Origin: Litorimonas cladophorae
GTDB lineage: Bacteria; Pseudomonadota; Alphaproteobacteria; Caulobacterales; Maricaulaceae
Length of the DNA stretch: 64,000 bases
Reading direction: 5' to 3'
Assembly: GCF_014652455.1 (NCBI RefSeq)
Contig: NZ_BMYV01000002.1
Span: 434,001-498,000, forward strand
The first letter of the stretch is position 1, and every line of letters starts with the position of its first letter. The notes beneath the pieces are model-generated. The model did not search any database. It was given only the letters and a program-made list of their open reading frames with translations, and was not told the DNA's origin. Below are positions 1 to 64,000 of this stretch, piece by piece. Made by a program: the position numbers and the translations under genes.

Positions 1-1307
1 GTGGTGGTAAGGGCGGCGGATTAGGTGCGTGGACGGCCGGATTGTCCTACGCCGCGTCAACAAGTTCGGCTTGGGTTCTGCTGGGTTTCACAGGCATTGT
101 CTTCACACAAGGCGCTGTTGGGCTCTGGCTCGTGCCGGGGATTTTTGGTGGCTATCTTATGACATGGCTCGTGATGGGGCCGCGTCTGAACGCTGAAACG
201 GCAGCCAAAGGCCACATTACGATCGTGGATTTCATCACGGATGGAATGGCGGGAAAAGCCAAGCGTTTGACGGGCTTGCTTTGCGCGGCGCTCATCCTCT
301 TTTGTTTCGTTTTTTATATCTCTAGCCAATTCCAAGCCGCAGGGAATGCGCTGGATGAAGTCTTTGGCTTGGGCGTGGCCGAAGCCGTCCTCTTGGGCGC
401 GGCTGTGATTGTCGCCTATTGCTTACTCGGTGGGTTTTGGGCCGCCAGTGTAACAGATGCCTTGCAAGCAGGCGTAATGATGCTTGCCTGCATCCTTGTG
501 CCTCTGGCGACTGTTTCAGCCGCTGGCGGAATTGGTGCGGTGATTGAGACACTTCACGCGACCGAGCCCCATGATTATTTCAGCTTCACAAATGGTTCGG
601 CAGGCATGGCAGGTATTGGCGTCGCGATGGGTCTGCTTGGCACAGGATTGGGCGCGTTAGGTCAGCCACAATTACTGAACCGCATCATGTCTGTCCGCAC
701 CGACCGCGAGCGTAAGCAAGCCGCCGCCATAACAATTGGCTGGGGCGTGATCATTTATTCAGGTCTCATCTGTTTGGCCTTTGCCGGACGAGCGTTGAAA
801 GTGGACACTGGCGGCGAGAGTTTGTTTTTCGCGGCCGCGCAAAATTATCTGCCGCCCGTGGTTGCGGGTGTTGTCATTGCTGCGGTTCTCTCGGCCGTCA
901 TGTCGACCGTCGACAGTTTGTTGCTTGCGGCGGCATCCGCAGTCTCTCACGATAGCGGCATTCAATATTCAGATCCAAAACGGGGGCTTCTGTATGGTCG
1001 CTTGGCAATGATTGGCGTCGCGGTCATCGCCGTGATTATGACCCTAACCTTACCCAAAGATATTTTCACGCGTGTTTTGTTTTCTTGGGTGGCCTTAGGC
1101 GCGGCCTTCGGTCCTGTGATCCTCGTCAAATGTCTTGGGATGAAAGTTCGCGATATATTCATTTTCGCCGCGATTGTTGCAGGGTTTAGCATTGCGGTGA
1201 TCGCTTATAATATCGCTGGACCCTTGGCAGATGTGATTGAGAAATGGGCGAGTTGGATCATCGGCTTTGCGATTTTATTCGCGGGAAGGACACCTCGGCC
1301 TATTTAA
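1..1307 (+). CDS. Sodium:solute symporter (PutP/SSS family), 5'-truncated by window edge
   Basis: C-terminal part (about 434 residues visible, reading frame open from base 3) of a sodium/solute symporter of the SSS family, the group that includes proline and pantothenate carriers. The first visible residues (GGKGGGLGAWTAGLSYAAS) match the glycine-rich early segment of SSS proteins, and the rest is a run of hydrophobic helices with the characteristic LSAVMSTVDSLLLAAASAVSHD segment at about residues 300-320. It would act in the inner membrane, coupling Na+ entry to uptake of a small organic solute; the substrate cannot be told from sequence. Its stop overlaps by 8 nt the end of the convergent amine oxidase gene. 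The true start lies left of the window, so the TTG at 42 should not be taken as the start. Confidence 0.9.
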   Translation, partial: GGKGGGLGAWTAGLSYAASTSSAWVLLGFTGIVFTQGAVGLWLVPGIFGGYLMTWLVMGPRLNAETAAKGHITIVDFITDGMAGKAKRLTGLLCAALILFCFVFYISSQFQAAGNALDEVFGLGVAEAVLLGAAVIVAYCLLGGFWAASVTDALQAGVMMLACILVPLATVSAAGGIGAVIETLHATEPHDYFSFTNGSAGMAGIGVAMGLLGTGLGALGQPQLLNRIMSVRTDRERKQAAAITIGWGVIIYSGLICLAFAGRALKVDTGGESLFFAAAQNYLPPVVAGVVIAAVLSAVMSTVDSLLLAAASAVSHDSGIQYSDPKRGLLYGRLAMIGVAVIAVIMTLTLPKDIFTRVLFSWVALGAAFGPVILVKCLGMKVRDIFIFAAIVAGFSIAVIAYNIAGPLADVIEKWASWIIGFAILFAGRTPRPI

Positions 1308-2487
1308 TTAAACGCGCGCAAACTGTTTCCGCAGACTCCATCGCGGCTTCCATACCCAGTGCTGTCACGCCCAGATGTGCGCCCGCGAAATGAAGCCGTC
1401 CGACAGGCTCACCCATGGTCGCGGCCCATTGCGCAATCTGCTCTGGTGCCCAATCCATATAGGCCCCGCCCGAGGCGTGATTATTTTTGGTCCAGTCGAC
1501 CACATTCAGAATATCAATAGCGGCATAGGTTGAGGGTCGCAGACGCGCGAGTTCCGCACGGAAACGCTGATAGAGCCCCGCACCGCCATCCTGATAAAGG
1601 CTCGCCAAACCCGCGCCGCGAATAGAGGCGCGAAATAATCCCGTGGGCATGCCATCGGCGTCGCGGCTGGCCGTGACTTGGGAAATAGGTCCATCAGTCC
1701 ACATATCGGCAGGTAGGTGATCTTTTGTCCAGAATTGCGATATCGCACGAAAATGGACTTGAACTATTTGCACATATGGCAAGCGGGCGATAGCGGCTTT
1801 CTGTACTGCGGGGATGGGCGCGTTGACCTTCAATTGCCGCAATGCGCCAAATGGCAGGGTGCAAATCATTTCAGGAGCACGCCAAACTCGCCCCGTATGA
1901 TCGGTCGCCGTGACGAGGCTGTCCGAAACCTCCAACGCCTTGATATAGGATTTCAATATAGGTGCGCGAGGCAGTTTTTTCGCCATAGCTTCGGGAAGAC
2001 GCTGTGCGCCCCCATCGATAGAAAACGTCGCCTCACTAAAGGGATTGAAATGTTGGGCGAAGATGTTTCGCCTTTGCTCTTTGCTCTCAACAACTTGATC
2101 ATCTGCCCAGTAGCCAGTTTTATTGGATACGTCTGCGTTTGGGGTTGCAATCAAACCAAGGCGTGATGTCGCGTCTAGAATGCGTTTGTAGGTCGTGTTA
2201 ATTAATTCTCCACCGCCCTCGGTAAAGCCGTCTCCGTGATCCAACGTAAATAACCGTCCGCCGACGCGGTCATTGGCCTCTAGCACCACGACGTCGCGGC
2301 CCACTTTGGTTAAGAGATACGCGGCGTGCAGACCCGCAAGGCCTGCACCCAAAATGATGATGTCAGCGTCATAGTTTTTACGCGGATCTGTTGATTTAGG
2401 CGTACAGGCGACAACAGCTGTTGCGCCCAGCCCGACCAAGGCATTTCGGCGGTTGACCGTCGCTTGGGCCTTGGGTTTGAATGGCAC
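1300..2487 (-). CDS. Flavin-containing amine oxidase, exported (Tat/lipobox-like N-terminus)
   Basis: 395-residue FAD-dependent amine oxidoreductase. A Rossmann FAD motif (ILGAGLAGLHAAYLL, about residues 46-60) is followed by an acidic strand end and GGRL (VLEANDRVGGRL), and the C-terminal FAD-contacting segment is LHFAGAHLGVTALGMEAAMESA. The first 35 residues carry a twin arginine (NRRNALVGLGATAVVAC) and a possible lipobox ending in Cys, so Tat export, perhaps as a lipoprotein, is inferred. The enzyme probably oxidises an amine or a related substrate with O2; the substrate is unknown. The GTG start lies inside TAGTG, overlapping by 1 nt the stop of the upstream acyl-CoA ligase gene, so the two are translationally coupled. 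Confidence 0.85.
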   Translation of the reverse strand: MPFKPKAQATVNRRNALVGLGATAVVACTPKSTDPRKNYDADIIILGAGLAGLHAAYLLTKVGRDVVVLEANDRVGGRLFTLDHGDGFTEGGGELINTTYKRILDATSRLGLIATPNADVSNKTGYWADDQVVESKEQRRNIFAQHFNPFSEATFSIDGGAQRLPEAMAKKLPRAPILKSYIKALEVSDSLVTATDHTGRVWRAPEMICTLPFGALRQLKVNAPIPAVQKAAIARLPYVQIVQVHFRAISQFWTKDHLPADMWTDGPISQVTASRDADGMPTGLFRASIRGAGLASLYQDGGAGLYQRFRAELARLRPSTYAAIDILNVVDWTKNNHASGGAYMDWAPEQIAQWAATMGEPVGRLHFAGAHLGVTALGMEAAMESAETVCARLIK

Positions 2488-4160
2488 TAGGCAGATTCCA
2501 TAGCGGCGGCGCGAAGTTTCTTTTTGTCTATTTTTCCGACAGGCGTCAGCGGGATTTCATCAACGAAGACGATCCGTTTGGGCACTTTATAGGCCGCCAT
2601 ATTTTCGCGGATCCACGCGAGTAATTCGGTGCGAAGACTATCTTCCGCTTTGTCACGATAGTCAGGTGAAAGCGCGACATAGAGGTTGACGATATCATTT
2701 CCAGGGCGCCGTGTGTCGGGTGTACCGATGATGGCAGAACTGGCGACCATGGGTAGGCTGGCGAGCTTGTCTTCGACCTCAACGGAGAAGACTTTGAACC
2801 CACCCACAACCAACATGTCTTTGGCGCGATCACAAAGGAAGACGTAACCTTCCTCATCCATATATCCCACGTCGCCCGTGAACATCCATCGTTCACCCTC
2901 AATCATGCGAACGGCGCGGGCGCTTTCTTCGGGTAAATCCAAATAACCTTTCATGAGCTGTGGCCCGGCCGAACAAATCTCGCCAGCTTCGCCAAAGGGC
3001 ATATCCTTCAGTCCTGTTTCGACATCTCGAATTCGGATTTTGGCGCCTGCACAAGGCAAGCCGACAGAGCCTGCTTTCGGCGCGACGACAGGATTGGAGG
3101 TGTGACAGGGGCCCGTTTCGGTCATACCGAAAATATCTGACATGACAGGGCGGCCGATAATATTGGTGACGGCATCTTGGGTGGCGCGTGTCATGGGTGC
3201 GGCACCCGAAGAGGCCATCTCAACGCGGGAAAAATCCACTTCAGCAAATTTTGGGTTGGCCACCAACATATCATAAAGAGCGGGCACGGCGGCAATGCGT
3301 GTCGGCGGTCTGGATTTCATCGCGTCGCAAATACGGTCCGTGTCGCGTGGGTCAGGCAAGCACTCGTAGGACCCACCCGTGACAAAGGCCATCAGGCAGA
3401 AACAAAGCCCTGCGATATGGAAAAGCGGAAATGCCGACACAAAAATTTCATCGCCGACTCTAATTTCAGGGGCTAACGCCAAAACTTGTATTGGGTTGTG
3501 CAATAATGTGCTGTGGGACAGCTCGGCACCCTTAGGTTTACCCGTGGTTCCGCCCGTATATTGAATCATGAAGGTGTCTTGCGGGTCGACAGGGACGGTT
3601 TCAAAGCTTTTGGATGCGCTTTCAAAGATTGAATTAAATGACACTGCTTTCAGCTGCGGTAGATTTGGCAAAGCGACCTCTGGCGCGTCAAGCATATCGC
3701 GTGCGCCGCAGATCACGACAGCCTGAAGGCAATCGGGCGCATTCATTGCCGACACGGCTGGGCCAAGGGCTTCGAAACTCATTAGGACTTTTATGCGGGC
3801 ATCCGCGACTTGATGTGCCAATTCTGGCGGTGCGAGCAAAGGTGAAACGCCCGATCCAATTGCACCCAGTTTCGAGATTGCGACAAGACCCAAATAATAT
3901 TGCGGGAGGTTCGGCATGTGCAAGCCGACGACATCACCGCGGCCGACTCCTAAATCAGAGAGCGCATTGGCCAGTTGATTGGCGGCTGCATTAACTTGCC
4001 CATAGGTCCAACTTCGAGAGAAATAATGTAGGGCAGCCGCGTCGGGTCTAACGCGCGCGTGTTCTTCCAGGTAATCGGCTAAGCTGCGGTTTGCTGGGGC
4101 TGTGATTTTCACGCCGATCTTTTCATATGTGGCTAACCAAGGAGTTTTCAACGCGCTCAT
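2487..4160 (-). CDS. AMP-dependent acyl-CoA synthetase/ligase (FadD-like)
   Basis: 557-residue member of the ANL superfamily, which adenylates a carboxylic acid with ATP and transfers it to CoA. The P-loop-like A3 motif YTGGTTGKPKG lies at residues 201-211, the A5 motif FGMTETG follows, the A7 motif TGDVGYMDEEGYVF precedes the hinge DRAKDMLVVGGFKV, and the A10 catalytic lysine motif TPVGKIDKKKLR is at the C-terminus. Length and motifs fit medium- or long-chain fatty acid or aryl-acid CoA ligases; the acid is not identifiable. First gene of a two-gene minus-strand operon with the amine oxidase. Confidence 0.92.
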   Translation of the reverse strand: MSALKTPWLATYEKIGVKITAPANRSLADYLEEHARVRPDAAALHYFSRSWTYGQVNAAANQLANALSDLGVGRGDVVGLHMPNLPQYYLGLVAISKLGAIGSGVSPLLAPPELAHQVADARIKVLMSFEALGPAVSAMNAPDCLQAVVICGARDMLDAPEVALPNLPQLKAVSFNSIFESASKSFETVPVDPQDTFMIQYTGGTTGKPKGAELSHSTLLHNPIQVLALAPEIRVGDEIFVSAFPLFHIAGLCFCLMAFVTGGSYECLPDPRDTDRICDAMKSRPPTRIAAVPALYDMLVANPKFAEVDFSRVEMASSGAAPMTRATQDAVTNIIGRPVMSDIFGMTETGPCHTSNPVVAPKAGSVGLPCAGAKIRIRDVETGLKDMPFGEAGEICSAGPQLMKGYLDLPEESARAVRMIEGERWMFTGDVGYMDEEGYVFLCDRAKDMLVVGGFKVFSVEVEDKLASLPMVASSAIIGTPDTRRPGNDIVNLYVALSPDYRDKAEDSLRTELLAWIRENMAAYKVPKRIVFVDEIPLTPVGKIDKKKLRAAAMESA

Positions 4161-4253
4161 AAGTGTCCTCTGAATTTCCGCTCTCGTGAGAGATTTCCAA
4201 AGTGTCTTTCATCATCTTTCCACAGCCTGCAAGCCCGCGTATTCATGCGGGGA

Positions 4254-5756
4254 TTAACCCGCCTTTGAAATATCCTCAAAAGGCGCAATAGCTTCAGACG
4301 CGATCAATGCTTTTGCGCGCGTTAAATCGTCAACAAAGCTCCGATATTCAGAATCACGTGTCGGACCTTCGCGCAAACGCAGCAGGTAACTCGGGTGGAC
4401 AGTTGGCAGGATAATTTCGCCAGACTTGCTTCGTACTATTGTCCCCCGCACGGCCTTTAACGTTCCCGTATAACCTGAGAGAGACCGAAGCGCGGTTTTG
4501 CCTAAAGCCAGAATGACGACCGGTTTGACGAATTGACGCTCCAGATCGAGCCAAGGCCCACATTGTTGAATCTCATAGGTGCTGGGCGATTTGTGAATGC
4601 GGGATTTTCCGCGCGGAACAAATTTAAAATGCTTCACAGCATTCGTCACGTAGAGGTCATCTCGGGCCAGTCCGGCCTCCGTTAGCGCTTGGTTCAGAAG
4701 GTTTCCTGCCGGACCCACAAAAGGGCGTCCGCGTAAATCTTCGGTATCGCCAGGCTGTTCTCCGACTAACATCAACCGCGCATCAACGGGGCCTTCGCCA
4801 AAGACGGTCTGGGTTGCGCAGCTATGTAACGAGCAATTTGTACACCGCGCCGCCGCCGATGCCGCATCGGCAAGTGATCTGATCTTCGCGGGTAATTCTT
4901 GGCGCGCATAGACATCGGGTTTGATTTTATCTGTCAAAAGATGCGGCTTGGTTTCGGGGCGCGACATGAATCCGGATTGGCGCAATTCGGCCTGCTGGAG
5001 AAGTTGCGGAATGACCTTCGCTTCTGGGAGGTTCTTCCAATATTTCTTCGGCATTTCCGACATCATCGCCCCAATTTTGACGCGGGACGGGTTAAAGATG
5101 GAGCTATAATAAGTCGTCCAAGCAGCTTCAGTTGTGTCTGAGGTCGGCGCTTCGGATTTTTCTACAGGCGGCGAGAATTTCAGGTCTGAACCATCCCAAT
5201 GCGAGCAGCCGTAAGGCGTTAATATAGACCAATCCATACCGGTAAAACGTCGCGCGAAAAACGCCGCCGTCAGTTCGACAATGCGATGGTCGGGTTCAAA
5301 CCACGCGCAAAAAATTTCGCGCGGCTCACCGACTGTTTCCCGCTCGCCCACTTTTTTAAATCGGACAAAAGCATGCATTTTATGGCGGTCACGACCTATC
5401 GCGCGATCAGCATCGCGCACCCAATTCGCGCTTGTGAAGAGCGGGTCATCCAAGGCTAGCGGGTCTGTTTGTAGGCGCAGCATTAGAGCATAGAGATGAT
5501 GAAACCGGGCCGGGTCGCGATGACACAATACACGTTCACAAAGGCTGAGGTGTGATTTGGAGATACGCACAGGATATTCGGCATTCGACTTGGGTGTCTT
5601 AATGGGCACAGCCGCCATATCCGAAAATAAATCTGTACGCGCCTCACCCACACGCCAGAGCAATGACCCCGATCGAACACGCGCCGCCAGAAAAGGCCGC
5701 ACGCTTTCGCGCCATAGTGTTAGATCGGTCTCGTGGGAAAGCGTAATACGCTTCAT
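4254..5756 (-). CDS. UdgX-family uracil-DNA binding protein fused to DUF4130-type domain
   Basis: 500-residue two-domain protein. The N-terminal half (about 1-240) resembles the DUF4130 putative DNA metabolism domain; the C-terminal half is a family 4/5-like uracil-DNA glycosylase with an Fe-S cysteine cluster (CTNCSLHSC, 305-313), the motif GEQPGD (332-337), and HPSYLLR (454-460). The UdgX-specific loop is present as KSRIH (384-388); in characterised UdgX (KRRIH) the His forms a covalent bond with the uracil site in DNA. It should therefore recognise uracil in DNA and trap it rather than simply excise it. Start ATG overlaps the radical SAM stop by 4 nt (ATGA), and that partner is the usual neighbour of this fusion type. 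Confidence 0.88.
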   Translation of the reverse strand: MKRITLSHETDLTLWRESVRPFLAARVRSGSLLWRVGEARTDLFSDMAAVPIKTPKSNAEYPVRISKSHLSLCERVLCHRDPARFHHLYALMLRLQTDPLALDDPLFTSANWVRDADRAIGRDRHKMHAFVRFKKVGERETVGEPREIFCAWFEPDHRIVELTAAFFARRFTGMDWSILTPYGCSHWDGSDLKFSPPVEKSEAPTSDTTEAAWTTYYSSIFNPSRVKIGAMMSEMPKKYWKNLPEAKVIPQLLQQAELRQSGFMSRPETKPHLLTDKIKPDVYARQELPAKIRSLADAASAAARCTNCSLHSCATQTVFGEGPVDARLMLVGEQPGDTEDLRGRPFVGPAGNLLNQALTEAGLARDDLYVTNAVKHFKFVPRGKSRIHKSPSTYEIQQCGPWLDLERQFVKPVVILALGKTALRSLSGYTGTLKAVRGTIVRSKSGEIILPTVHPSYLLRLREGPTRDSEYRSFVDDLTRAKALIASEAIAPFEDISKAG

Positions 5757-6991
5757 AGCAGTAAGAGTTGTTCGGGCGCGGGGGCAAAAGCTTGACGCAA
5801 AGATGGACTGTCGAGCAAGCTTCCCGGCGTCCAGTCAGAGGTTTCTATAAAGGCCTTGGAGATTTTAATCGATCGCGCAATCGTTTTGACATCTGCCAAC
5901 CGCAAACGCGTCTGCCGCCGCGCGCGCAGAATACGTTCAACCGATTTCAACCCAAGCCCTGGTACACGGACAAGCTGTTCCTTCGTGGCGCGATTAACGT
6001 CAACGGGAAAGCCCGCGCGATGGGTGAGAGCCCAACTCAGTTTTGGATCAATATCCAAATCAAGCATACCATTTTTGCGGTCTTCAAATATTTCTGACGT
6101 TTCGAAACCATAAAACCGCAGCAGCCAATCTGCCTGATAAAGCCGGTGCTCGCGCATCAATGGGGGCTTCACGAGCGGCAGATCTTTTGACGCGTCCTGA
6201 ATGGGAGAGAAGGCTGAGTAATAGACGCGCTTGAGTTTATAGCTGGAATAAAGTGACGTTGAGGACGTCATGATATCGGCATCCGTACTTGCATCTGCGC
6301 CAACTATCATTTGCGTGGATTGACCCGCAGGCGAAAATTTGGGCGGACGATGGTTCGAGCGTTCTTTCTTGTCGGGGCGGTGATCTTCAATGCTCTGTCT
6401 TACACCCGCCATCGCTGTTTTGATTGTGAGCGTTGATTTTTCAGGTGCGTAGGATTGCAGCGCGGCTTCGGTTGGGAGTTCAATATTGATAGACAAACGA
6501 TCCGATAAAAGTCCCGCTTGTTTAATCAAAAGCGGGTCCGCCTCTGGAATTGTTTTGAGATGGATATAGCCTTTGAATTTATGGTCTTCTCGCAGCTTCC
6601 GCGCGATCTCGACCATTTGTTCCATGGTGTAATCGGAGCTACGGATAATGCCGGAGGATAGGAATAGCCCTTCGATGTAATTGCGTTTGTAGAAATCGAG
6701 CGTCAATTTTACAACTTCATCGACCGAAAACCGGGCCCGCTCCACATTAGAACTGACGCGGTTCACGCAGTAGCGGCAATCATAAATGCAGAAATTCGTC
6801 ATCAGAATTTTCAACAAACTGATGCAACGCCCATCTGGCGCGTAGGAATGACAAATGCCCATGCCTTCGGTTGAACCTATCCCCCCCGAAGACAGGCTGT
6901 TCTTCCGCGTTGTCGAGGAAGACGCGCAGGACGCATCATATTTTGCGGCATCCGCAAGAATGCTGAGTCTATCAATAAGTGTTTTTGCCAT
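5753..6991 (-). CDS. Putative DNA modification/repair radical SAM protein (UDG-linked)
   Basis: About 412 residues. The radical SAM cluster motif is CIYDCRYC (Cys 68, 72, 75), preceded by the family-typical LADAAKYDASCASSS segment, and the C-terminus carries a helix-hairpin-helix DNA-binding stretch (VNRATKEQLVRVPGLGLKSV). This is the radical SAM family that co-occurs with UDG/DUF4130 fusions; its reaction is unknown but a role in DNA base modification or repair is inferred from the partner. I place the start at the ATG at 6991, because homologous proteins begin near KLxxLADAAKYD; an upstream in-frame TTG at 7027 would add 12 residues with no family support. Translationally coupled to the UdgX gene. 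Confidence 0.87.
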   Translation of the reverse strand: MAKTLIDRLSILADAAKYDASCASSSTTRKNSLSSGGIGSTEGMGICHSYAPDGRCISLLKILMTNFCIYDCRYCVNRVSSNVERARFSVDEVVKLTLDFYKRNYIEGLFLSSGIIRSSDYTMEQMVEIARKLREDHKFKGYIHLKTIPEADPLLIKQAGLLSDRLSINIELPTEAALQSYAPEKSTLTIKTAMAGVRQSIEDHRPDKKERSNHRPPKFSPAGQSTQMIVGADASTDADIMTSSTSLYSSYKLKRVYYSAFSPIQDASKDLPLVKPPLMREHRLYQADWLLRFYGFETSEIFEDRKNGMLDLDIDPKLSWALTHRAGFPVDVNRATKEQLVRVPGLGLKSVERILRARRQTRLRLADVKTIARSIKISKAFIETSDWTPGSLLDSPSLRQAFAPAPEQLLLL

Positions 6992-7072
6992 GGTGCGAAC
7001 ATACCATGAACATTTACCGCGTTGCAATGCGAATAAGCGCGAGTTTCTGACGCATTACATGTCCTAAACGCG

Positions 7073-7885
7073 CTAGTCGGAGCTGAAATCCGCATACCTG
7101 TTTTGATAATTCGCAAGCTCAATCAGTGCGCCTTCATCCTTTAATGTGATCAGCGTTCTAGCCGGGCGTTCGATGAGGCCTTCTTGGGTCATCCAAGTTA
7201 ACGTACGTGAGATGTGTACGGCAGTAAGACCAATACAATCGGCTAAAAGACTTTGAACCATTGGCAGGTTAAAAGTCAGTGAGTTCCCATTCTCACCGTC
7301 ATGATAGAGAGATGTTAAACGCTCTCTATTGGCGATCTCCAAGAGGAAATGCGCAACGCGGGCCTTTGGGCGTTGTCGAGCGATGGTTTTTAGACGATCC
7401 ATAAGTATAAGATGACTGAGCGTATTCACAGCTTGTAGATGCCGCGCCAAACGCGGGTGTCGTCCCGTAAATTCCATCATTAGCATTGGTGAAATTTCGA
7501 TGAGATGCGCTGTCGTCAGGGCCCTCACAGTGAAATGATTGTCGCCCCCCGATAAGGTCTCGAAACCGATGAAATCACCAGCTTGGAAAATATCATATAC
7601 CTGCCGATCTCGCCCGGCTGTCCCTGAGTATGCATAAAGCCAGCCCGAGACGACAATGAAAAATCGAGGCTCTGGGGCAGGCGTTTCAACCAAGCGCTCT
7701 TCTTTTCCAACAGTATGACGTGTTGAAGGTACCTGGCTCAGGCCGGTTAAATTATCCGCCGTTAAAGACGTTAGTTTTGTCAGTTTTCTGAAGACGGAAA
7801 TGTCGAAGGTGGTCGGCGGCAGGGAGAGAGTGTCAGGGTTCATTTCTGTATTGGTTGATGCAAACGTCTTTCTGCAAAATAGCAT
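7073..7885 (-). CDS. Crp/Fnr-family transcriptional regulator
   Basis: 270-residue regulator with an N-terminal cyclic-nucleotide-binding-like beta-barrel (VVSGWLYAYSGTAGRDRQVYDIFQAGDFIGF) and a C-terminal winged helix with the recognition helix IGLTAVHISRTLTWMTQEGLI. It lacks an Fnr-type N-terminal cysteine cluster, so its signal is unlikely to be an Fe-S cluster; the ligand is unknown. The start at 7885 is ATG; a second ATG at 7843 (MNPDTLSL) would remove 14 residues and neither has a clear Shine-Dalgarno. Shares the HVSRTL-type helix with the second Crp/Fnr gene at 43569-44312. Confidence 0.88.
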   Translation of the reverse strand: MLFCRKTFASTNTEMNPDTLSLPPTTFDISVFRKLTKLTSLTADNLTGLSQVPSTRHTVGKEERLVETPAPEPRFFIVVSGWLYAYSGTAGRDRQVYDIFQAGDFIGFETLSGGDNHFTVRALTTAHLIEISPMLMMEFTGRHPRLARHLQAVNTLSHLILMDRLKTIARQRPKARVAHFLLEIANRERLTSLYHDGENGNSLTFNLPMVQSLLADCIGLTAVHISRTLTWMTQEGLIERPARTLITLKDEGALIELANYQNRYADFSSD

Positions 7886-8056
7886 AATCCGCTTTATGAC
7901 CGAGGTCGGGCGTGACGTAATTTAGCATTTTATAACATAGTCATAGCTTTTAAAAACAGGCCTCACCCGCGATATCCTGACGCGCTCGGATATCTGTGTT
8001 GAGCCTCGCTCTTGAAAGGGCTTTCTCATTAGGCGCGAGCCGACTACACCTAATTT

Positions 8057-8998
8057 ATGATAGATTTGATCCCAGGGTATCGAGTGGGCCTCGCCCATGA
8101 TGCAGATGTGCGCACAGGCGTCACCGTCATCTTGCCCGATGCACCCGCACGGGCCGCAGTTGATGTCCGTGGTGGTGGGCCTGGTACACGCGAAATTTCG
8201 GCGCTTCAGGACGGCGGTCTGATCGAGCACGTCCATGCCATTGTTTTGTCAGGAGGCTCCGTTTACGGCCTAAGTGCGGCAGATGCCGTAACGCGATGGT
8301 TAGGCGCGCAGCAGATCGGATTTGCGGCAGGCCCTCCACCGATTCCAGTTAGTCCAATCGTGCCGTCCGCTATTCTTTTCGACAATGCGAATGGCGGTGA
8401 CAAAGCGTGGGGCATGGATCCGCCGTTTCAATCGCTGGCCCTACAGGCCTGCGTGGTCGCAAACACTAAAGTCGGGGAAGGCGCGGTCGGGGCAGGATAT
8501 GGCGCGACGGCAGGGCTGTATTCAGGTGGATTAGGTCTCGCGACGGAAACTGTGAATGGGGTATCTGTGCAAGCGATTATCGCGGCCAATCCCGTCGGAT
8601 CGCCTTTTCTACCTGGCACGCGTTGCCCGCATGCGTGGACCTATGAACGGAGCGGGGAATTTGATGGCGTGCGACCACCTGCGGATTATACTTGGTCAGA
8701 GCCTGAAGACACAAAACTCGCATTCCTCAAGAGCGCGGGGCAATCGACCGTCATTGGTGCAATCATGACAGACGCGGCCTTGTCTCAGAAACAGCTGAAA
8801 CGGCTTGCGATTATGGCGCAGGATGGGATCGCGATGTCTGTGCAGCCTTCGCATACCCCATTGGATGGGGATACGCTGTTCGCGTTGAGTGTGGGCGGAG
8901 CGACTTGCGAAGGGCCTGTTGCGTTGGCCGATCTTGGAGCGGCGGCTGCGCGGGCGGTGGCTCGGGCCCTGACACGGGGGGTTCTGGCGGCGCGATAA
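8057..8998 (+). CDS. P1-family (S58, DmpA-like) peptidase
   Basis: 313-residue member of the DmpA/L-aminopeptidase-D-esterase family, Ntn-like hydrolases that self-cleave into two chains. Seen: the N-terminal PGYRVGLAHDADVRTGVTVI segment, LSGGSVYGLSAADAVTRWL (64-82), and VGAGYGATAGLYSGGLGLATE (144-164) at the expected self-cleavage region. In most relatives the glycines of that region (GGLG) are followed by Ser or Thr, the presumed nucleophile; here Leu161 follows, with Thr163 two residues on. Activity is therefore uncertain. Likely cytoplasmic, as no signal peptide is seen. Divergent from the Crp/Fnr gene, with about 170 nt between them. Confidence 0.85.
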   Translation: MIDLIPGYRVGLAHDADVRTGVTVILPDAPARAAVDVRGGGPGTREISALQDGGLIEHVHAIVLSGGSVYGLSAADAVTRWLGAQQIGFAAGPPPIPVSPIVPSAILFDNANGGDKAWGMDPPFQSLALQACVVANTKVGEGAVGAGYGATAGLYSGGLGLATETVNGVSVQAIIAANPVGSPFLPGTRCPHAWTYERSGEFDGVRPPADYTWSEPEDTKLAFLKSAGQSTVIGAIMTDAALSQKQLKRLAIMAQDGIAMSVQPSHTPLDGDTLFALSVGGATCEGPVALADLGAAAARAVARALTRGVLAAR

Positions 8999-9103
8999 GC
9001 CGTCTCTACATAGCGGCTTTCATTATAGCTGAAAAAAGCCGCAAAAACTTCTTGCAGGCTGCGACATTTTCCGCTTAAAGGCGCGCTCGCTCACAAGGCG
9101 TAC

Positions 9104-9180
9104 GCACTGGTAGCTCAGTTGGATAGAGTACTTGACTACGAATCAAGGGGTCGGGGGTTCGAATCCTCCCCAGTGCGCCA
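9104..9180 (+). tRNA. tRNA-Arg (anticodon ACG)
   Basis: 77-nt cloverleaf. The acceptor stem GCACTGG pairs with CCAGTGC, the D-arm holds AGCTCAGTTGGATAGAGT, the anticodon stem CTTGA/TCAAG frames loop CTACGAA (anticodon ACG, positions 34-36), and the T-arm contains GGTTCGAATCC. CCA is encoded. Decodes CGN arginine codons after A34-to-I editing. Confidence 0.97.
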
Positions 9181-9683
9181 TTTCTCTCATTCTTAAGACC
9201 GTTAAGTCGTTGGAAAGAGTCCGTTTTTTCAAGTTTTCCTGCAATCTCCCTAATTCGAAGGCCGATTTGGGAAGAGACTGTGGAGCATCGGATCATTTTT
9301 TCCGAGAAAACGAGGCTCCCCAAGTACTATGATCGGGACAATCCTTATTTCCTGCACTGATTAAAGCTCTTCATAGCTGAGGGATAAGCACCGATTTTAT
9401 AGCTTCCGTCATGCCTTTGAAAAAACGGATGCTAGAAGCGGGACCGGACTATGGAATGCGCGCTACCCTAAATCCTACAGTTGCAAGTGTGTCTAAGCAA
9501 ATTGATGTCTTTAAGGAGCAGTAGAGTTTCTCTGTAGCCCGCGACGATATCCTCTGCGTTTGCCGCTGTTTTTGCTGCCTGTTCAATTCCCGCAAGGACA
9601 AAGATCTGCCGTCATGTGACCGGAATGACTGGTCTAACTGAACCTTAATCAATCTGTGTCATCTTTTGTCAAAGGATCTTGCG
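9181..9683. other. Intergenic region between tRNA-Arg and the hybrid kinase gene
   Basis: About 500 nt with no gene I can support. No repeat of the tRNA 3' end is seen that would suggest an attachment site. Short open frames here have composition unlike protein. The stretch just before 9684 must hold the promoter of the kinase gene, but I recognise no element except the ribosome binding site AAAGGA at 9671-9676. Confidence 0.6.
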
Positions 9684-11726
9684 ATGATAGATGGTTTGTT
9701 ATTAGTTGCTTCAGCGGCATTGCCGTCTTTTCTACTGGGGTATGCTCTGCGGAAATTTACCCTGAAATGGGAAAAAAAGGCCGAGACGGCGAAACAGGAA
9801 TTGGCGCTCCAAGCAGAACAACTTTCCGCAACTGTGTCTGCATCTCTGGATGGTATTATTATTATCAACGCAGAAGGCCACGTTCTTGAGTTCAGTAAAT
9901 CCGCAGAACGCATTTTTGGTTATAAGAAGGAAGATATTTTTGGACGGAGCATGGCCGCCCTGATTGTTCCTGAACGATACCGGGACGCACACAATGCTGG
10001 CATGGCAAGGATGCGCGACACAGGGAAGGCAAATATTCTTGGACAGCGCATTGAGATTGAAGCCGTTCGCGCCAACGGTGAGGAGTTTATGTCGGAACTC
10101 GCGATTTCGCGTAGCCGCAGCTCATCTGGTGACATTTTCATCGCATATATCCGGGATATTTCTGAGGCGAAGGCCGCTGAGAAAGCTTTGCTTGATGCCA
10201 AAGAGGCGGCGGAACTCGCCAACAAAGCTAAGACGCAATTTATATCGGCCATGAGCCATGAAATTCGAACGCCGTTCAACGCGGTTCTCGGTATTCTCGA
10301 TATTCTTGGCGACACAGACCTTACTATTGATCAAAAGCAGCTCATACAGACGGCAGACCGAACATCTAAATCACTGCTGCGTATTATTAATGATGTACTG
10401 GATTACGCTAGAATTTCCTCTGGAACAGTGAAGGTCCGAGAAACGCCATTCTACGCCGCGGATGTTTTTGATGATGTCTATCGTTTGTTCGCAATGCAAG
10501 CCAAAGAACAAGCTATCGATCTGGTGGTCAAGACAGAGGGTGCAGCGAAAATCTATCTGTCAGGGGATGTGGGGCGGATACGTCAAATTCTGATGAATTT
10601 TGTCAGTAATGCAATTAAGCATACCGTCAACGGAAAAGTGGAACTGATCGTCGATACAATTCAAACAGGTCCTGAAAAATGGAACTTAACGTGTCGCGTA
10701 AAGGACACGGGTGTAGGCATTAAAGCTGACAAATTAGACCGGCTTTTCGAAGAGTTTTACATGGTCGATGATGTCGATACGCGGGCGTCCGAAGGCACTG
10801 GCTTGGGTCTGACCATCTGTAAAGTTCTTATAACCATGATGAACGGCGAGATTGGCGTTGAGAGTGACGTTGGTCGAGGATCCAATTTTTGGATTAAAAT
10901 TCCATTGGCAGAGGCTTTGGCGCCCGTTGCCTCTGAGGTCGAAGACGTCACCTTGGCGGATATTTCTGGAAAAGAAATTTTACTGGCAGAAGATAACGTA
11001 ACAAACCGTATGGTTGTCACCCGCATTCTCAAAAAACATGGGGCAAGAATTGTTGAGGCAGTTAACGGGGTCGAAGCTCTATCCATTCTTAACGTGCAAG
11101 CGTTTGATTTGCTTTTGACAGATATTTTCATGCCTGAAATGGGTGGAAAGGAGCTTGTGCGATTGCTGCGAAATGGCGACTCTGCAAACGCGAAAATCCC
11201 GGTGATAGCTTTGACGGCTATGGGCGATATGCATGAGGCGGAAGAGTTGAAATCTTATGGTGTTGATCAGGTCGTATTGAAGCCATTTAATACGAGAGAC
11301 TTGATAAATGCTGTGGGGGAACAGTGTAAGAGGCATCAGAACAAACAATCTTTGTTAAAGTCTGATGTGTCGAAGGTCCCTGCAATAAAGTTATCGGGTG
11401 GATTATTGGACGGATTAGACCCTGAAGATTTAGTCGAAATTAGAGGACAATTCAAAACTGATCTGACAGATGTTACGGCATCATTGCGTAGCGCAATCGC
11501 GTCGCAAGATTATGAAGGCGCAAAGTTTGCCAGTCACACTTTAAAGGGACTCGCTGGATTATACGGACTTGCTGAGCTGTCAGAACATGCCGCATTAACA
11601 AATTCTCATTGCTTTCCTGATAGGCTCGAGGAGATGGTGAAGCATGGATCGAGAGCTATAAAAATAGCCGAGATATCTTTGCTCAATTTAGACGACCTCT
11701 TTGGCATAAATGAGGAGGCGGCATAG
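9684..11726 (+). CDS. Hybrid sensor histidine kinase (TM-PAS-HisKA-HATPase-REC-Hpt)
   Basis: 680-residue kinase, counted from the ATG at 9684, which has AAAGGA 7 nt upstream; an in-frame TTG at 9666 is less likely. One N-terminal membrane helix (LLLVASAALPSFLLGYAL) and a short coiled coil lead to a PAS domain (about 50-160), a HisKA phosphoacceptor (AMSHEIRTPFNAVLGI, His192), an ATPase domain with N box NFVSNAIKH and G boxes DTGVGIK and GTGLGL, a receiver (phosphoacceptor Asp about 480 in LLLTDIFMP) and a C-terminal Hpt (SHTLKGLAGLYG, His about 618). It can run a complete four-step phosphorelay ending at Hpt. The sigma-54 response regulator starts 8 nt after its stop and is its obvious target. 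The layout resembles RscS/SypF-type kinases that control polysaccharide genes. Confidence 0.92.
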   Translation: MIDGLLLVASAALPSFLLGYALRKFTLKWEKKAETAKQELALQAEQLSATVSASLDGIIIINAEGHVLEFSKSAERIFGYKKEDIFGRSMAALIVPERYRDAHNAGMARMRDTGKANILGQRIEIEAVRANGEEFMSELAISRSRSSSGDIFIAYIRDISEAKAAEKALLDAKEAAELANKAKTQFISAMSHEIRTPFNAVLGILDILGDTDLTIDQKQLIQTADRTSKSLLRIINDVLDYARISSGTVKVRETPFYAADVFDDVYRLFAMQAKEQAIDLVVKTEGAAKIYLSGDVGRIRQILMNFVSNAIKHTVNGKVELIVDTIQTGPEKWNLTCRVKDTGVGIKADKLDRLFEEFYMVDDVDTRASEGTGLGLTICKVLITMMNGEIGVESDVGRGSNFWIKIPLAEALAPVASEVEDVTLADISGKEILLAEDNVTNRMVVTRILKKHGARIVEAVNGVEALSILNVQAFDLLLTDIFMPEMGGKELVRLLRNGDSANAKIPVIALTAMGDMHEAEELKSYGVDQVVLKPFNTRDLINAVGEQCKRHQNKQSLLKSDVSKVPAIKLSGGLLDGLDPEDLVEIRGQFKTDLTDVTASLRSAIASQDYEGAKFASHTLKGLAGLYGLAELSEHAALTNSHCFPDRLEEMVKHGSRAIKIAEISLLNLDDLFGINEEAA

Positions 11727-11734
11727 GTGATGAG

Positions 11735-13189
11735 ATGGTCGGAGCAAACACAACACCTGAGGTGTTGATCGTAGAAGATACGTTATCCATGGCGTTAATG
11801 TATCAACAGCATTTAAAAAAATCGGGCATTAAATCTGAGATTTGTCAATCTGGTGAACTGGCTTTGACGGAGCTCCGAAAAGGGAAAGTTGATACGGTCC
11901 TTCTTGATCTTCAACTCCCCGATATGAATGGGCTCGATATCATCCAAGAGATGGATGGAACAAATCACAACATTACCTTTATCGTGATTACCGCCAATGG
12001 GTCTATAAATACGGCCGTCGATGCTATGCGTGCTGGCGCATATGATTTTTTGATAAAACCATTTCCGACTGAGAAGCTTCTCACGACGGTTAGAAATGCA
12101 CTCGAACGGGAGAAGCTCACAACAACGGTTCAGGTTTTAAAGACCAGTCTAAAAACCAATCAAGTTCCGGGATTTTTGGGTGAATCCCCTCCTATGCTCG
12201 CCGTTTATAAAATGATTGAAAATGTCGCGAATTCTAACGCGGCGGTCTTTATCACTGGCGAATCCGGAACAGGTAAAGAGGTTACGGCGCAAGCAATCCA
12301 CAAAGTAAGTCACCGTCGTGACGCCCCTTTCATCGCATTAAATTGTGCGGCATTGCCCGAAAATTTGATCGAGTCAGAAATTTTTGGTCACGTCAAAGGT
12401 GCTTTCACAGGAGCGCATGAAGCGAGAAAAGGAGCGGCGAGCCAAGCCAATGGCGGCACGCTGTTCCTGGACGAAATTTGCGAGATGGATATCAATCTCC
12501 AAGCCAAGCTTTTACGCTTTTTGCAGACCGGCCAAGTTAAACGCGTTGGTAGCGATTGGTCCGAAGACGTGGATGTCCGTATTGTTTGTGCAACCAATAG
12601 AAATCCGATGACGGAAGTTGCGGCGAAACGTTTTCGCGAGGATTTGTTCTATCGCCTGGACGTGCTCTCAATTGAATTGCCTCCCCTATCTCATCGGGGG
12701 AAAGACGTAATTTTATTGGCCGAAAGTTTCTTGAAAACATATGCGGCGGAAGAGGGAAAGCGGTTCCTATCGATCTCACCTGAAGCCCAAGAGTTGATGC
12801 TTGACTATCATTGGCCTGGGAATATTCGCGAGCTTCAAAATATGGTTCGAAAAGCGGCTGTCGTCTATGACGGTGTCGAATTGGAACCCCATATGTTTTC
12901 ATTGAAAACGGTTCGTTCAAATGCTCGAAATGATGAGTATAAACTCATTGGCGTTGCGGGTGAAACATCTGCCTACACACCTCAACAATCGCTAAAAACG
13001 ACGGTCACGGTTGATATCCTACAGCCTATGACGACGATTGAACAAACTATCATAGAGGCAGTGATTACATCCTGTAATGGAAGCATTCCGAAAGCCTCAC
13101 AAATCCTACAGCTAAGCCCCTCAACCATATACAGGAAGAGAGAGACTTGGATTAGAGAGGATTTAGAGCAGCAATCTAAAGCGGGTTAA
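11735..13189 (+). CDS. Sigma-54-dependent response regulator, LuxO/SypG-like
   Basis: 484-residue NtrC-class activator. Receiver domain with VEDT acidic pocket and phosphoacceptor Asp58 (TVLLDLQLPDMNG); AAA+ domain with Walker A GESGTGKE, the sigma-54-contacting GAFTGA loop, Walker B GGTLFLDEI and the arginine-finger region FREDLFYRLDVL; C-terminal Fis-type helix-turn-helix ending SPSTIYRKRETW, the form typical of LuxO and SypG. It should activate sigma-54 RNA polymerase when phosphorylated by the adjacent hybrid kinase. The ATG at 11735 has AGGTGA 5 nt upstream. LuxO-box-like dyads and sigma-54-like promoters lie upstream of the polysaccharide operons nearby, its inferred targets. Converges with and overlaps the SGNH-like gene by 4 nt. 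Confidence 0.93.
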   Translation: MVGANTTPEVLIVEDTLSMALMYQQHLKKSGIKSEICQSGELALTELRKGKVDTVLLDLQLPDMNGLDIIQEMDGTNHNITFIVITANGSINTAVDAMRAGAYDFLIKPFPTEKLLTTVRNALEREKLTTTVQVLKTSLKTNQVPGFLGESPPMLAVYKMIENVANSNAAVFITGESGTGKEVTAQAIHKVSHRRDAPFIALNCAALPENLIESEIFGHVKGAFTGAHEARKGAASQANGGTLFLDEICEMDINLQAKLLRFLQTGQVKRVGSDWSEDVDVRIVCATNRNPMTEVAAKRFREDLFYRLDVLSIELPPLSHRGKDVILLAESFLKTYAAEEGKRFLSISPEAQELMLDYHWPGNIRELQNMVRKAAVVYDGVELEPHMFSLKTVRSNARNDEYKLIGVAGETSAYTPQQSLKTTVTVDILQPMTTIEQTIIEAVITSCNGSIPKASQILQLSPSTIYRKRETWIREDLEQQSKAG

Positions 13190-15285
13190 GCCGCTACTAA
13201 TTCTACCGACTTCAGAAAATATGTAAGTGTGCGGTCGTCCGTTGAAAGGCCTAGATCTTTCGGGCTTCGCAGCTTTGGAACGGATAGCTTGATAGTCACC
13301 TCGAGCTCTCCTGCCGCCTTATAGGTGTTGAAGCGAATGGACGTGATGCCGTCATCTGAAATTTCAGCGGCGAACACCCTGTCTCCATCGATTGTTACAT
13401 TTATGGAATCTGGTGTTTCTGAAAAGAAGTCTCCCGTCAATTTAAGTAGATAGCTAGTAGGCAAGCCCGTCTCTATGGTCTCTGGCATTGTTATGCTGAA
13501 GTTTGCTTCTTCACTCCGCATCCAACGGCCTTCAGCTTCCTGTGCCCACCATCCATTACCATATCTCAGCTCAGTCTGCTTAACAGATAGAACTGGCGTC
13601 ACGAGTGAACATGTATTCAGGGTAGGTACGACGTCAAATGTCGCTCGCTTTGCGACCACGTTTGATTCGAGTGTTTCTACAGCTTGGAGAGGGGACGCCT
13701 CTTGGCGGACTGGTTCATCCATAATTGGCATTTCCACAGCATGCGTTAACGCCATAGTTTGCAAGTGGAGTGTCATCGAACGCGCATCTCGACTTTCCCC
13801 AAGATCCTTTGGACTCTTTGGATCACCCGCTTCTGGTAGATCAATAAAGATGGAGAGTGCTTCGCCTTTGGGTAAGCCGGTCACAGGGACCGAAAGGGAA
13901 ACACTCTCCCCGAACAAACCAGAACTCACCAAATTCCCATTTACGGAAATGTTGACCTGTTCCGGGCGTCCGGATTTCGTCATGCCTTGAATTTTCAAGA
14001 CAGTATTTGAAGGTAAGTTTTCTGGAAGCGTTACGCGGAACATGGCGCGATTATCTCGCATCCAGCGACCATAAGGTTCGAATGCCCACCAACCTGCCGT
14101 AAAATCAATTTGATCGCGTTGTTCCGCATTATCAAATGACACAGATTTTCCAAATTCAAGAGGGGTTTGGTTTAATTGACTGGCTTCCGCGAGTTCTAGT
14201 TCAAGCAAACGATGGCGTGCAAAATGAGTTATGTTCAGCGGTTCGCCTGGGGCGCCGTATCCTTGCGCCCTCAGAAATTCTATCATCTGCCGAGTGTGAA
14301 CATCTGTGGCTGCCGTGATAATATGATATGGTGAGTCATCTTGATAAGCTTGTCCGTAAAGACTTTGGCCAGGTGTGCCGAGAAATTCAAAACCCGCCCC
14401 ATTGACTGCCGCTTCAATCTCAGCACGAAAGCCTTCAACATATGCGGGATCTGTGAGGCAGCCTTCGCCCGCTAAAACGGGCCAAGCGAAATGTATATCA
14501 ACTCCGCGGGCTTTCAGCTTTTGGAGCCGCCCCAGAGCTGGCTTGATGTTTTTCCCAACAGTTAGAGCTTGTCTGGTTGGGGCCTTACCTAAGATATAAT
14601 CATCACAGCTTTGCTCTGCGACGCCTGCTCCTGGCCCGGTTGAATTTGGACGCGATTGATGTCCGCTTGGTTGAGTTAAAGCCGAAACGAAAAGGTCTCG
14701 AGCTGGGGACTCAGTTGGTTCGTTGGTGGTTGTCTGCCGATCTGCGAGTTTTGAAATAACGGTCGCTGGCGGAAGGCTCAGCGCGCGCTTTAGACGCTTA
14801 TCTAGAGGCATAGATTGGTAATAATCTCGGTTACTGCCGAACAGCGTATCGACGTAATTATCGGTCAGTTTTTCCCTGTGATAGAAGGTCCACTCCAATG
14901 GCAGAACAACCACATCGCCCGGGCGGGTGTAGGTTTCTAGGCGTGTCAGCTTATCTTCCAATGCGTATCCGCCATTATCAGCAATATTGATCGCTGTGCG
15001 TCCGAGGGCTTCGCCAACGGCGTCAGTGTCGATTGCGTGATGGGAGTTAGATCCAGACTCGAAAATGATCCGAGGTCCAGGAATCTCTTTTAAAAGAAAC
15101 CACTTATAAGTTGCGGGAACGGCTGATCGTTCAACCAGACGGTCAACTGTCAGTGCGTAAGCGCCGAGGCAGAACAAAGAGGTGCCGACCATGCCAGCGA
15201 CAAATGTACTGACTGTCTTAATCAGTTTTCTCGCTGCCAGATTTTTCACGGTGACGGACGATGTATTATTGGTTGGAAAAGTCAT
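13186..15285 (-). CDS. SGNH/AlgX-like acyltransferase partner with two C-terminal beta-sandwich repeats
   Basis: 699 residues: an N-terminal membrane anchor (about 22-45), an SGNH-hydrolase-like domain (about 65-345) with FESGSNSHH (75-83) as candidate nucleophile region and TDVH (327-330) as candidate Asp-His, then two homologous C-terminal modules. Module 1 (398-515) and module 2 (578-697) each begin with GWWAxExxGRWMR and end with SPKDLGxSxDxRxxT, an internal duplication that looks like a carbohydrate-binding sandwich. Directly follows an MBOAT gene (20 nt gap), so it probably transfers acetyl groups passed across the membrane by the MBOAT protein onto a polysaccharide in the periplasm. 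The family assignment rests on context and weak motifs rather than on a full canonical GDSL block. Confidence 0.7.
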   Translation of the reverse strand: MTFPTNNTSSVTVKNLAARKLIKTVSTFVAGMVGTSLFCLGAYALTVDRLVERSAVPATYKWFLLKEIPGPRIIFESGSNSHHAIDTDAVGEALGRTAINIADNGGYALEDKLTRLETYTRPGDVVVLPLEWTFYHREKLTDNYVDTLFGSNRDYYQSMPLDKRLKRALSLPPATVISKLADRQTTTNEPTESPARDLFVSALTQPSGHQSRPNSTGPGAGVAEQSCDDYILGKAPTRQALTVGKNIKPALGRLQKLKARGVDIHFAWPVLAGEGCLTDPAYVEGFRAEIEAAVNGAGFEFLGTPGQSLYGQAYQDDSPYHIITAATDVHTRQMIEFLRAQGYGAPGEPLNITHFARHRLLELELAEASQLNQTPLEFGKSVSFDNAEQRDQIDFTAGWWAFEPYGRWMRDNRAMFRVTLPENLPSNTVLKIQGMTKSGRPEQVNISVNGNLVSSGLFGESVSLSVPVTGLPKGEALSIFIDLPEAGDPKSPKDLGESRDARSMTLHLQTMALTHAVEMPIMDEPVRQEASPLQAVETLESNVVAKRATFDVVPTLNTCSLVTPVLSVKQTELRYGNGWWAQEAEGRWMRSEEANFSITMPETIETGLPTSYLLKLTGDFFSETPDSINVTIDGDRVFAAEISDDGITSIRFNTYKAAGELEVTIKLSVPKLRSPKDLGLSTDDRTLTYFLKSVELVAA

Positions 15286-15305
15286 GAAGATGTCCAGAAC
15301 TCGTG

Positions 15306-16775
15306 CTAAAAGTTGAAGTATAGGAAAGGGGATTGGGTCAGGCTTAAAGACGCCAAGAAAGCGGCGGATGCGGCGACCCCTGACGTAATTCCTAACGCAC
15401 CAATGAGCGCCGAAGATCGTTTCAGTAAATCTTTCTCGAACAACTCTGATATTTCTTTGGTGTTAGGCAAGATAAATGCGGATATCGCAGCAAGCGTTCC
15501 CCAGAGGATTGTCTGCAGAGGTGCAGGCATATGAACCGCTCCCTCTGCCACTGCTCCGAACATACTTAGCGTCATCGAAATTGCGCCAGACGTCGTTGTT
15601 GCGCGGAAGAAGACCCAAGCGACAACTGCGGCGAAGAAGGTGATGGCCCAAGAACTGATCCGAATGGCTTTAGCTGTCTCAACAATCTCCAGTACTCCGA
15701 AGAACTTAGCGATGGCGCGAACGGCTTGGTTTATAATCAGATAGAGGCCATGTAGCGCTCCCCAGATCAGGAAGTTCCAGTGCGCCCCATGCCACAACCC
15801 GCCAAGAACCATGGTTGCAAAATTGTTGATGTATTGACGAACCTTCCCGTGACGGTTTCCGCCAAGAGGGATGTAAAGATAATCGCGTAACCAACGGCTT
15901 AGTGTCATGTGCCAACGGCGCCAAAATTCAGACATGTTTTCAGATTTGTAGGGTGAGTTGAAATTCCATGGCAGGCGGATCGCGAATAAAAGGCCTAGTC
16001 CAATGGCCATGTCGGAATAGCCCGAAAAATCAAAATAGATTTGAAATGTGTAGGCAAGAGCGCCGCCCCATGCCGTGACGCTGGTGACCACCGCGCCGCT
16101 ATCTACGGATGTAAATACTTGGTTGGCATAGGGGGCTATGGAGTCTGCAATCGCCAGTTTTTTGAAAAGACCTAGCGCAAAGAGACATAGGCCTTCGCAA
16201 AACATGATAGCGCGCGCACTTGGGGTGATGATTTTCCGGAACTGCGGCATCATCTCGGCATGATGGACAATGGGGCCAGCAATTAACTGAGGAAAGAACG
16301 TTACAAATAATGCGTACTCAAGTGGATTATGCGAAACGGGGTCCATCTTTCCAGCGTGACTGTCGCAGAGATATGAAATCTGCTGGAAGGTGAAAAACGA
16401 GATCGCAAGCGGTAGAAGCAATTTCGGATCAGGCAGGCCCAAGTCAAACAATGCATTAAAGTTCACAGTCAGGAACCCCAGGTATTTGTAGACGCCCAAC
16501 AGCAGTAGGTTGGCTACGATACCCGCAACTAAAATTCGTTTCGATTTCGACGTACCAGGCTGTACTAAGATGTGTTTCGCCAAGACGTAGTTTACACCCA
16601 TCGAACCGACTAAAAGTATCAAATATTCAGATTTGAACCAGCTATAAAAAACGAGGCTGGCACCAATCAAAAGGATCTGGCTGTGCCACCGCGTTTTGGA
16701 AAACAGAGTTGCGAAGAAGCCTAAAAGGACCAATGGCAAAAATTTCGTTAGAAATACGGGATCAGTGAAGAGCAT
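15306..16775 (-). CDS. MBOAT-family O-acyltransferase (AlgI/DltB-like)
   Basis: 489-residue polytopic inner-membrane protein of the MBOAT family. The family signature region is complete: YSDMAIGLGLLFAIRLPWNFNSPYKSENMSEFWRRWHMTLSRWLRDYLYIPLG, followed by the catalytic-histidine segment GGLWHGAHWNFLIWGALHG. AlgI-like proteins take acetyl groups from a cytoplasmic donor and pass them outward for polysaccharide O-acetylation. Lies in the operon TolC-like lipoprotein, MBOAT, SGNH-like, with gaps of 17 and 20 nt. The first residues (MLFTDPVFLTKFLPLVL) match the usual start of this family. Confidence 0.94.
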   Translation of the reverse strand: MLFTDPVFLTKFLPLVLLGFFATLFSKTRWHSQILLIGASLVFYSWFKSEYLILLVGSMGVNYVLAKHILVQPGTSKSKRILVAGIVANLLLLGVYKYLGFLTVNFNALFDLGLPDPKLLLPLAISFFTFQQISYLCDSHAGKMDPVSHNPLEYALFVTFFPQLIAGPIVHHAEMMPQFRKIITPSARAIMFCEGLCLFALGLFKKLAIADSIAPYANQVFTSVDSGAVVTSVTAWGGALAYTFQIYFDFSGYSDMAIGLGLLFAIRLPWNFNSPYKSENMSEFWRRWHMTLSRWLRDYLYIPLGGNRHGKVRQYINNFATMVLGGLWHGAHWNFLIWGALHGLYLIINQAVRAIAKFFGVLEIVETAKAIRISSWAITFFAAVVAWVFFRATTTSGAISMTLSMFGAVAEGAVHMPAPLQTILWGTLAAISAFILPNTKEISELFEKDLLKRSSALIGALGITSGVAASAAFLASLSLTQSPFLYFNF

Positions 16776-16792
16776 CTTATATATCCGATGAC

Positions 16793-18277
16793 CTAAAGTG
16801 CTTTTGCCGCGGGAACGCTGGCTTGTAATTGCGAAGGTGTTTGGCAGGCTGGTACGATTCCGATGCTTTGTTCCAGACGTGCTTTGGCCGTATGTAATTC
16901 AGCGCGGGCCATTTGTTCACGAATGAATGATAGCTCCCGCATAAGCTCTTCTTTCACCAAATAGGTCTCTGGCTTATTGCCAGACTGCACGTCACGGATC
17001 AGGTCGTCCGTGATCTCCCCTTGGACAGAAAGCGCCTTCCACGCGAGTGTGAGGTCGTAGTCTAACTTATGCATCTGTTCGCGCGCGATCATGACCTGAG
17101 CCATGACAGCGCTGGCGAGAATTTCTGTTTGTCTTTGTTGTGCGGCGACGGCGATTTTACCGTTTCGTTTGGTTTCGCCAATTTGACCTAAGCGCAGTAG
17201 GTCCCAGCTCAAGTTTAATCCGGCGGAGGCGAAATCCTGGTTCAGGACAAAGCTGTTCGTATTGTGGTTCGCCCCGAGGAAAAACCGCATCGCGGGGAGG
17301 TGTCGCCAAAGGTCTTCCTGATTTTTCAATTTTGTTAAATCAGACTGATATAGCGCTTGCCGAATTTCCGGACGGTTTTGGTAAGCCTTTGCAATAAGGT
17401 CTAGCGCATTCTGTCCTCCAAGCTCACCCAAGTTGGAAGGCAGACGCTTAGATTTCAATTCGAAATTTGTCCCAGCAGGCACATTCATCAATCGGGCGAG
17501 TTCGGGTTTCGCTGAGAGCAGGGAACGGTATAGAGATTGATACCAGCGGTTGATGTCGATCAATTCACGCTGGAACATCAACTCTTGAAGTTTCGTGTCG
17601 GGGTTCTGATCCGCGCGCTGTTGTGATAGGTTTAGCGCGTAAGCGACGCGGCTTTTCAGCCAAGTCGACTTTTTTTCGGCCTGTTCAAACGCAACGGCCC
17701 GCCAATATGCGTTCTCAACGTCAACCATCATCTTATTGCATTGGTATTGGTTTTGCTCACCTTGGGCATAAGCGTTGATTGAACGGCGGTTAGCTTTGAA
17801 CCCGCTTAAGCCAATTTCTAGGAGGTCCCAACTTGTCGTAAGGGTTGACCTTGCAGCCGCTTGATCTTGCGCCGTGTAGAAGTCTTTCGGCATCGTGCTT
17901 GACGTATCGTCAACCTTTTTACCGATAGACGCACTCGCGTTATTCCGCCATGTGCCGTAGCTGCTGGCATAGGCCTGCGGGAGGAAATCTTTACCGCGCC
18001 TGCCCGCTTTCCGAACAGTCTCTAATAGTTGTGTTTGCGAGCGCGCATATTCGGAATTGTGAGCAAGTGTCCGTGACCGAACCGCGTCTATGCCAAGAGG
18101 TTCGTCTGTTTCCAACGGGACAGCTTTGGATCGCAATGTGCTATCCGTGAGGCTAGAAACATTAGAGGCGTCATATTCTACAGCTGTTGTGGAGCATCCT
18201 CCCATTGCCAAGGTGCCGATAAGCCCGAACCCCAACAGGGTCTGTTTAAGGCTCAATTTTTTCCATTCAATTGTCAT
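16793..18277 (-). CDS. TolC-family outer membrane lipoprotein
   Basis: 494 residues from the ATG at 18277, which has ACGGAG 7 nt upstream; an earlier in-frame ATG at 18325 would overlap the proposed promoter and spoil the signal peptide. A lipoprotein signal peptide (LLGFGLIGTLAMGGC) is followed by two long alpha-helical repeats with spaced Leu/Ala heptads (for example AYALNLSQQRADQNPD and ARAELHTAKARLEQSIG), the pattern of outer membrane efflux proteins. It would form a trimeric outer-membrane and periplasmic duct. No RND or MFP partner is adjacent; instead it heads the O-acetylation operon, so export of the polysaccharide or of an associated factor is inferred. Preceded by a sigma-54-like promoter and two LuxO-box-like dyads. 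Confidence 0.85.
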   Translation of the reverse strand: MTIEWKKLSLKQTLLGFGLIGTLAMGGCSTTAVEYDASNVSSLTDSTLRSKAVPLETDEPLGIDAVRSRTLAHNSEYARSQTQLLETVRKAGRRGKDFLPQAYASSYGTWRNNASASIGKKVDDTSSTMPKDFYTAQDQAAARSTLTTSWDLLEIGLSGFKANRRSINAYAQGEQNQYQCNKMMVDVENAYWRAVAFEQAEKKSTWLKSRVAYALNLSQQRADQNPDTKLQELMFQRELIDINRWYQSLYRSLLSAKPELARLMNVPAGTNFELKSKRLPSNLGELGGQNALDLIAKAYQNRPEIRQALYQSDLTKLKNQEDLWRHLPAMRFFLGANHNTNSFVLNQDFASAGLNLSWDLLRLGQIGETKRNGKIAVAAQQRQTEILASAVMAQVMIAREQMHKLDYDLTLAWKALSVQGEITDDLIRDVQSGNKPETYLVKEELMRELSFIREQMARAELHTAKARLEQSIGIVPACQTPSQLQASVPAAKAL

Positions 18278-18307
18278 GTGACGACTCCGTTTTACGGAAA
18301 AGTCATT

Positions 18308-18321
18308 GCAATCGACAGACC
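18308..18321 (-). promoter_or_regulatory. Candidate sigma-54 promoter of the TolC-MBOAT-SGNH operon
   Basis: On the minus strand GGTCTGTCGATTGC gives GG and GC with exactly 10 nt between, and TTGCA at the -12 element. The -24 element is degenerate (GGTCTG against GGCACG). The predicted start near 18296 leaves a leader of about 19 nt, the same as for the other minus-strand sigma-54 site at 24078. Confidence 0.5.
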
Positions 18322-18384
18322 ACATCGGGGTTTAACGAAAACAGCGGGTTAGGTAGTTAATGAACCCCAAATTTCGCAAATACT

Positions 18385-18397
18385 TAGCAATATGCAT
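18385..18397. promoter_or_regulatory. LuxO-box-like dyad (11/13 match)
   Basis: TAGCAATATGCAT differs at two positions from the Vibrio LuxO consensus TTGCAWWWTGCAA. Its centre is 21 bp, two helical turns, from the perfect site at 18406-18418, so two activator dimers could sit on one face. It lies about 75 bp upstream of the candidate sigma-54 promoter. Confidence 0.5.
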
Positions 18398-18405
18398 TTC
18401 GCGTT

Positions 18406-18418
18406 TTGCAATATGCAA
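18406..18418. promoter_or_regulatory. LuxO-box-like dyad (perfect consensus match)
   Basis: TTGCAATATGCAA fits TTGCAWWWTGCAA at all 13 positions and is an inverted repeat. Located about 90 bp upstream of the sigma-54-like promoter of the TolC-like gene, the usual distance for an NtrC-class enhancer, and in the same locus as a LuxO-like activator gene. Confidence 0.6.
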
Positions 18419-18453
18419 ATCAGTTGTTTTCTTTTCAAAAAACTGAAGTGGTA

Positions 18454-21400
18454 TTAATCCAATGGACGATAGAGCATCGCGTCATAGTCGATCATAACGC
18501 GCATGTCGTCATTTGCGAGCTTAGCCCCTGTTGGCCAAATTGAGTTTAAATTTATTGCGCTGCTCTCTCCGTTAATCTGCAAGCGGTCGGGAGACGAAAT
18601 ATGCGTCCTCATTTTTACGGATAGTGGAATCTGAATAACCCTAACTTCGCCCGGAATTAGGTTGTTTTGCAGATAGTAAGGTTCGACCCAGGTGAGGCGG
18701 CCCTTGGCGTCGACATATGAGAGTTTAAGCTGGAGAGTGCTTACAATCTCTGTACCTATATTACTCACTTTTAGTGTCAGCGCCTGACGGCCGTCCATTT
18801 CGGAGATGTTTATTTCGGAAAATGCGACTGACTTATAGTATGCAGGGGTGCAAACGGTCGTAGAAAGTGAGACGTCAATGTCAGATGGAAGACTGTCAAA
18901 TTCGGGCACGCTGAACTCATCAGGGTTATAAGCCGCATTAAATGGTTGGTCTTGAATTTTCAAATAGCCTTCAAAATCGACTCGAAAAGCTGAACTCTCT
19001 CCGGGGAGAAGTCTATGTGGGCCGATACGGCCTGCATGTTGTTTGAATTCAGCTTCTGAATCTGTGCTGACGGCTCGCGCTAACACTTTCGTACAAGCTG
19101 GAAATTCCGACAGGTTTTTTAGACGGCCAATCACGAATAGTCTACCGTCGTCCTCTATAACTTCGGTTGCCATGAGCTCAATTTCCGGCCGTGCTAGTCT
19201 TTGAACGGGGTCCATTGAGGTTGAATATTTTTGTCCAGTCAGGTCACGGAACTGTGGCGCGTTACTACTCGACGTCAGATTGGGGGTGTAGGTTTTGTCG
19301 GCGGGCTCATATTTGATTTGCCAAACTTTATTTGCGTTTTGGATTAACGTCATTTCGGTGATGACTGGCCGGATCCCGATTGATGTTAGGTATATTAGCT
19401 TTAATTTTATTCGAACCTGTCCATCATCCACGACTTCCATATTTAGGGGTTCTACAGATGTGAGCTTCCCAAAAGAGGGGACAAGGCCACCAGTGAGCTT
19501 TTGCATTTTTAGAAATTGTCCATAGTCCAAATCTGGATCGCTTGCGAGTAATGAAAAAGCCTGTTCCGTTTCACGGAAGTCTAAGTGTTGATAGAAACGC
19601 TCAACAACTGTTTCAGGCAGTAAAGGTTTACGTTGATTTTGTAGCGTAATGATTATGAGGATTGCAGCCATAGATGCAGCGACAAGAGGTAATACCCTCA
19701 CTAACCAAGTCATAGTTTTCGGAGGCGTCCAAGCCACTGGCAAAGGTGCAAGTTGGGTCGCGACACCAACTGTCAACGTCGGTTCAGGTTCAGGCACCTT
19801 GACTGTCATATATGGCGAAGGGGCTATTCTCAGAAATGGCCTTGATTCAGATGAGATCAGTTGCTGACGAAGGGCTAGACCGATCAGGGTGAGTAGGCCG
19901 AGGATCAAAGATCCAATCGGCAAAATGCCCCACATCAGTTTTTGGTAACGCGGCAAATCTCTACGCGGGCGCACTATAGGTAAAGGCGATATGTCTGGTT
20001 TTTCCCAAACCCGAATACCGTTATTGAGCCGAGTGACTGGGTTCCATCCCGTATAATGCAGCACAGGGTCATAGAACTCGTCATTTGAAAACACATATTT
20101 TAAATGAAACTTCTCGGCATTAGTCAGAAATTGATTGAGTGATGCTAAACCAGGCACGCCCATATATTTTGAATTTTCTAGCCGCTCGACTGAGTAGTTC
20201 ATCAAACTCGGCAGGCGTCTTGCAGAATGATAGTTGCCGTCGACTGACTCGGCGTTGATGAGGGCGCTGTGATAAGCAAATTGATCCCCAAAACCGAGGG
20301 TGAGATATCGCCAATCCGAGTGCCGGTCTTCATCCATGAATGTGACAATGGGTGCAGGATCAATGAAGTCAGGTTGCGTTGGTCTGAACGTCGGGAGAAG
20401 AGCTGTTCCAACGGCAAAGCCAACATAGGTAACAAGTGTCAGAACAAGAAAAGCGCGGCTTAGGAAAGATCCAAAAGCGCGATTGATTAATATCTTTCCC
20501 CGCCCTTCCCAGAGGCTTTGAACCGCCAATCCTGCAAAAGGTAGAATTAAGATAGACGCCCAAAAGGTAAACCTATCCAAGGTTAAAATCTCAAACGCTG
20601 GCCCAAGTAAGATACGTGGTAAAGGGGTTGTACCGCCCGTTCCTAAGAATAATGCGATCAAAACAGAAAGCCCCAATGGCCAAAGCGCTGTTCGGGCCGA
20701 TTTTAGAATGACGTAAGGAACCACGGTGATCAGCATGCCCCAAGGAATGACGAAGAACATTAATCCCAAGTTGGGTTTGGCAATAAAGTTTTCTCGGCTG
20801 CCATGTGGAATGCTGACTTGTGTAATCGGGTCAGTGATTGACCAGTGCCAATAGGGGAAAACAATTGTGATGATCAAAAACAGCATCCCCAACCCCATAA
20901 TAAAACCGCGTATTAAGGCTGGAGATATCCATTTTAGATATCCAAGCGTACTGGATGGTTTGTAGAGTTCACGTCGTTTCAGATTTGCCAAGAGTGCTGC
21001 TATGCCAATTGGAGCCACAAAGAAAACCGTACCAAATAAGGGCGTGACATGGTGAACCGAGGTTGTCGCTGCCGTGAGAAAAAGACCCAGTATAAAGTCT
21101 CTTTTCCGCCCATGCTCTATCCAGCTCGATATGTGAGGAATTGCGTTTAGGAACAGTGCGATTGAAAGGAGGGTGGGTAATTGCCCGAAGATGTGAAGTG
21201 TTTCCGAAATGCTAGTTGAGAAGGCGCAGAGCATCGCTGCGTAGGACGCCGCCTTATCATTTACCCACAGGCGGCTAAACCGGAACACGCCAATAATAAG
21301 AATGCCAATGGCCAAGAGTTGCAGCGCAATAAATGCGATGCGCATATCCATGAAACGCATCAAAATCCCTAAGGCTTGATGGCTTCCTGGCGGATACGCC

Positions 21401-21582
21401 GTCACGGTAAAGCCAGTGTACCACCTTGTTTCCCAGGGGTCGAACCACGATGTTAAATAGTGGTTCCCAAAAAACATATGGATATAGGAATCGTATGTCT
21501 GCCCATAGGTGAATGGTAAGAGCGCCCCATGAAACATGAGTGCCAGTAAGATCGCCAGATATGTCCACGACCTTGCCGTCAT
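18454..21582 (-). CDS. Large polytopic GT-C/PTPS-related membrane protein with periplasmic NTF2-like and beta-sandwich modules
   Basis: 1042 residues. The first ~570 residues are a polytopic membrane domain resembling the 6-pyruvoyl-tetrahydropterin-synthase-related membrane family and GT-C glycosyltransferases; the N-terminal loop has YDSYIHMFFGNHYL and TAYPPGSHQALG, where an acidic/His motif would sit. After a further membrane helix (about 630-650) come an NTF2-like domain (656-765) and two beta-sandwich modules of FxLYD-like pattern (808-920 and 921-990), each with a GRLKN/LKVSN turn and an LPGE or IPGE motif. It likely transfers sugar from a polyprenyl-phosphate donor, or assists polymer assembly, on the periplasmic side. 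Third gene of the GT2-STAS/flippase operon, with a 1-nt gap to the flippase stop. Confidence 0.7.
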   Translation of the reverse strand: MTARSWTYLAILLALMFHGALLPFTYGQTYDSYIHMFFGNHYLTSWFDPWETRWYTGFTVTAYPPGSHQALGILMRFMDMRIAFIALQLLAIGILIIGVFRFSRLWVNDKAASYAAMLCAFSTSISETLHIFGQLPTLLSIALFLNAIPHISSWIEHGRKRDFILGLFLTAATTSVHHVTPLFGTVFFVAPIGIAALLANLKRRELYKPSSTLGYLKWISPALIRGFIMGLGMLFLIITIVFPYWHWSITDPITQVSIPHGSRENFIAKPNLGLMFFVIPWGMLITVVPYVILKSARTALWPLGLSVLIALFLGTGGTTPLPRILLGPAFEILTLDRFTFWASILILPFAGLAVQSLWEGRGKILINRAFGSFLSRAFLVLTLVTYVGFAVGTALLPTFRPTQPDFIDPAPIVTFMDEDRHSDWRYLTLGFGDQFAYHSALINAESVDGNYHSARRLPSLMNYSVERLENSKYMGVPGLASLNQFLTNAEKFHLKYVFSNDEFYDPVLHYTGWNPVTRLNNGIRVWEKPDISPLPIVRPRRDLPRYQKLMWGILPIGSLILGLLTLIGLALRQQLISSESRPFLRIAPSPYMTVKVPEPEPTLTVGVATQLAPLPVAWTPPKTMTWLVRVLPLVAASMAAILIIITLQNQRKPLLPETVVERFYQHLDFRETEQAFSLLASDPDLDYGQFLKMQKLTGGLVPSFGKLTSVEPLNMEVVDDGQVRIKLKLIYLTSIGIRPVITEMTLIQNANKVWQIKYEPADKTYTPNLTSSSNAPQFRDLTGQKYSTSMDPVQRLARPEIELMATEVIEDDGRLFVIGRLKNLSEFPACTKVLARAVSTDSEAEFKQHAGRIGPHRLLPGESSAFRVDFEGYLKIQDQPFNAAYNPDEFSVPEFDSLPSDIDVSLSTTVCTPAYYKSVAFSEINISEMDGRQALTLKVSNIGTEIVSTLQLKLSYVDAKGRLTWVEPYYLQNNLIPGEVRVIQIPLSVKMRTHISSPDRLQINGESSAINLNSIWPTGAKLANDDMRVMIDYDAMLYRPLD

Positions 21583-21583
21583 T

Positions 21584-22873
21584 TTACGAAGCTAGTCTCT
21601 CTTTTTTCGATGGCACCAGAACAATTCCTATCAACGTTGCCGCACATGCAATTTGAATAAGCAACTTCAAGCTGAAGTAGCTGTGTAACCCGATGTCAGG
21701 AAAGAAGTGATTAACTGCCGAGAGTGAAATGAGTTGAATAGCGCCAAAGAATAACACGACGAGTGCGGCAAAACTCTTGCCTTTGGCAATTTGATAGATT
21801 GCGCACAGGTGGCTGCCGATAAAGACAGCACCTGTGAGAGCGCTTATCCAAACGATTGACGAGAGTGCCTGATACTCATCGCCTAACATGACGCGCACAA
21901 TCAGATCGGAATTAGGTAAAATAACGATCATTGCACCCACCGTGATCAGAGTGATTGCACCTAAAAGTGCCAGCAGTTCTCGGGGTGATGTCTGGTTCTC
22001 CTTTTGCTTGGCGACAATGGGTTGAAGGATCGTTGAGCAGGATAAGAAGGCGAAAAAGAAGACGCGTTGAATGAGAAGTAAGCCCGCTACGAGACCTGCA
22101 ATTTCAGGTGAAAAGCTAGCTTTTGCGATGAGTATGTCGCTGTCCAAAACCAAGACTTGAGCGAACTGCAAAATCAAATATGGCATAGCGACGATGCCCA
22201 ACGCCTTTGTCTGCGTGTCCAGGCTAGGTACCTCGCGGAAGGATAAAGATTGCAAGTCATCTTTTCGCGTCGAGAAGAAAAAACCTGCCAATATGGAAAG
22301 TCCGACGGCTCCAGCAATACCAGCTAAACCCAACCCCATTTTCCAGAGTAACAAACTACCAAAAAGTCGAATTATCCATTCAGCTTGGATGGAAAGAATG
22401 ATTTTTGGTAGGTCAATCAATCCTTGTGTAAGACCTCTATAAATTACCATGGGAAGGAAAAATGGAATTGCGAGAGCCAAGACACAAAGGGCCATCGGCG
22501 AAGAAAAATTCAATGATCCTGAAATGTAATTCGCCAAGGCGATGACAATGAACATGGCGGGAATCGAGAACTTTAAACTACGCCAGGATACAGCTTGTGC
22601 CTGTTGACGGCTTTGCTGAACTTTACCTTCCTTTGCTGTCAATTCGGAAAACGCAAACTGCAACGCGCCAAGGAATGACAATATGCCAAGCTTTAGCGTG
22701 AGAAGAAGTGTGAGATCTGCAAAGGCAGCAGGGCCCATAATGCGTGCGAAAACCATATTGAAAACAAGGTTTGCAGCGTTCGCGATATTCGCGGAAATGA
22801 ATAAAGCGGTGGCTGGTCCAATTAATGCGTTCGTGCGCAAAGCTCGGAGTGGTAATGTCAGAGATCGTGACAC
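21584..22873 (-). CDS. Polysaccharide flippase-like membrane protein (MOP/PST superfamily)
   Basis: 429 residues from the GTG at 22873, which follows GGAGG and sits 1 nt after the stop of the GT2 gene; a longer reading to 23083 would overlap that gene by over 200 nt with low-quality sequence. About 12 hydrophobic helices, beginning ALIGPATALFISANIANAANLVFNMVFARIMGPAAFADL, the typical Wzx/PelG-like opening (a GxxxFG/A-type first helix pair). Probably moves lipid-linked sugars or growing glycan across the inner membrane. Operon position between a GT2 and a GT-C-like gene supports this. Not clearly Wzx versus another MOP branch. Confidence 0.82.
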   Translation of the reverse strand: MSRSLTLPLRALRTNALIGPATALFISANIANAANLVFNMVFARIMGPAAFADLTLLLTLKLGILSFLGALQFAFSELTAKEGKVQQSRQQAQAVSWRSLKFSIPAMFIVIALANYISGSLNFSSPMALCVLALAIPFFLPMVIYRGLTQGLIDLPKIILSIQAEWIIRLFGSLLLWKMGLGLAGIAGAVGLSILAGFFFSTRKDDLQSLSFREVPSLDTQTKALGIVAMPYLILQFAQVLVLDSDILIAKASFSPEIAGLVAGLLLIQRVFFFAFLSCSTILQPIVAKQKENQTSPRELLALLGAITLITVGAMIVILPNSDLIVRVMLGDEYQALSSIVWISALTGAVFIGSHLCAIYQIAKGKSFAALVVLFFGAIQLISLSAVNHFFPDIGLHSYFSLKLLIQIACAATLIGIVLVPSKKERLAS

Positions 22874-22874
22874 C

Positions 22875-24047
22875 TTAAGCCTCCGACAACGAGAAACGGG
22901 AGTTGTTCGTAAAGTGGCTCGGCAAGCGGGTCCGAATTGTGCAGTTAAAAAGTGCAGTGATGGAGGAACGCCTCGCAGCAGATAAGATATCAGCATCATC
23001 TGGAAGATAAATCGAAACGTCTTTTCCACAAGCGAGGAGTCTTTCGCAGACTTCTGTAAGGGATGTAAAAACAGATGGCTCAAGTGTTTTCACATTGGAA
23101 AAATCCAATGTGATGAGACGCTTGTTTTCCGAGACTATCGCTTCCATCGCATGAATGCTCTGTGTGCTCAAAGTTTCTCCAGACCGCAAATGCTGGGTGA
23201 GCGAAGGTTGGGGCAACACGCGCCTATTTTGAAAACGTGCTCTGATTTTCCATTGGCTGAAAATCAGCGATGTCATTTTTAGACCGCCTTTGATGACATC
23301 ACTAAACTTGATGTTGGATCCGGGGATTTCGGTCCACTCCAAAACAGGGTATTCAAAGAAGTTTTTTCGTTCTCGTTTATTCGGATTTGAAATTCTTAGG
23401 AATAATTCAACATCGAAAAGCCAACCTGCAGTGAAAGGGGCGTCGAGGCAGTTGATAAGATGTTCAGTATTGCGGAACAATTTTGCTCCGCACTGCGTGT
23501 CTTTTAGAGCCAAACCAGTCGCCATACGACCCATCGATGCGCAAACCAGAGAAATCATCTTGCGGTGTATGTCTCTATAGACTCGGCGACCCAAGCCGCC
23601 AGCGCGCGACCCGAAAACGACATCTATATTGTCCAAGCGATCCGCTACCGAGATGAAATCATTTATCGCATTTAGCGGGGTTGCAAGGTCAGCGTCCAAA
23701 AATGCGATATATTTGTCGCCGCGTTTAGCCGCGAATTTTAGTCCGTGACGAACGGCTTCCGCTTTTCCAGCGTTGCGTGCCATGGTAAGAACGTCGACTT
23801 GATCGGGTAATGCGGCCATTGCACCGCAGAGCAAACTAATGGTCAAATCTCTTGAACCATCATCAACAAACACAAAAGAAATTTTTGGGTTTTTGCGAGC
23901 AAAATTTAGGAAGACCTCAAGATGCAGTCTGTTGGCTTCATTATAGCAAGGAATTATAATTGAGGTTCTATCGTGCTTCCAAATAGACGGCGTGAGTGTC
24001 TGCTGTTTTGGTGAAGTCTCAATAGATACAGTTTTTCGTTTGGTCAT
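22875..24047 (-). CDS. Family 2 glycosyltransferase fused to a C-terminal STAS-like domain
   Basis: 390 residues from the ATG at 24047, preceded by TTGGAGA; a longer reading to 24155 would run through the proposed promoter. The N-terminal GT-A domain resembles dolichyl-/polyprenyl-phosphate sugar transferases: SIIIPCYNEANRLH (29-42), FVFVDDGSRD, NAGKAEAVRHGLKFA, metal-binding DADLATP (118-124) and FGSRAGG (145-151). Residues about 290-375 look like a STAS/SpoIIAA fold (LITLDFSNVKTLEPSVFTSLTEVCERL), with Ser325 at the region where antisigma antagonists are phosphorylated. It probably loads a sugar onto polyprenyl phosphate or onto the glycan at the cytoplasmic face, with STAS as a regulatory or docking part. 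First gene of the flippase/GT-C operon. Confidence 0.85.
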   Translation of the reverse strand: MTKRKTVSIETSPKQQTLTPSIWKHDRTSIIIPCYNEANRLHLEVFLNFARKNPKISFVFVDDGSRDLTISLLCGAMAALPDQVDVLTMARNAGKAEAVRHGLKFAAKRGDKYIAFLDADLATPLNAINDFISVADRLDNIDVVFGSRAGGLGRRVYRDIHRKMISLVCASMGRMATGLALKDTQCGAKLFRNTEHLINCLDAPFTAGWLFDVELFLRISNPNKRERKNFFEYPVLEWTEIPGSNIKFSDVIKGGLKMTSLIFSQWKIRARFQNRRVLPQPSLTQHLRSGETLSTQSIHAMEAIVSENKRLITLDFSNVKTLEPSVFTSLTEVCERLLACGKDVSIYLPDDADILSAARRSSITALFNCTIRTRLPSHFTNNSRFSLSEA

Positions 24048-24077
24048 TTTTGTCTCCAATATTTTGGAGATAGCTAC

Positions 24078-24091
24078 GCAAATGCCGGGCC
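24078..24091 (-). promoter_or_regulatory. Candidate sigma-54 promoter of the GT2-STAS/flippase/GT-C operon
   Basis: Minus-strand GGCCCGGCATTTGC: GG and GC are exactly 10 nt apart, with GGC, CG and TTGC matching the -24/-12 consensus. The predicted start near 24066 leaves a leader of about 19 nt that contains the GGAGA ribosome site. Confidence 0.6.
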
Positions 24092-24142
24092 GCGATTTTG
24101 CCTGTGTTTTCGGGTATTTTCTTTGCAAATCAGAAAAGACAT

Positions 24143-24155
24143 TCGCATTTCGCAA
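24143..24155. promoter_or_regulatory. LuxO-box-like dyad between divergent sigma-54 promoters (11/13 match)
   Basis: TCGCATTTCGCAA differs from TTGCAWWWTGCAA at two positions, both T to C. It lies between the divergent minus and plus sigma-54-like promoters, about 50-65 bp from each. The intergenic region also shares exact 9-10-mers with the region upstream of the TolC-like gene: ATTTCGCAAA (24147, 18371), TTTTGCAAT (24162, 18404) and GCAAATCAG (24125, 18415). Confidence 0.45.
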
Positions 24156-24207
24156 AGATCATTTTGCAATCTTATTCAAATGACCCGCAAAATAGCGCGT
24201 TTTTCGC

Positions 24208-24221
24208 GGCATATGCATTGC
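24208..24221 (+). promoter_or_regulatory. Candidate sigma-54 promoter of the Ig-like/GH-like/GT4 operon
   Basis: GGCATATGCATTGC has GG and GC separated by 10 nt, GGCA at -24 and TTGCA at -12. Predicted start near 24233, leaving about 24 nt to the ATG at 24257. Confidence 0.6.
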
Positions 24222-24256
24222 AACCCTTCATAGGCAACCTCGCAAAGAAAAGACCT

Positions 24257-24940
24257 ATGACTAAACGTACAAATGCTCCTTTATCTGTTCTGTCACTTAT
24301 TTTGGTGGCCAGCTCCTCTGTGGTTTCTGCACGGGCGCAAACACCCTCTGAGAGCCTTCAAGTCTATGCGGGGCCGCAGACGGCAACCCCAGGGGAGAGC
24401 ATTAGTGTGACGATTGAAATGACCGACGTTGATGGGAGAAGCTCTCACGAAAAAACTGTACAGCTGAATTATAATTCCGATGGAGTGTCTACTTCAATTT
24501 CTGGGAAAGTTTCTCACGGTTTGGTGTCATTTGATGTTCCGGCTCAACGCAAAGCGGGCAGAATGACGTTCAACGCACACGCGGGTGATTTGATCTCTGA
24601 CCAGACGCCTGTCATGATCGTTGCGGGCGAACCTATTAAATTTAAACTCGTCGTCAAACCGTCCAGAGAATCTAATTTCGTAGACGTTAAGTCGGATGTA
24701 ATACGTGATGTTTTTGGCAATCCAGTGTCGGACCAAACACTTATTGCCCTTGATTGGATTGATCAGAGCGGTGTGAAACAGTCGGAATTCGTGCAGCTTT
24801 CAAGCGGTCGAATGACCTATGTCAGTATTTGTCCTGATGCCTATGCGGCTCCGCTGAAAATAAGAGCTGTACTAAAAAATGTAGAAGTATTTTCTTCTGA
24901 GCTTTCTGACCTCTGTCCTGGCCGGAAGGAAAAAGCATGA
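24257..24940 (+). CDS. Secreted protein of beta-sandwich type, function unknown
   Basis: 227 residues from the ATG at 24257, chosen because it starts a clean signal peptide (LSVLSLILVASSSVVSARAQ, cleaved after about residue 28); an upstream reading to 24098 is not signal-like. The mature part is rich in beta strands with Ig-like phrases (YAGPQTATPGESISVTIEMTDVDG; PVMIVAGEPIKFKLVVKPS), suggesting two sandwich domains of about 95 residues each. I do not recognise a family. It is the first gene of the plus-strand operon and overlaps the glycoside-hydrolase-like gene by 4 nt (ATGA), so a periplasmic or surface role with the polysaccharide is inferred. Confidence 0.75.
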   Translation: MTKRTNAPLSVLSLILVASSSVVSARAQTPSESLQVYAGPQTATPGESISVTIEMTDVDGRSSHEKTVQLNYNSDGVSTSISGKVSHGLVSFDVPAQRKAGRMTFNAHAGDLISDQTPVMIVAGEPIKFKLVVKPSRESNFVDVKSDVIRDVFGNPVSDQTLIALDWIDQSGVKQSEFVQLSSGRMTYVSICPDAYAAPLKIRAVLKNVEVFSSELSDLCPGRKEKA

Positions 24941-26448
24941 CGCTCAAATCGTTTAAAAAAACGAAACGGGTACCAGCCGCGATTGGCACCCTTTTGTCAG
25001 GCGTTGCGTTCGCGGGATTTGTATCCGGCATTATTGAAACGCCTGTTGGTTCAAATGAATATTTGCATGAGCATTTAACCTTATCCGCTTTGCAAGAAGA
25101 GACGAGTTGGGCAGGGGATGTTTTCCAGCTACCTGTTCAAGACCGTCAGAAGCTCGCCACAATTGTTACAAAACTTGAGCAGCCCAATTGGAAACCGGCC
25201 TCAGACATGGCCCTTACGGGGCAGGCGCTGACCGTAGCAGAAGAGGCGGCCTGTCTATCCACAACAAAGCCCTGCGGAGTTGCGTTTCGATTAGGGCGTG
25301 AATTGAGCGAACTTCAGATCAATAAAGATCTACGGGTCGCAAATGTGAGAGAGACAAGTTTGCGCGTGACATTTAGATCTGATCCTGAACTGGCATTTGT
25401 ATCTATAGACAAGATCGCAAATGAGACACGATTGTTGAGGTTCTACCAAACCCAAAATGGCTGGGTTCAGAGTACATTAGAAACCCTGGATGAAGCGATT
25501 TTGGAATTTAACGAACGGAACGGAATGTTTGATGCCAAATTTTCTAAAAATTTCGTGGGCGTAAATTACTATCCTGCATCTGCATCGTGGAAAGACTTTT
25601 GGGCGGACTTCCCAGTCAGAGAGATTAAATCGGACCTCGATACGATTAGCGATATTAACGCAAATTCTGTCCGTATTTTTCTAAACCATGAGTACTTTGA
25701 TAGTGAGGACACCCAAACCGACGCGATAACAAAGCTAAACGTGTTTTTAGATCTATGTGCCGTAAATGAAATCCAAGTGCTCATCACACTATTTGATCTC
25801 CGGCCAGACTATACTTTGTCCAACATGTCTGACGATATCGATCACATCGACCGAGTACTTGAAGCTGTTTCAGGGCATTCGGCGATTTTAGGCATAGATA
25901 TCAAAAATCAAGCTGACTTAGATTTTCCAGCTTGGGGAAAAGGTGTCGTCGAGGGCTGGTTAACGGTTATGGCGCGTCACATTCAAATGCAATATCCAGA
26001 CCTTCCAGTTACCGTCGGATGGTCAAATCCGAACTCAGCCCTTGGTTTAAACGGTATCGTCGACCTTGTGACCTATCATGAATATGGAGGCGTCGATGGA
26101 TTTGCGGAGCGTTTGAACACCATAAGATCCGAAGTCGGTAAGAAGCCGATCATGATTACAGAATTAGGGTCAACAATTTGGAACCCACTTCGTTCAACGC
26201 GAGCCGCAGAAGCCAAGCAGGCCTCACGTCTGGAGAGTCAGTTAAGTCAATCATCCTCAGCAAATGGTGTATTTGTCTGGACCTTAAATGACTTTGAACA
26301 TGTGGGCAGTGATGTCGTTGGGCCCAGGCCTTGGCGTAAAGCCCAGCAACGACAATTTGGCCTCATACGCCCCGATGGTTCATCCCGCCCATCGAAAGCT
26401 GTGCTTCAATCACATGCGACGTCTGTTGCAGCTCAATCCATTAACTAG
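24937..26448 (+). CDS. Glycoside-hydrolase-like TIM-barrel protein (clan GH-A), acid/base Glu replaced
   Basis: 503 residues. A basic N-terminus and membrane segment (VPAAIGTLLSGVAFAGFVSGI, about 12-32) anchor or export it. After a 170-residue N-terminal region comes a (beta/alpha)8 barrel from about 200: FVGVNYYP, NANSVRIFLNHEYF (241-254), VLITLFDLRP (281-290), LGIDIKNQADLDFP (318-331), TYHEYGG (379-385), IMITELG with candidate nucleophile Glu409, and VFVWTLNDFE (446-454). Clan GH-A enzymes carry an Asn-Glu acid/base pair at the end of strand 4; here it reads Asn324-Gln325 (codon CAA). The protein may bind glycan without cleaving it, or use altered chemistry. Lies between the secreted protein (4-nt overlap) and the GT4 gene. 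Confidence 0.82.
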   Translation: MTLKSFKKTKRVPAAIGTLLSGVAFAGFVSGIIETPVGSNEYLHEHLTLSALQEETSWAGDVFQLPVQDRQKLATIVTKLEQPNWKPASDMALTGQALTVAEEAACLSTTKPCGVAFRLGRELSELQINKDLRVANVRETSLRVTFRSDPELAFVSIDKIANETRLLRFYQTQNGWVQSTLETLDEAILEFNERNGMFDAKFSKNFVGVNYYPASASWKDFWADFPVREIKSDLDTISDINANSVRIFLNHEYFDSEDTQTDAITKLNVFLDLCAVNEIQVLITLFDLRPDYTLSNMSDDIDHIDRVLEAVSGHSAILGIDIKNQADLDFPAWGKGVVEGWLTVMARHIQMQYPDLPVTVGWSNPNSALGLNGIVDLVTYHEYGGVDGFAERLNTIRSEVGKKPIMITELGSTIWNPLRSTRAAEAKQASRLESQLSQSSSANGVFVWTLNDFEHVGSDVVGPRPWRKAQQRQFGLIRPDGSSRPSKAVLQSHATSVAAQSIN

Positions 26449-26473
26449 TTCAAAAATACCTCAGGAAACTCCT

Positions 26474-27721
26474 ATGAAAACCATTGCAATCGTTACCGCC
26501 TTTCCACCAAGTGCGGGCTCTTTGAACGAGTATGGACTTCATCTGGTCAACGCGTTCGCAGCGCGCCCAGACGTTCGGAAAATAATCGTGATCGCGGATA
26601 AATATAAAGGCGAGACGCCAGAACTCGACCTCGGGCCCAAAGTTGAGGTGAGGCGTGTATGGCGGTTCAATGATCCGCTCGCAGGTATCCATATATTACG
26701 GGCGCTTAAATCATCTCAGGCAGAAGGCGCTTTGTATAATCTTCAGACAGCATCCTTTGGAGATATTGAAATTCCCGCCGCTCTTGGTTTGCTCACGCCA
26801 ACCATCTCACAAAAATTCGGCCTGCCGTCCGGCGTCATCATGCATAATTTGGTGGAAGCCGTTGATCTAAGCAAAACAAATCTCGCGAAAAGCCCATTGC
26901 GTCAAAAGCTTGTTGGTGCAGCAAGTTACTTTGTGACCAAGACGATGTTGATGTCGGGCTTTATGACCGTCACATTGGATAGCTTCTGGGATATTCTAAA
27001 GCGCAAGTACAAAGCCAAAAACGCATTTATGGTCCCGCACGGTTCCTTTCCGATGGCCTCGGATATCCAAGTAACCAAGCTTTTAGACCGGAAACGAACG
27101 ATCGTGACGATGGGGAAGTTTGGCACATATAAACGTCTGGAGCGTACAATTGCCGCCATTCAGAATTTGAACTCTTCGCTATCCGCTTCACAGAAAATCA
27201 AGTTGGTGATCGGTGGGAGCGATCACCCCGCAACGCCGGGGTATTTAAAATCCTTGGCAACTGAACACCAAGCCGACGCAAATATTGTGTTTCATGGCTA
27301 TGTCGCGGAAGAGGATGTGGCCTCATTCTTCACGCAAGCCAAACTGGCCATTTTCGATTATGATAGCACAACAGGTAGCTCAGGCGTCCTGCATCAGGCT
27401 GCAATCTACGGCACGCCGGCCGCCTATCCAATGATGGGTGACTTTATCGACGTGACCGAGCGAGAGGGACTAAAGGGTTTCAACTTCACGCCGCTAGATC
27501 AAAAGGCTTTGGAGGAATCTATTTCCGAATGTTTTGAGGCTCCAGAGCTGGGGCAAAATTTTGCCGATAATAATTTGGATATTTCCAAGGGTGTTACTAT
27601 GGACACCGTTGCGTCCATTCAGTTGCAACTCCTGCGGAAAACTAAAACGGGGAATTTCAATGTTCTACGTAGAGCGAAGAATTCAGCTTTGCATCTCCAA
27701 GAGATCAGTCGCCCTGGTTAA
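26474..27721 (+). CDS. Family 4 glycosyltransferase
   Basis: 415 residues from the ATG at 26474, preceded by AGGAAA; longer readings extend into the previous gene in another frame. Two-domain GT-B protein: N-terminal AIVTAFPPSAGSLNEYGLHLVNAF with the GT4 glycine-rich loop, a linker at MVPHGSFP, and a C-terminal domain starting VTMGKFGTYKRLERTI, then LVIGGSD, FHGYVAEEDVASFF and the sugar-nucleotide contact region YDSTTGSSGVLHQAAIYGTPA. Transfers a sugar from a nucleotide donor in the cytoplasm to a growing glycan. Last gene of the plus-strand polysaccharide operon; no terminator hairpin recognised after it. Confidence 0.9.
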   Translation: MKTIAIVTAFPPSAGSLNEYGLHLVNAFAARPDVRKIIVIADKYKGETPELDLGPKVEVRRVWRFNDPLAGIHILRALKSSQAEGALYNLQTASFGDIEIPAALGLLTPTISQKFGLPSGVIMHNLVEAVDLSKTNLAKSPLRQKLVGAASYFVTKTMLMSGFMTVTLDSFWDILKRKYKAKNAFMVPHGSFPMASDIQVTKLLDRKRTIVTMGKFGTYKRLERTIAAIQNLNSSLSASQKIKLVIGGSDHPATPGYLKSLATEHQADANIVFHGYVAEEDVASFFTQAKLAIFDYDSTTGSSGVLHQAAIYGTPAAYPMMGDFIDVTEREGLKGFNFTPLDQKALEESISECFEAPELGQNFADNNLDISKGVTMDTVASIQLQLLRKTKTGNFNVLRRAKNSALHLQEISRPG

Positions 27722-28258
27722 GTTTAAACTAGCGGATAGGAATTATATCAAACTTCAACATCAGATTTTAAAGGCCTCCCTATTCACGAATTGAGTATCC
27801 TATTCTGTTTGTAAAACACGATTTTTCCCCGCGCGAAAATGGCTTGCGAAGCATTCTGAGTTGTTGAATTCATGGGAAGCGCTATTGAATAGCCTAAGTT
27901 TTCCTAAAGCGGCTTATGCTCGTCCTAAATAGCTCCGAATTTGTGTGACGGATTGCGCAACGACAGCCTATAGCACCCTGGCCACAATGATGAAGCCAGA
28001 GCAATTTTCGCAACGCCGAAGGGGAGGCTAGAGGTGATGAATCTAGGGCGCGCGACGTGATGCCAAGACTGAAGCCGTCGCTGGGCTTGGTCCATCTTCT
28101 TCAGACAGTCTTCGCCAAAACTTTGTTTTAATCTGAAAAGGTGGCTGTGGCCGAGCTCGGCAGCAAATCATATGATCAATAGACCCTATGTAGGTCGACC
28201 AAGCATGGTTTTATTGAGCCTTGGATAGATTGACCCGATAGGATCGCATGTTCTTATG
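27722..28258. other. Long non-coding stretch between polysaccharide and phosphate loci
   Basis: About 540 nt without a supportable gene or RNA. One minus-strand frame near 28070-28150 reads FGEDCLKKMDQAQRRLQSW, faintly like the end of an IS3-type transposase, but without catalytic residues or inverted repeats. The stretch ends at the PHO boxes. Confidence 0.5.
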
Positions 28259-28260
28259 TC

Positions 28261-28320
28261 GTCACAAAACTGTCAAAAAAAATAGATGGAACTGTCATAT
28301 AACTAATATCTTCCTGTCAT
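28261..28320 (+). promoter_or_regulatory. PHO box array upstream of the porin/pst operon
   Basis: Four GTCA cores on one strand start at 28261 (GTCAC), 28272 (GTCAA), 28294 (GTCAT) and 28316 (GTCAT): spacings 11, 22 and 22 nt, all multiples of 11. The first two form a classical PhoB box, and the last two each sit in CTGTCAT. PhoB binds direct repeats with this 11-nt period. Predicts induction of the genes downstream in low phosphate. Confidence 0.82.
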
Positions 28321-28400
28321 GTTTCTTCGGTATCGGACCGCCAACATAGCCGAGGAGGGATGAATCTTCTTAGCTCCTACGTCAGAATAAGAGGTTAGTG

Positions 28401-29531
28401 ATGACGTTTAATAAGATAGCCATTCTTGGCGCTTCGACACTCGCGGTGTGTGTGAGTTTACCCAATGTCGCAGTTGCACAAGATGCGACGATTAAGGTCG
28501 GGGGGCGCGTGATGCTTGATTATACTATTGCCGACCTTGATACGCCTGATTCCAGCATTCGCGATAGCGAAGTTCGTCGCGCCCGTCTCTTTGCGAGCGG
28601 GACCTACGGTTCTAGCGTCAAATATAAGTTCGAGTTCAACCATTCCACTGGTGGCGGCATAGAACTGACAGACGGATACGTCCAATTCGTGCCAAAGGAT
28701 AGTAAGTTCAAAGTAAAAGTTGGCCACTTTAAAACGCATAATTCGTTGGAAGAAGAAACGTCCTCACGCTTCATTTCGACAATTGAACGGGGCGCATTTA
28801 CGGACGCGTTTGAGCTTAATCGCCGCGTCGGTGTTTCAGTTAACGTGAGTGGCAGCAATTACGGTATTGACGTTGGTGCATTTGGTACGAATGTTGAAAC
28901 CGAAAGCGGTCCTGATGAGGGCTACGCCTTTGCGGGTCGAGGTTATTATAACCCCATCAAAGTCGACGATACACTCGTCCATCTTGGCGCATCGTGGCGT
29001 TACCGCGAGCAAGGCGATTCCCAGTCTGATCTTCGGTATCGACAACGCCCTTATACACATGTCGCACCGGACCGCATCGTCAACACAGGTCGTTTCGCCG
29101 ACAGTGATAATTTCTACGGTGCCGAAGTCGCTGTTCTCAAGGGGAACATGTGGGCAGCGGGTGAATATGCGCTACTGAGCGCTAATGGGTCTGGCGCAAA
29201 TGACGATGCCGACTTCTCCGGCGGATATATGGAAGCTGGAATTATGTTCGGTGGACGAAAAGCTTATAAGGGGGGTAAATTTGATCGCCCTAAAGTCGAT
29301 AACCCGATTGGTGAAGGTGGCATGGGGGCGCTGGCGCTCGTGGCGCGCTATGACACAATCGATCTGCAAGATGGGCCGTATCTCGGAAAACTTGATACCA
29401 TCGTATTAGGGGCAGATTGGTGGGCGACAAAGCAAACCCGCTTTGCTTTGAATTACTTTAATGTTGACGCGGAAAACGGTTCCGCGAAAAGCGGCAATGG
29501 TGTCGTTGGTCGACTTTCATTTGATTTTTAG
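28401..29531 (+). CDS. Phosphate-selective porin (OprO/OprP-like)
   Basis: 376 residues from the ATG at 28401, which has GAGG 6 nt upstream (a GTG one codon earlier is possible). Signal peptide to VAVAQDA, then a beta-barrel pattern opening IKVGGRVMLDYTIADLD with RDSEVRRARLFASGTYGSSVKYKFEFNHS, the standard start of OprP-type trimeric porins, and closing VVGRLSFDF with the C-terminal Phe recognised by the BAM complex. Expected to pass phosphate or polyphosphate through the outer membrane. First gene after the PHO boxes and 23 nt upstream of pstS, hence the inner part of the same uptake route. Confidence 0.9.
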   Translation: MTFNKIAILGASTLAVCVSLPNVAVAQDATIKVGGRVMLDYTIADLDTPDSSIRDSEVRRARLFASGTYGSSVKYKFEFNHSTGGGIELTDGYVQFVPKDSKFKVKVGHFKTHNSLEEETSSRFISTIERGAFTDAFELNRRVGVSVNVSGSNYGIDVGAFGTNVETESGPDEGYAFAGRGYYNPIKVDDTLVHLGASWRYREQGDSQSDLRYRQRPYTHVAPDRIVNTGRFADSDNFYGAEVAVLKGNMWAAGEYALLSANGSGANDDADFSGGYMEAGIMFGGRKAYKGGKFDRPKVDNPIGEGGMGALALVARYDTIDLQDGPYLGKLDTIVLGADWWATKQTRFALNYFNVDAENGSAKSGNGVVGRLSFDF

Positions 29532-29554
29532 ACTTTCAGTCGAGGAAAAACATA

Positions 29555-30646
29555 ATGTTTAAGAAAATTTTACTCTGCGGTTTCGTCGCATTCGGGGTCG
29601 CTGCATGTGGGAATGGCGGGGATAATACGTCCGAAACGTCGGTAGCCAAAGTCGAGGCGGCGCCTTCTGCGTCAGGACGTGATCAGATTAAAATTGTTGG
29701 ATCATCAACTGTTTATCCTTTTGCAACAACAGTGGCTGAGAATTTTGGACGTAGCACATCGTTTAAGACTCCGATCGTCGAATCAACGGGCTCTGGTGGC
29801 GGACTGAAACTCTTCTGTTCGGGTCTGGGCGATAATTATCCAGATATCACAAATGCGTCTCGCCGCATTAAGTCCTCCGAAGTTGAGCTTTGCGCCGAAA
29901 ACGGTATCAATGACATCGTGGAAGTCAAAGTTGGATATGACGGGATCGTTGTCGCAAATTCGACTAAATCCGATCGCATGGAATTGACATTGCGTGAGCT
30001 TTATCTTGCGCTCGCGAAAGACGTTCCAGATGGAAAAGGTGGCTTAAAGCCGAATGATTACATTAATTGGAGCGATATTAATCCAGCTTTGAAAGACACA
30101 AAGATTGAGATTATGGGCCCTCCTCCAACTTCGGGCACGCGTGATGCCTTTGTGGAACTGGCTATGGAAGGCGGTTGCCAAACGTTTGATTGGATCAAAG
30201 CTCTCAAAAAGACAGACAAAAATACCTATAAAGCTATCTGTCACGCGTTTCGTGAGGACGATGGGTTCATTGAAGCGGGTGAGAACGACAACCTCATCGT
30301 CCGTAAGCTGAATGCAAACCCGAATGCTCTCGGAATATTCGGGTTCGGCTTTTTGGATCAAAATGGCGACAGCGTGCAAGGCAGTGTGATTGACGATACG
30401 TTGCCAACTTTCGAAAATATTTCAGACGGATCTTACCCTGTCTCTCGTTCGCTATATTTCTACGTTAAGAAAGACATGATCGGAACAGTGCCCGGAATTG
30501 CAGAATACCTCACAGAGTTCACCAGCGTACGTGCCAGCGGACAGGACGGATATCTTTCTGAGAAGGGTCTGATCCCAATGAATGCGGAAGAGCACGCGCA
30601 ATGGCAGTCTCAGGTTCGCGCTCAAAAGACACTTTCCCTGAATTAA
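29555..30646 (+). CDS. pstS: Phosphate ABC transporter substrate-binding lipoprotein PstS
   Basis: 363 residues. Lipoprotein signal peptide with lipobox GVAAC, a short acidic linker, then a PstS domain: KIVGSSTVYPFATTVAENFG, ESTGSGGGLKLFCSG (phosphate-binding Ser/Gly loop), NASRRIKSSEVELC, and PPPTSGTRDAFVELAM (second binding loop). Captures phosphate in the periplasm for PstCAB. The long form with cysteines and the insertion around ENGINDIVEVKVGYDGIVV is typical of alphaproteobacterial and marine PstS. Stop overlaps the pstC start by 1 nt (TAATG). Confidence 0.95.
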   Translation: MFKKILLCGFVAFGVAACGNGGDNTSETSVAKVEAAPSASGRDQIKIVGSSTVYPFATTVAENFGRSTSFKTPIVESTGSGGGLKLFCSGLGDNYPDITNASRRIKSSEVELCAENGINDIVEVKVGYDGIVVANSTKSDRMELTLRELYLALAKDVPDGKGGLKPNDYINWSDINPALKDTKIEIMGPPPTSGTRDAFVELAMEGGCQTFDWIKALKKTDKNTYKAICHAFREDDGFIEAGENDNLIVRKLNANPNALGIFGFGFLDQNGDSVQGSVIDDTLPTFENISDGSYPVSRSLYFYVKKDMIGTVPGIAEYLTEFTSVRASGQDGYLSEKGLIPMNAEEHAQWQSQVRAQKTLSLN

Positions 30647-31602
30647 TGTCCAACTCTCGCGACTTTACATTGCGGCGGCCAAACCGCCGCAATCAAATAA
30701 AAGAATATGTGATTCAGGGTGTCCTGATCGCATGCTCTTTCGTGGCTATTTTTACGACGATTGGTATCGTCGCCTCCCTGGCGTTCGAGGCTTATCGCTT
30801 CTTTGGGAGAATTCCTCTAACGGACTTTTTGTTCGGACTGGAGTGGAGCCCGCAAACAGCCATGCGTTCCGATCAAGTCGGCGCGAGCGGCAAGTTCGGC
30901 GTCCTGCCATTGCTGTCGGGTACACTTTTGATCAGTTTCATTGCAATGTGCGTCGCCACGCCATTAGGCATTCTCTCAGCGGTTTACCTCGCCGAATTTG
31001 CGCGGCCTAAAACCCGCAATATCATCAAACCGATGTTGGAGCTTTTGGCGGGGATCCCGACGGTTGTTTATGGTTTTTTTGCCGCCCTCGTCGTCGCGCC
31101 AATCATTCGAAATATGGGCTCTGGCGCGGGGTTCCAAATTTCTTCAGAGAGCGCGCTCGCGGCTGGCCTAGTCATGGGTATCATGCTCGTACCCTTTATT
31201 TCGTCATTGTCAGATGACGTTATTAACGCTGTGCCGCAAGCGCTGCGTGATGCGTCCTACGGCATGGGGGCAACTGAAACTGAAACGATCACAAAGGTTG
31301 TACTACCTGCGGCAACGCCAGGGATTATCGGCAGCCTCCTGCTCGCAGTCTCTCGGGCAATTGGGGAAACAATGATTGTGGTGATGGCCGCGGGTCTTGC
31401 TGCGAACCTGACCGCAAACCCATTCGAAGCGGTTACAACCATGACCGTTCAGATTGTGACTTTGCTGACGGGGGATCAGGAATTTGATAGTGCTAAGACG
31501 CTCGCGGCTTTTGCGATTGCTCTGTTCCTTTTGGTTCTTACCTTGGGCCTGAACATTGTGGCCTTGAGAATTGTCGATAAATACAAGCAGAAATATGCCT
31601 GA
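30646..31602 (+). CDS. pstC: Phosphate ABC transporter permease PstC
   Basis: 318 residues from the ATG in TAATG at 30646; a longer reading starting inside pstS is not needed. Six membrane helices with the inner-membrane permease signature ALRDASYGMGATETETITKVVLPAATPGIIGSLLLAVSRAIGET, the EAA loop that docks on the ATPase. The N-terminal half has FGVLPLLSGTLLISFIAMCVATPLGILSAVYLAEFA, typical of PstC. Partners PstA and PstB follow. Confidence 0.95.
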   Translation: MSNSRDFTLRRPNRRNQIKEYVIQGVLIACSFVAIFTTIGIVASLAFEAYRFFGRIPLTDFLFGLEWSPQTAMRSDQVGASGKFGVLPLLSGTLLISFIAMCVATPLGILSAVYLAEFARPKTRNIIKPMLELLAGIPTVVYGFFAALVVAPIIRNMGSGAGFQISSESALAAGLVMGIMLVPFISSLSDDVINAVPQALRDASYGMGATETETITKVVLPAATPGIIGSLLLAVSRAIGETMIVVMAAGLAANLTANPFEAVTTMTVQIVTLLTGDQEFDSAKTLAAFAIALFLLVLTLGLNIVALRIVDKYKQKYA

Positions 31603-32872
31603 TTATCTTCTCACAACTTCGCCCCAGATGGCCAAACGTCATGCGCGCCATTCGCGTTTCCAGTGGTATGGTCGTATTGCAATTGGAATTTCTATCTCCT
31701 TCATGCTGCTGATGTTTGCGGCGATTTTTGCGCGCGGCACCGGTGCCTTCCAAAAGACAATGATCGCTGTAGATGTTGAATTTACGGAGTCTGTTATTGA
31801 TCCCAACGGCTCACGTGCCGAGATGGATTTGAAACAAGGCAATTACAAACCTCTGATCCTTTCCGGTCTCCAGAAAGTTGTTCCAGGCGTCACGGAACGC
31901 AAGGATAGGAACAATCTTTACAAGCTTGTCAGCGGTGGTGCCGCTTTCGATCTAGGGGAACGCGTGGCAGCAAACCCCGACATGATCGGGACTAACCAGC
32001 GGGTATGGATAGCCGCTTCATCAGAGGTTGATCTTTATGTTAAAGGTAAGGTCGACGTCGAGTCTGATGAGGCAATCCGACGACTCAAAGATCAAGATAT
32101 TGCTTGGATCAATATGTTGCAGGACGAGGGACGCGTTAAGAAGAAATTCAATCGTGTATTCTTCACCAGTGGAGATTCCAGAGCACCGGAAATGGCGGGT
32201 ATTTTGAGTGCTGCGCTAGGCTCATTCTTTAGCCTTCTCGTCTGTTTTTTGATCGCCTTCCCCCTCGGCATTCTGACGGCAGTTTATCTTGAAGAATATG
32301 CGAAAAAGAACCGTCTGACGAATTTAATTGAAGTCAATATCAACAACCTTGCCGCCGTTCCGTCCATCGTATTCGGACTTTTGGGCCTCGCTGTATTTTT
32401 GAACTTCTTTAACCTCCCGCGCTCAACACCGCTTGTTGGCGGAATGGTTCTGGCGCTGATGACATTGCCGACAATAATTATCGCGTCGCGTTCTATCTTG
32501 CGGTCTATTCCGCAAAGCACGCGAGACGCCGCGATGGGTTTAGGCGCAAGTAAAACGCAGACCACATTTCACCACGTCGTGCCCTTAGCAATGCCAGGGA
32601 TGCTAACGGGGACAATCTTGGGCATGGCACGCGCATTGGGCGAAACAGCGCCTCTGCTGATGATCGGTATGGTGGCCTTTATTGTGGATATTCCAAAAGG
32701 TGTGACCGATGTCGCAACGTCTTTGCCTGTGCAAATTTTCCTTTGGGCGGATAGTCCAGAAAAAGGGTTTGTTGAATTAACATCAGCGGCTATCATTGTG
32801 CTGTTGGTTTTTCTCATCTTAATGAATTTATTCGCTGTGTATCTCCGCCGACGCTTAGAGCGACGCTGGTAA
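31595..32872 (+). CDS. pstA: Phosphate ABC transporter permease PstA
   Basis: 425 residues from the ATG at 31595, overlapping the pstC stop by 8 nt. Longer than enterobacterial PstA because of an extra N-terminal periplasmic region of about 150 residues between the first helix and the permease core, as is common in alphaproteobacteria. Permease loop: [51 protein letters not shown]. Forms the channel with PstC. Confidence 0.95.
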
Positions 32873-33675
32873 TGGAAAAGAACATGACAGAAGAAAAAAC
32901 TGCGCAGACAGATGCTTCCACGCCCATCATGACCGCCAGCGGAGTTGATGTGTTTTATGGAAAGAAACAGGCGATCAAAAACGTCAGCCTCGATATTCCT
33001 GAGAACCAAATTACGGCGCTCATTGGTCCATCTGGCTGTGGGAAATCTACTTTTCTTCGATGTTTCAATCGAATGAATGATACCATCGATTCCTGCCGTG
33101 TTACGGGCGATATTCAATTCGCCGGTCAGGACATATACAGTTCGAAAGTCGATGTCGTCGCCCTCCGCTCGCGGATTGGTATGGTCTTTCAGAAAGCGAA
33201 CCCCTTTCCAAAATCGATCTTCGATAACGTCGCCTATGGGCCACGTATCCATGGGTTGGCAGAAACTAAAGACCATCTCGAAGACATCGTCATAACATCC
33301 CTGCGACGCGCGGGTCTCTATGACGAGGTTTCCGATAGACTGAATGAACCAGGAACGAGTTTGTCTGGGGGGCAGCAGCAACGACTCTGTATTGCGCGAG
33401 CCATTGCAGTTGATCCACAAATTATATTGATGGATGAGCCGTGTTCCGCCCTTGATCCGATCGCGACAGCCATCATCGAAAATCTGATGGATTCGATGAA
33501 AGAGAAATATACAATCGTGATTGTGACACATTCCATGCAGCAGGCCGCGCGCGTCTCGCAACAAACAGCATTCTTCCATCTTGGCGAGTTGGTGGAGAGT
33601 GGTGCCACTGAGTCAATTTTCACGAACCCCGCCCAAGAACGTACTCAAAATTATATCTCCGGCCGAATTGGATAA
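32872..33675 (+). CDS. pstB: Phosphate ABC transporter ATP-binding protein PstB
   Basis: 267 residues. Walker [10 protein letters not shown], signature LSGGQQQR, Walker [13 protein letters not shown], switch His in [12 protein letters not shown]; the run [21 protein letters not shown] is characteristic of PstB. Hydrolyses ATP to drive phosphate uptake. The ATG at 32872 overlaps the pstA stop (TAATG); an ATG four codons on (32884) is also possible. phoU follows within a few nt. Confidence 0.96.
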
Positions 33676-33679
33676 ACAC

Positions 33680-34405
33680 ATGAGTGATGATCACATCGTT
33701 ACCTCCTTCGATGAGGACATGTCCCGTTTGGAGGCTTTGTTCCTTGAGATGGGCGAGATGGTTGCGGAGCAACTAAAAGCCGCGACGCGTGCCTTGCGTA
33801 AAGAAGATCGTGTCCTCGCAAAGCAAGTCGTGAAGGGGGATAGGCAGCTCAATAAAATGGAGGCGGAGCTTAACGACCTCGCTATCAAAATCCTCGCTTT
33901 GCGTCAGCCCTTTGCCGGTGATCTTCGCAAAGTTGTAATCACCTTGAAAAGTGCCGGGCACTTGGAGCGGATTGGTGATTTGACGCGGAATATGGCGCAG
34001 CGCACCAACACGATTACAAAAGCAGAGGCGGACACAGGGCCGATTGACACTTTAATTCGCATGAGTGAAATCGTGCAAGATATGATCGGTTCTATCATGC
34101 GGGCCTACAGGACAGGAGATACTGAACTCGCAACATTAGTCCGTGCTTTGGACCAAAGTGTAGATACATCCCACAACGCGCTCTTTAGAGAAATGTTGAC
34201 CTATATGATGGAAGACCTGCGCAATATTTCTGGATGCATGCATGTCATGTTTATGGCAAAAAACATTGAACGCATGGGCGACAATGTCGCCGATATCGCC
34301 AAAGAGCTGATCTATATGAACACAGGCGACTGGCCAGAGGGCAAGCGTGTGAAAAGCGACAAAACAAGTAAAATGATCTTAGATCCCGATAATGTAGAGA
34401 CGTAA
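33680..34405 (+). CDS. phoU: Phosphate signalling protein PhoU
   Basis: 241 residues from the ATG at 33680 (SDDHIVTSFDEDMSRLEALFLEMGEMVAEQL). Two PhoU helical repeats with the metal-binding ExxxD-type motifs VVITLKSAGHLERIGDLTRNMAQR and HVMFMAKNIERMGDNVADIAKELIYM. Represses the Pho regulon through the sensor PhoR and controls Pst activity. Last gene of the porin-pst-phoU unit; phoB and phoR are not in the window. Confidence 0.95.
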   Translation: MSDDHIVTSFDEDMSRLEALFLEMGEMVAEQLKAATRALRKEDRVLAKQVVKGDRQLNKMEAELNDLAIKILALRQPFAGDLRKVVITLKSAGHLERIGDLTRNMAQRTNTITKAEADTGPIDTLIRMSEIVQDMIGSIMRAYRTGDTELATLVRALDQSVDTSHNALFREMLTYMMEDLRNISGCMHVMFMAKNIERMGDNVADIAKELIYMNTGDWPEGKRVKSDKTSKMILDPDNVET

Positions 34406-34730
34406 TATTCTCCACGCCTTCGAAACTTTAGTTTTCAACTGAAATTGCATACAAAGCCAACTTAGGTTTTGGTAATTTGTGTCCAACTCGTTGGGTGCGA
34501 CGGCCGAATTGAACCGGGTGAGGAGGCTTGATTTCTTACGTCGCCGACTGCCAGACGTTGATCGAACGACTGGAAGCCGCAAGTTTTTAGCTATTTGGCG
34601 GCTCAATTGGCATCTTTTCTCCCATGAGTGAAACTAAAGTGCTGTCAAAGAGTATTCTACGTACGCCGCATTATTTTTGATGTGCGAACCATTAAGTTTT
34701 TAAGTAAACTAGAATGCCGAAAGCGATAAA
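34406..34730. other. Intergenic region between phoU and the DAG-kinase-like gene
   Basis: 325 nt in which I see no gene, repeat or clear terminator. It must contain the promoter of the lipid/phosphoester pair downstream; no EcfG or PHO motif was recognised. Confidence 0.5.
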
Positions 34731-35642
34731 ATGAGCACCGACCCAAAACGCCTTATCGCCCCTCTTCAGTTTAGAAAACCTGCGCTCATCATCAACATGG
34801 GGTCTGGGTCAACAACAGATATTTCTGTACCCGCCGCGGCACTTTTTGAAACAAAAGGCTACACTAAGCCCGCAATCCATAAAGTTGGACCAGAAGACCT
34901 GATGAGGTGCCTAGCGGATGTGGCACAAGATGGGACCGATCTGCTTGTTATCTATGGTGGAGATGGAACTTGCAGAGCTGGCGCGATTGCCGCCCAAGAG
35001 GCTAATATTCCCCTTGTGGCTTTGCCGGGTGGGACAATGAATCTACTTCCAAAAGCCCTATATGGGACAACGGACTGGGCCGTCGCGCTTGAGCTGGCCT
35101 TAGATCAAAAAACAACCCGTTGGCAGGCGGCGGGCCGCGTGAACGACAGGGCTTTCTTTTGCGGTGCTATCTTGGGTGACCCCATTGTTATGTCGGAAGC
35201 GCGGGAAACCGTACGTGAAGATGGCGTCATTGAAGGCGTGAAACATATAACCGAAGTCATGACTGCGGTGACCCATGGGGACAGTTTTGAATATTGCGTA
35301 AACGGAACAGTGTTCGACAGAACAGCGAATGTGCTTCAAGTGTCTTGTCCATACATGGCCAAAGGCGCGACCGACCCCACACGCTTTGAGCTGGCGTCCG
35401 CGCCGCAATTGACGCTGCGGGAATTGCTGGGAATTGGTGCCTTCGCGCTGGTGAGTGACTGGCGCGAAAGTCCAGACGTGTTGATCACTCACACCGCCAA
35501 CGTTGAAATATCAGGTCAGGGCGAGTTCGATATTTTGCTCGATGGCGAAACGGATACGGTTTCCTGTCCCATTCTCTTTGCCCTTGATTCGCAAGGCGTT
35601 GAGGTTTTGGCGCCAAACCTTCACGACACCCCAAGTACATAA
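34731..35642 (+). CDS. Diacylglycerol/lipid kinase-like protein
   Basis: 303-residue DAGK_cat protein. The nucleotide-binding motif IYGGDGTCRAGAIAA and the second motif ALPGGTMNLLPKALYG are both present; the latter is GTMN rather than the classic GTxND, as in a bacterial BmrU/YegS-like subgroup. Likely phosphorylates a lipid or sphingoid alcohol at the membrane; substrate unknown. Followed after 1 nt by a phosphoesterase gene, so the two are co-translated and may act on related lipid phosphates. Confidence 0.82.
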   Translation: MSTDPKRLIAPLQFRKPALIINMGSGSTTDISVPAAALFETKGYTKPAIHKVGPEDLMRCLADVAQDGTDLLVIYGGDGTCRAGAIAAQEANIPLVALPGGTMNLLPKALYGTTDWAVALELALDQKTTRWQAAGRVNDRAFFCGAILGDPIVMSEARETVREDGVIEGVKHITEVMTAVTHGDSFEYCVNGTVFDRTANVLQVSCPYMAKGATDPTRFELASAPQLTLRELLGIGAFALVSDWRESPDVLITHTANVEISGQGEFDILLDGETDTVSCPILFALDSQGVEVLAPNLHDTPST

Positions 35643-35643
35643 G

Positions 35644-36456
35644 ATGACCTCTATCATTCAATTTGCCGATGTTCATTTTGGCCTGGAGGATCAGTCCGCA
35701 ATGGCCGCGCTGGCCGCAACAGTCGAAACGCTAAAGCCCGACGTTACGGTCATTTGTGGAGATATTACGCAGAACGGTAAAGTAAGCGAGTTTGAAGCGG
35801 CGAGAGATTGGATTCGAAGTTTATCCGGACCGAAAATCATTACGCCGGGAAATCATGATACCCCCATGTTCGGTTTGTTTCAGAGGTTCTTTGACCCCTT
35901 TGGGCGATTTAACCGTATCATTGCACCCCTAAGTGAACCGTATTTCGCGGATCAGTATGTGTCGATTACAACACTGAATACAGCGCGCGGCTGGCAGAAA
36001 AAGGCGGATTGGTCTGTCGGCGTTGTCGATCTGGAAGACTTGGACACAGCCGTTCAACAATTGATGTCCACTTCGCCAGCAACCGTCAAAATGATTGCGG
36101 TACATCATCCACTTATATATCCCCCCGTCTCCCCCCTGCAGAAAGAAACCCAACGGGGACAGGAAGCCCTTGCAAGTCTAAGCGCGCAAAATATTGATGC
36201 GGTTCTGAGCGGTCACGTACATGTGCCTTTCGTTTTGGAGCGTCAGCCAAATCTGACAGAAGTCATGTCTATTGGCGCTGGAACCTTATCGACACGGCGG
36301 CGCGAGAAACCCGCCAGTTTCAATCACATTGTTGTCGATGATGAGCGGATAATTGTCACAGAGGTGTTCTGGAAAGACGGTCAGTTCTCGACCTCTGAGC
36401 CATGGGCAAAAGACGTATCTGAATTGAAGTCCCGTAAGTTTCCGAATTCCCTATAG
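35644..36456 (+). CDS. Calcineurin-like metallophosphoesterase
   Basis: 270 residues from the ATG at 35644; a longer frame starting inside the preceding gene is spurious. All metal-ligand motifs are present: FADVHFG (DxH), CGDITQNG (GDxxxxG), PGNHDTP (GNHD), VHHP and SGHVHVPF (GHxH). Resembles the class III phosphodiesterase group that includes CpdA and GpdQ; it could cleave cyclic nucleotides or glycerophosphodiesters. Converges with the cardiolipin synthase-like gene, overlapping its end by 6 nt. Confidence 0.88.
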   Translation: MTSIIQFADVHFGLEDQSAMAALAATVETLKPDVTVICGDITQNGKVSEFEAARDWIRSLSGPKIITPGNHDTPMFGLFQRFFDPFGRFNRIIAPLSEPYFADQYVSITTLNTARGWQKKADWSVGVVDLEDLDTAVQQLMSTSPATVKMIAVHHPLIYPPVSPLQKETQRGQEALASLSAQNIDAVLSGHVHVPFVLERQPNLTEVMSIGAGTLSTRRREKPASFNHIVVDDERIIVTEVFWKDGQFSTSEPWAKDVSELKSRKFPNSL

Positions 36457-37908
36457 AAGCGGCGCTGCCAGACGCAGGCAGTTTTCCTTCAAACGTTTGA
36501 TTTGTGATCTCTCATTCCATCTATCTTCGTCTAGCACCTCTGAGTAAGCGATGTATCTGTCTATGGTTGCATCTAATCGCTCTGCAAAAGGAGCGTCGTA
36601 AACGGCCAAAGTCACCTCGAGATTTAGGTAAAAGCTGCGCATGTCCATGTTCACTGTTCCGATAAAGGAAACATTCTTATCAATTAAGATCGCTTTGGTA
36701 TGAAGCATTCCACTTTGGTACCGGTAAATCAAAATGCCAGCATTCAGCAATGTTTCATATACGGCTTCACTCGCATGACGGGCCATAATGGAATCGATCC
36801 GCTGCGGAATGATGAGTGTGATTTTGATACCTCGGCGCGCCGCATTTGTTAGAGCCAGAACGATCGTCTCGTCAGGTACGAAATAGGGCGTTACGATTGA
36901 GATGGATTGGCGCGCGCCAAACAGGGCCGCAACAATAACCTCATAAATTAAGCTTGTTCGCATCTCAGGACCCGATGGAATAAGTTGCAAGACGGTATCC
37001 TTGCCTGAGGCTTGAGATTGAGAAACTTCTGGAAATTGTTGCAGCGTCGATTTTGTATAATCGCCTCCACTGGTGTCAAAAATATAGTCTGTATTGAAGA
37101 CGACCGACATAGAGGAGACGATCTGGCCCTCTACGCGGGCCATAATATCCACCCATTGTCCAACATCTGCGCCTTGTTTGAATTCAATGGGGTCAACGAG
37201 GTTGAAGCTTCCAATATAGCCGACACTTTGGTCAATGATGACCAGTTTTCGGTGGTTACGAAGGTCTGTGCGCTTAGAAAAAGATTTGAAAACCCCTACT
37301 GCGAGGGAGCGCTCTACTTTGACGCCTGCTGCGACGAGACGGTGTCGCCATTTGCTTTTCAGAAAACCTCGGCTCCCAATATCATCGGCTAATATACGGC
37401 AATCCACACCTCTCTTCGCGGCGTTCTCCAGCGCCACCAAAACATTTTCGACGCGCCCTTCTGCTTCGATAATATAAAATTCCAAAAAGCAGTGATCCTG
37501 CGCCAAATTTATGTCTTCAATTATGGCCGCAATCGTATGTCCCGCTTCATCAAAAAGCCGTACCTTATTGCCCATTGAGGCGTGGAAGCCAGTTTCAAGG
37601 GTAACGACCTGCGAGAGGTCCTTGAAAAACGTATCGGCAGGCATGTTTTTGCTTCTGACCTTAAGCTCTGGAACTTCGTAAGACTTTTGATAATATTCGC
37701 GAATTCTTGCGCCTAATTTTAGCCGCTTCCGTCCAAGACGATGATCGCAGAATAGAAGGTATAGCACTAATCCGGCTACGGGGAGGGCGGCAACAACCAT
37801 CAGCCAAGCTAGCGTCGAGTTAACAGCCATGCGGCGATAAAGAATGCGAGTGCCAAGCGCAAAAACCAGAAAAATATGAATGAGTAGGGCGGAGGGTATT
37901 TCAGTCAT
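36451..37908 (-). CDS. Cardiolipin synthase-like phospholipase D protein
   Basis: 485 residues. Two N-terminal membrane helices (PLDc_N type: IHIFLVFALGTRILYRRMAVNSTLAWLMVVAALPVAGLVLYLLF) and two HKD motifs: NHRKLVIIDQSVGYIGSFN and LHTKAILIDKNVSFIGTVNMD. Condenses phosphatidylglycerol molecules, or PG with another lipid, into cardiolipin at the inner membrane. Divergently arranged with the EEP phosphatase gene just upstream. Confidence 0.92.
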   Translation of the reverse strand: MTEIPSALLIHIFLVFALGTRILYRRMAVNSTLAWLMVVAALPVAGLVLYLLFCDHRLGRKRLKLGARIREYYQKSYEVPELKVRSKNMPADTFFKDLSQVVTLETGFHASMGNKVRLFDEAGHTIAAIIEDINLAQDHCFLEFYIIEAEGRVENVLVALENAAKRGVDCRILADDIGSRGFLKSKWRHRLVAAGVKVERSLAVGVFKSFSKRTDLRNHRKLVIIDQSVGYIGSFNLVDPIEFKQGADVGQWVDIMARVEGQIVSSMSVVFNTDYIFDTSGGDYTKSTLQQFPEVSQSQASGKDTVLQLIPSGPEMRTSLIYEVIVAALFGARQSISIVTPYFVPDETIVLALTNAARRGIKITLIIPQRIDSIMARHASEAVYETLLNAGILIYRYQSGMLHTKAILIDKNVSFIGTVNMDMRSFYLNLEVTLAVYDAPFAERLDATIDRYIAYSEVLDEDRWNERSQIKRLKENCLRLAAPLL

Positions 37909-37941
37909 ATTTTCTCCCTATATCCATCGCAAAGATGTATC

Positions 37942-37967
37942 GGAACAAATCCGTTCCTTCCGCCGTA
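37942..37967 (+). promoter_or_regulatory. Possible EcfG-type promoter ahead of the EEP gene
   Basis: GGAAC at 37942-37946 and CGTA at 37964-37967, spaced by 17 nt. The -10 lies only 8 nt before the ATG at 37976, so a transcript from it would be nearly leaderless; this lowers confidence. Confidence 0.3.
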
Positions 37968-37975
37968 GAAACACT

Positions 37976-38707
37976 ATGCAACTCAGATGTCTAACTTATA
38001 ATATTCAGGCTGCGATAGGTACCCGCGCTTATAAAGAATATCTGACCCAAGGATGGCGGCAGTTATTCCATTCAGTTCATAAGAACAGCACGCTTGAATC
38101 CATAGCCGAACTGATCTCCGATTATGATGTGGTTTGTATCCAGGAGGTTGATCTCGGTGGACGCAGGTCAAACTTTAAGTGCCAGGTCGATGTATTATTA
38201 GAGCTGTCGTCACACATTGAGGCCTCCTCGCAGCAGAATAGGGTCGTTGGTAACGTCTCTCGTCATGGTAACGCAATCTTCTCAAAGTACCCTATGTCTG
38301 ACGTTCAAGATCTCAAACTTCCCGGTAAGCGCCAAGGACGAGGCGCCATACTCGCGAGGATTGAGGCCCCGAAACCGTTTCACGTAATGAACGTACATAT
38401 GAGTCTGGGGGTGGCGGACCAGATGTTGCAAGTAGATTATTTGATTGAGAACGCGCCCTTGGACACGCCACTTATTATTAATGGGGATTTCAATTGCGGA
38501 TCTATGTCAGCCCCATTGGAGCGTTTGTCGCAAGCGCTGGATATGAAAGTGCTAACCACCCCCCATGATCGCTCCTATCCCAGTTGGAAGCCTAGAAAAG
38601 ATTATGATCACATTTTAATGTCGCCCCATTTTTTTAGCAGAGACGCCGGTGTCGTCGATGCAATATATTCTGATCATCGCCCTGTAGAAGCGATCTTGAA
38701 ACTTTAA
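37976..38707 (+). CDS. Endonuclease/exonuclease/phosphatase (EEP) family protein
   Basis: 243 residues from the ATG at 37976 (QLRCLTYNIQAAIG). EEP fold motifs in order: YNIQ (Asn ligand), VCIQEVD (catalytic Glu), MNVHMS, INGDFNC (Asp/Asn), DHILMSP and SDHRPV (catalytic Asp-His). Members cleave phosphodiester or phosphomonoester bonds in nucleic acids, inositol phosphates or sphingomyelin; next to cardiolipin synthase and a lipid kinase a lipid-phosphate substrate is inferred. No signal peptide. Confidence 0.85.
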   Translation: MQLRCLTYNIQAAIGTRAYKEYLTQGWRQLFHSVHKNSTLESIAELISDYDVVCIQEVDLGGRRSNFKCQVDVLLELSSHIEASSQQNRVVGNVSRHGNAIFSKYPMSDVQDLKLPGKRQGRGAILARIEAPKPFHVMNVHMSLGVADQMLQVDYLIENAPLDTPLIINGDFNCGSMSAPLERLSQALDMKVLTTPHDRSYPSWKPRKDYDHILMSPHFFSRDAGVVDAIYSDHRPVEAILKL

Positions 38708-38745
38708 GGTTTGCTCACTTACCCTCTGAGCATTGCTTGATGACA

Positions 38746-39150
38746 CTAAAAGGACGTGGAAATCTCAGCTTTCAGGTCTGACTCCAAAGGCTCCATATAA
38801 ATGCCTGGAAGTTCCCAAGCTTCGCGAAATTCGTAATCGTTACGATCGGTATCCGATTTAATGAGCCCTAGATTGAGATCTAGGTTGGGTAAAATTGAAT
38901 ACTCCAAGTTTGGTTGATCATCGTCGCGAATTGAGCCGTCAGTTTCGGGTGCCGCGAAAATCGCGGTCTCGTCGCCTGAAAGATTGGGTTGCACTTGAAA
39001 CGCCTCCAATAGGGCGTCAGGCGTCTCTGACGTCGTGTCATCGACGATCGTCTGGTCTTGCGCATCTACGGTGCCGAAGGTCGACATTGCGATGAGAACG
39101 ACGCTGAGTATCGCGACATATCGTATTGGCTTTGGGGTTGATGAGGTCAT
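38746..39150 (-). CDS. Secreted acidic protein of unknown function
   Basis: 134 residues with a signal peptide (YVAILSVVLIAMSTFGTVDAQ). The mature part is short, acidic and low in hydrophobics (DDTTSETPDALLEAF; DGSIRDDDQPNLEYSILP). I do not recognise a family. The start overlaps the stop of the upstream gene by 1 nt (TAATG), so the two are one operon and are probably both periplasmic. Confidence 0.7.
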   Translation of the reverse strand: MTSSTPKPIRYVAILSVVLIAMSTFGTVDAQDQTIVDDTTSETPDALLEAFQVQPNLSGDETAIFAAPETDGSIRDDDQPNLEYSILPNLDLNLGLIKSDTDRNDYEFREAWELPGIYMEPLESDLKAEISTSF

Positions 39151-39620
39151 TACGCCTTAGCCTCATCTTTAATCACAATTTTCAGAATTGCTGTCCGGCC
39201 GTTTAAGTAGAGGTTGTCAGCGTTCTTCAATTTCACTGGTTCCGCCACTGTCGACTTAACTTGAAGCGCTTCCAGCGTCTGAGATAGTTCATGGGTTCGC
39301 GCTGCAGTCATTTCTAAATCTTGAGCGTTAGCTTTCGCAGAGGAAATTGGCTGAATGATATATTCGACATCGTTGCAGGTTTCCGCAGCTTCAAGGCTTA
39401 AACGCACAAGCTCGGCCGAGTGACTCTCGAGATAATTCTCGTGGAAAAAGATGCCGAGATTAGCTGATTTGCAATTGTCCAACTGGTTTAAATTTGGCTC
39501 TACATAGGCTTCGTCAAAGCTGGCGGTGGCATAGTCGCCAAATTCAAAGCCGCTCTGTGAGAAAATTGGGGCCAAGATGCAAGGGACGGCGCATATTGAT
39601 GATAAGAGCAACTTAAGCAT
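39150..39620 (-). CDS. Secreted protein of unknown function, OmpA-C-like pattern
   Basis: 156 residues with an N-terminal signal sequence (LLLSSICAVPCILAPIFS). The rest (GIFFHENYLESHSAELVRLSLEAAETCNDVEYIIQPI, then LSQTLEALQVKSTVAEPVKLKNADNLYLNGRTAILKIVI) has the strand-helix order and the closing GRxA.L.I of an OmpA-like peptidoglycan-binding domain, but lacks the usual NxxLSxxRA motif, so this is only a resemblance. An EcfG-type promoter lies just upstream, suggesting stress induction. Confidence 0.7.
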   Translation of the reverse strand: MLKLLLSSICAVPCILAPIFSQSGFEFGDYATASFDEAYVEPNLNQLDNCKSANLGIFFHENYLESHSAELVRLSLEAAETCNDVEYIIQPISSAKANAQDLEMTAARTHELSQTLEALQVKSTVAEPVKLKNADNLYLNGRTAILKIVIKDEAKA

Positions 39621-39649
39621 TTTCTTTTTCCTCTATTAACTAAAAGAAC

Positions 39650-39675
39650 TACGCTTAGCGACGCGTGAAGGTTCC
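39650..39675 (-). promoter_or_regulatory. EcfG-type promoter of the secreted-protein pair
   Basis: Minus-strand GGAAC (39675-39671), 17 nt, CGTA (39653-39650). Predicted start near 39643, about 23 nt before the ATG at 39620. The CGTA -10 variant also appears at the phyR promoter. Confidence 0.5.
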
Positions 39676-39697
39676 CAAACAGTTACTATTCGGACAC

Positions 39698-39754
39698 AAA
39701 AAAAAGCCCAATTCTGAATAACTTAGAGCAGAGCTCAGTTGTTCAGAATTAGGC
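39698..39754 (-). terminator. Rho-independent terminator
   Basis: A near-perfect 17-bp stem (39706-39722 with 39738-39754, one mismatch and one G-T pair) is followed on the minus strand by eight T (complement of 39698-39705). Ends the DUF883/holin-like/47-aa operon. Confidence 0.85.
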
Positions 39755-39834
39755 GTTCGGTTTCGAGAAATTTTACGAAACGGTCTTTTTGTATCAGTTT
39801 GGGAGTTGGCGCAGGGAGGGTTTTAATATTCTGG

Positions 39835-39978
39835 TTACAGCCCGAAAATCGCTAAGGCCGCAAGCATCGCTAGGACCGCGGCGCCAATGGATACAGCCAG
39901 CACAGTTGTCATGCCCGTGACCCGTTTTCCGCCCTTGGCGTCAACTTCATCAATACGTGTTTTCTCATTATTTGTCAT
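39835..39978 (-). CDS. 47-residue single-pass membrane protein
   Basis: Short gene read directly from the minus strand: begins MTNNEKTRIDEVDAKGGKR, then one hydrophobic helix (MTTVLAVSIGAAVLAMLAALAIFGL) to the end. The ATG at 39978 has GAGGA about 6 nt upstream and starts 2 nt after the stop of the holin-like gene; the terminator follows about 80 nt later. Family not recognised; position and charge pattern suggest a small inner-membrane protein made with the DUF883 and holin-like proteins during stress. Confidence 0.7.
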   Translation of the reverse strand: MTNNEKTRIDEVDAKGGKRVTGMTTVLAVSIGAAVLAMLAALAIFGL

Positions 39979-39980
39979 GG

Positions 39981-40415
39981 CTAGTCCTCAAAAAATTCTT
40001 TGGAAATCAATGCGCCAATCGTTACCGCCGCGGCTGCTGCTGTGATTGGATTTTCTCCGATCTGCGATAGCAACGTTTGTATTGTCGGGTGGGATTTAAT
40101 GGCTTCGGGTAAAAACTTTCCAATGGGATCAGTGGAAGCGGATGTGCTTGCACTCAAGTTTTTCCTTTTCCGGTTTGGCGAGTTTATAATGTAAACGAAC
40201 AATGATGCCGAAGCCAGCAAGGCCCCGCCTACCGCAGCAAAAGCAACAACAGCATTATACGTGGTTGCGATCAAAATAATCACCGCTGTTAGTATCATCA
40301 ATACAGCCAAACACATCGTGAAATAGGCCGCAAGAAGCCGCGCAAAGTGATTGGCTGACTTCTTGCTGGGAGCATTCAGAATGAAAGGTAAGGCATAGGA
40401 TACCAGCTTAAACAT
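39981..40415 (-). CDS. Holin-superfamily-III-like (phage holin family) membrane protein
   Basis: 144 residues: a basic, helical N-terminus (NHFARLLAAYFTMCLAVLMILTAVIILIATTYNAVVAFAAVGGALLASASLFVYII) giving two membrane helices, a Ser-rich linker and a C-terminal stretch with a third, Ala-rich hydrophobic segment. Resembles the YqjE-type proteins usually encoded beside DUF883 (YqjD) genes, not a phage gene. Between the DUF883 gene and the 47-aa gene, sharing the EcfG promoter. Confidence 0.72.
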   Translation of the reverse strand: MFKLVSYALPFILNAPSKKSANHFARLLAAYFTMCLAVLMILTAVIILIATTYNAVVAFAAVGGALLASASLFVYIINSPNRKRKNLSASTSASTDPIGKFLPEAIKSHPTIQTLLSQIGENPITAAAAAVTIGALISKEFFED

Positions 40416-40421
40416 CTGCTG

Positions 40422-40715
40422 TTATCGACGCGTAATTGCACCGAGCACAATGCCGGCACCAATCGCGATTGCGATAGATGTAAACGGATTTTCTTTGATA
40501 GATGTTTCCGCTTGGCTGCTGATTTCAGAATAACGTTCTTTCGCCGCCTCAGCCTGTTTGGCTGTCATCTGCTTGGCGGTGGCCGATTTCGCAGCAACAG
40601 TTGCTTTGGCTTGTGTCTTTATTGTCTCGGACAGCATCGCGATGTCAGCACGAAGCGTTTCAATTTGGGATGGAATGTCTTGAGTTGTTGCAACAACGGT
40701 TTTTTTGGTCGCCAT
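40422..40715 (-). CDS. DUF883 (YqjD/ElaB-like) ribosome- or membrane-associated protein
   Basis: 97 residues from the ATG at 40715, which has AAGGAG 7 nt upstream. An amphipathic coiled-coil region (ETLRADIAMLSETIKTQAKATVAAKSATAKQMTAKQAEAAKERYSEISSQAE) is followed by ENPFTSIAIAIGAGIVLGAITRR, the C-terminal glycine-rich helix and arginines of the DUF883 family. YqjD and ElaB anchor ribosomes to the membrane in stationary phase, so a stress role is likely. First gene of a three-gene operon under an EcfG promoter. Confidence 0.85.
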   Translation of the reverse strand: MATKKTVVATTQDIPSQIETLRADIAMLSETIKTQAKATVAAKSATAKQMTAKQAEAAKERYSEISSQAETSIKENPFTSIAIAIGAGIVLGAITRR

Positions 40716-40770
40716 GTTTAGTCTCCTTGGTGGATTATCGCATCCAAAAGTGATGCTTTTCTCCCTAAAC

Positions 40771-40795
40771 AACGTCCCTTCCGGAGTTTGGTTCC
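40771..40795 (-). promoter_or_regulatory. EcfG-type promoter of the DUF883 operon
   Basis: Minus-strand GGAAC (40795-40791), 16 nt, CGTT (40774-40771): full consensus. Predicted start near 40764, about 49 nt before the ATG. Confidence 0.75.
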
Positions 40796-40832
40796 ATAAT
40801 CCTCAAAAAAACTAAATTGATCCTAAAATGTG

Positions 40833-41804
40833 TTACCGCGCGTCTTGGGTTAAACTGCGTGTGTTCTTGGGCCGATCAAAACTTAAGGAAACACGGTAGC
40901 CTTCTGCAGTATTTTCTGCGCTAAACACGCCAGATAGCTGTCGCGCAAAGCCCTTCATCAATTTTTTTCCGGTCTTTTGCTTCGTGCCTTTTTCGACCCC
41001 AGGGCCGTCGTCGACGATGCTCAGTTTTACACGACCATTCACATTCTTGAGTTCAATTAGGATGTGAGCTTCTACCTGCAGCCCGTGTTTAATGGAGTTG
41101 GTCAAGGCTTCTACTATAAACAAGGCTGTTGGAATTGCGGTATCAGGCTCAAAGTAGAGTTTCTCTATGTCCATCTTTACTTGAACCTTATTGGGGTCGA
41201 CACCGAGACCCGTTTTCAGTTCGCTCAATAATCTTGATAAGAAGACGCGCATGTTGATTACACCGAGATCGTGGCCTTCGTAGAGCCCACGATGCACCAG
41301 GGCGATGGCGTTGATCCGACCTCGCGTTTGACGGAGTAGTTCAAGACTGTAGGGGTCTTTGAGCTTTCGCTCCTGCATGTTTAGGAGTGAGGTGATGATC
41401 TGCAGATTATTTTTCACGCGATGATGGATCTCGCGCAGCATTGTTTCTTTCTCACGTAAATTGTCGACGAGACGCTCTTCTCTCTCGACGATGTTATCCG
41501 CCATCCTGTCGAAGGCAGCGCCTAGCTCGCTTATCCGGTCGGGCGCGTTTTCTAGGTCTCCAACACGTGCTTTCAAATTCCCACTTGCGAATTGATCAGA
41601 CGCTTTCTTTATTTTTCTTAAAGGTAAGAAAACAAGCCTGTCTGTAGCAATCCAGATCGCCATATAGGCAAAGGCCCAAGCAAAGATCGACACGATAATA
41701 TAACTTGGGCTTCCGTAGCTGAAGACCATGAAGAATGAAAATATCAGTATAGGCAGTAAAGCTATCGCAAGAACGGCCCCAAAGCGGGTACGTAAGTCTG
41801 ACAT
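40833..41804 (-). CDS. HWE/HisKA_2 sensor histidine kinase with HAMP linker (candidate GSR kinase)
   Basis: 323 residues. Two membrane helices (AVLAIALLPILIFSFFMVFSYG; YIIVSIFAWAFAYMAIWIATD), a HAMP-like linker (FLPLRKIKKASDQFASGNLKARV), then a HisKA_2 phosphoacceptor (EIHHRVKNNLQIITSLLNMQ, His128) and an ATPase domain (ALTNSIKHG; IVDDGPGV). Located 27 nt after the ecfG stop, as kinases of the PhyR pathway often are, so it may phosphorylate PhyR. There is no sizeable periplasmic sensor domain. Confidence 0.88.
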   Translation of the reverse strand: MSDLRTRFGAVLAIALLPILIFSFFMVFSYGSPSYIIVSIFAWAFAYMAIWIATDRLVFLPLRKIKKASDQFASGNLKARVGDLENAPDRISELGAAFDRMADNIVEREERLVDNLREKETMLREIHHRVKNNLQIITSLLNMQERKLKDPYSLELLRQTRGRINAIALVHRGLYEGHDLGVINMRVFLSRLLSELKTGLGVDPNKVQVKMDIEKLYFEPDTAIPTALFIVEALTNSIKHGLQVEAHILIELKNVNGRVKLSIVDDGPGVEKGTKQKTGKKLMKGFARQLSGVFSAENTAEGYRVSLSFDRPKNTRSLTQDAR

Positions 41805-41831
41805 AAGCCGCTCCCAGGCAGGGGTGAAAAG

Positions 41832-42479
41832 TTAAGAGTTTGCGAGCGTGTTGGCTTCGTTCAAAATCTCATCCATGGCGCTGACAGCACTCACATTATC
41901 GGCTTTCGTGTCAAAATCAGCGTTTTCCATTATGACTTCTAACGCCTTTCGAGCGCGGCTCACACGACTTTTGATGGTGCCGACCGCACAGCCGCATATC
42001 TCAGCGGCCTCTTCATATGAAAGTCCAGACGCACCAACCAAAACGAGTGCCTCGCGCTGGTCGTCTTTTAGGCTGTCTAGGCCGCGTCGAAGTTCGTTTA
42101 ACTCTACCACCTTTTCTTGATCCGATTGCGCCACAATGGTTTGCTCCGCAACTTCTTGATCTAAGGAAGTCGCACGCCATGACCGCCTCTTAATTGAATA
42201 GAATTGATTGCGCAGGATCGTGAAGGTCCAAGCCTTCAAATTCGACCCGGGCTTAAACCGCTCTCTGGCTTTCCAAGCTTTTAGCATGGCATCTTGCGCC
42301 ACATCATCTGCGAGCGTTGCGTTTCCGCAAAGCGAACGCGAAAAAGCGCGCAAATGTGGAATAAGCGCAGTCAGCTCGGCCCTAAATAATTCTTCGTCCA
42401 AGGGTTCCCAAGGCGTTGTGTCATTCGGGTCATATGGCGTCGTACCAGATACGGTCATGTTATGACTTTCTTGAAGCAT
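41832..42479 (-). CDS. ecfG: EcfG-family extracytoplasmic sigma factor (general stress response)
   Basis: 215 residues from the ATG at 42479, with GAGG about 6 nt upstream and 7 nt after the nepR stop; a longer reading overlaps nepR without need. Sigma region 2 (LRAFSRSLCGNATLADDVAQDAMLKAWKARERF, then LKAWTFTILRNQFYSIKRRSW) and region 4 (LVLVGASGLSYEEAAEICGCAVGTIKSRVSRARKAL). Directs RNA polymerase to GGAAC-N16/17-CGTT promoters; held inactive by NepR until PhyR is phosphorylated. It lies in nepR-ecfG-kinase order, with phyR divergent. Confidence 0.95.
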   Translation of the reverse strand: MLQESHNMTVSGTTPYDPNDTTPWEPLDEELFRAELTALIPHLRAFSRSLCGNATLADDVAQDAMLKAWKARERFKPGSNLKAWTFTILRNQFYSIKRRSWRATSLDQEVAEQTIVAQSDQEKVVELNELRRGLDSLKDDQREALVLVGASGLSYEEAAEICGCAVGTIKSRVSRARKALEVIMENADFDTKADNVSAVSAMDEILNEANTLANS

Positions 42480-42486
42480 TGGCGCC

Positions 42487-42669
42487 TCACTTGTTTGGAG
42501 TGTCGACTTTGGAGAGAAGCGCGAGGAAGTCATCTGGGACGGCTTCATTTACGACATCGTCGTAAATTCTCTTCAGATTACTACCGATCTTGTCCTTTAG
42601 GGGCTTATCGGTAAAATGGTCTCCAGACTTTTTGAGGTCATCAGCATCGTTTGGCGGTTCTTTTGTCAT
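42487..42669 (-). CDS. nepR: Anti-sigma factor NepR
   Basis: 60 residues with the core NepR motif KDKIGSNLKRIYDDVVNEAVPDDFLALLSK. Binds EcfG under non-stress conditions and switches to phosphorylated PhyR under stress. Upstream of ecfG in the same operon and divergent from phyR, under an EcfG promoter (positive feedback). Confidence 0.95.
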   Translation of the reverse strand: MTKEPPNDADDLKKSGDHFTDKPLKDKIGSNLKRIYDDVVNEAVPDDFLALLSKVDTPNK

Positions 42670-42713
42670 AGAGTCTGGCCTTGGCGGTCTAAATTATAAT
42701 TTTTGATCGGCAT

Positions 42714-42739
42714 GGAACCCTTTAGGCTTCCAATGCGTA
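42714..42739 (+). promoter_or_regulatory. EcfG-type promoter of phyR
   Basis: GGAAC at 42714-42718, 17 nt, CGTA at 42736-42739. Predicted start near 42746, about 80 nt before the phyR ATG. Confidence 0.55.
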
Positions 42740-42774
42740 TGGATAACATATTTATGAGTGCGGTCTAAATTCAA

Positions 42775-42799
42775 AACGCGGAAACAATCAGAAAGTTCC
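42775..42799 (-). promoter_or_regulatory. EcfG-type promoter of nepR-ecfG
   Basis: Minus-strand GGAAC (42799-42795), 16 nt, CGTT (42778-42775): full consensus. Autoregulatory promoter facing nepR, overlapping the phyR leader region. Confidence 0.78.
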
Positions 42800-42826
42800 G
42801 CATAAAATTAGAAGATTGAGAAAAAG

Positions 42827-43600
42827 ATGAGCTTGGTAGAAAAATACGCGCCACATATCCCTTATTTGCGCCGTTTCGCGCGTGCGCTGACTGGCAGTCA
42901 GTCTGAAGGGGATACATATGTGAGGGCCGCTTTGGAGGCTTTAGTCGCCGGTAGCGCGTCGTTAGACCAAAACCTGTCTCCGAAAGTAGGCCTTTTTCAG
43001 ATGTTCCTTGGCATCTGGAACTCGACCGGTGGTACGCTGGATGACGGAAGCGCGCCGGAAGGCGATACGCCTGAGGCCAGAGTTCGGAAACTTACCCCAG
43101 CTTCCCGGCAGGCCTTTCTTCTCAACGCTGTTGAAGGCATCCCTGCGCAAGATATTGCTGTCATCATGCGAGTCGAGGAGGCGGCAGCGCAATCCCTGTT
43201 AGATGAAGCAGAAGCCGATATTGAGAAAGAATTGCGGACCAATGTCCTAATCATCGAAGACGAGCCTATCATTGCAGCTGATATCGAAGGCATCGTCGAA
43301 GATTTGGGTCATACTGTGGATGCGATAGCCGCGACTGAGACAGAAGCCGTAAAGGCCGCCAAAGCCAAGAAGCCTGGAATCGTTCTCGCAGATGTACAGT
43401 TGGCTGATGGAAGTTCAGGCATAGACGCGGTCGCAGATATTCTGAAGAAATACGACGTGCCAGTGATTTTTATTACAGCCTTCCCAGAGCGTCTTCTTAC
43501 AGGCGAAAGGCCCGAACCGGCTTATCTCATCAGCAAGCCGTTCCGTCCTGAAAATGTGAAAGCCGCCATCAGTCAGGCGTTGTTCTTCCATAAGGCTTAA
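42827..43600 (+). CDS. phyR: Response regulator PhyR (general stress response)
   Basis: 257 residues. An N-terminal sigma-like domain (YAPHIPYLRRFARALTGSQSEGD to about residue 135) is followed by a receiver (NVLIIEDEPIIAADIEGIVEDLG; phosphoacceptor Asp189 in IVLADVQLADGSSG; ITAFPERLL; SKPFRPENV). When phosphorylated, the sigma-like domain captures NepR and frees EcfG. Divergent from nepR-ecfG. Its end overlaps the convergent Crp/Fnr gene by 32 nt. Confidence 0.96.
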   Translation: MSLVEKYAPHIPYLRRFARALTGSQSEGDTYVRAALEALVAGSASLDQNLSPKVGLFQMFLGIWNSTGGTLDDGSAPEGDTPEARVRKLTPASRQAFLLNAVEGIPAQDIAVIMRVEEAAAQSLLDEAEADIEKELRTNVLIIEDEPIIAADIEGIVEDLGHTVDAIAATETEAVKAAKAKKPGIVLADVQLADGSSGIDAVADILKKYDVPVIFITAFPERLLTGERPEPAYLISKPFRPENVKAAISQALFFHKA

Positions 43601-44312
43601 ATTTCAACTTCTCCAAATGCAGATATCGGCTGTCAAAATCACATAATTCTGACAGCTTCTTTCTGTTCATAATTTCAATGCCTGCGCGGGTGGTTCGGAC
43701 AAGGCCATCCGCTTTCAATCGTGATAGAGTACGAGATACGTGAACGATGGAAAGTCCCAGCGCGTCAGCGAATAATGCCTGCGGGACGGGCAAAGCGAGA
43801 TGGTCACTCAGTTCACCTGTGACGGCCGCGACGCGTCTATTGAGCTCTAAGATAAGGTGACCGACGCGTTCTCGGGCTGTTCGGCGACCTACTCTAACGA
43901 TTTGCTCGCGTAATATTGCTTCTTCTTGAATTGCCGCCCACCAAAATGAAGTCGCCAGTTGCGGATCATTCGAGATGGTTTTCATGAAATCATCAGCCCG
44001 GATACGGCGCAAAGTAACGTCGCTGGCAGCAGAGACGCTGTGATCCGAGCGCGCGCGCCCAATGGCCATGAGATCAAAGCAATCACCCGGCAGCATAAAG
44101 TTCAGAATTTGACGTCGACCATCATCCATCATGCGAAAGCGGATGGCCCATCCGGAGACCACAACGAAAACGAAGTCGACATGTTCACCCTCAACCACGA
44201 TCTCTTGACCTGGCGACCGTGTTTCAATTTTGTGAGTTAAGCGCTTAATGCTCTCAAAGGCATGAGAGTCGACTTCCGAGTAATACCCGATGCGTTTGAC
44301 GAGTGAGTCCAT
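43569..44312 (-). CDS. Crp/Fnr-family transcriptional regulator
   Basis: 247 residues: cyclic-nucleotide-binding-like domain (EGEHVDFVFVVVSGWAIRFRMMDDGRRQILNFMLPGDCFDLMAI) and winged helix with LFADALGLSIVHVSRTLSRLKADGLVRT. No N-terminal cysteine cluster. Alphaproteobacterial genomes often place such a regulator beside phyR; the signal is unknown. Converges with phyR. Confidence 0.9.
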   Translation of the reverse strand: MDSLVKRIGYYSEVDSHAFESIKRLTHKIETRSPGQEIVVEGEHVDFVFVVVSGWAIRFRMMDDGRRQILNFMLPGDCFDLMAIGRARSDHSVSAASDVTLRRIRADDFMKTISNDPQLATSFWWAAIQEEAILREQIVRVGRRTARERVGHLILELNRRVAAVTGELSDHLALPVPQALFADALGLSIVHVSRTLSRLKADGLVRTTRAGIEIMNRKKLSELCDFDSRYLHLEKLKFKPYGRTTPD

Positions 44313-44387
44313 TCGAAGTTATCTCTGTCTGTTTCAGGTCTGGATTGTCGTGTAGCCTCAAATTCGTAGGCAATCCTAGTGGAAACG

Positions 44388-44412
44388 GGAACCAATTTTT
44401 TGCTTAGGCATT
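44388..44412 (+). promoter_or_regulatory. Possible EcfG-type promoter of the DUF2945 gene
   Basis: GGAAC at 44388-44392, 16 nt, then CATT at 44409-44412 (one mismatch to CGTT). Predicted start near 44419, 28 nt before the ATG at 44447. Confidence 0.35.
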
Positions 44413-44446
44413 TTTTATATAGAGCAACAAAAGTGAAAGAGGCAAA

Positions 44447-44662
44447 ATGTCGAGTTATTCAGAAGGAACTGAAGTCAAATGGAGCTGGGGTAACGGCACG
44501 GGGACGGGCAAAATAGAAACAGTTTATACCGAGAAAGTTACAAGCAAAATCAAGGGGAACGAAGTTACCCGAGAGGCCAGTGAGAGCGAGCCTGCTTATT
44601 ACATCAAGCAAGATGACGGGGATGCAGTCCTAAAATCACACTCCGAGGTCGACAAGGCGTAG
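44447..44662 (+). CDS. DUF2945 (hypervirulence-associated TUDOR-like) protein
   Basis: 71 residues beginning SSYSEGTEVKWSWGNGTGTGKIETVYTEKVTSKIKGNEVTR and ending with YYIKQDDGDAVLKSHSEV, the whole DUF2945 domain. A small SH3/TUDOR-like barrel, cytoplasmic; function not established, but it often travels with stress genes. AAGTGAAAGAGG just upstream gives the ribosome site. Confidence 0.88.
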   Translation: MSSYSEGTEVKWSWGNGTGTGKIETVYTEKVTSKIKGNEVTREASESEPAYYIKQDDGDAVLKSHSEVDKA

Positions 44663-44890
44663 ATAACGCTCTCAACTCTCCGCGACACCCCCGGGAGGTC
44701 AATGGTCCAATCAAAGCCCTGTATGCACCGATTGGATCACGAACTCGTTTTCGAGACTATCCTGTTTTTTGCGAACAGGTATTGCTCACAACTCCCCGCG
44801 GTTAATACGCCTTTAAACCTAGGGGCAAAACATGTACCACCTTTCGCATGCAGGGAAGGTCTTCACGGTTTTGCCGTTTAAGGACAGCAT

Positions 44891-45997
44891 ATGTTTGACT
44901 CGGATCGGCTTGCCGCGCTTAAGGCGACGTACTTACTTGACTCTGGTTCAGAAGAGCGTTTCGACAGGCTCACACGCTTGGCGTCTCGTGCGCTCGGAAC
45001 TGAAATCGCCATTATTTCACTCATTGATTCTGACCGACAGTGGTTCAAGTCCAAAGTCGGCCTAGAGTTAGATGAGACTGAACGCGAGGTGTCGTTTTGC
45101 GACCATGCGATTCTCAATAACGATGTGATGGTTGTTCCTGATGCTCGAAAGGACCCGAGATTTGTGCAGAACCCGCTTGTGACAGGTGGCCCTGCGATAC
45201 GGTTTTATGCGGGCGCTCCTTTAATCACTACAGATGGATTTGCGCTCGGAACACTATGTGTGATCGACAGTTCTCCGAGGTTTGATTTTTCACCTGATGA
45301 TAAGCAAATCCTCGAAGACTTAGCTGCCAGCGTTATGACCGAAATCGAAATGGTCGAGAAATCTCAAATGGTGAGTGATTTGACCGTCGTAAATGAAGAA
45401 TTACGCCACCGTATGGGGAACATGTATGCGCATGTTTCAGCCTTGATTTCGATGGTTGGAAAAAGTGAGGTCGACAAAGATAAATTTGTGCGGCGCCTCC
45501 GTGAAAAAATCACGACGCTCGGCCAAACGCAATCCCTTTTGGCCGCGCATAAATGGGCCAGTATCCCAATGTCAGAGTTGGTTGAAACTACCTTGGCGCC
45601 ATTTCTTACCTCCAGCAACAGACATCGCGTGAAAATCGATTTCACTGACAATTTCCATGTTTCCCCCAGAGGCGCGTTCATTTTGACCCTGATGCTGAGT
45701 GAGCTGGGTACAAATGCCGTCAAACACGGCGTCTTAGGCCCCCGTGACGGTGAGCTAACATTGGGTTGGAAAACAGGTGAAGTAATAACGTTAAACTGGG
45801 CGGAAAAGCTCAAATCGGATCTTCCAAATCCATCCTCAACAGAAAAAGTTGACCCGGGCTTTGGGAGCCAAATTCTGAAGCGGATCGTACCCATGGATTT
45901 ATTAGGAGAGGCCGACTACGCGCTTTCGCCTAAAGGGCTGATATATCAGGTTAGCGCCAGGCCAGATCGGCTATGTGTTTCTCAGAGTGTCAATTAG
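44891..45997 (+). CDS. GAF-domain HWE/HisKA_2 sensor histidine kinase
   Basis: 368 residues. N-terminal GAF domain (FDRLTRLASRALGTEIAIISLIDSDRQWFKSKVGL, AGAPLITTDGFALGTLCVID), then an HWE-like phosphoacceptor (EELRHRMGNMYAHVSALISMV) and an ATPase domain (LSELGTNAVKHGVL; GFGSQILKRIV). Soluble. Such kinases feed PhyR or lone receivers in alphaproteobacteria; here it is close to both. Confidence 0.88.
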   Translation: MFDSDRLAALKATYLLDSGSEERFDRLTRLASRALGTEIAIISLIDSDRQWFKSKVGLELDETEREVSFCDHAILNNDVMVVPDARKDPRFVQNPLVTGGPAIRFYAGAPLITTDGFALGTLCVIDSSPRFDFSPDDKQILEDLAASVMTEIEMVEKSQMVSDLTVVNEELRHRMGNMYAHVSALISMVGKSEVDKDKFVRRLREKITTLGQTQSLLAAHKWASIPMSELVETTLAPFLTSSNRHRVKIDFTDNFHVSPRGAFILTLMLSELGTNAVKHGVLGPRDGELTLGWKTGEVITLNWAEKLKSDLPNPSSTEKVDPGFGSQILKRIVPMDLLGEADYALSPKGLIYQVSARPDRLCVSQSVN

Positions 45998-46134
45998 CAC
46001 AAGTTAATGCAGTCGGTTTCCCGGGAAGATATGTGCGGCGACCATCTTTCACAGATGGCCTTGGCGGATGAGGGATTATGGCCTTCCCTGCTACCTTCGC
46101 TGCCAAGGTTCAGATTGCTTAATTTGACTGTATC

Positions 46135-46506
46135 CTAAGCCGGATTCATAAGGGATTCGACCATAGCGACGAGCTTATGTGGCATAAATGGTTTGGGTAT
46201 CACGGGTCTTGCTGGAATATCGTGGCCAATGACGACCTTCTCTACCTGCCCTGATAAAAACACATAAGGGATTTCGTTCTTATTCAAGACCTGCGCCAAT
46301 GGAATACTTGTTTCCTTGCCTAAGTTGTAATCCAACATGGCAAAATCTGGGCGCATACCGCGTAGAGCGCTGAGGCCTGCGTCGACGTCAGCAAACGGAC
46401 CAATAACTTCAAAGCCTCTCTCAAGGAAAATGTCCTCAAGATCCATGGCGATGAAGGGATCGTCTTCTACGATGAAAATCGTTTTCTGTGTTCTTGCCTC
46501 GGTCAT
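46135..46506 (-). CDS. Single-domain response regulator
   Basis: 123-residue receiver with no output domain: acidic pair VEDD (14-16), phosphoacceptor Asp59 (DFAMLDYNLG), the switch FLSG and KPFMP lysine. Lone receivers in this setting act as phosphate shuttles or sinks for HWE kinases of the general stress network. A GGAAC-N16-CGTA sequence (46540-46516) ends 9 nt before the ATG, which would give a nearly leaderless message. Confidence 0.9.
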   Translation of the reverse strand: MTEARTQKTIFIVEDDPFIAMDLEDIFLERGFEVIGPFADVDAGLSALRGMRPDFAMLDYNLGKETSIPLAQVLNKNEIPYVFLSGQVEKVVIGHDIPARPVIPKPFMPHKLVAMVESLMNPA

Positions 46507-46515
46507 ACTAAAGAA

Positions 46516-46540
46516 TACGCAGATCTTTGTTAAAAGTTCC
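46516..46540 (-). promoter_or_regulatory. Possible EcfG-type promoter of the lone receiver gene
   Basis: Minus-strand GGAAC (46540-46536), 16 nt, CGTA (46519-46516); predicted start within a few nt of the ATG at 46506. Confidence 0.38.
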
Positions 46541-46651
46541 TAGCCTCACTGCCATATATTCTGGACATGTAATTTTTATGCTGCGCCAATGTAGTGCAAT
46601 CCATGAGACTGTCAAACGTGTCGCAAGTTTTAACCAAAGTCAAAGTTTTTG

Positions 46652-46677
46652 GGAACCATTTCGCATTAACCGACGTT
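46652..46677 (+). promoter_or_regulatory. EcfG-type promoter of the 56-aa membrane protein and following gene
   Basis: GGAAC at 46652-46656, 17 nt, CGTT at 46674-46677: full consensus. Predicted start near 46684, about 42 nt before the ATG at 46726. Confidence 0.75.
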
Positions 46678-46725
46678 CATCTTCTATACGACGGCGATAA
46701 TGCCGCAATCTAAATTGGAGATAAA

Positions 46726-46896
46726 ATGTTCGAGGGCTTACTTGGATTAATTCACTTGGTGCTCGCGATCTGGGCAATTTTGAGCATCATCGGCTCATCC
46801 GCATCTACCGGCAAAAAGGTTCTGTGGACCCTATTCGTTCTAGTCTTCCCACTCATCGGCCTGATCGTTTGGTTCTTTATTGGACCAAAGTCCTAA
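46726..46896 (+). CDS. 56-residue PLDc_N-like membrane protein
   Basis: Small gene read directly from the sequence: begins MFEGLLGLIHLVLAIWAILS and ends LFVLVFPLIGLIVWFFIGPKS. Two hydrophobic helices separated by SSASTGKKVLW, with the closing P-x-x-G-x-x-x-W-x-x-x-G-P-K pattern of the PLDc_N (phospholipase D nuclease N-terminal) family. ATG preceded by TTGGAG. Inner membrane, EcfG-controlled; 49 nt before the next gene. Confidence 0.85.
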   Translation: MFEGLLGLIHLVLAIWAILSIIGSSASTGKKVLWTLFVLVFPLIGLIVWFFIGPKS

Positions 46897-46945
46897 ACCA
46901 CAACGTTCAAACTTCGGCGAATTCACTCACACACAGGAGACACAC

Positions 46946-47392
46946 ATGTCTAACTCTAACAAACCTCTCAATTCAAACGATCCTTACAACCGCAACGGAT
47001 CGCGTCACACCCGCAATGAAACTGGCGGTAAAGGCAAAGTCGCCGTCATTGCAGTATCAGCTTTAGTCGTGGCTGGCATTGCTGCAGCCGCTTTATATTT
47101 GGTAGACGTTGATCAAACTCAGGAAGCTCGCTTGCCAGATGTCGATGTTAAAGTCGCTGAGGGCCAGCTGCCAAAGTTTGATGTAGACGTCGCGACGGTA
47201 GAAATGGGCACCAAAGACGTCGAAGTTGAAGTGCCGACAGTTGGCGTCGAGACCGAGACTAAAACAATTGAAATTGAAGTCCCCGTGGATGTCGATGTCG
47301 ATGCAGGAACGACTACGGAAACGATTAAAGTGCCAACACTGGATGTCACCCGACCAAAAGAAGACGACCCAGCTAACAATCCAAACCGCTAG
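46946..47392 (+). CDS. Single-pass membrane protein with acidic Val/Asp/Glu repeat region
   Basis: 148 residues from the ATG at 46946, preceded by AGGAGA; a longer reading overlaps the previous gene. Hydrophilic N-terminus, one helix (VAVIAVSALVVAGIAAAALYLVDVD), then a periplasmic tail of alternating acidic and valine residues (DVEVEVPTVGVETETKT, EIEVPVDVDVDAG). No family recognised. Strictly alternating polarity suggests extended beta strands. Ends at a strong terminator and shares the upstream EcfG promoter. Confidence 0.78.
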   Translation: MSNSNKPLNSNDPYNRNGSRHTRNETGGKGKVAVIAVSALVVAGIAAAALYLVDVDQTQEARLPDVDVKVAEGQLPKFDVDVATVEMGTKDVEVEVPTVGVETETKTIEIEVPVDVDVDAGTTTETIKVPTLDVTRPKEDDPANNPNR

Positions 47393-47413
47393 GCTCGAGC
47401 AGACTTAATGATG

Positions 47414-47442
47414 AAAAGCCGCCACGTCTTGGCGGCTTTTTT
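47414..47442 (+). terminator. Rho-independent terminator
   Basis: AAAAGCCGCC (47414-47423) pairs with GGCGGCTTTT (47431-47440) around a 7-nt loop and runs into TTTTTT. Ends the 56-aa/148-aa operon. Confidence 0.9.
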
Positions 47443-47572
47443 GTGCTTGAGCCACAAGGGTCCTTCGGACTAGAACCTTTGAAAACAAAACTAGGCGGCC
47501 GATCTGACTGTCCGGGGCTGAGTGATTAGTGCAATCGTTGCCGAATGCGGCATTATGTGAGTTAGGGCTGTG

Positions 47573-48547
47573 ATGCATAGTTTCGCTGGAGGCATTAGCG
47601 ATATGCGGTTTATCGATGCCGTAGAAGCTTGGACCCTGCCCGTCATGGTTTTGAATACTGAACTAGAGTTCAGTTTTGCAAATCAGGCGTATCTTGAGTC
47701 AACGCGCAAGACGTGGGCAGAGCTAGAGGGCAGACATGTCTTTGACGTATTCCCTGAACACCCAGAACGTGTGCAGCAAGTACACCACCAGTTTCGGGAA
47801 ACTATAAACGGCAGCGTTACTCGATTGGATGCTCAGCCCTTTCACATCATGGGGCCTGATGGTATCGAAAATCTTCATTACTGGCAAGCCACCCAGGAAC
47901 CTATCAGAGATGCGTCGGGTCGCGTGACACATATTGTTCAATATGTGGAAGATGTGAGTTCACGTGTTCAAGCGGAAACACAGCGCGATTTGATCGCTCA
48001 GGAGCTTAACCACCGCGTAAAAAACGTGTTGAGCGTCATTCAGTCGATCGCTCGTTTAAGTAGCCGAGGGCAGACGTCAGTAGAAGATTTCACAAACGAG
48101 TTTGTATCGCGCGTGGGTGCCATGAGTCGAGCACATGAAAGACTATATAAAAACGATTTTTTGGGAATGTCGCTGAAAGATCTATTGAATGACGAATTAA
48201 GTGCCATGTCCGTTCAAGGTGAAGACAAGTTCTCCTTAGATGGCCCTCGTGTAGAGTTGTCGGCTGAGACGGCAAAAGACCTGTCCATGGTTGTGCATGA
48301 GCTCTCGACTAACGCCGCAAAATATGGATGTTTTTCCGTAGAGACTGGGAGTCTGGACATTATCTGGACGACAACTGACACGCAAACAGAAATTGTCTGG
48401 ATGGAAACTGGCGTCGGCGAAGTCGGGCCTATGAAAGCCACCGGGTTTGGCTCTAAGTTGCTTAGAGTGGTGCGCGGTATTGACTGTGTGCGGCGTCCGC
48501 ATTCAGACGGGATTGAAGTTCGGATCACGCTTAATCATTCGGCCTAA
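47573..48547 (+). CDS. PAS-domain HWE histidine kinase
   Basis: 324 residues from the ATG at 47573 (a GTG directly before it is possible). PAS domain (PVMVLNTELEFSFANQAYLESTRKTWAELEGRHVFDVFP to VQYVEDVSSRV), then the HWE phosphoacceptor ELNHRVKNVLSVIQSIARLS and an ATPase domain (MVVHELSTNAAKYG; TGFGSKLLRVV). Cytoplasmic. Third HWE-type kinase in 8 kb, so a second input to PhyR or the lone receiver is plausible. Confidence 0.9.
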   Translation: MHSFAGGISDMRFIDAVEAWTLPVMVLNTELEFSFANQAYLESTRKTWAELEGRHVFDVFPEHPERVQQVHHQFRETINGSVTRLDAQPFHIMGPDGIENLHYWQATQEPIRDASGRVTHIVQYVEDVSSRVQAETQRDLIAQELNHRVKNVLSVIQSIARLSSRGQTSVEDFTNEFVSRVGAMSRAHERLYKNDFLGMSLKDLLNDELSAMSVQGEDKFSLDGPRVELSAETAKDLSMVVHELSTNAAKYGCFSVETGSLDIIWTTTDTQTEIVWMETGVGEVGPMKATGFGSKLLRVVRGIDCVRRPHSDGIEVRITLNHSA

Positions 48548-48619
48548 GGTTTTGAGATTCATCGCAAGTCGCGTGCTGAACAGAGTAACGAGAGTGTTAT
48601 CCCTCCCACATTTCCCAGA

Positions 48620-49624
48620 TTAAAACTGGGTTGATATCAGGTTTAAGCACCGTCTCTCATAGGCTTTCAACCCAGGCATTCTTTGCGTGGTTTGTCTCAG
48701 CTCACAAAATGTATCCTCCAGTTCTTGCGACTCTAATTCCGCGAGCTTTATGACCGCAGGATGGATGTAGCTTGATCTGCAAATTGAGGGTGTATTGTGA
48801 AGACGTTTAGCCGCGGCCTCGGACATAAGTTTGAGCGTCACTCTGCCATCGGGTTTTTCCGCTGCGGTGAAGGCCGCAACAGTCCCATGCCATGTTCTAA
48901 ATGTCTTCGCGGTGAAATTCTCTCCCAGATATTCATTTACCTGACTGGAATCGATTCGGCTGACATCGCCATTGGCATTGACGTATTGGAAAATGTCTCG
49001 ACCTGGCAGATCATCAATACTTTCCAAAACACGGTTCAGCGTTCGATCTTTAATAACTTTTCTAACGCGCTTCCCGCCTTTTGCGCGGAAGTCTAATTTA
49101 ACCGATGTCTCGCTCAATTTTATATGTTTCTGCCGAAGCGTCGTTGCTCCGTAGGAATTATTACTATCCGTATATGCCGCGTTTCCAATCCGTAATGCCG
49201 CCGCATCGATCAGGCGGACCAAAGCGGCCGTAACGAAGCGGCTGTCGACATCCGATCGCCGCAAGTCGCGGGAGACGCGTCGGCGGAGCTTGGGAAGGTG
49301 TGCACCAAATGCAGGCAAAGCGTTGTATTTCTGTTTCGCCCGGAAGGTGCTCCAATCTTCGTGATATCTGTATTGTTTGCGACCGGCCACATCTCGCCCT
49401 GTCATTTGCAGATGCCCCCGCGCGTCGCGACATATCCAGATGTCTTCATAAGCGGGTGGAATGGCTAAACCATTTAAGCGTGCAAGCTGTTTAGTGTCGG
49501 AGACTTGATTGCCTTTAGGGTCAAAGAACTTTCGAGTTTTTCCGCGGGTGGTGGAACTAAACCCTGGTTCAGAGTCTGAGCTATACCTCAACGATCTGGG
49601 CAGGCAGTCGATCTGGGTGGTCAT
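48620..49624 (-). CDS. DNA topoisomerase IB (poxvirus-like)
   Basis: 334 residues. N-terminal domain RKFFDPKGNQVSDTKQLARLNGLAIPPAYEDIWI; core with AALRIGNAAYTDSNNSYGATTL, FTAKTFRTWHGT (catalytic Arg/His region) and the active-site Tyr in SYIHPAVIKL. Nicks one strand through a 3'-phosphotyrosine and relaxes supercoils. Bacterial topoisomerase IB genes often lie in general stress regulons; here the gene follows the DUF2383 gene by 32 nt. Confidence 0.93.
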   Translation of the reverse strand: MTTQIDCLPRSLRYSSDSEPGFSSTTRGKTRKFFDPKGNQVSDTKQLARLNGLAIPPAYEDIWICRDARGHLQMTGRDVAGRKQYRYHEDWSTFRAKQKYNALPAFGAHLPKLRRRVSRDLRRSDVDSRFVTAALVRLIDAAALRIGNAAYTDSNNSYGATTLRQKHIKLSETSVKLDFRAKGGKRVRKVIKDRTLNRVLESIDDLPGRDIFQYVNANGDVSRIDSSQVNEYLGENFTAKTFRTWHGTVAAFTAAEKPDGRVTLKLMSEAAAKRLHNTPSICRSSYIHPAVIKLAELESQELEDTFCELRQTTQRMPGLKAYERRCLNLISTQF

Positions 49625-49656
49625 TCTCTAGCTCTATACCGTGCAAGGATGTTTGA

Positions 49657-50100
49657 TTACTTGAAGTTCTGCCCGATCATATCCGCGAAGCGTTCACCCT
49701 TCTTGGCGGCTAAATGAGCTTTCGTTAGAAGCTCAGCGGTCGAATCATCCACAATATAATCTTTAAGTTTATCCTCTATTTTCTCCGCTAAAAATTCCTC
49801 ACCATCATCTAGAGCGGAAATCGCCGCAACTTCGTCATCCCGAAACAAGGATGAAAAGCGAGTGAAACCGCGGTGAACGGCGCCAGATAAAGAGCCCGTT
49901 TCTGCAGGGTCACCGCCGAGTTCACGCACATGGTTCTGAAATTCAGAAATGATCTCGTTCCGCTCTTCGCGACGGCGCGCAAATTCACTTTGTAGCTTAT
50001 AATTATCCTCGCAGACCTCAGCGCACGCTTGGTAACCTTGGGAGCTATCAATTAGTGCTTTGGTGACGGAGTTTAATATTCTGATAGTTACGTCATTCAT
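49657..50100 (-). CDS. DUF2383 (PA2169-like) four-helix-bundle protein
   Basis: 147 residues, wholly helical: ILNSVTKALIDSSQGYQACAEVCEDNYKLQSEFARRREERNEIISEFQNHVRELGGDPAETGSLSGAVHRGF is the complete family opening, with Glu and Asp residues placed as in ferritin-like bundles. Function not established; members are stress-induced in several proteobacteria. A weak GGAAC-N16-TGTT sequence (50173-50149, minus) may be its EcfG promoter. Confidence 0.88.
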   Translation of the reverse strand: MNDVTIRILNSVTKALIDSSQGYQACAEVCEDNYKLQSEFARRREERNEIISEFQNHVRELGGDPAETGSLSGAVHRGFTRFSSLFRDDEVAAISALDDGEEFLAEKIEDKLKDYIVDDSTAELLTKAHLAAKKGERFADMIGQNFK

Positions 50101-50264
50101 TGTTTCGCCGTTCTTTGAAAATCACGGGTATCCGCGCCACGAATGTTAAACACGCAAGTCCATAAGTTGTTCCAAAATATCTGCGAAGCCATGGTCTTTC
50201 CTATGTCGAATAAATTGCGGCAGCTGCCTCACGCCAAGGAATGGGACGTCTTCCCAATTTTCAG

Positions 50265-50289
50265 GGAACTCTTTCTGCCGCCTTGCGTA
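50265..50289 (+). promoter_or_regulatory. EcfG-type promoter of the MscS gene
   Basis: GGAAC at 50265-50269, 16 nt, CGTA at 50286-50289. Predicted start near 50296, about 21 nt before the ATG at 50317; fits the ribosome site AAGGAG in between. Confidence 0.5.
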
Positions 50290-50316
50290 AAGCTCCAGAG
50301 GTTAAGGAGAATTTTG

Positions 50317-51336
50317 ATGGCCCAAGACAACACTGACATTGCAGCTGACAAAACGGGGGAAGTCGATTTAAATCCTTCACTCGCTTTGGAAAAAATTGAT
50401 TCATGGCTGGATGGCTTTGTCGCGATACTTCCAAATCTGGTTGTTTCGATAATTGTCTTTTTCGTATTTTTGATTATCGCGATCATTCTCAAGAAAGTTG
50501 TTTTGAAAACAGCGACCTCTAAAGGGCGCTCCAACTTGGGCGAAATTATGGGAGGCTTTTTAAAAGCCGCTGTTATCTTATTTGGGTTACTGATTGCAGC
50601 AACTATTGTTGTTCCGACTTTAAACCCGGGTGATCTCGTGGCGGGTCTGGGTGTGAGCTCCGTCGCAATTGGGTTTGCTTTTAAAGATATCTTGCAGAAC
50701 TGGCTGGCCGGCTTGCTTATTCTCATTCGACAGCCCTTTGAAATTGGGGATCAAGTTGAAGTCAGTGGGTATGAGGGAACGATTGCGCATATTGAGACGC
50801 GCGCGACTATCATCAATACTTATGACGGACAGCGGGCTGTGATTCCGAACAGTGATATTTATACCAATGCGGTTCTGGTGAAGACAGGCAATGAAATGCG
50901 TCGGTCACAATATGATATCGGTATTGGGTATGCAGATGACATTGATACGGCATGCGAAATTATTCGAGCCGAGCTTGTCAAAATTGAAGGTGTTGAGGCT
51001 GACCCTGCACCAGAAGTCTTCCCGTGGGATCTCGCCGCCAGCTGGGTAACGCTGCGCGCACGTTGGTGGACCAATAGTAAGCGGGGTAATGTCGTTCAAC
51101 AGCGTGCTGCCGTTATTCGTGCGGTCAAAAACGCCTTAGATGAAGCGGCGATCGACATGCCATATGATACAAAAGTTCACTTGTTCCATGATCAGACAGA
51201 GGAAACTGACGGTGACCGCGCTGGACAGCGAGAAGGCTGGCCTGCTCCGAAAGGTAGCGATGCGCCCAAGCCACGCTATCAAGTCATGGGCCAAGGTGGA
51301 ACCTCTGATCCAAAGGTGGCAGAGGCAAAAGAATAG
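50317..51336 (+). CDS. Small-conductance mechanosensitive channel (MscS family)
   Basis: 339 residues from the ATG at 50317, with AAGGAG 7 nt upstream; an upstream frame is not protein-like. Three membrane helices, the pore helix as GDLVAGLGVSSVAIGFAFKDILQNWLAGLLIL, then the beta domain FEIGDQVEVSGYEGTIAHIETRATII and VIPNSDIYTNAV, and a C-terminal alpha/beta domain with a charged tail. Releases solutes on osmotic downshock. Likely EcfG-controlled. Confidence 0.92.
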   Translation: MAQDNTDIAADKTGEVDLNPSLALEKIDSWLDGFVAILPNLVVSIIVFFVFLIIAIILKKVVLKTATSKGRSNLGEIMGGFLKAAVILFGLLIAATIVVPTLNPGDLVAGLGVSSVAIGFAFKDILQNWLAGLLILIRQPFEIGDQVEVSGYEGTIAHIETRATIINTYDGQRAVIPNSDIYTNAVLVKTGNEMRRSQYDIGIGYADDIDTACEIIRAELVKIEGVEADPAPEVFPWDLAASWVTLRARWWTNSKRGNVVQQRAAVIRAVKNALDEAAIDMPYDTKVHLFHDQTEETDGDRAGQREGWPAPKGSDAPKPRYQVMGQGGTSDPKVAEAKE

Positions 51337-51366
51337 GATCGACCACCTAAAACCTATCTTTTATTT

Positions 51367-51414
51367 ACAACGCCTTTGTCGTGCCTTTGCATGTCAAAGG
51401 CGTTGTTTTATTTT
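51367..51414 (+). terminator. Rho-independent terminator after mscS
   Basis: A perfect 12-bp stem (51367-51378 with 51395-51406, ACAACGCCTTTG/CAAAGGCGTTGT) is followed by TTTATTTT. Confidence 0.88.
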
Positions 51415-51555
51415 GAACGGACGGCCGGGTACTCCGAAGTGGGCGTAGGGCGGTCTAGGCTTGCCCATTTCCAGAATTTTTTGCGGGTCGAAAAAACCAT
51501 CCACATTTAGTTTTAGGACTAAATTCCTTTTCGCTTGACTCCTTGTTTTGAATAA

Positions 51556-51570
51556 GAACAAAATAAGAAC
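51556..51570 (+). promoter_or_regulatory. LexA/SOS box of the imu operon
   Basis: GAAC at 51556-51559 and GAAC at 51567-51570, 7 nt apart: the direct-repeat LexA operator of alphaproteobacteria (GTTC-N7-GTTC on the other strand). It ends 2 nt before the imuA ATG, so LexA binding would block transcription start or elongation. Confidence 0.85.
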
Positions 51571-51572
51571 AT

Positions 51573-52214
51573 ATGTCGGTCGTTGAAATCATCAATCGCC
51601 GTGATGTTGGGACGCTTGCGTCTTTTACATTGCAGGCGCGGGAAGAGCTTTGCCTCTCAGAACCCGTGCGCTTGGCCAAAGGCCGCGTGCATGAGGCGAT
51701 GGGCGATAGCGCCGATATGTTTGCTGTGCTGACGGCGTCGCGTTTATCAGGGCCCATTATTTGGATTGGGCTTGCGCGCGAAATTGGGTCGTTGGCCCCC
51801 ACGGCTTTGCAAGATTTCATCAACCCTGCGCGCATCATTCTGACAGAAGGTGTCAGCCGCAGCGAAGTCCTTTGGGCGGCGGAACAAGCTTTGCGAGCAA
51901 CATGTGCGCAATGCGTTGTGATCGAACTCTCCAGCGGCCCGAACCTACGCGAGTCACGTCGCCTCCAAATCGCAGCAGAAGAGGGCGGCGGTATTGGTAT
52001 CATTCTCATTCACGGGCGCGCGCATACATCAGCCTGTGAAACACGTTGGCAGTGTGAAGCCTCCAATGCGGGAGAAAATGCGTGGGTCTGGTCGCTGACC
52101 AAGAACCGTAAGGGCGAGCTTGGGGCGTGGCGGGTTCACTGGGCAAATTCCGAGACAAGCGGAGGCGCATATGAGGCGGGTGTTATCCATCTGGCTGCCG
52201 CAACTGCCGCTTGA
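51573..52214 (+). CDS. imuA: ImuA, mutasome accessory protein
   Basis: 213 residues of the RecA/SulA-like ImuA family: RVHEAMGDSADMFAVLTASRLSGPIIWIGL, then LRATCAQCVVIELSSGPNLRESRRLQIAAEEGGGIGIILI and TRWQCEASN. Helps assemble the error-prone ImuB/DnaE2 mutasome after DNA damage. Behind an SOS box and overlapping imuB by 44 nt. Confidence 0.92.
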   Translation: MSVVEIINRRDVGTLASFTLQAREELCLSEPVRLAKGRVHEAMGDSADMFAVLTASRLSGPIIWIGLAREIGSLAPTALQDFINPARIILTEGVSRSEVLWAAEQALRATCAQCVVIELSSGPNLRESRRLQIAAEEGGGIGIILIHGRAHTSACETRWQCEASNAGENAWVWSLTKNRKGELGAWRVHWANSETSGGAYEAGVIHLAAATAA

Positions 52215-53658
52215 TCTTCGGTATCGCAAAGACGACCCGCGCGTGGCGGAGTGTTTTGCAATTATCTCCGAGATTAAAAACGCGTGGCGTCTGACCCACC
52301 TGAGTGAGGGCGCGATGACGGCCGGGCTGTCGGCTGGCCTGTCTTTGCCAGATGCGCGCGCGATCTGCCCTGACCTGATGACGGAGCCTTCTGATCCTGT
52401 ACGCGAAGCCGCTTTGCTGCGTGCGCTTTGGCGCTGGGCGGATAGTCTGTCGCCGTGGATTGCGCTGGACGCGCCTGATGGCTTGTTCCTGGACATCACA
52501 GGCTGCGCGCATTTGTTTGGCGGTGAGCAGGCTATGGCGGCTCATACGCGCGAACGGCTGACGGATATGCAGATCACCTCGCGGATTGGTATTGCCGATA
52601 CGAAAGGTGCGGCTTGGGCTTTGGCGCGCTTTGGTCAAAGTGACATCAAAATTGCAGGCGCTGGTAAGACGGTCGCCGCCCTCGCGCCTCTGCCCTTGGA
52701 AGCTTTGCGTCTGCCGCAAAAGTTAAGTTCAGATATGCGGCGCACAGGTCTCAAACGCGTGGGGCAGCTGATGGAGATTAAACGAGCTGAGCTCGCGCGG
52801 CGCTTTGGGCTTTCACTGACGCAGTCCTTGTCATCTTGCCTTGGGCATTCGCCTGACCCAGTCTCGCCCAAAGCTGCCGACCCCATTTACGCGGCGCGTA
52901 TGACATTGCCTGACCCCATCGGATTACAGGCGGATTTATTGGGTGTGTTAGAGCGTCTGAGCATATCGGTCTGCAAACGGCTGGCAGGGGACGCCAAAGG
53001 GGCGCGGCGTTATTATTTGACGGTGCGCTGTGTCGATACAGGCGATCATGTGCTGCATATTGGATTCGCGCGACCTACCCATGAACAGCGAGCCGTCTTG
53101 CAGCAATTTGCTAAGCCGCTGGATGAATTAAAGATAGAATTCGGCGCAGATTGGTTTCGCTTGGAAGCCGCGCATGTAGAGCCCATTCAGCCGTTTCAGA
53201 TCAGCCTGGATCAGCACAAACAAGCCGAAGACGATACCTCCAAGATTATCTCAACGCTGGGCAACCGTCTTGGTTTTGACCGCGTTCGCCAATTCATGCC
53301 GATGCAAAGTCATTTGCCTGAACGTGAGTTCATCCATGTGGAAGCCATGGACCGCCGCGAGCCTGTGTCATGGACGGCTGCCCCGCGCAAACGACCCGTG
53401 CGCTTGTTTAAACGTCCCGAACGATTGGTAACATTGGAAGCGGGCCGTCCGCCGAAACGGTTCCAGTGGCGACAATCGGTTTATGCGACGCAAGAGGCCA
53501 AAGGCCCCGAACGCCTGACCGCCGAGTGGTGGCACTCTGACTTTGGATCGGTCCGCGACTATTGGCAGGTACAGACGGAAGACGGCCCGCGCCTGTGGCT
53601 GATGACCTATCCTGGGACGACGGAACCGGATTGGTTTATTGCGGGTCGATTTGCGTGA
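52171..53658 (+). CDS. imuB: ImuB, catalytically inactive Y-family polymerase
   Basis: 495 residues from the ATG at 52171, with GGAGG just upstream. Y-family-like domain opening RRVLSIWLPQLPLDLRY; the catalytic acidic residues of active Y polymerases are not present at this opening (no D-x-D), consistent with a structural hub. C-terminus has the family-specific SVRDYWQVQTEDGPRLWLMTYPG and WFIAGRFA. Binds the beta clamp and DnaE2. Overlaps dnaE2 by 4 nt (GTGA). Confidence 0.93.
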   Translation: MRRVLSIWLPQLPLDLRYRKDDPRVAECFAIISEIKNAWRLTHLSEGAMTAGLSAGLSLPDARAICPDLMTEPSDPVREAALLRALWRWADSLSPWIALDAPDGLFLDITGCAHLFGGEQAMAAHTRERLTDMQITSRIGIADTKGAAWALARFGQSDIKIAGAGKTVAALAPLPLEALRLPQKLSSDMRRTGLKRVGQLMEIKRAELARRFGLSLTQSLSSCLGHSPDPVSPKAADPIYAARMTLPDPIGLQADLLGVLERLSISVCKRLAGDAKGARRYYLTVRCVDTGDHVLHIGFARPTHEQRAVLQQFAKPLDELKIEFGADWFRLEAAHVEPIQPFQISLDQHKQAEDDTSKIISTLGNRLGFDRVRQFMPMQSHLPEREFIHVEAMDRREPVSWTAAPRKRPVRLFKRPERLVTLEAGRPPKRFQWRQSVYATQEAKGPERLTAEWWHSDFGSVRDYWQVQTEDGPRLWLMTYPGTTEPDWFIAGRFA

Positions 53659-56600
53659 GTTATGCCGAGCTGAATTGCCTCTCGAATTTCACCTTTCTCA
53701 AAGGCGCTTCTCACGCCGAGGAGTTGGTTGTGCGCGCCGTTGAGCTGGGTCTGTCGGCGATTGCGATTGCGGATACGAATTCTTTCGCGGGCATCGTGCG
53801 CGGACATGCCGGTGCGAAGGAATTAGGCCTGACTTACCTCGTGGCGGTGCGGCTTATCTTGCAAGATGGAGCCGAGATCGTGGCCTATCCCAAAACGCGT
53901 AAAGGCTATGGAAACCTATGCCGACTGTTGACGCTTGGAAAACGTCGCGCGGTCAAAGGGCAATGTGTTCTGACCCTTGAAGATGTGGTGGAGTGGGGTG
54001 GCGAGTGCGTCTTTGTTCTGATTGAGAAACCCGAACATGCTGTCGTGCTAAAAGCGGCCTTTGGCGCGGATGTCTTTCTGGCGTTGAAACCGGCTTATGA
54101 CGGGGATGATGATGCGCGGTTTGCGAAGCGTAAACAGCTCTCTGAAACTCTGGACGTGCCCCTTGTCAGCGTCGGCCATGTCATCATGCACACAGGGCGT
54201 CGGCGGCGTCTCGCGGATGTGCTCTCCTGTATCCGTGAGAAGGTGAAGATTGATCAGCTAGGCCGTCTCGCGCAGCCCAATGCGGAAGCGCGCCTAAAGT
54301 CTGAATTTGAAATGCGGCGCTTGTTTGCGGCCTATCCTGAGGCACTTGCGAACACGCAAGTCATTGTCGAGCGTTGCCCATTCTCCTTGGATGAATTGAA
54401 ATATGAATATCCCGATGAAGTCACGAATGGTGAAGACGCCGATGCTCGTCTGCGCCGTTTGACGCAGACGGGTTTGAAATGGCGCTATCCCGACGGCCTC
54501 ACCCCGCGTGTGCAAGCGATGGTGGCAAAGGAATTAAAGCTGATCGCTGAGCTAAATTACGCGCGATATTTTCTGACAGTTTACGACATCGTTGCTTTTG
54601 CGCGCTCACAAGACATTCTCTGCCAAGGGCGCGGCAGTGCTGCCAATTCTGTGGTCTGTTACGCACTCGGTATTACTGAAGCGTCGCCTGAAACGATCTC
54701 AATGGTGTTCGAGCGATTTATCTCTGAGGTACGCGGAGAGCCGCCCGACATTGATGTCGATTTCGAACATGAGCGCCGCGAAGAAGTTATTCAGCATATC
54801 TACCAGAAATATGGCCGCCACCGCGCGGGAATATGTTCGACCGTGATTCACTTTCGTAGCCGCGCTGCCATCCGCGAAGTTGGTAAGGCGATGGGCCTAT
54901 CCGAGGACGCTGTCGCTGCATTGTCCTCCCAAGTCTGGGGCACAAATAGCCGAGGCGTTGGCGATGACCGTGTCGCCTCCGCAGGTCTTGATGCGGCGGA
55001 CCCCCGCTTGCGACAGACGATGGAACTCACACATGAAATCATCGGCTTTCCACGTCACCTCTCTCAACATGTTGGCGGGTTTGTCATTACGGCAGGCCGG
55101 CTGGATGAAATGTGCCCTGTCGAAAATGCAGCCATGGCAGACCGCACAATCATTGAATGGGATAAAGATGATATTGATAAGATAGGCATGTTGAAAATCG
55201 ACGTCTTGGCGCTGGGGATGTTGACCTGTATTCGCAAGGCATTCCATTTGTTGGGAGATTGGAAGGGCGAGCATTACGCACTCGCGACGATCCCCCAAGA
55301 AGATCCCGAAGTCTATGACATGCTTTGCATCGCCGACACGCTTGGTGTCTTTCAGGTGGAGAGCCGTGCGCAGATGAACTTCCTGCCACGTATGCGCCCG
55401 CGTACATTTTATGATCTCGTGATTGAAGTCGCCGTCATTCGCCCGGGCCCAATTCAAGGCGACATGGTGCATCCTTATATCAAACGTCGGCGCGGCGAAG
55501 AGCCGGTTGTCTATCCGTCGGCGGCTTTAGAGCCTGTGCTTGGCAAGACATTGGGTATCCCCTTATTCCAAGAACAGGCCATGCAGATTGCATCTGTGGC
55601 GGCAGGGTTCACACCAAGTGAAGCCGACCAATTGCGCCGCGCTCTTGGGACGGCACGCGGACCTGGAACCATCCAAAAATTCAAAGATCGTTTTATCGTC
55701 GGCTGTGTCGAAAATGGCTATGACGAGGACTTCGCCTGTGCGGTCTTCCGTCAACTTGAAGGCTTCTCGGGTTATGGTTTTCCTGAGAGCCATGCGGCCA
55801 GTTTTGCGCTGTTGGTTTATGTGTCCAGCTGGCTGAAATGTCATCACCCCGATGTGTTCTGCTGTGCGTTGCTCAACTCCCAACCCATGGGATTTTATGC
55901 GCCCGCGCAGATCGTCCGTGATGCCCGCGAACATGGTGTTCCTGTGCGCCCCATTTGTGTCGAGCATAGTTATTGGGACAATGTGTTGGAGCCAGCGGGC
56001 AATGGACAACTCGCCGTGCGGCTTGGCTTTCGTCAGATAAAGGGGTTTCGCGAAGAAGATGGCGATTGGATTTCTGCGGCGCGCGGCAATGGCTATCGCT
56101 CGATTGATGCCGTCTGGCGCAAGGCTGGGTTGGATCGCGGGGCGCTGTCAAAGTTAGCGCAAGCCGACGCTTTTGCTGCCCACGGTATGAACCGTCGAGA
56201 TGCACTCTGGGCCGTGAAAGGTCTGGGTGGAGAAAAGCCGTTACCGCTCTTTGCCAATTTAGGGGAAGGCCTACCCGAAGGTACTGCAAACCTGCCGCGC
56301 ATGGACCTGCGCGAAGAAGTCTTTGAAGATTACATCGGTACACGCTTGACCTTGCGTGAACACCCCGTGACATTGCTGCAGCCCGATATTGGTCAAACGC
56401 TACCCGCTAAAGACCTACGCGAAACGGTCGATGGCAGGCGTGTCGAGGTCTGCGGTCTTGTCATTACGCGGCAACGCCCCGGCACGGCGAGTGGCGTTAT
56501 TTTTCTGACATTAGAAGACGGGACAGGCGTCTCAAATATCGTGGTCTGGCCGAATATGTTCGAGAAAAAACGCAAAGCTGTGATGACGGGACGTTTGCTC

Positions 56601-56939
56601 AAAATACGCGGGAAGCTGCAACGCGAAGGGATCGTGACCCATGTGATCGCAAATCAAATCACGGATATGTCTTATCTGCTCGATACTTTGGGCGATGCGG
56701 AGAGTGCGGGTAAGCATATCAATCCTAGCCATGATAATGCCGATGAGGCCCGCCGCCCCGTTCCCGCAAAGGAAGCCAGACGCGCGGGCAAGACATCCCT
56801 TGGAAATAATCTTTCGCCAGCCAAGGATAAATCCATTCCGCCGAAACGGAATATCAGTGGGTATTACGCAGGCGGCGGCGGGGCGCGTCACCCCCGCCAA
56901 CAGGCCAATAAATTATTTCCGAGTCGAGACTTCCATTAA
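53655..56939 (+). CDS. dnaE2: Error-prone DNA polymerase DnaE2 (ImuC)
   Basis: 1094 residues from the GTG at 53655, coupled to the imuB stop; the longer reading to 53562 runs within imuB. PHP domain opening CLSNFTFLKGASHAEELVVRA, polymerase palm with catalytic aspartates PDIDVDFEHERR, fingers/thumb (GRGSAANSVVCYALGI, RGPGTIQKFKDRF), an OB domain (VEVCGLVITRQRPGTASGVIFLTLEDGTG) and the conserved end SRDFH. Performs translesion synthesis and mutagenesis as part of the SOS response. Confidence 0.96.
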   Translation: MSYAELNCLSNFTFLKGASHAEELVVRAVELGLSAIAIADTNSFAGIVRGHAGAKELGLTYLVAVRLILQDGAEIVAYPKTRKGYGNLCRLLTLGKRRAVKGQCVLTLEDVVEWGGECVFVLIEKPEHAVVLKAAFGADVFLALKPAYDGDDDARFAKRKQLSETLDVPLVSVGHVIMHTGRRRRLADVLSCIREKVKIDQLGRLAQPNAEARLKSEFEMRRLFAAYPEALANTQVIVERCPFSLDELKYEYPDEVTNGEDADARLRRLTQTGLKWRYPDGLTPRVQAMVAKELKLIAELNYARYFLTVYDIVAFARSQDILCQGRGSAANSVVCYALGITEASPETISMVFERFISEVRGEPPDIDVDFEHERREEVIQHIYQKYGRHRAGICSTVIHFRSRAAIREVGKAMGLSEDAVAALSSQVWGTNSRGVGDDRVASAGLDAADPRLRQTMELTHEIIGFPRHLSQHVGGFVITAGRLDEMCPVENAAMADRTIIEWDKDDIDKIGMLKIDVLALGMLTCIRKAFHLLGDWKGEHYALATIPQEDPEVYDMLCIADTLGVFQVESRAQMNFLPRMRPRTFYDLVIEVAVIRPGPIQGDMVHPYIKRRRGEEPVVYPSAALEPVLGKTLGIPLFQEQAMQIASVAAGFTPSEADQLRRALGTARGPGTIQKFKDRFIVGCVENGYDEDFACAVFRQLEGFSGYGFPESHAASFALLVYVSSWLKCHHPDVFCCALLNSQPMGFYAPAQIVRDAREHGVPVRPICVEHSYWDNVLEPAGNGQLAVRLGFRQIKGFREEDGDWISAARGNGYRSIDAVWRKAGLDRGALSKLAQADAFAAHGMNRRDALWAVKGLGGEKPLPLFANLGEGLPEGTANLPRMDLREEVFEDYIGTRLTLREHPVTLLQPDIGQTLPAKDLRETVDGRRVEVCGLVITRQRPGTASGVIFLTLEDGTGVSNIVVWPNMFEKKRKAVMTGRLLKIRGKLQREGIVTHVIANQITDMSYLLDTLGDAESAGKHINPSHDNADEARRPVPAKEARRAGKTSLGNNLSPAKDKSIPPKRNISGYYAGGGGARHPRQQANKLFPSRDFH

Positions 56940-56966
56940 ACGGCATTGTCGTTGCCATTCAACGGT

Positions 56967-59900
56967 TCAGTCTCCAAACCTTTCGACAATCACTGGCGCC
57001 TTACTCGGACGCGGTGTGCCAAGCTTTGAGGTAAAGCCCTCGCGTGGGGTGCCCTTGATCAGATATTTCACGCCCCGCCCGATATCTGCGCCAATGGCGT
57101 ATAAAGCCGGGACAAAGAACAGGGTCACGAAGAGCGCGAATAACACGCCAAAGGCCAAACTAATGCCAATCGGGATCAGCCATTGCGCCTGAAGCGACTT
57201 TTCCATCAAGAGCGGCAAAAGACCCACAAATGTTGTCAGGGACGTCAGCAAGATTGGGCGGAACCGCCGCGTACCGGCCTCCACCAAGGCCTGTGCGCCA
57301 TCCATACCCTTCGCCCGTAAGCGGTGGACATAATCCAATAGAACCAGATTATCATTTACCGCCACACCCGCTGCCGCAAACATGCCCAGAATCGAGAGCA
57401 GCGACATGGTCGCGCCCATTGTCATGTGGCCAATGATCATGCCGCAATAACAAAACGGAATGGCCGCGAGCAGGATAAGGATCGGTTCGAAATAGGATTT
57501 GAAAGATACAGCCACCAAGAAATAGGCTGTTCCGATCGCGATCAGGAAGAAGATCAATAATTCTTGCTGGAACTCAGCTTCACCTTGTGCGCGGCCAATA
57601 TTTCCGCGTGTAACATTAGGGTGAAGTTGATCGAACTCATCAAAGAACCCATCATTCAATTCTTTGCGGATTTCATCAATACGGTCGGTAACAACCTCTG
57701 CACTGACGATGATCGCACGTTGACGTTCACGCCGCAGGATTTGATTGGTCCCTTTTTCAAAGCGGAGATCAGCTACGGAATCCAGCGGTAATTGCCGTCC
57801 GTCATTTGTCCGAATGCGGATGGATTTTAAGAAGTCGAGCGACTCCCGATCCACGCGCGGATAGCGAACATAGACCCGTACGTCTTCGCCATCGCGAGGC
57901 AGGCGCTGGACCTCTTCGCCGAAGAACCCCTGACGGACCTGACGCGCCACATCTGCGGCTGTAATTCCAAGCGCCTGTGCACCAGGCTTCAGATCGAACT
58001 GCACTTCTTCAGAGGCGCTCTCCATATCATTGACGACATTGAAAACCCCTTCATAGCTGCGCAGGCGGGTCATGAGATCGTCAGCCGCCGCCTCAAGATC
58101 CTCAAAAGACTTCGCATTTAGGACGTATTCAATTGGCGGTCCGTCATTGTTATTCTTATAATTGACCGTGATTTTTTCGGCATCAGGCACCTCACCGATG
58201 AGCTCTCGCAGACGCTCTGCTGTCTGCTTTGCGGTTAAAGACCGTGTCTCGGGCGGCACAAGTTTGACAAGCGCAAGAATGTTATCATCCCGTGAGCGGG
58301 TGTACCAATTTTCGATGAGATCGCCGTCTTCGGCAGAAACTTCCTTCTGCAGCGTTTCTTCAGCATGTTGCAATTGCGCCAAGACTTCCAGCGCGCGCGC
58401 ATAGGGCGTGCCCTCTGGGAGCTCGACAGAGATTTCGATCTGGTCGCTTTCGCTCTCCGGAAAAAATGAAGATTTGACGAGACCATTTGACACGGCCCCG
58501 ATTGTCAAAATCATCAAAGCCATGAACATAGAGGCGGTGACGTACCGATGTTTCAAGGCGACCGTGATAAGCGGGCGATAGACCTCTTCCGCAAACCACA
58601 TCAAGCTGTTGGAAATTTTCGCTTGAAACCGCATGATCCGGCTCTTCGGGTTGACCGGTTTAAGGTGGGCCAAATGCGCAGGTAAGATCAGCAAAGACTC
58701 TATTAGAGAGAAAAAGAGGGCCAAGATCACGACGAGTGAAATTGCACGCGTAAACTCACTCGTGCCGCCCGATAGATACATCCAAGGCGCAAAGAAGATC
58801 ATCGTTGTCAGCACAGCAAAGACGACAGGTTTAACAACCATGTTCGTGCCATTGACGGCTGCATCCAGACCTGTCTCACCTTCTTCGGTTTTGAAATGTA
58901 TAGCCTCACCAACAATAATCGCGTCATCGACGATCACGCCAATGACGAGTAAAAAGGCAAAGGTCGAAATCATATTAAATGAGACATCGAAGAGCGGAAG
59001 AAGCGCCAGTCCACCCGCGAAAGCCGTTGCGATGCCGATAGAGACCCACAAGGCGATAATCGGACGCAGAAATAACATCAGCGTCAAACAGACCAAGATT
59101 AGCCCTGTGAAGAAGTTATTGGCAATGGACCGAATGCGGTCAACGTAAGCGTCAGCTTCGTCTTCCCAAGTCGTAACAGAAATACCTGCAGGAAGGTCTT
59201 TCTCCAATTTTTCTAAGTAGTTTTTTACATTCTCAGAGGCTTTCGTGATGTCCATTCGCGGACCACTTTGGACCTGTACAAGTATCGTGCGTTTGCCATT
59301 GACCGTGGCGAGCAGATTGACCTGTTCAAACCCGTCGATAACTGTGGCGATATCCCTGACACGAATAGTCGCCCCGCCAGCATCTTGGCTGACAATGATG
59401 TTTTCAAATTCGGCCTGTGTGTCCGCCTGATTACGCGTACGGAGTTGCATGTTTCCGATGTCTGTCCGCACTGTACCTGATGAGGCATTCACAGATGTGC
59501 TGCGCACAGCCAATGCGACTTCATTTAGGGTCAAACCATATTGGCGAAGGGCGTCTTCTGATACCTCGATAGAGACCTCCTCATTTCGTACGCCAAAGAG
59601 TTCAACCGCGGGAATATAGCCCAGCAATCCAATCTCGCGCCGTGTCTTTTCGGCAAAGCGTTTTAGTTCACGCTCTGTGATCGTTTCGTCGCCCGAAACC
59701 GCCAGACGGATAATTTCATCGCGGTTTCTGAAGACATTGATTTGCGGTTCCTCGGCTGCGGGAGGAAAGGCGTTGATCGAGTCCACTTGGCGTTTGACGT
59801 CGGCCATGAGTTTGGCCTCGTCGACGCCGTTTTTCCCGACGACTGTGACAGAGCCACCGCCTTCACCTGCGAAAGCCCACATGCGGTTGACACCTTCGAC

Positions 59901-60122
59901 TTCGGAAAGCGCTTCTTCCATCCGCACGATGATTTGCTCCTCGACATCCTGCGGCGACGCGCCGGGCCAAGCCACATAGGTCCAGGCGCCTGGAAATTCG
60001 ACATAGGGGTCTAATTCACGCTCAATTTGAACATAGCTTACAATGCCGCCAATAAAGCAGACGAGCATCAGAAGGTTGGCGGCGACAGGGTTGCTGGCCC
60101 ACCACTTAATGATCTTGCTCAT
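56967..60122 (-). CDS. RND-family efflux transporter permease
   Basis: 1051 residues, the full length of AcrB/MexB-type pumps. Twelve membrane helices, proton-relay residues in VIGVIVDDAIIVGEAIHF (two Asp of helix 4), and porter-domain repeats (YVAWPGASPQDVEEQI; AINIFP-like SAINAFPPAAEEPQINV). It closely follows the adaptor gene (TAATG overlap) and exports small toxic compounds, lipids or another substrate; not specified. Subgroup is nearer to heavy-metal-independent, hydrophobe-type RND than to SecDF. Confidence 0.95.
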   Translation of the reverse strand: MSKIIKWWASNPVAANLLMLVCFIGGIVSYVQIERELDPYVEFPGAWTYVAWPGASPQDVEEQIIVRMEEALSEVEGVNRMWAFAGEGGGSVTVVGKNGVDEAKLMADVKRQVDSINAFPPAAEEPQINVFRNRDEIIRLAVSGDETITERELKRFAEKTRREIGLLGYIPAVELFGVRNEEVSIEVSEDALRQYGLTLNEVALAVRSTSVNASSGTVRTDIGNMQLRTRNQADTQAEFENIIVSQDAGGATIRVRDIATVIDGFEQVNLLATVNGKRTILVQVQSGPRMDITKASENVKNYLEKLEKDLPAGISVTTWEDEADAYVDRIRSIANNFFTGLILVCLTLMLFLRPIIALWVSIGIATAFAGGLALLPLFDVSFNMISTFAFLLVIGVIVDDAIIVGEAIHFKTEEGETGLDAAVNGTNMVVKPVVFAVLTTMIFFAPWMYLSGGTSEFTRAISLVVILALFFSLIESLLILPAHLAHLKPVNPKSRIMRFQAKISNSLMWFAEEVYRPLITVALKHRYVTASMFMALMILTIGAVSNGLVKSSFFPESESDQIEISVELPEGTPYARALEVLAQLQHAEETLQKEVSAEDGDLIENWYTRSRDDNILALVKLVPPETRSLTAKQTAERLRELIGEVPDAEKITVNYKNNNDGPPIEYVLNAKSFEDLEAAADDLMTRLRSYEGVFNVVNDMESASEEVQFDLKPGAQALGITAADVARQVRQGFFGEEVQRLPRDGEDVRVYVRYPRVDRESLDFLKSIRIRTNDGRQLPLDSVADLRFEKGTNQILRRERQRAIIVSAEVVTDRIDEIRKELNDGFFDEFDQLHPNVTRGNIGRAQGEAEFQQELLIFFLIAIGTAYFLVAVSFKSYFEPILILLAAIPFCYCGMIIGHMTMGATMSLLSILGMFAAAGVAVNDNLVLLDYVHRLRAKGMDGAQALVEAGTRRFRPILLTSLTTFVGLLPLLMEKSLQAQWLIPIGISLAFGVLFALFVTLFFVPALYAIGADIGRGVKYLIKGTPREGFTSKLGTPRPSKAPVIVERFGD

Positions 60123-61429
60123 TATTCCTCTCCCCCCAGATCGTCCTCAGGAGATGGGGCGCTCACTGCCAACGTCGTATTGGGTTTGACGACCGCGATT
60201 TTCATACCATCGGCCACGCCGCGGATTGGAGAGGTGATGACGATATCGCCGACGGACAGACCGCCGTCCAAGACTGCACGGTTGCGGTCAGATGAAATCA
60301 CGTTGACATCACGAATAGATAGGGTGTCGTCCTCGGCGACATAGACTTTATCATTCCCACGCAGGGCTGATCGCGGGATGATAATTGCGTTCGCTATCTT
60401 TTGTCCTTCGACAGCGGCGTTGACAAAGATCCCAGGGGCCAAGGGCGTGCCATTATCAGCGCCAGCGCCAAAGGGGTCTTTGACTTCCGCGTAAGCGTAA
60501 AGCACGCGAGTCTGGCTATCGAAACGGCTGTCCGTACGGACAACATGGCCCTGCCATTGGCTGAATGTGCCTGCGACATCTGCTGAGAGTTTGACGGGAA
60601 TGCCCGATGTCGATCGCGCCGCTTCAAACCCTAACGTCATGCCTGCGCGCCGAAGTTCTTCATTTGTGAGGGGAAGCCTGACATCCATAATGTCGGTCGC
60701 GTATATTTCGCCAAGCTTTGTGCCCGCCGTGACGAATTCACCTTGGTCAACATGACGGATAGTGACGCGGCCTTCGAACGGCGCGTAGAGGGATGTACGT
60801 GTTAGCTGTAATTCAGCTTCGGCGAGTCTGGCCTTTGCAGACGCTAATTGCGCGCGCGCTTCTGCCATTTGCGGTTCGCGGAGAATGAGTGGTGTCGCTT
60901 CTTCGCCCCGACCGAGTTCTTCCCAATCGCGTCGTGCCAGATTAGATTCGGATTGTTCCCGACTGATGACGGTTTCGGCTTGGGCGACATTGGCCTTAGC
61001 CTGAATGACGCGCAGTTCAAATTCAGCGGGCTCAATACGCACCATGAGGTCACCTTTATTAAACTGTCCGCCCTCAATAAATTTTGGAGACATATAGGTG
61101 GCAAGGCCGCTGACTTGCGGGACCAAATTAATCTCTGTGCGGGGCTGAACTTCGCCTTGAACATTCACGCTCAAGGTAACGTCTTCCTGTGTAGCCGTTG
61201 AGGTTAGAACCGGGATGGCTTTCACAACGTCCACTTTTTCTTCCGGTTTCGGTTTCAACGCCCCCATGGCAACAAACCCGCCGATGGCACCCCCGATAAT
61301 CAACAGCGGCAGCAGAAGGAGCAGCACCCGCCACATCAAGAGTTTCTTCCGATAGCCTCGGTCATTTGCAGAATGGGTATTAGCTGTGCCGAAATCCGAC
61401 GGATTTCGGGCGTCATATGGAATAGTCAT
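60122..61429 (-). CDS. RND efflux periplasmic adaptor (MFP) subunit
   Basis: 435 residues from the ATG at 61429, with GGGAGA upstream. A membrane anchor (LLMWRVLLLLLPLLIIGGAIGGFVAMG), lipoyl half (VNVQGEVQPRTEINLVPQVSGLATYM), an alpha-hairpin of about 75 residues (KANVAQAETVISREQSESNLARRDWEELG to ARLAEAELQLTRTSLYAPFEGRV), then beta-barrel and membrane-proximal domains. Links the RND permease to an outer-membrane channel. First gene of the pair; an AT-rich upstream stretch (61470-61530) contains inverted repeats such as ATTGTTTATCAATAAT and may hold an operator. Confidence 0.93.
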   Translation of the reverse strand: MTIPYDARNPSDFGTANTHSANDRGYRKKLLMWRVLLLLLPLLIIGGAIGGFVAMGALKPKPEEKVDVVKAIPVLTSTATQEDVTLSVNVQGEVQPRTEINLVPQVSGLATYMSPKFIEGGQFNKGDLMVRIEPAEFELRVIQAKANVAQAETVISREQSESNLARRDWEELGRGEEATPLILREPQMAEARAQLASAKARLAEAELQLTRTSLYAPFEGRVTIRHVDQGEFVTAGTKLGEIYATDIMDVRLPLTNEELRRAGMTLGFEAARSTSGIPVKLSADVAGTFSQWQGHVVRTDSRFDSQTRVLYAYAEVKDPFGAGADNGTPLAPGIFVNAAVEGQKIANAIIIPRSALRGNDKVYVAEDDTLSIRDVNVISSDRNRAVLDGGLSVGDIVITSPIRGVADGMKIAVVKPNTTLAVSAPSPEDDLGGEE

Positions 61430-61716
61430 TTTCGTCTCCCGCCGGTTGGCACACCGGCTCATGAAAACGATATAGCAAATTCATATTGTTTATCAATAAT
61501 AAAATATCGAAAAACAAATAGTAAATGTTTTCAACTCGGGCTTCACCTCCGTCCCAGAGCAAAAAAATGATTTTCGCGCGAAGTATCTAAATTTCGTGTG
61601 GTCATGCGGGACTGCGCCAATAAAGCATTGGGACTCCAAGCAAGCCTTGTTAAGGAACGCCCAGAGAAATCCATTTCCTATCAGTTTAGGAAAGCTCGCG
61701 GATTGAAGGACCTAAG

Positions 61717-63402
61717 ATGAGAAAAACAATCTGGATGTCACTTGGCGCCAGTCTAGCTTTGCTAGCCTGTGCACCCAAAGCCGAAGACGTAAAAGCTGTT
61801 GAAACGACCTCACCGATCAGCACAGCGAACATGTCTGAAATCGTCAAAATTTTGGCGTCTGATGAATTTGAAGGTCGCGCACCTGGCACTGCCGGCGAGA
61901 CCAAAACGGTCAATTATTTGATTGAGCGTTTTGAAGACCTCGGTATAGAGCCGGGTGGACGCAATGGCGGATGGACCGATCCCGTAACGCTTAACCGTTC
62001 AATGGTCACCGATATTCGCAGCTTGAATGTGATGCAGGGCGAAACTGTCATAAATATAGAGCAGGGCAAAGATATTGAGATCAGTTCGGCCAATCCGCGT
62101 GACGTGATTGCGGTCAAAGAGGCGCCGATTGTGTTTGTTGGCTTTGGGGCCAGCGCTCCAGAACGGGAATGGGATGATTTTGGCGATATTGATCTGACGG
62201 GAAAAGTAGCCTTGTTCCTCGTGAATGATCCCGACTTCGGCGTCGCCGATGATCATCCTGTGAGCGGCGTTTTTGGCGGCCGCCGCATGACCTATTATGG
62301 TCGCTGGATGTATAAATATGAAGAAGCGGCCCGACGCGGTGCGGTTGCCGCATTAGTCATCCACGAGCCGAAAGCCGCTGGGTATGGTTGGAATGTCGCC
62401 GCATCCTCCCCGGGCGAAAACTACGCGGTGGCATCAACGGGCCCCGCCAAATCTGGTTTGGATTTACAGGGCTGGCTGCATGAAGACATGGCAAAAAAAT
62501 GGGTCGCACAAGCCGGACATGACTTGGACGATTTACGCGCCGCCGCTCGCAATAGAGATTTCACAGCCTTCACGTTAAACGACTTGCGCTTCAACGCCGA
62601 TCTGGGCCTCTCCGTCGAGACGGTAGAGAGCCAGAATGTCTTGGGGAAAATCACGGGCACGGAGCGCCCAGATGAGACGATCATGTTGTCGGGTCACTGG
62701 GACGCCTATGGCATGGGTGAGCCTGACGCGCAGGGACGTACGGTTATGCCTGGCGCAAATGATGATGCATTGGGTCTCGCAGGCATTATAGAAATTGCGC
62801 GCAATCTCAAGGCCGAACCCGCTTTGGAACGTTCCGTTATCTTCGCGGCTTGGACCGCAGAGGAAAGCGGTTTGTTGGGCTCTGAGGCCTATGCTCAGAA
62901 CCCAATCTATCCGCTTGAGACCACGGTCGCGAATTTGACCTTGGATATTTTACAAACCGCGGGCCTTGCCCATGACGTAATCCAAGTCGGCGAAGGCCAA
63001 AGTGAGTTGGAAGAGATGATGGCGGCGACAGCGGCGACCCAAGGTCGTGTCGTCTCTCCAGAAGGCCTGCCTGAGAATGGCCTATTCTTTCGTGCCGACC
63101 ATTTTTCAATGGCGCGCCGCGGCGTGCCCGTTCTGTTGATCATGGGGATTGCGGGCGGATCGGACCTAAAAGACGGAGGGCGCGACGCAGGCGATGCATG
63201 GGTCAAAGGTTATATTGATAATCGCTACCACAATCAAAATGATGCGTGGGACGCGAATTGGGATCTGCGCGGCGCGGCGCAAGATGTAGAGCTATTTTTG
63301 GACATGACACGAGAGCTTGGAAATTCTGATGCTTGGCCCGCGTTGAAGCCGACTTCGGAATTTGTTGGTCTTCGCGAAGCCAGCGCAGAGGCTCGGAAAT
63401 AG
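61717..63402 (+). CDS. M28-family zinc peptidase, secreted lipoprotein
   Basis: 561 residues with lipobox SLALLAC. M28 catalytic motifs: SGHWDAYG (His/Asp zinc ligands), PGANDDALGLAGIIEIA (Asp bridging zinc), WTAEESGLLGS (catalytic Glu pair) and a late FRADHFSMARRGVPVLLI (His ligand). Probably an aminopeptidase or carboxypeptidase acting in the periplasm or at the outer membrane. A PA-like domain lies between residues 140 and 240 (AVKEAPIVFVGFGASAPEREWDDFGDIDLTGKVALF). Located between the efflux adaptor and the outer-membrane component, on the other strand. Confidence 0.92.
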   Translation: MRKTIWMSLGASLALLACAPKAEDVKAVETTSPISTANMSEIVKILASDEFEGRAPGTAGETKTVNYLIERFEDLGIEPGGRNGGWTDPVTLNRSMVTDIRSLNVMQGETVINIEQGKDIEISSANPRDVIAVKEAPIVFVGFGASAPEREWDDFGDIDLTGKVALFLVNDPDFGVADDHPVSGVFGGRRMTYYGRWMYKYEEAARRGAVAALVIHEPKAAGYGWNVAASSPGENYAVASTGPAKSGLDLQGWLHEDMAKKWVAQAGHDLDDLRAAARNRDFTAFTLNDLRFNADLGLSVETVESQNVLGKITGTERPDETIMLSGHWDAYGMGEPDAQGRTVMPGANDDALGLAGIIEIARNLKAEPALERSVIFAAWTAEESGLLGSEAYAQNPIYPLETTVANLTLDILQTAGLAHDVIQVGEGQSELEEMMAATAATQGRVVSPEGLPENGLFFRADHFSMARRGVPVLLIMGIAGGSDLKDGGRDAGDAWVKGYIDNRYHNQNDAWDANWDLRGAAQDVELFLDMTRELGNSDAWPALKPTSEFVGLREASAEARK

Positions 63403-63408
63403 GCGACG

Positions 63409-64000
63409 CTAAATAAATCCAGCGATCGCCTCATTCGCCGTAATCACTGTCTGCAGCAAGGCGGCTTTGGTTCGGATGAGTGAGGCATCAATACTGTTCA
63501 CGCGGGTTTGAACCTGCAGCACATCTAGAAGCGAACTCTCGCCCAGATCAAATTGGATGGATTCCAGCCGAAGCGCTTCATTCGCCGCATCCGAGGATAG
63601 CTCAAGATTTACCAAAGTGCGTTTCAGCGTTTCTGCACGATCATAGGCGTCCGTGATTTCTGCCATCGCCAGACGTAAACGTTGTTCATAGGACAGCAGA
63701 GAAACGTCCAGATTGGCCTGCGCGGAATCAATGCCTGCCTCTATCGCGCCGCCATCGAACAAGACCTGAGACAGGCTTGCGCCCAAGCGCGCGATGTAAT
63801 CGCCCGGATCAAATAAATCTTTGAAGGCCGATCCTGATGATAAGCTACCCGACAGACCAAGGCTCGGCCACTTTGCGAGTTTTGCGCCTTGAAGCGACGC
63901 AACTCGTCCCGCCAACTGTGCGCGCGCGGCGATAATGTCGGGACGCCGTTCCAATATGGCAGCAGGTAAATCCCGAGCCGGTAATGCGTTTGGGGTATTT
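63409..64000 (-). CDS. RND efflux outer membrane channel (OprM/NodT-like), 5' part beyond window
   Basis: C-terminal ~197 residues of an outer membrane factor, open to the right edge; the frame continues upstream of the ERRPDI motif (ILERRPDIIAARAQLAGRVASLQGAKLAKWPSLGLSGSLSSG), which is the standard second-repeat opening of this family, so no start is seen in the window. Then helical QANLDVSLLSYEQRLRLAMAEITDAYDRAETLKRTLVN and DLGESSLLDVLQVQTRVN. Completes the RND pump encoded at 56967-61429, although the M28 gene separates them. Confidence 0.9.
   Translation of the reverse strand, partial: NTPNALPARDLPAAILERRPDIIAARAQLAGRVASLQGAKLAKWPSLGLSGSLSSGSAFKDLFDPGDYIARLGASLSQVLFDGGAIEAGIDSAQANLDVSLLSYEQRLRLAMAEITDAYDRAETLKRTLVNLELSSDAANEALRLESIQFDLGESSLLDVLQVQTRVNSIDASLIRTKAALLQTVITANEAIAGFI

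Follow-up and report, generated by a model that had tools for sequence, protein, structure and literature searches.

A hybrid sensor kinase and a sigma-54 activator adjoin a set of polysaccharide genes in the 64,000-nucleotide stretch of Litorimonas cladophorae DNA analysed here (the window). Does the pair control its neighbours? A first-pass annotation had proposed control of this kind, 'LuxO/SypG-type', from adjacency and one C-terminal motif. Searches of an open-access literature library listed no report of such control in this lineage.

The kinase–activator pair and the adjoining genes

The genes concerned are as follows.

9684..11726, + strand: hybrid sensor kinase of PAS-HisKA-HATPase_c-REC-Hpt architecture (Pfam)
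11735..13189, + strand: LuxO-family sigma-54 activator, a response regulator (Pfam, NCBIfam, structure match, tree)
13186..15285, - strand: 699-aa protein with a hydrophobic N-terminus and two GWWxxExxGRWMR-type repeats (no family match)
15306..16775, - strand: MBOAT O-acyltransferase (PF03062, 130 bits)
16793..18277, - strand: OEP/TolC-type outer-membrane export protein (PF02321)
18454..21582, - strand: 1042-aa multi-membrane protein, the marker of the cluster (PTPS_related, under cut-off)
21584..22873, - strand: multi-membrane protein (no family match; start approximate, from orthologue starts)
22875..24047, - strand: GT2 glycosyltransferase, first gene of the minus-strand operon (PF00535)
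24257..24940, + strand: weakly Ig-like protein of 227 aa (Big_3_5, under cut-off), N-terminus signal-like
24937..26448, + strand: GH5-like clan GH-A protein (profile match)
about 26474..27721, + strand: GT4-type glycosyltransferase (PF00534, 49 bits; start inferred from orthologues)

The earlier statement that the kinase carries its own Hpt was borne out by its Pfam domains: PAS_9 (residues 62–167), HisKA (188–253), HATPase_c (300–415), REC (438–550) and Hpt (591–647, E 1.6e-7), numbered from a possible upstream TTG at 9666. Its N-terminal stretch resembled one membrane helix when read by eye, and its orthologue adjoins the activator in relatives.

The activator comprises REC (10–119), Sigma54_activat (148–314, 231 bits), an AAA lid and HTH_8 (434–470), and D58 is the probable phosphoacceptor. 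GAFTGA occupies residues 222–227, the HTH reads SPSTIYRK and the C-terminus is SPSTIYRKRETW, as quoted previously. The top named family was NF041946 LuxO (550.1 bits), followed by PrsR (388), NtrC (387) and AtoC (381). As the NF041946 score lies under the equivalog cut-off of 800 bits, the protein was assigned to the LuxO family, not to LuxO proper. The closest solved structure was LuxO 5ep0 (404.8 bits; next protein 313.8). When matched by position count to the 11 critical LuxO residues given in PMC11407668, eight were identical in the activator HTH (G449, I451, L458, S463, I465, Y466, R467 and K468); those corresponding to LuxO N410, V420 and L429 differed. The earlier description of an NtrC-class activator with a LuxO-like C-terminus is confirmed.

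In a quick tree of 105 regulators (of 107 possible sequences; L031, a fragment, and L173 were absent), the activator grouped with Vibrionaceae LuxO. The LuxO branch held 31 rows (SH-aLRT 99), apart from 74 other rows of enhancer-binding proteins (EBPs), and consisted of 12 own-group and 11 second-group rows plus four others from Alphaproteobacteria and four from Gammaproteobacteria, the 59 % identity boundary between own and second group having been chosen after the scores were known. One gammaproteobacterial row is a Photobacterium gene with, by eye, a LuxU-like Hpt gene next downstream. L094 and L113 joined near the LuxO branch on long branches. The own branch was separate from L039, a regulator of SypG-like appearance with a glycosyltransferase neighbour, in a tree that held no named SypG. 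L001, a different EBP from this genome, was placed together with rows from Caulobacter, Parvularcula, Bradyrhizobium and Hyphomicrobiaceae (SH-aLRT 100), supporting the alphaproteobacterial lineage stated earlier.

The polysaccharide genes described at 13186–27721 are present, in the form of the MBOAT protein, OEP-type exporter, GT2, GT4 and GH5-like protein. The 13186–15285 product is probably an acyltransferase partner; its AlphaFold model (pLDDT 47.8) was too weak for use. The 18454–21582 protein appears GT-C-like and that of 21584–22873 is possibly a flippase. GH5 enzymes usually have NE at a position where the GH5-like protein carries KNQ. An exporter start at 18325 was replaced by 18277, and earlier starts were revised for the GT2 gene (24047), the first plus-strand gene (24257) and the GT4 gene (about 26474).

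Candidate LuxO-type sites and sigma-54 elements

The LuxO motif is TTGCAWWWTGCAA, and two such sites lie upstream of qrr1, according to PMC10162802. The candidate regulatory features of the window are listed below.

18406..18418, - strand: perfect LuxO-type upstream activating site TTGCATATTGCAA (motif scan; kept in relatives)
18385..18397, - strand: further LuxO-type site ATGCATATTGCTA, lying 21 bp from the perfect one (motif match)
18307..18322, - strand: TGGTCT-N5-TTGCA, a sigma-54 -24/-12 element preceding the export gene (alignment, scan)
24077..24092, - strand: sigma-54-like element CGGCCC-N5-TTGCG of the minus-strand operon (alignment, scan)
24123..24176, no strand assigned: three phased LuxO-like sites (alignment of relatives)
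24207..24222, + strand: sigma-54-like element CGGCAT-N5-TTGCA of the plus-strand operon (alignment, scan)

The export gene is the first gene past the predicted internal sigma-54 promoter, which holds the only perfect LuxO-motif match in the 64 kb; TGGTCT and TTGCA of its sigma-54 element were invariant in all six aligned genomes. The divergent region 24048–24256 holds weaker LuxO-type sites and sigma-54-like elements in both directions, kept in relatives. All of its sites carry at least two mismatches in this genome: 24123–24135 and 24164–24176 have one conserved half-site each, and 24143–24155 (TCGCATTTCGCAA) has two mismatches here and one or none in several relatives. The genome has rpoN.

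Across the window, the one-mismatch LuxO scan gave no excess (three matches vs 4.1 expected) and the sigma-54 consensus scan was at chance level (35 vs 36.4), so the argument depends on where the sites lie and on their being conserved. A one-mismatch LuxO-type match also lies at 9052–9064, upstream of tRNA-Arg. The SypG motif TTCTCANNNTGMDWN, at up to two mismatches, gave 139 matches against 162 expected, none exact. In nine orthologous clusters, LuxO-type sites with up to two mismatches numbered 44 in the 3,453 bp of the two promoter regions and 86 in the other 137,546 bp, a roughly 20-fold difference in density, the P value of this comparison being inflated by overlapping sites and kinship. 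A site pair with at most three mismatches in total was found at 9 of the 11 loci of the own group and 19 of the 22 of the second group, compared with 1 of 72 loci of other EBPs; G+C was 0.59 in both the second group and the controls, and 0.47 in the own group. Sigma-54-like elements scoring at least 3 were found in only four of the 10 gaps that precede the kinase in the second group; the porin operon of G385 had none in front of it.

The tandem site upstream of the exporter was present in seven of eight activator-positive genomes and in none of six activator-negative congeners. The tandem pattern, whose spacing was measured from the data and not set by prediction, gave 12 sites in all (reversed control pattern, four), of which three were unexplained (G007 C4, G008 C4 and G043 C49). 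With the spacing one base longer, the pattern occurred in three of 14 genomes, in places unrelated to the cluster.

The other tandem-pattern hit of this genome, not sought beforehand, was upstream of an unlinked gene for a 119-aa protein. In G008 and G043 the homologues are preceded by the site pair and, at corresponding distances, a sigma-54 element, and that of G005 has one full site and a sigma-54 element. This small gene has a predicted LuxO-type/sigma-54 promoter in four genomes. Two further perfect LuxO sites in the genome were rejected as targets and taken as chance because they are single: L158, about 50 bases upstream of an apparent single-strand-binding-protein start, with no sigma-54 element scoring at least 5, and L159, inside an open frame.

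These sites bear on two other readings. Since the activator has LuxO's clade and DNA motif, it might belong to a quorum-sensing circuit with Qrr-like small RNAs as main target and an indirect effect on polysaccharide. We regard this as very improbable: Rfam detected no RNA other than a tRNA, and no Qrr, in the window or at the two second-target loci L160 and L164; the Hpt is fused to the kinase; the second target encodes a conserved protein; and the LuxO-type sites sit directly at structural genes. It also seems highly unlikely that another LuxO-motif protein reads the sites or that the kinase serves another regulator. The pairing of kinase and regulator is drawn from their adjacency, G008 has two tandem activator copies, and in G005 the site-bearing small gene occurs and the activator was not found, as this reading would allow; against it, other matches to the activator query in G000 were only 36–38 % identical, and among relatives the tandem exporter sites accompany this activator.

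Distribution of the pair and related loci

The search for co-occurrence that had been suggested earlier found, in 398 genomes of the order, 10 with close activators, 10 with the structural marker and nine with both (P 1.6e-16, kinship ignored). In a set of 80 genomes, a full activator (≥59 %) was present in eight, including G000, with a fragment in G001, and the marker in nine. The G001 fragment (76 %) lies where a contig ends and is followed by genes for a peptidase and an acetyltransferase; the marker was not found in that genome. G002 has the cluster on a contig that ends inside it, and the activator was not found; G005, with the small gene and its promoter, is 78 % complete.

The patchy distribution in the 80 genomes would also fit a neighbourhood without control, in which the pair answers an unrelated signal and is co-carried on a mobile or accessory segment. 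A close copy (75–76 %) in G260, which belongs to another family, suggests block transfer, and different tRNA genes upstream of the kinase in three carriers are island-like: G000 (Arg), G016 (Leu-CAG) and G008 (Leu-GAG), ending 248–718 bases away. No tRNA was found in the upstream stretches read from other carriers (some just 0.6–1 kb); in G043 a tRNA-Ser lies about 7 kb away. Clear flanking repeats were not found, and no repeated tRNA end exceeded 12 bases; G016 has one 12-base match to the tRNA end some 160 bases beyond the GT4 gene. Elsewhere in the class, moreover, LuxO-like activators often lack polysaccharide genes. We nevertheless consider passive co-carriage unlikely, as conserved LuxO-type sites and sigma-54-like elements lie within the cluster and co-transfer of one block does not explain why, in other genera, the same coupling involves other structural genes.

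Polysaccharide genes of several kinds were found near 30 of the 32 LuxO-like loci of the order and not near the other two. G333 was assessed by homology queries alone and G341 by homology queries and three Pfam scans. The structural sets include the MBOAT/GT-C/OEP cluster, WecG-sugar-transferase clusters and a GT2-HlyD-MBOAT cluster, as well as GDP-mannose genes in a Rhizobiaceae-group genome. Class-wide, the best-scoring 20 loci among 70 positive genomes of 385 were sampled. G622 and G553 matched polysaccharide queries (manC, pmm, PilZ, GT2) and G569 gave a partial sugar-transferase match, counts that are a lower bound because few queries were used. A pair without polysaccharide genes, named in the first-pass annotation as a case against its reading, seems to occur further out: in G552 the Hpt kinase is convergent with the activator, homology queries found no polysaccharide genes in 20 kb, and none of the four neighbours identified by Pfam (Nramp, Bax1-I, FtsX and ABC) belongs to polysaccharide metabolism. 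By homology alone, the situation seems similar in G420, a member of that family. Outside the order, the link is weaker.

Predicted coat switch and comparison with known systems

Given its relation to LuxO and the LuxO-type sites before neighbouring sugar-polymer genes, the pair probably acts as an on–off control for a biofilm-like coat. Most likely this would be direct sigma-54 control, by SypF-SypG logic acting through LuxO-type sites, and we judge it probable that the phosphorelay drives three cluster promoters and the small unlinked gene via sigma-54. From the domains, clade, sites, sigma-54-like elements, conservation, co-occurrence and presence of rpoN, all read from sequence, we infer the flow of phosphate, binding, activation and the nature of polymer and signal. 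A signal would reach the membrane-anchored PAS kinase, and phosphate would pass from its histidine to its own receiver, its own Hpt and D58 of the activator. The phosphorylated activator would bind paired TTGCA-N3-TGCAA sites two DNA turns apart and remodel sigma-54 polymerase at the three cluster promoters. The divergent pair would drive the GT2-flippase-GT-C and Ig-GH5-GT4 operons, and the internal promoter the exporter, MBOAT and 13186–15285 genes; the activator would also drive the small unlinked gene. The output would be a surface or matrix polysaccharide that is made, acylated and exported.

More broadly, we lean towards the LuxO-family relay of the order being a portable, common polysaccharide switch, with the pair and its DNA code constant, the structural genes swapped and a small unlinked protein, which may tune or report the switch, also controlled. 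In Vibrio quorum sensing, LuxO is the master switch at low density; its relative SypG drives a single polysaccharide locus. Should LuxO-family relays prove to switch polysaccharide loci generally in this order, the coat role may equal the quorum-sensing role in age, and the direction of evolution between the two becomes open to testing. Because the sites are conserved, the regulon can be predicted from sequence.

The locus resembles LuxO of Vibrionaceae (5ep0; NF041946) in domain order, clade, GAFTGA and the recognition helix S-x-I-Y-R-K, and in TTGCA-N3-TGCAA pairs upstream of a sigma-54 promoter, here predicted sites. It differs in that the kinase has an Hpt, the next gene is that at 13186–15285 and not luxU, and, in place of qrr RNAs, polysaccharide operons and a gene for a small protein are the predicted targets. 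In PMC1569441, PrsK-PrsR of the PEP-CTERM/exosortase system is a kinase and sigma-54 regulator near exopolysaccharide genes, with a conserved activator motif and -24/-12 element upstream of PEP-CTERM genes. The present locus likewise has a kinase and sigma-54 regulator beside polysaccharide genes and a predicted site with -24/-12 upstream, but its EBP is of a different family (TIGR02915 388.3 bits vs cut-off 502.6). A similar layout is that of SypF-SypG of Vibrio fischeri: according to PMC12369376, the Hpt of the kinase passes its signal to a LuxO-like EBP, and this EBP activates a polysaccharide locus directly. Here too an Hpt-bearing kinase adjoins a LuxO-like EBP beside polysaccharide genes; the differences are that the activator has its own branch of the clade and that the SypG motif is not in excess. 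The syp structural genes are presumably a different set. Of the label 'LuxO/SypG-type', the LuxO family and a SypG-type circuit layout stand; LuxO equivalence does not, and SypG descent is not supported. 'SypG-type' applies to the circuit: the protein falls short of a LuxO equivalog, and its predicted sites follow the LuxO motif, not that of SypG. SypG-like control logic is supported by the LuxO clade, conserved sites with sigma-54 elements, co-occurrence and coupling in other loci, and what appears new here is the predicted cis code, LuxO-type sites with sigma-54 elements in a polysaccharide locus.

Kinase-activator pair and its family

The pair consists of two adjoining genes, each defined by its open frame and a domain search:

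9684-11726, hybrid kinase with its own Hpt
11735-13189, NtrC-class activator

Domain content bore out the first-pass annotation, which had described a hybrid kinase carrying its own Hpt followed by an NtrC-class activator gene; from adjacency and domains, phosphate would flow from kinase to activator. One copy of rpoN was found by a search of the window's genome (G000). Among curated families the activator scored best with LuxO (550 bits, below the family cut-off of 800), followed by PrsR (388), NtrC (387) and AtoC (381), and the closest solved structure was LuxO 5ep0. Eleven LuxO residues are reported as critical for DNA binding in the excerpt of PMC11407668, of which eight were identical at matching positions in the activator.

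When 105 activators were placed in a quick maximum-likelihood tree, one branch of 31 rows (SH-aLRT 99) took in the window's protein, which thus belongs to the LuxO family, on a sub-branch of its own. The 31 rows comprised the protein with 11 rows of close relatives (the own group, support 97), 10 rows from further genera of the order Caulobacterales that make up a second group (support 100), and rows from the Rhizobiaceae group, Rhodospirillales, Hwanghaeella, Bradyrhizobiaceae, Photobacterium, Vibrio, Ferrimonas and Pseudoalteromonas. The activator of G341, a member of the order, paired with a Bradyrhizobiaceae row, apart from the second group. The Photobacterium activator gene is followed by a LuxU-like Hpt gene, read by eye. 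In G008 a single kinase is accompanied by two LuxO-family activators in tandem, one sharing 89 % and the other about 70 % identity with that of the window (L024:12151-15428).

A tRNA gene ends upstream of the kinase, in the same orientation, in G000 (Arg-ACG, window 9104-9180, 503 bases), G016 (Leu-CAG, L022:6361-6447, 718 bases) and G008 (Leu-GAG, L024:17704-17790, 248 bases). The pair and cluster block may be an island sited at tRNA genes, although these three genomes showed no flanking repeat of any length.

Polysaccharide cluster and predicted sites

Downstream of the pair and convergent with it, the minus strand encodes an acyltransferase, an OEP-type exporter, a large GT-C-like membrane protein (the structural marker, 18454-21582), a possible flippase and a GT2; genes for a weakly Ig-like protein, a GH5-like protein and a GT4 diverge from these. 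The GH5-like protein (24937-26448) has K-N-Q at 323-325, invariant in five orthologues that also keep E409, at a place where GH5 enzymes usually have N-E; it may be a binding protein or an altered hydrolase. The 699-aa protein (13186-15285), without a match in Pfam, NCBIfam or PDB sequences, carries two GWW..E..GRWMR repeats, both in its second half. Its homologue in G007 is only partial; there an MBOAT gene (44 % identical, L026:16763-17800) follows the GT4 gene, and the usual MBOAT position gave no MBOAT match. A phosphate porin and pst operon lie past 28398 (Porin_O_P and pst-phoU genes, 28398-34405). The porin was present in four of nine genomes searched, and in G010 porin, PstS and PstC were unmatched in the 11 kb read past the GT4 gene (L020).

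The LuxO site is TTGCAWWWTGCAA, and two such sites lie upstream of qrr1 (PMC10162802, excerpt). A LuxO motif scan gave one perfect match in the window, at 18406-18418, inside the gap of 176 bases that precedes the exporter gene; 21 bp away lies a second LuxO-type site, and a sigma-54 element of GG-N10-GC form stops 29 bases short of the start codon. In a six-genome alignment of this gap both palindrome cores and TGGTCT/TTGCA were kept while the intervening sequence drifted. The exporter sigma-54 element is also present in G260 and G347, the G347 palindromes having two mismatches. The divergent region (24048-24256) contains three phased LuxO-like sites and one sigma-54-like element toward each operon, kept across six aligned genomes; each of the window's sites here departs from the motif at two or more positions, and one is perfect in G260 and G347.

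The exact tandem pattern of two sites was sought in 14 genomes picked by activator presence or absence. It preceded the exporter in seven of the eight activator holders (matches that were not blind, the spacing having been taken from the first alignment) and occurred in none of the six genomes lacking the activator; in G032 no exporter was found at its place. Altogether there were 12 sites, three of them unexplained, versus four for the reversed pattern. An unexpected second match in G000 leads to an unlinked gene for a 119-aa protein fitting no Pfam family, on another contig (C1:1612612-1612968; L160:1613-1969), with a site pair and sigma-54 element at distances like the exporter's. This small gene, matched in six of 80 genomes including G000, has that promoter arrangement in G000, G008 and G043 (the G008 copy adjoining that genome's own tandem-pattern match), and in G005 has one full LuxO-type site plus a sigma-54 element; weaker homologues (two in G016, one in G013) had no LuxO-type core. 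It is a predicted second target of the relay.

Co-occurrence within and beyond the order

Across 80 genomes (G000 and relatives), the marker was found in nine and a full activator (59 % identity or more) in eight, all eight also holding the marker. The exceptions were G002, with the marker on a contig that stops within the cluster, and G001, with an activator fragment at a contig end, unrelated genes downstream and no marker. The search for co-occurrence with the same structural genes that the first-pass annotation proposed covered 398 genomes of the order, of which 10 had the activator, 10 the marker and nine both (P 1.6e-16, uncorrected for kinship). The sole activator-only genome, G385, has a different adjoining cluster, with porin, HlyD-like, GT2 and MBOAT-like genes. 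A perfect LuxO site precedes this cluster, and the gap has no sigma-54-like element reaching score 3. G260, from another family, carries the whole cluster and pair (L157; activator 75-76 % identical), suggesting transfer as a block.

LuxO-like activators at E 1e-110 or better occurred in 32 genomes of the order, whose loci were searched by homology queries, some also with Pfam. Polysaccharide genes adjoined all 10 close activators. The remaining 22 were more distant (44-50 % identity): near the pair, 19 of them have a homologue of a sugar transferase (WecG plus Bac_transf, the match in G168 being partial) and G108 has epimerase and GT2 genes; searches around the activator found no polysaccharide genes in G333 and G341. 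At 17 of the 19 loci the interval from sugar-transferase gene to kinase contains LuxO-type sites with no more than one mismatch, which at some loci overlap the start listed for the kinase; in G238 they lie instead upstream of the sugar-transferase gene. Site pairs were present in 9 of 11 loci of the own group and 19 of 22 of the second group, versus one of 72 loci around other NtrC-class sigma-54 activators, where the sugar-transferase homologue was also found once. Of 10 second-group gaps preceding the kinase, 4 contained sigma-54-like elements. The stretch separating manC-pmm from a PilZ gene in a Rhizobiaceae-group genome (L035) holds three sites and sigma-54-like elements in both orientations, next to a kinase-activator pair.

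Class-wide, 70 of 385 genomes have a LuxO-like activator, which makes the family a common one among Alphaproteobacteria. Homology queries on 20 of these loci found polysaccharide genes in G622, G553 and perhaps G569. The case weighing against the first-pass annotation, a pair without polysaccharide genes, seems to occur outside the order in G552, where a kinase-Hpt gene adjoins the activator and none were found among the neighbours checked; within the order they were present at 30 of 32 loci. The coupling is therefore a property of particular lineages, above all this order. At L235, L237 and L240, LuxO-type sites near the activator's own start suggest autoregulation; the queries used matched no kinase or polysaccharide gene there.

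Comparison with known systems

The first-pass annotation was correct on the pair and probably also in giving it a role in polysaccharide control. Searches of an open-access library listed no paper on alphaproteobacterial polysaccharide genes under a LuxO-family regulator. For PrsK-PrsR a conserved sigma-54 motif is described in the neighbourhood of exopolysaccharide genes (PMC1569441, excerpt), and SypF feeds SypG, the direct regulator of syp (PMC12369376, excerpt). The circuit logic is probably that of SypF-SypG, with a separate LuxO-family branch that would act through predicted LuxO-type sites, and the structural genes beside such relays vary by lineage.
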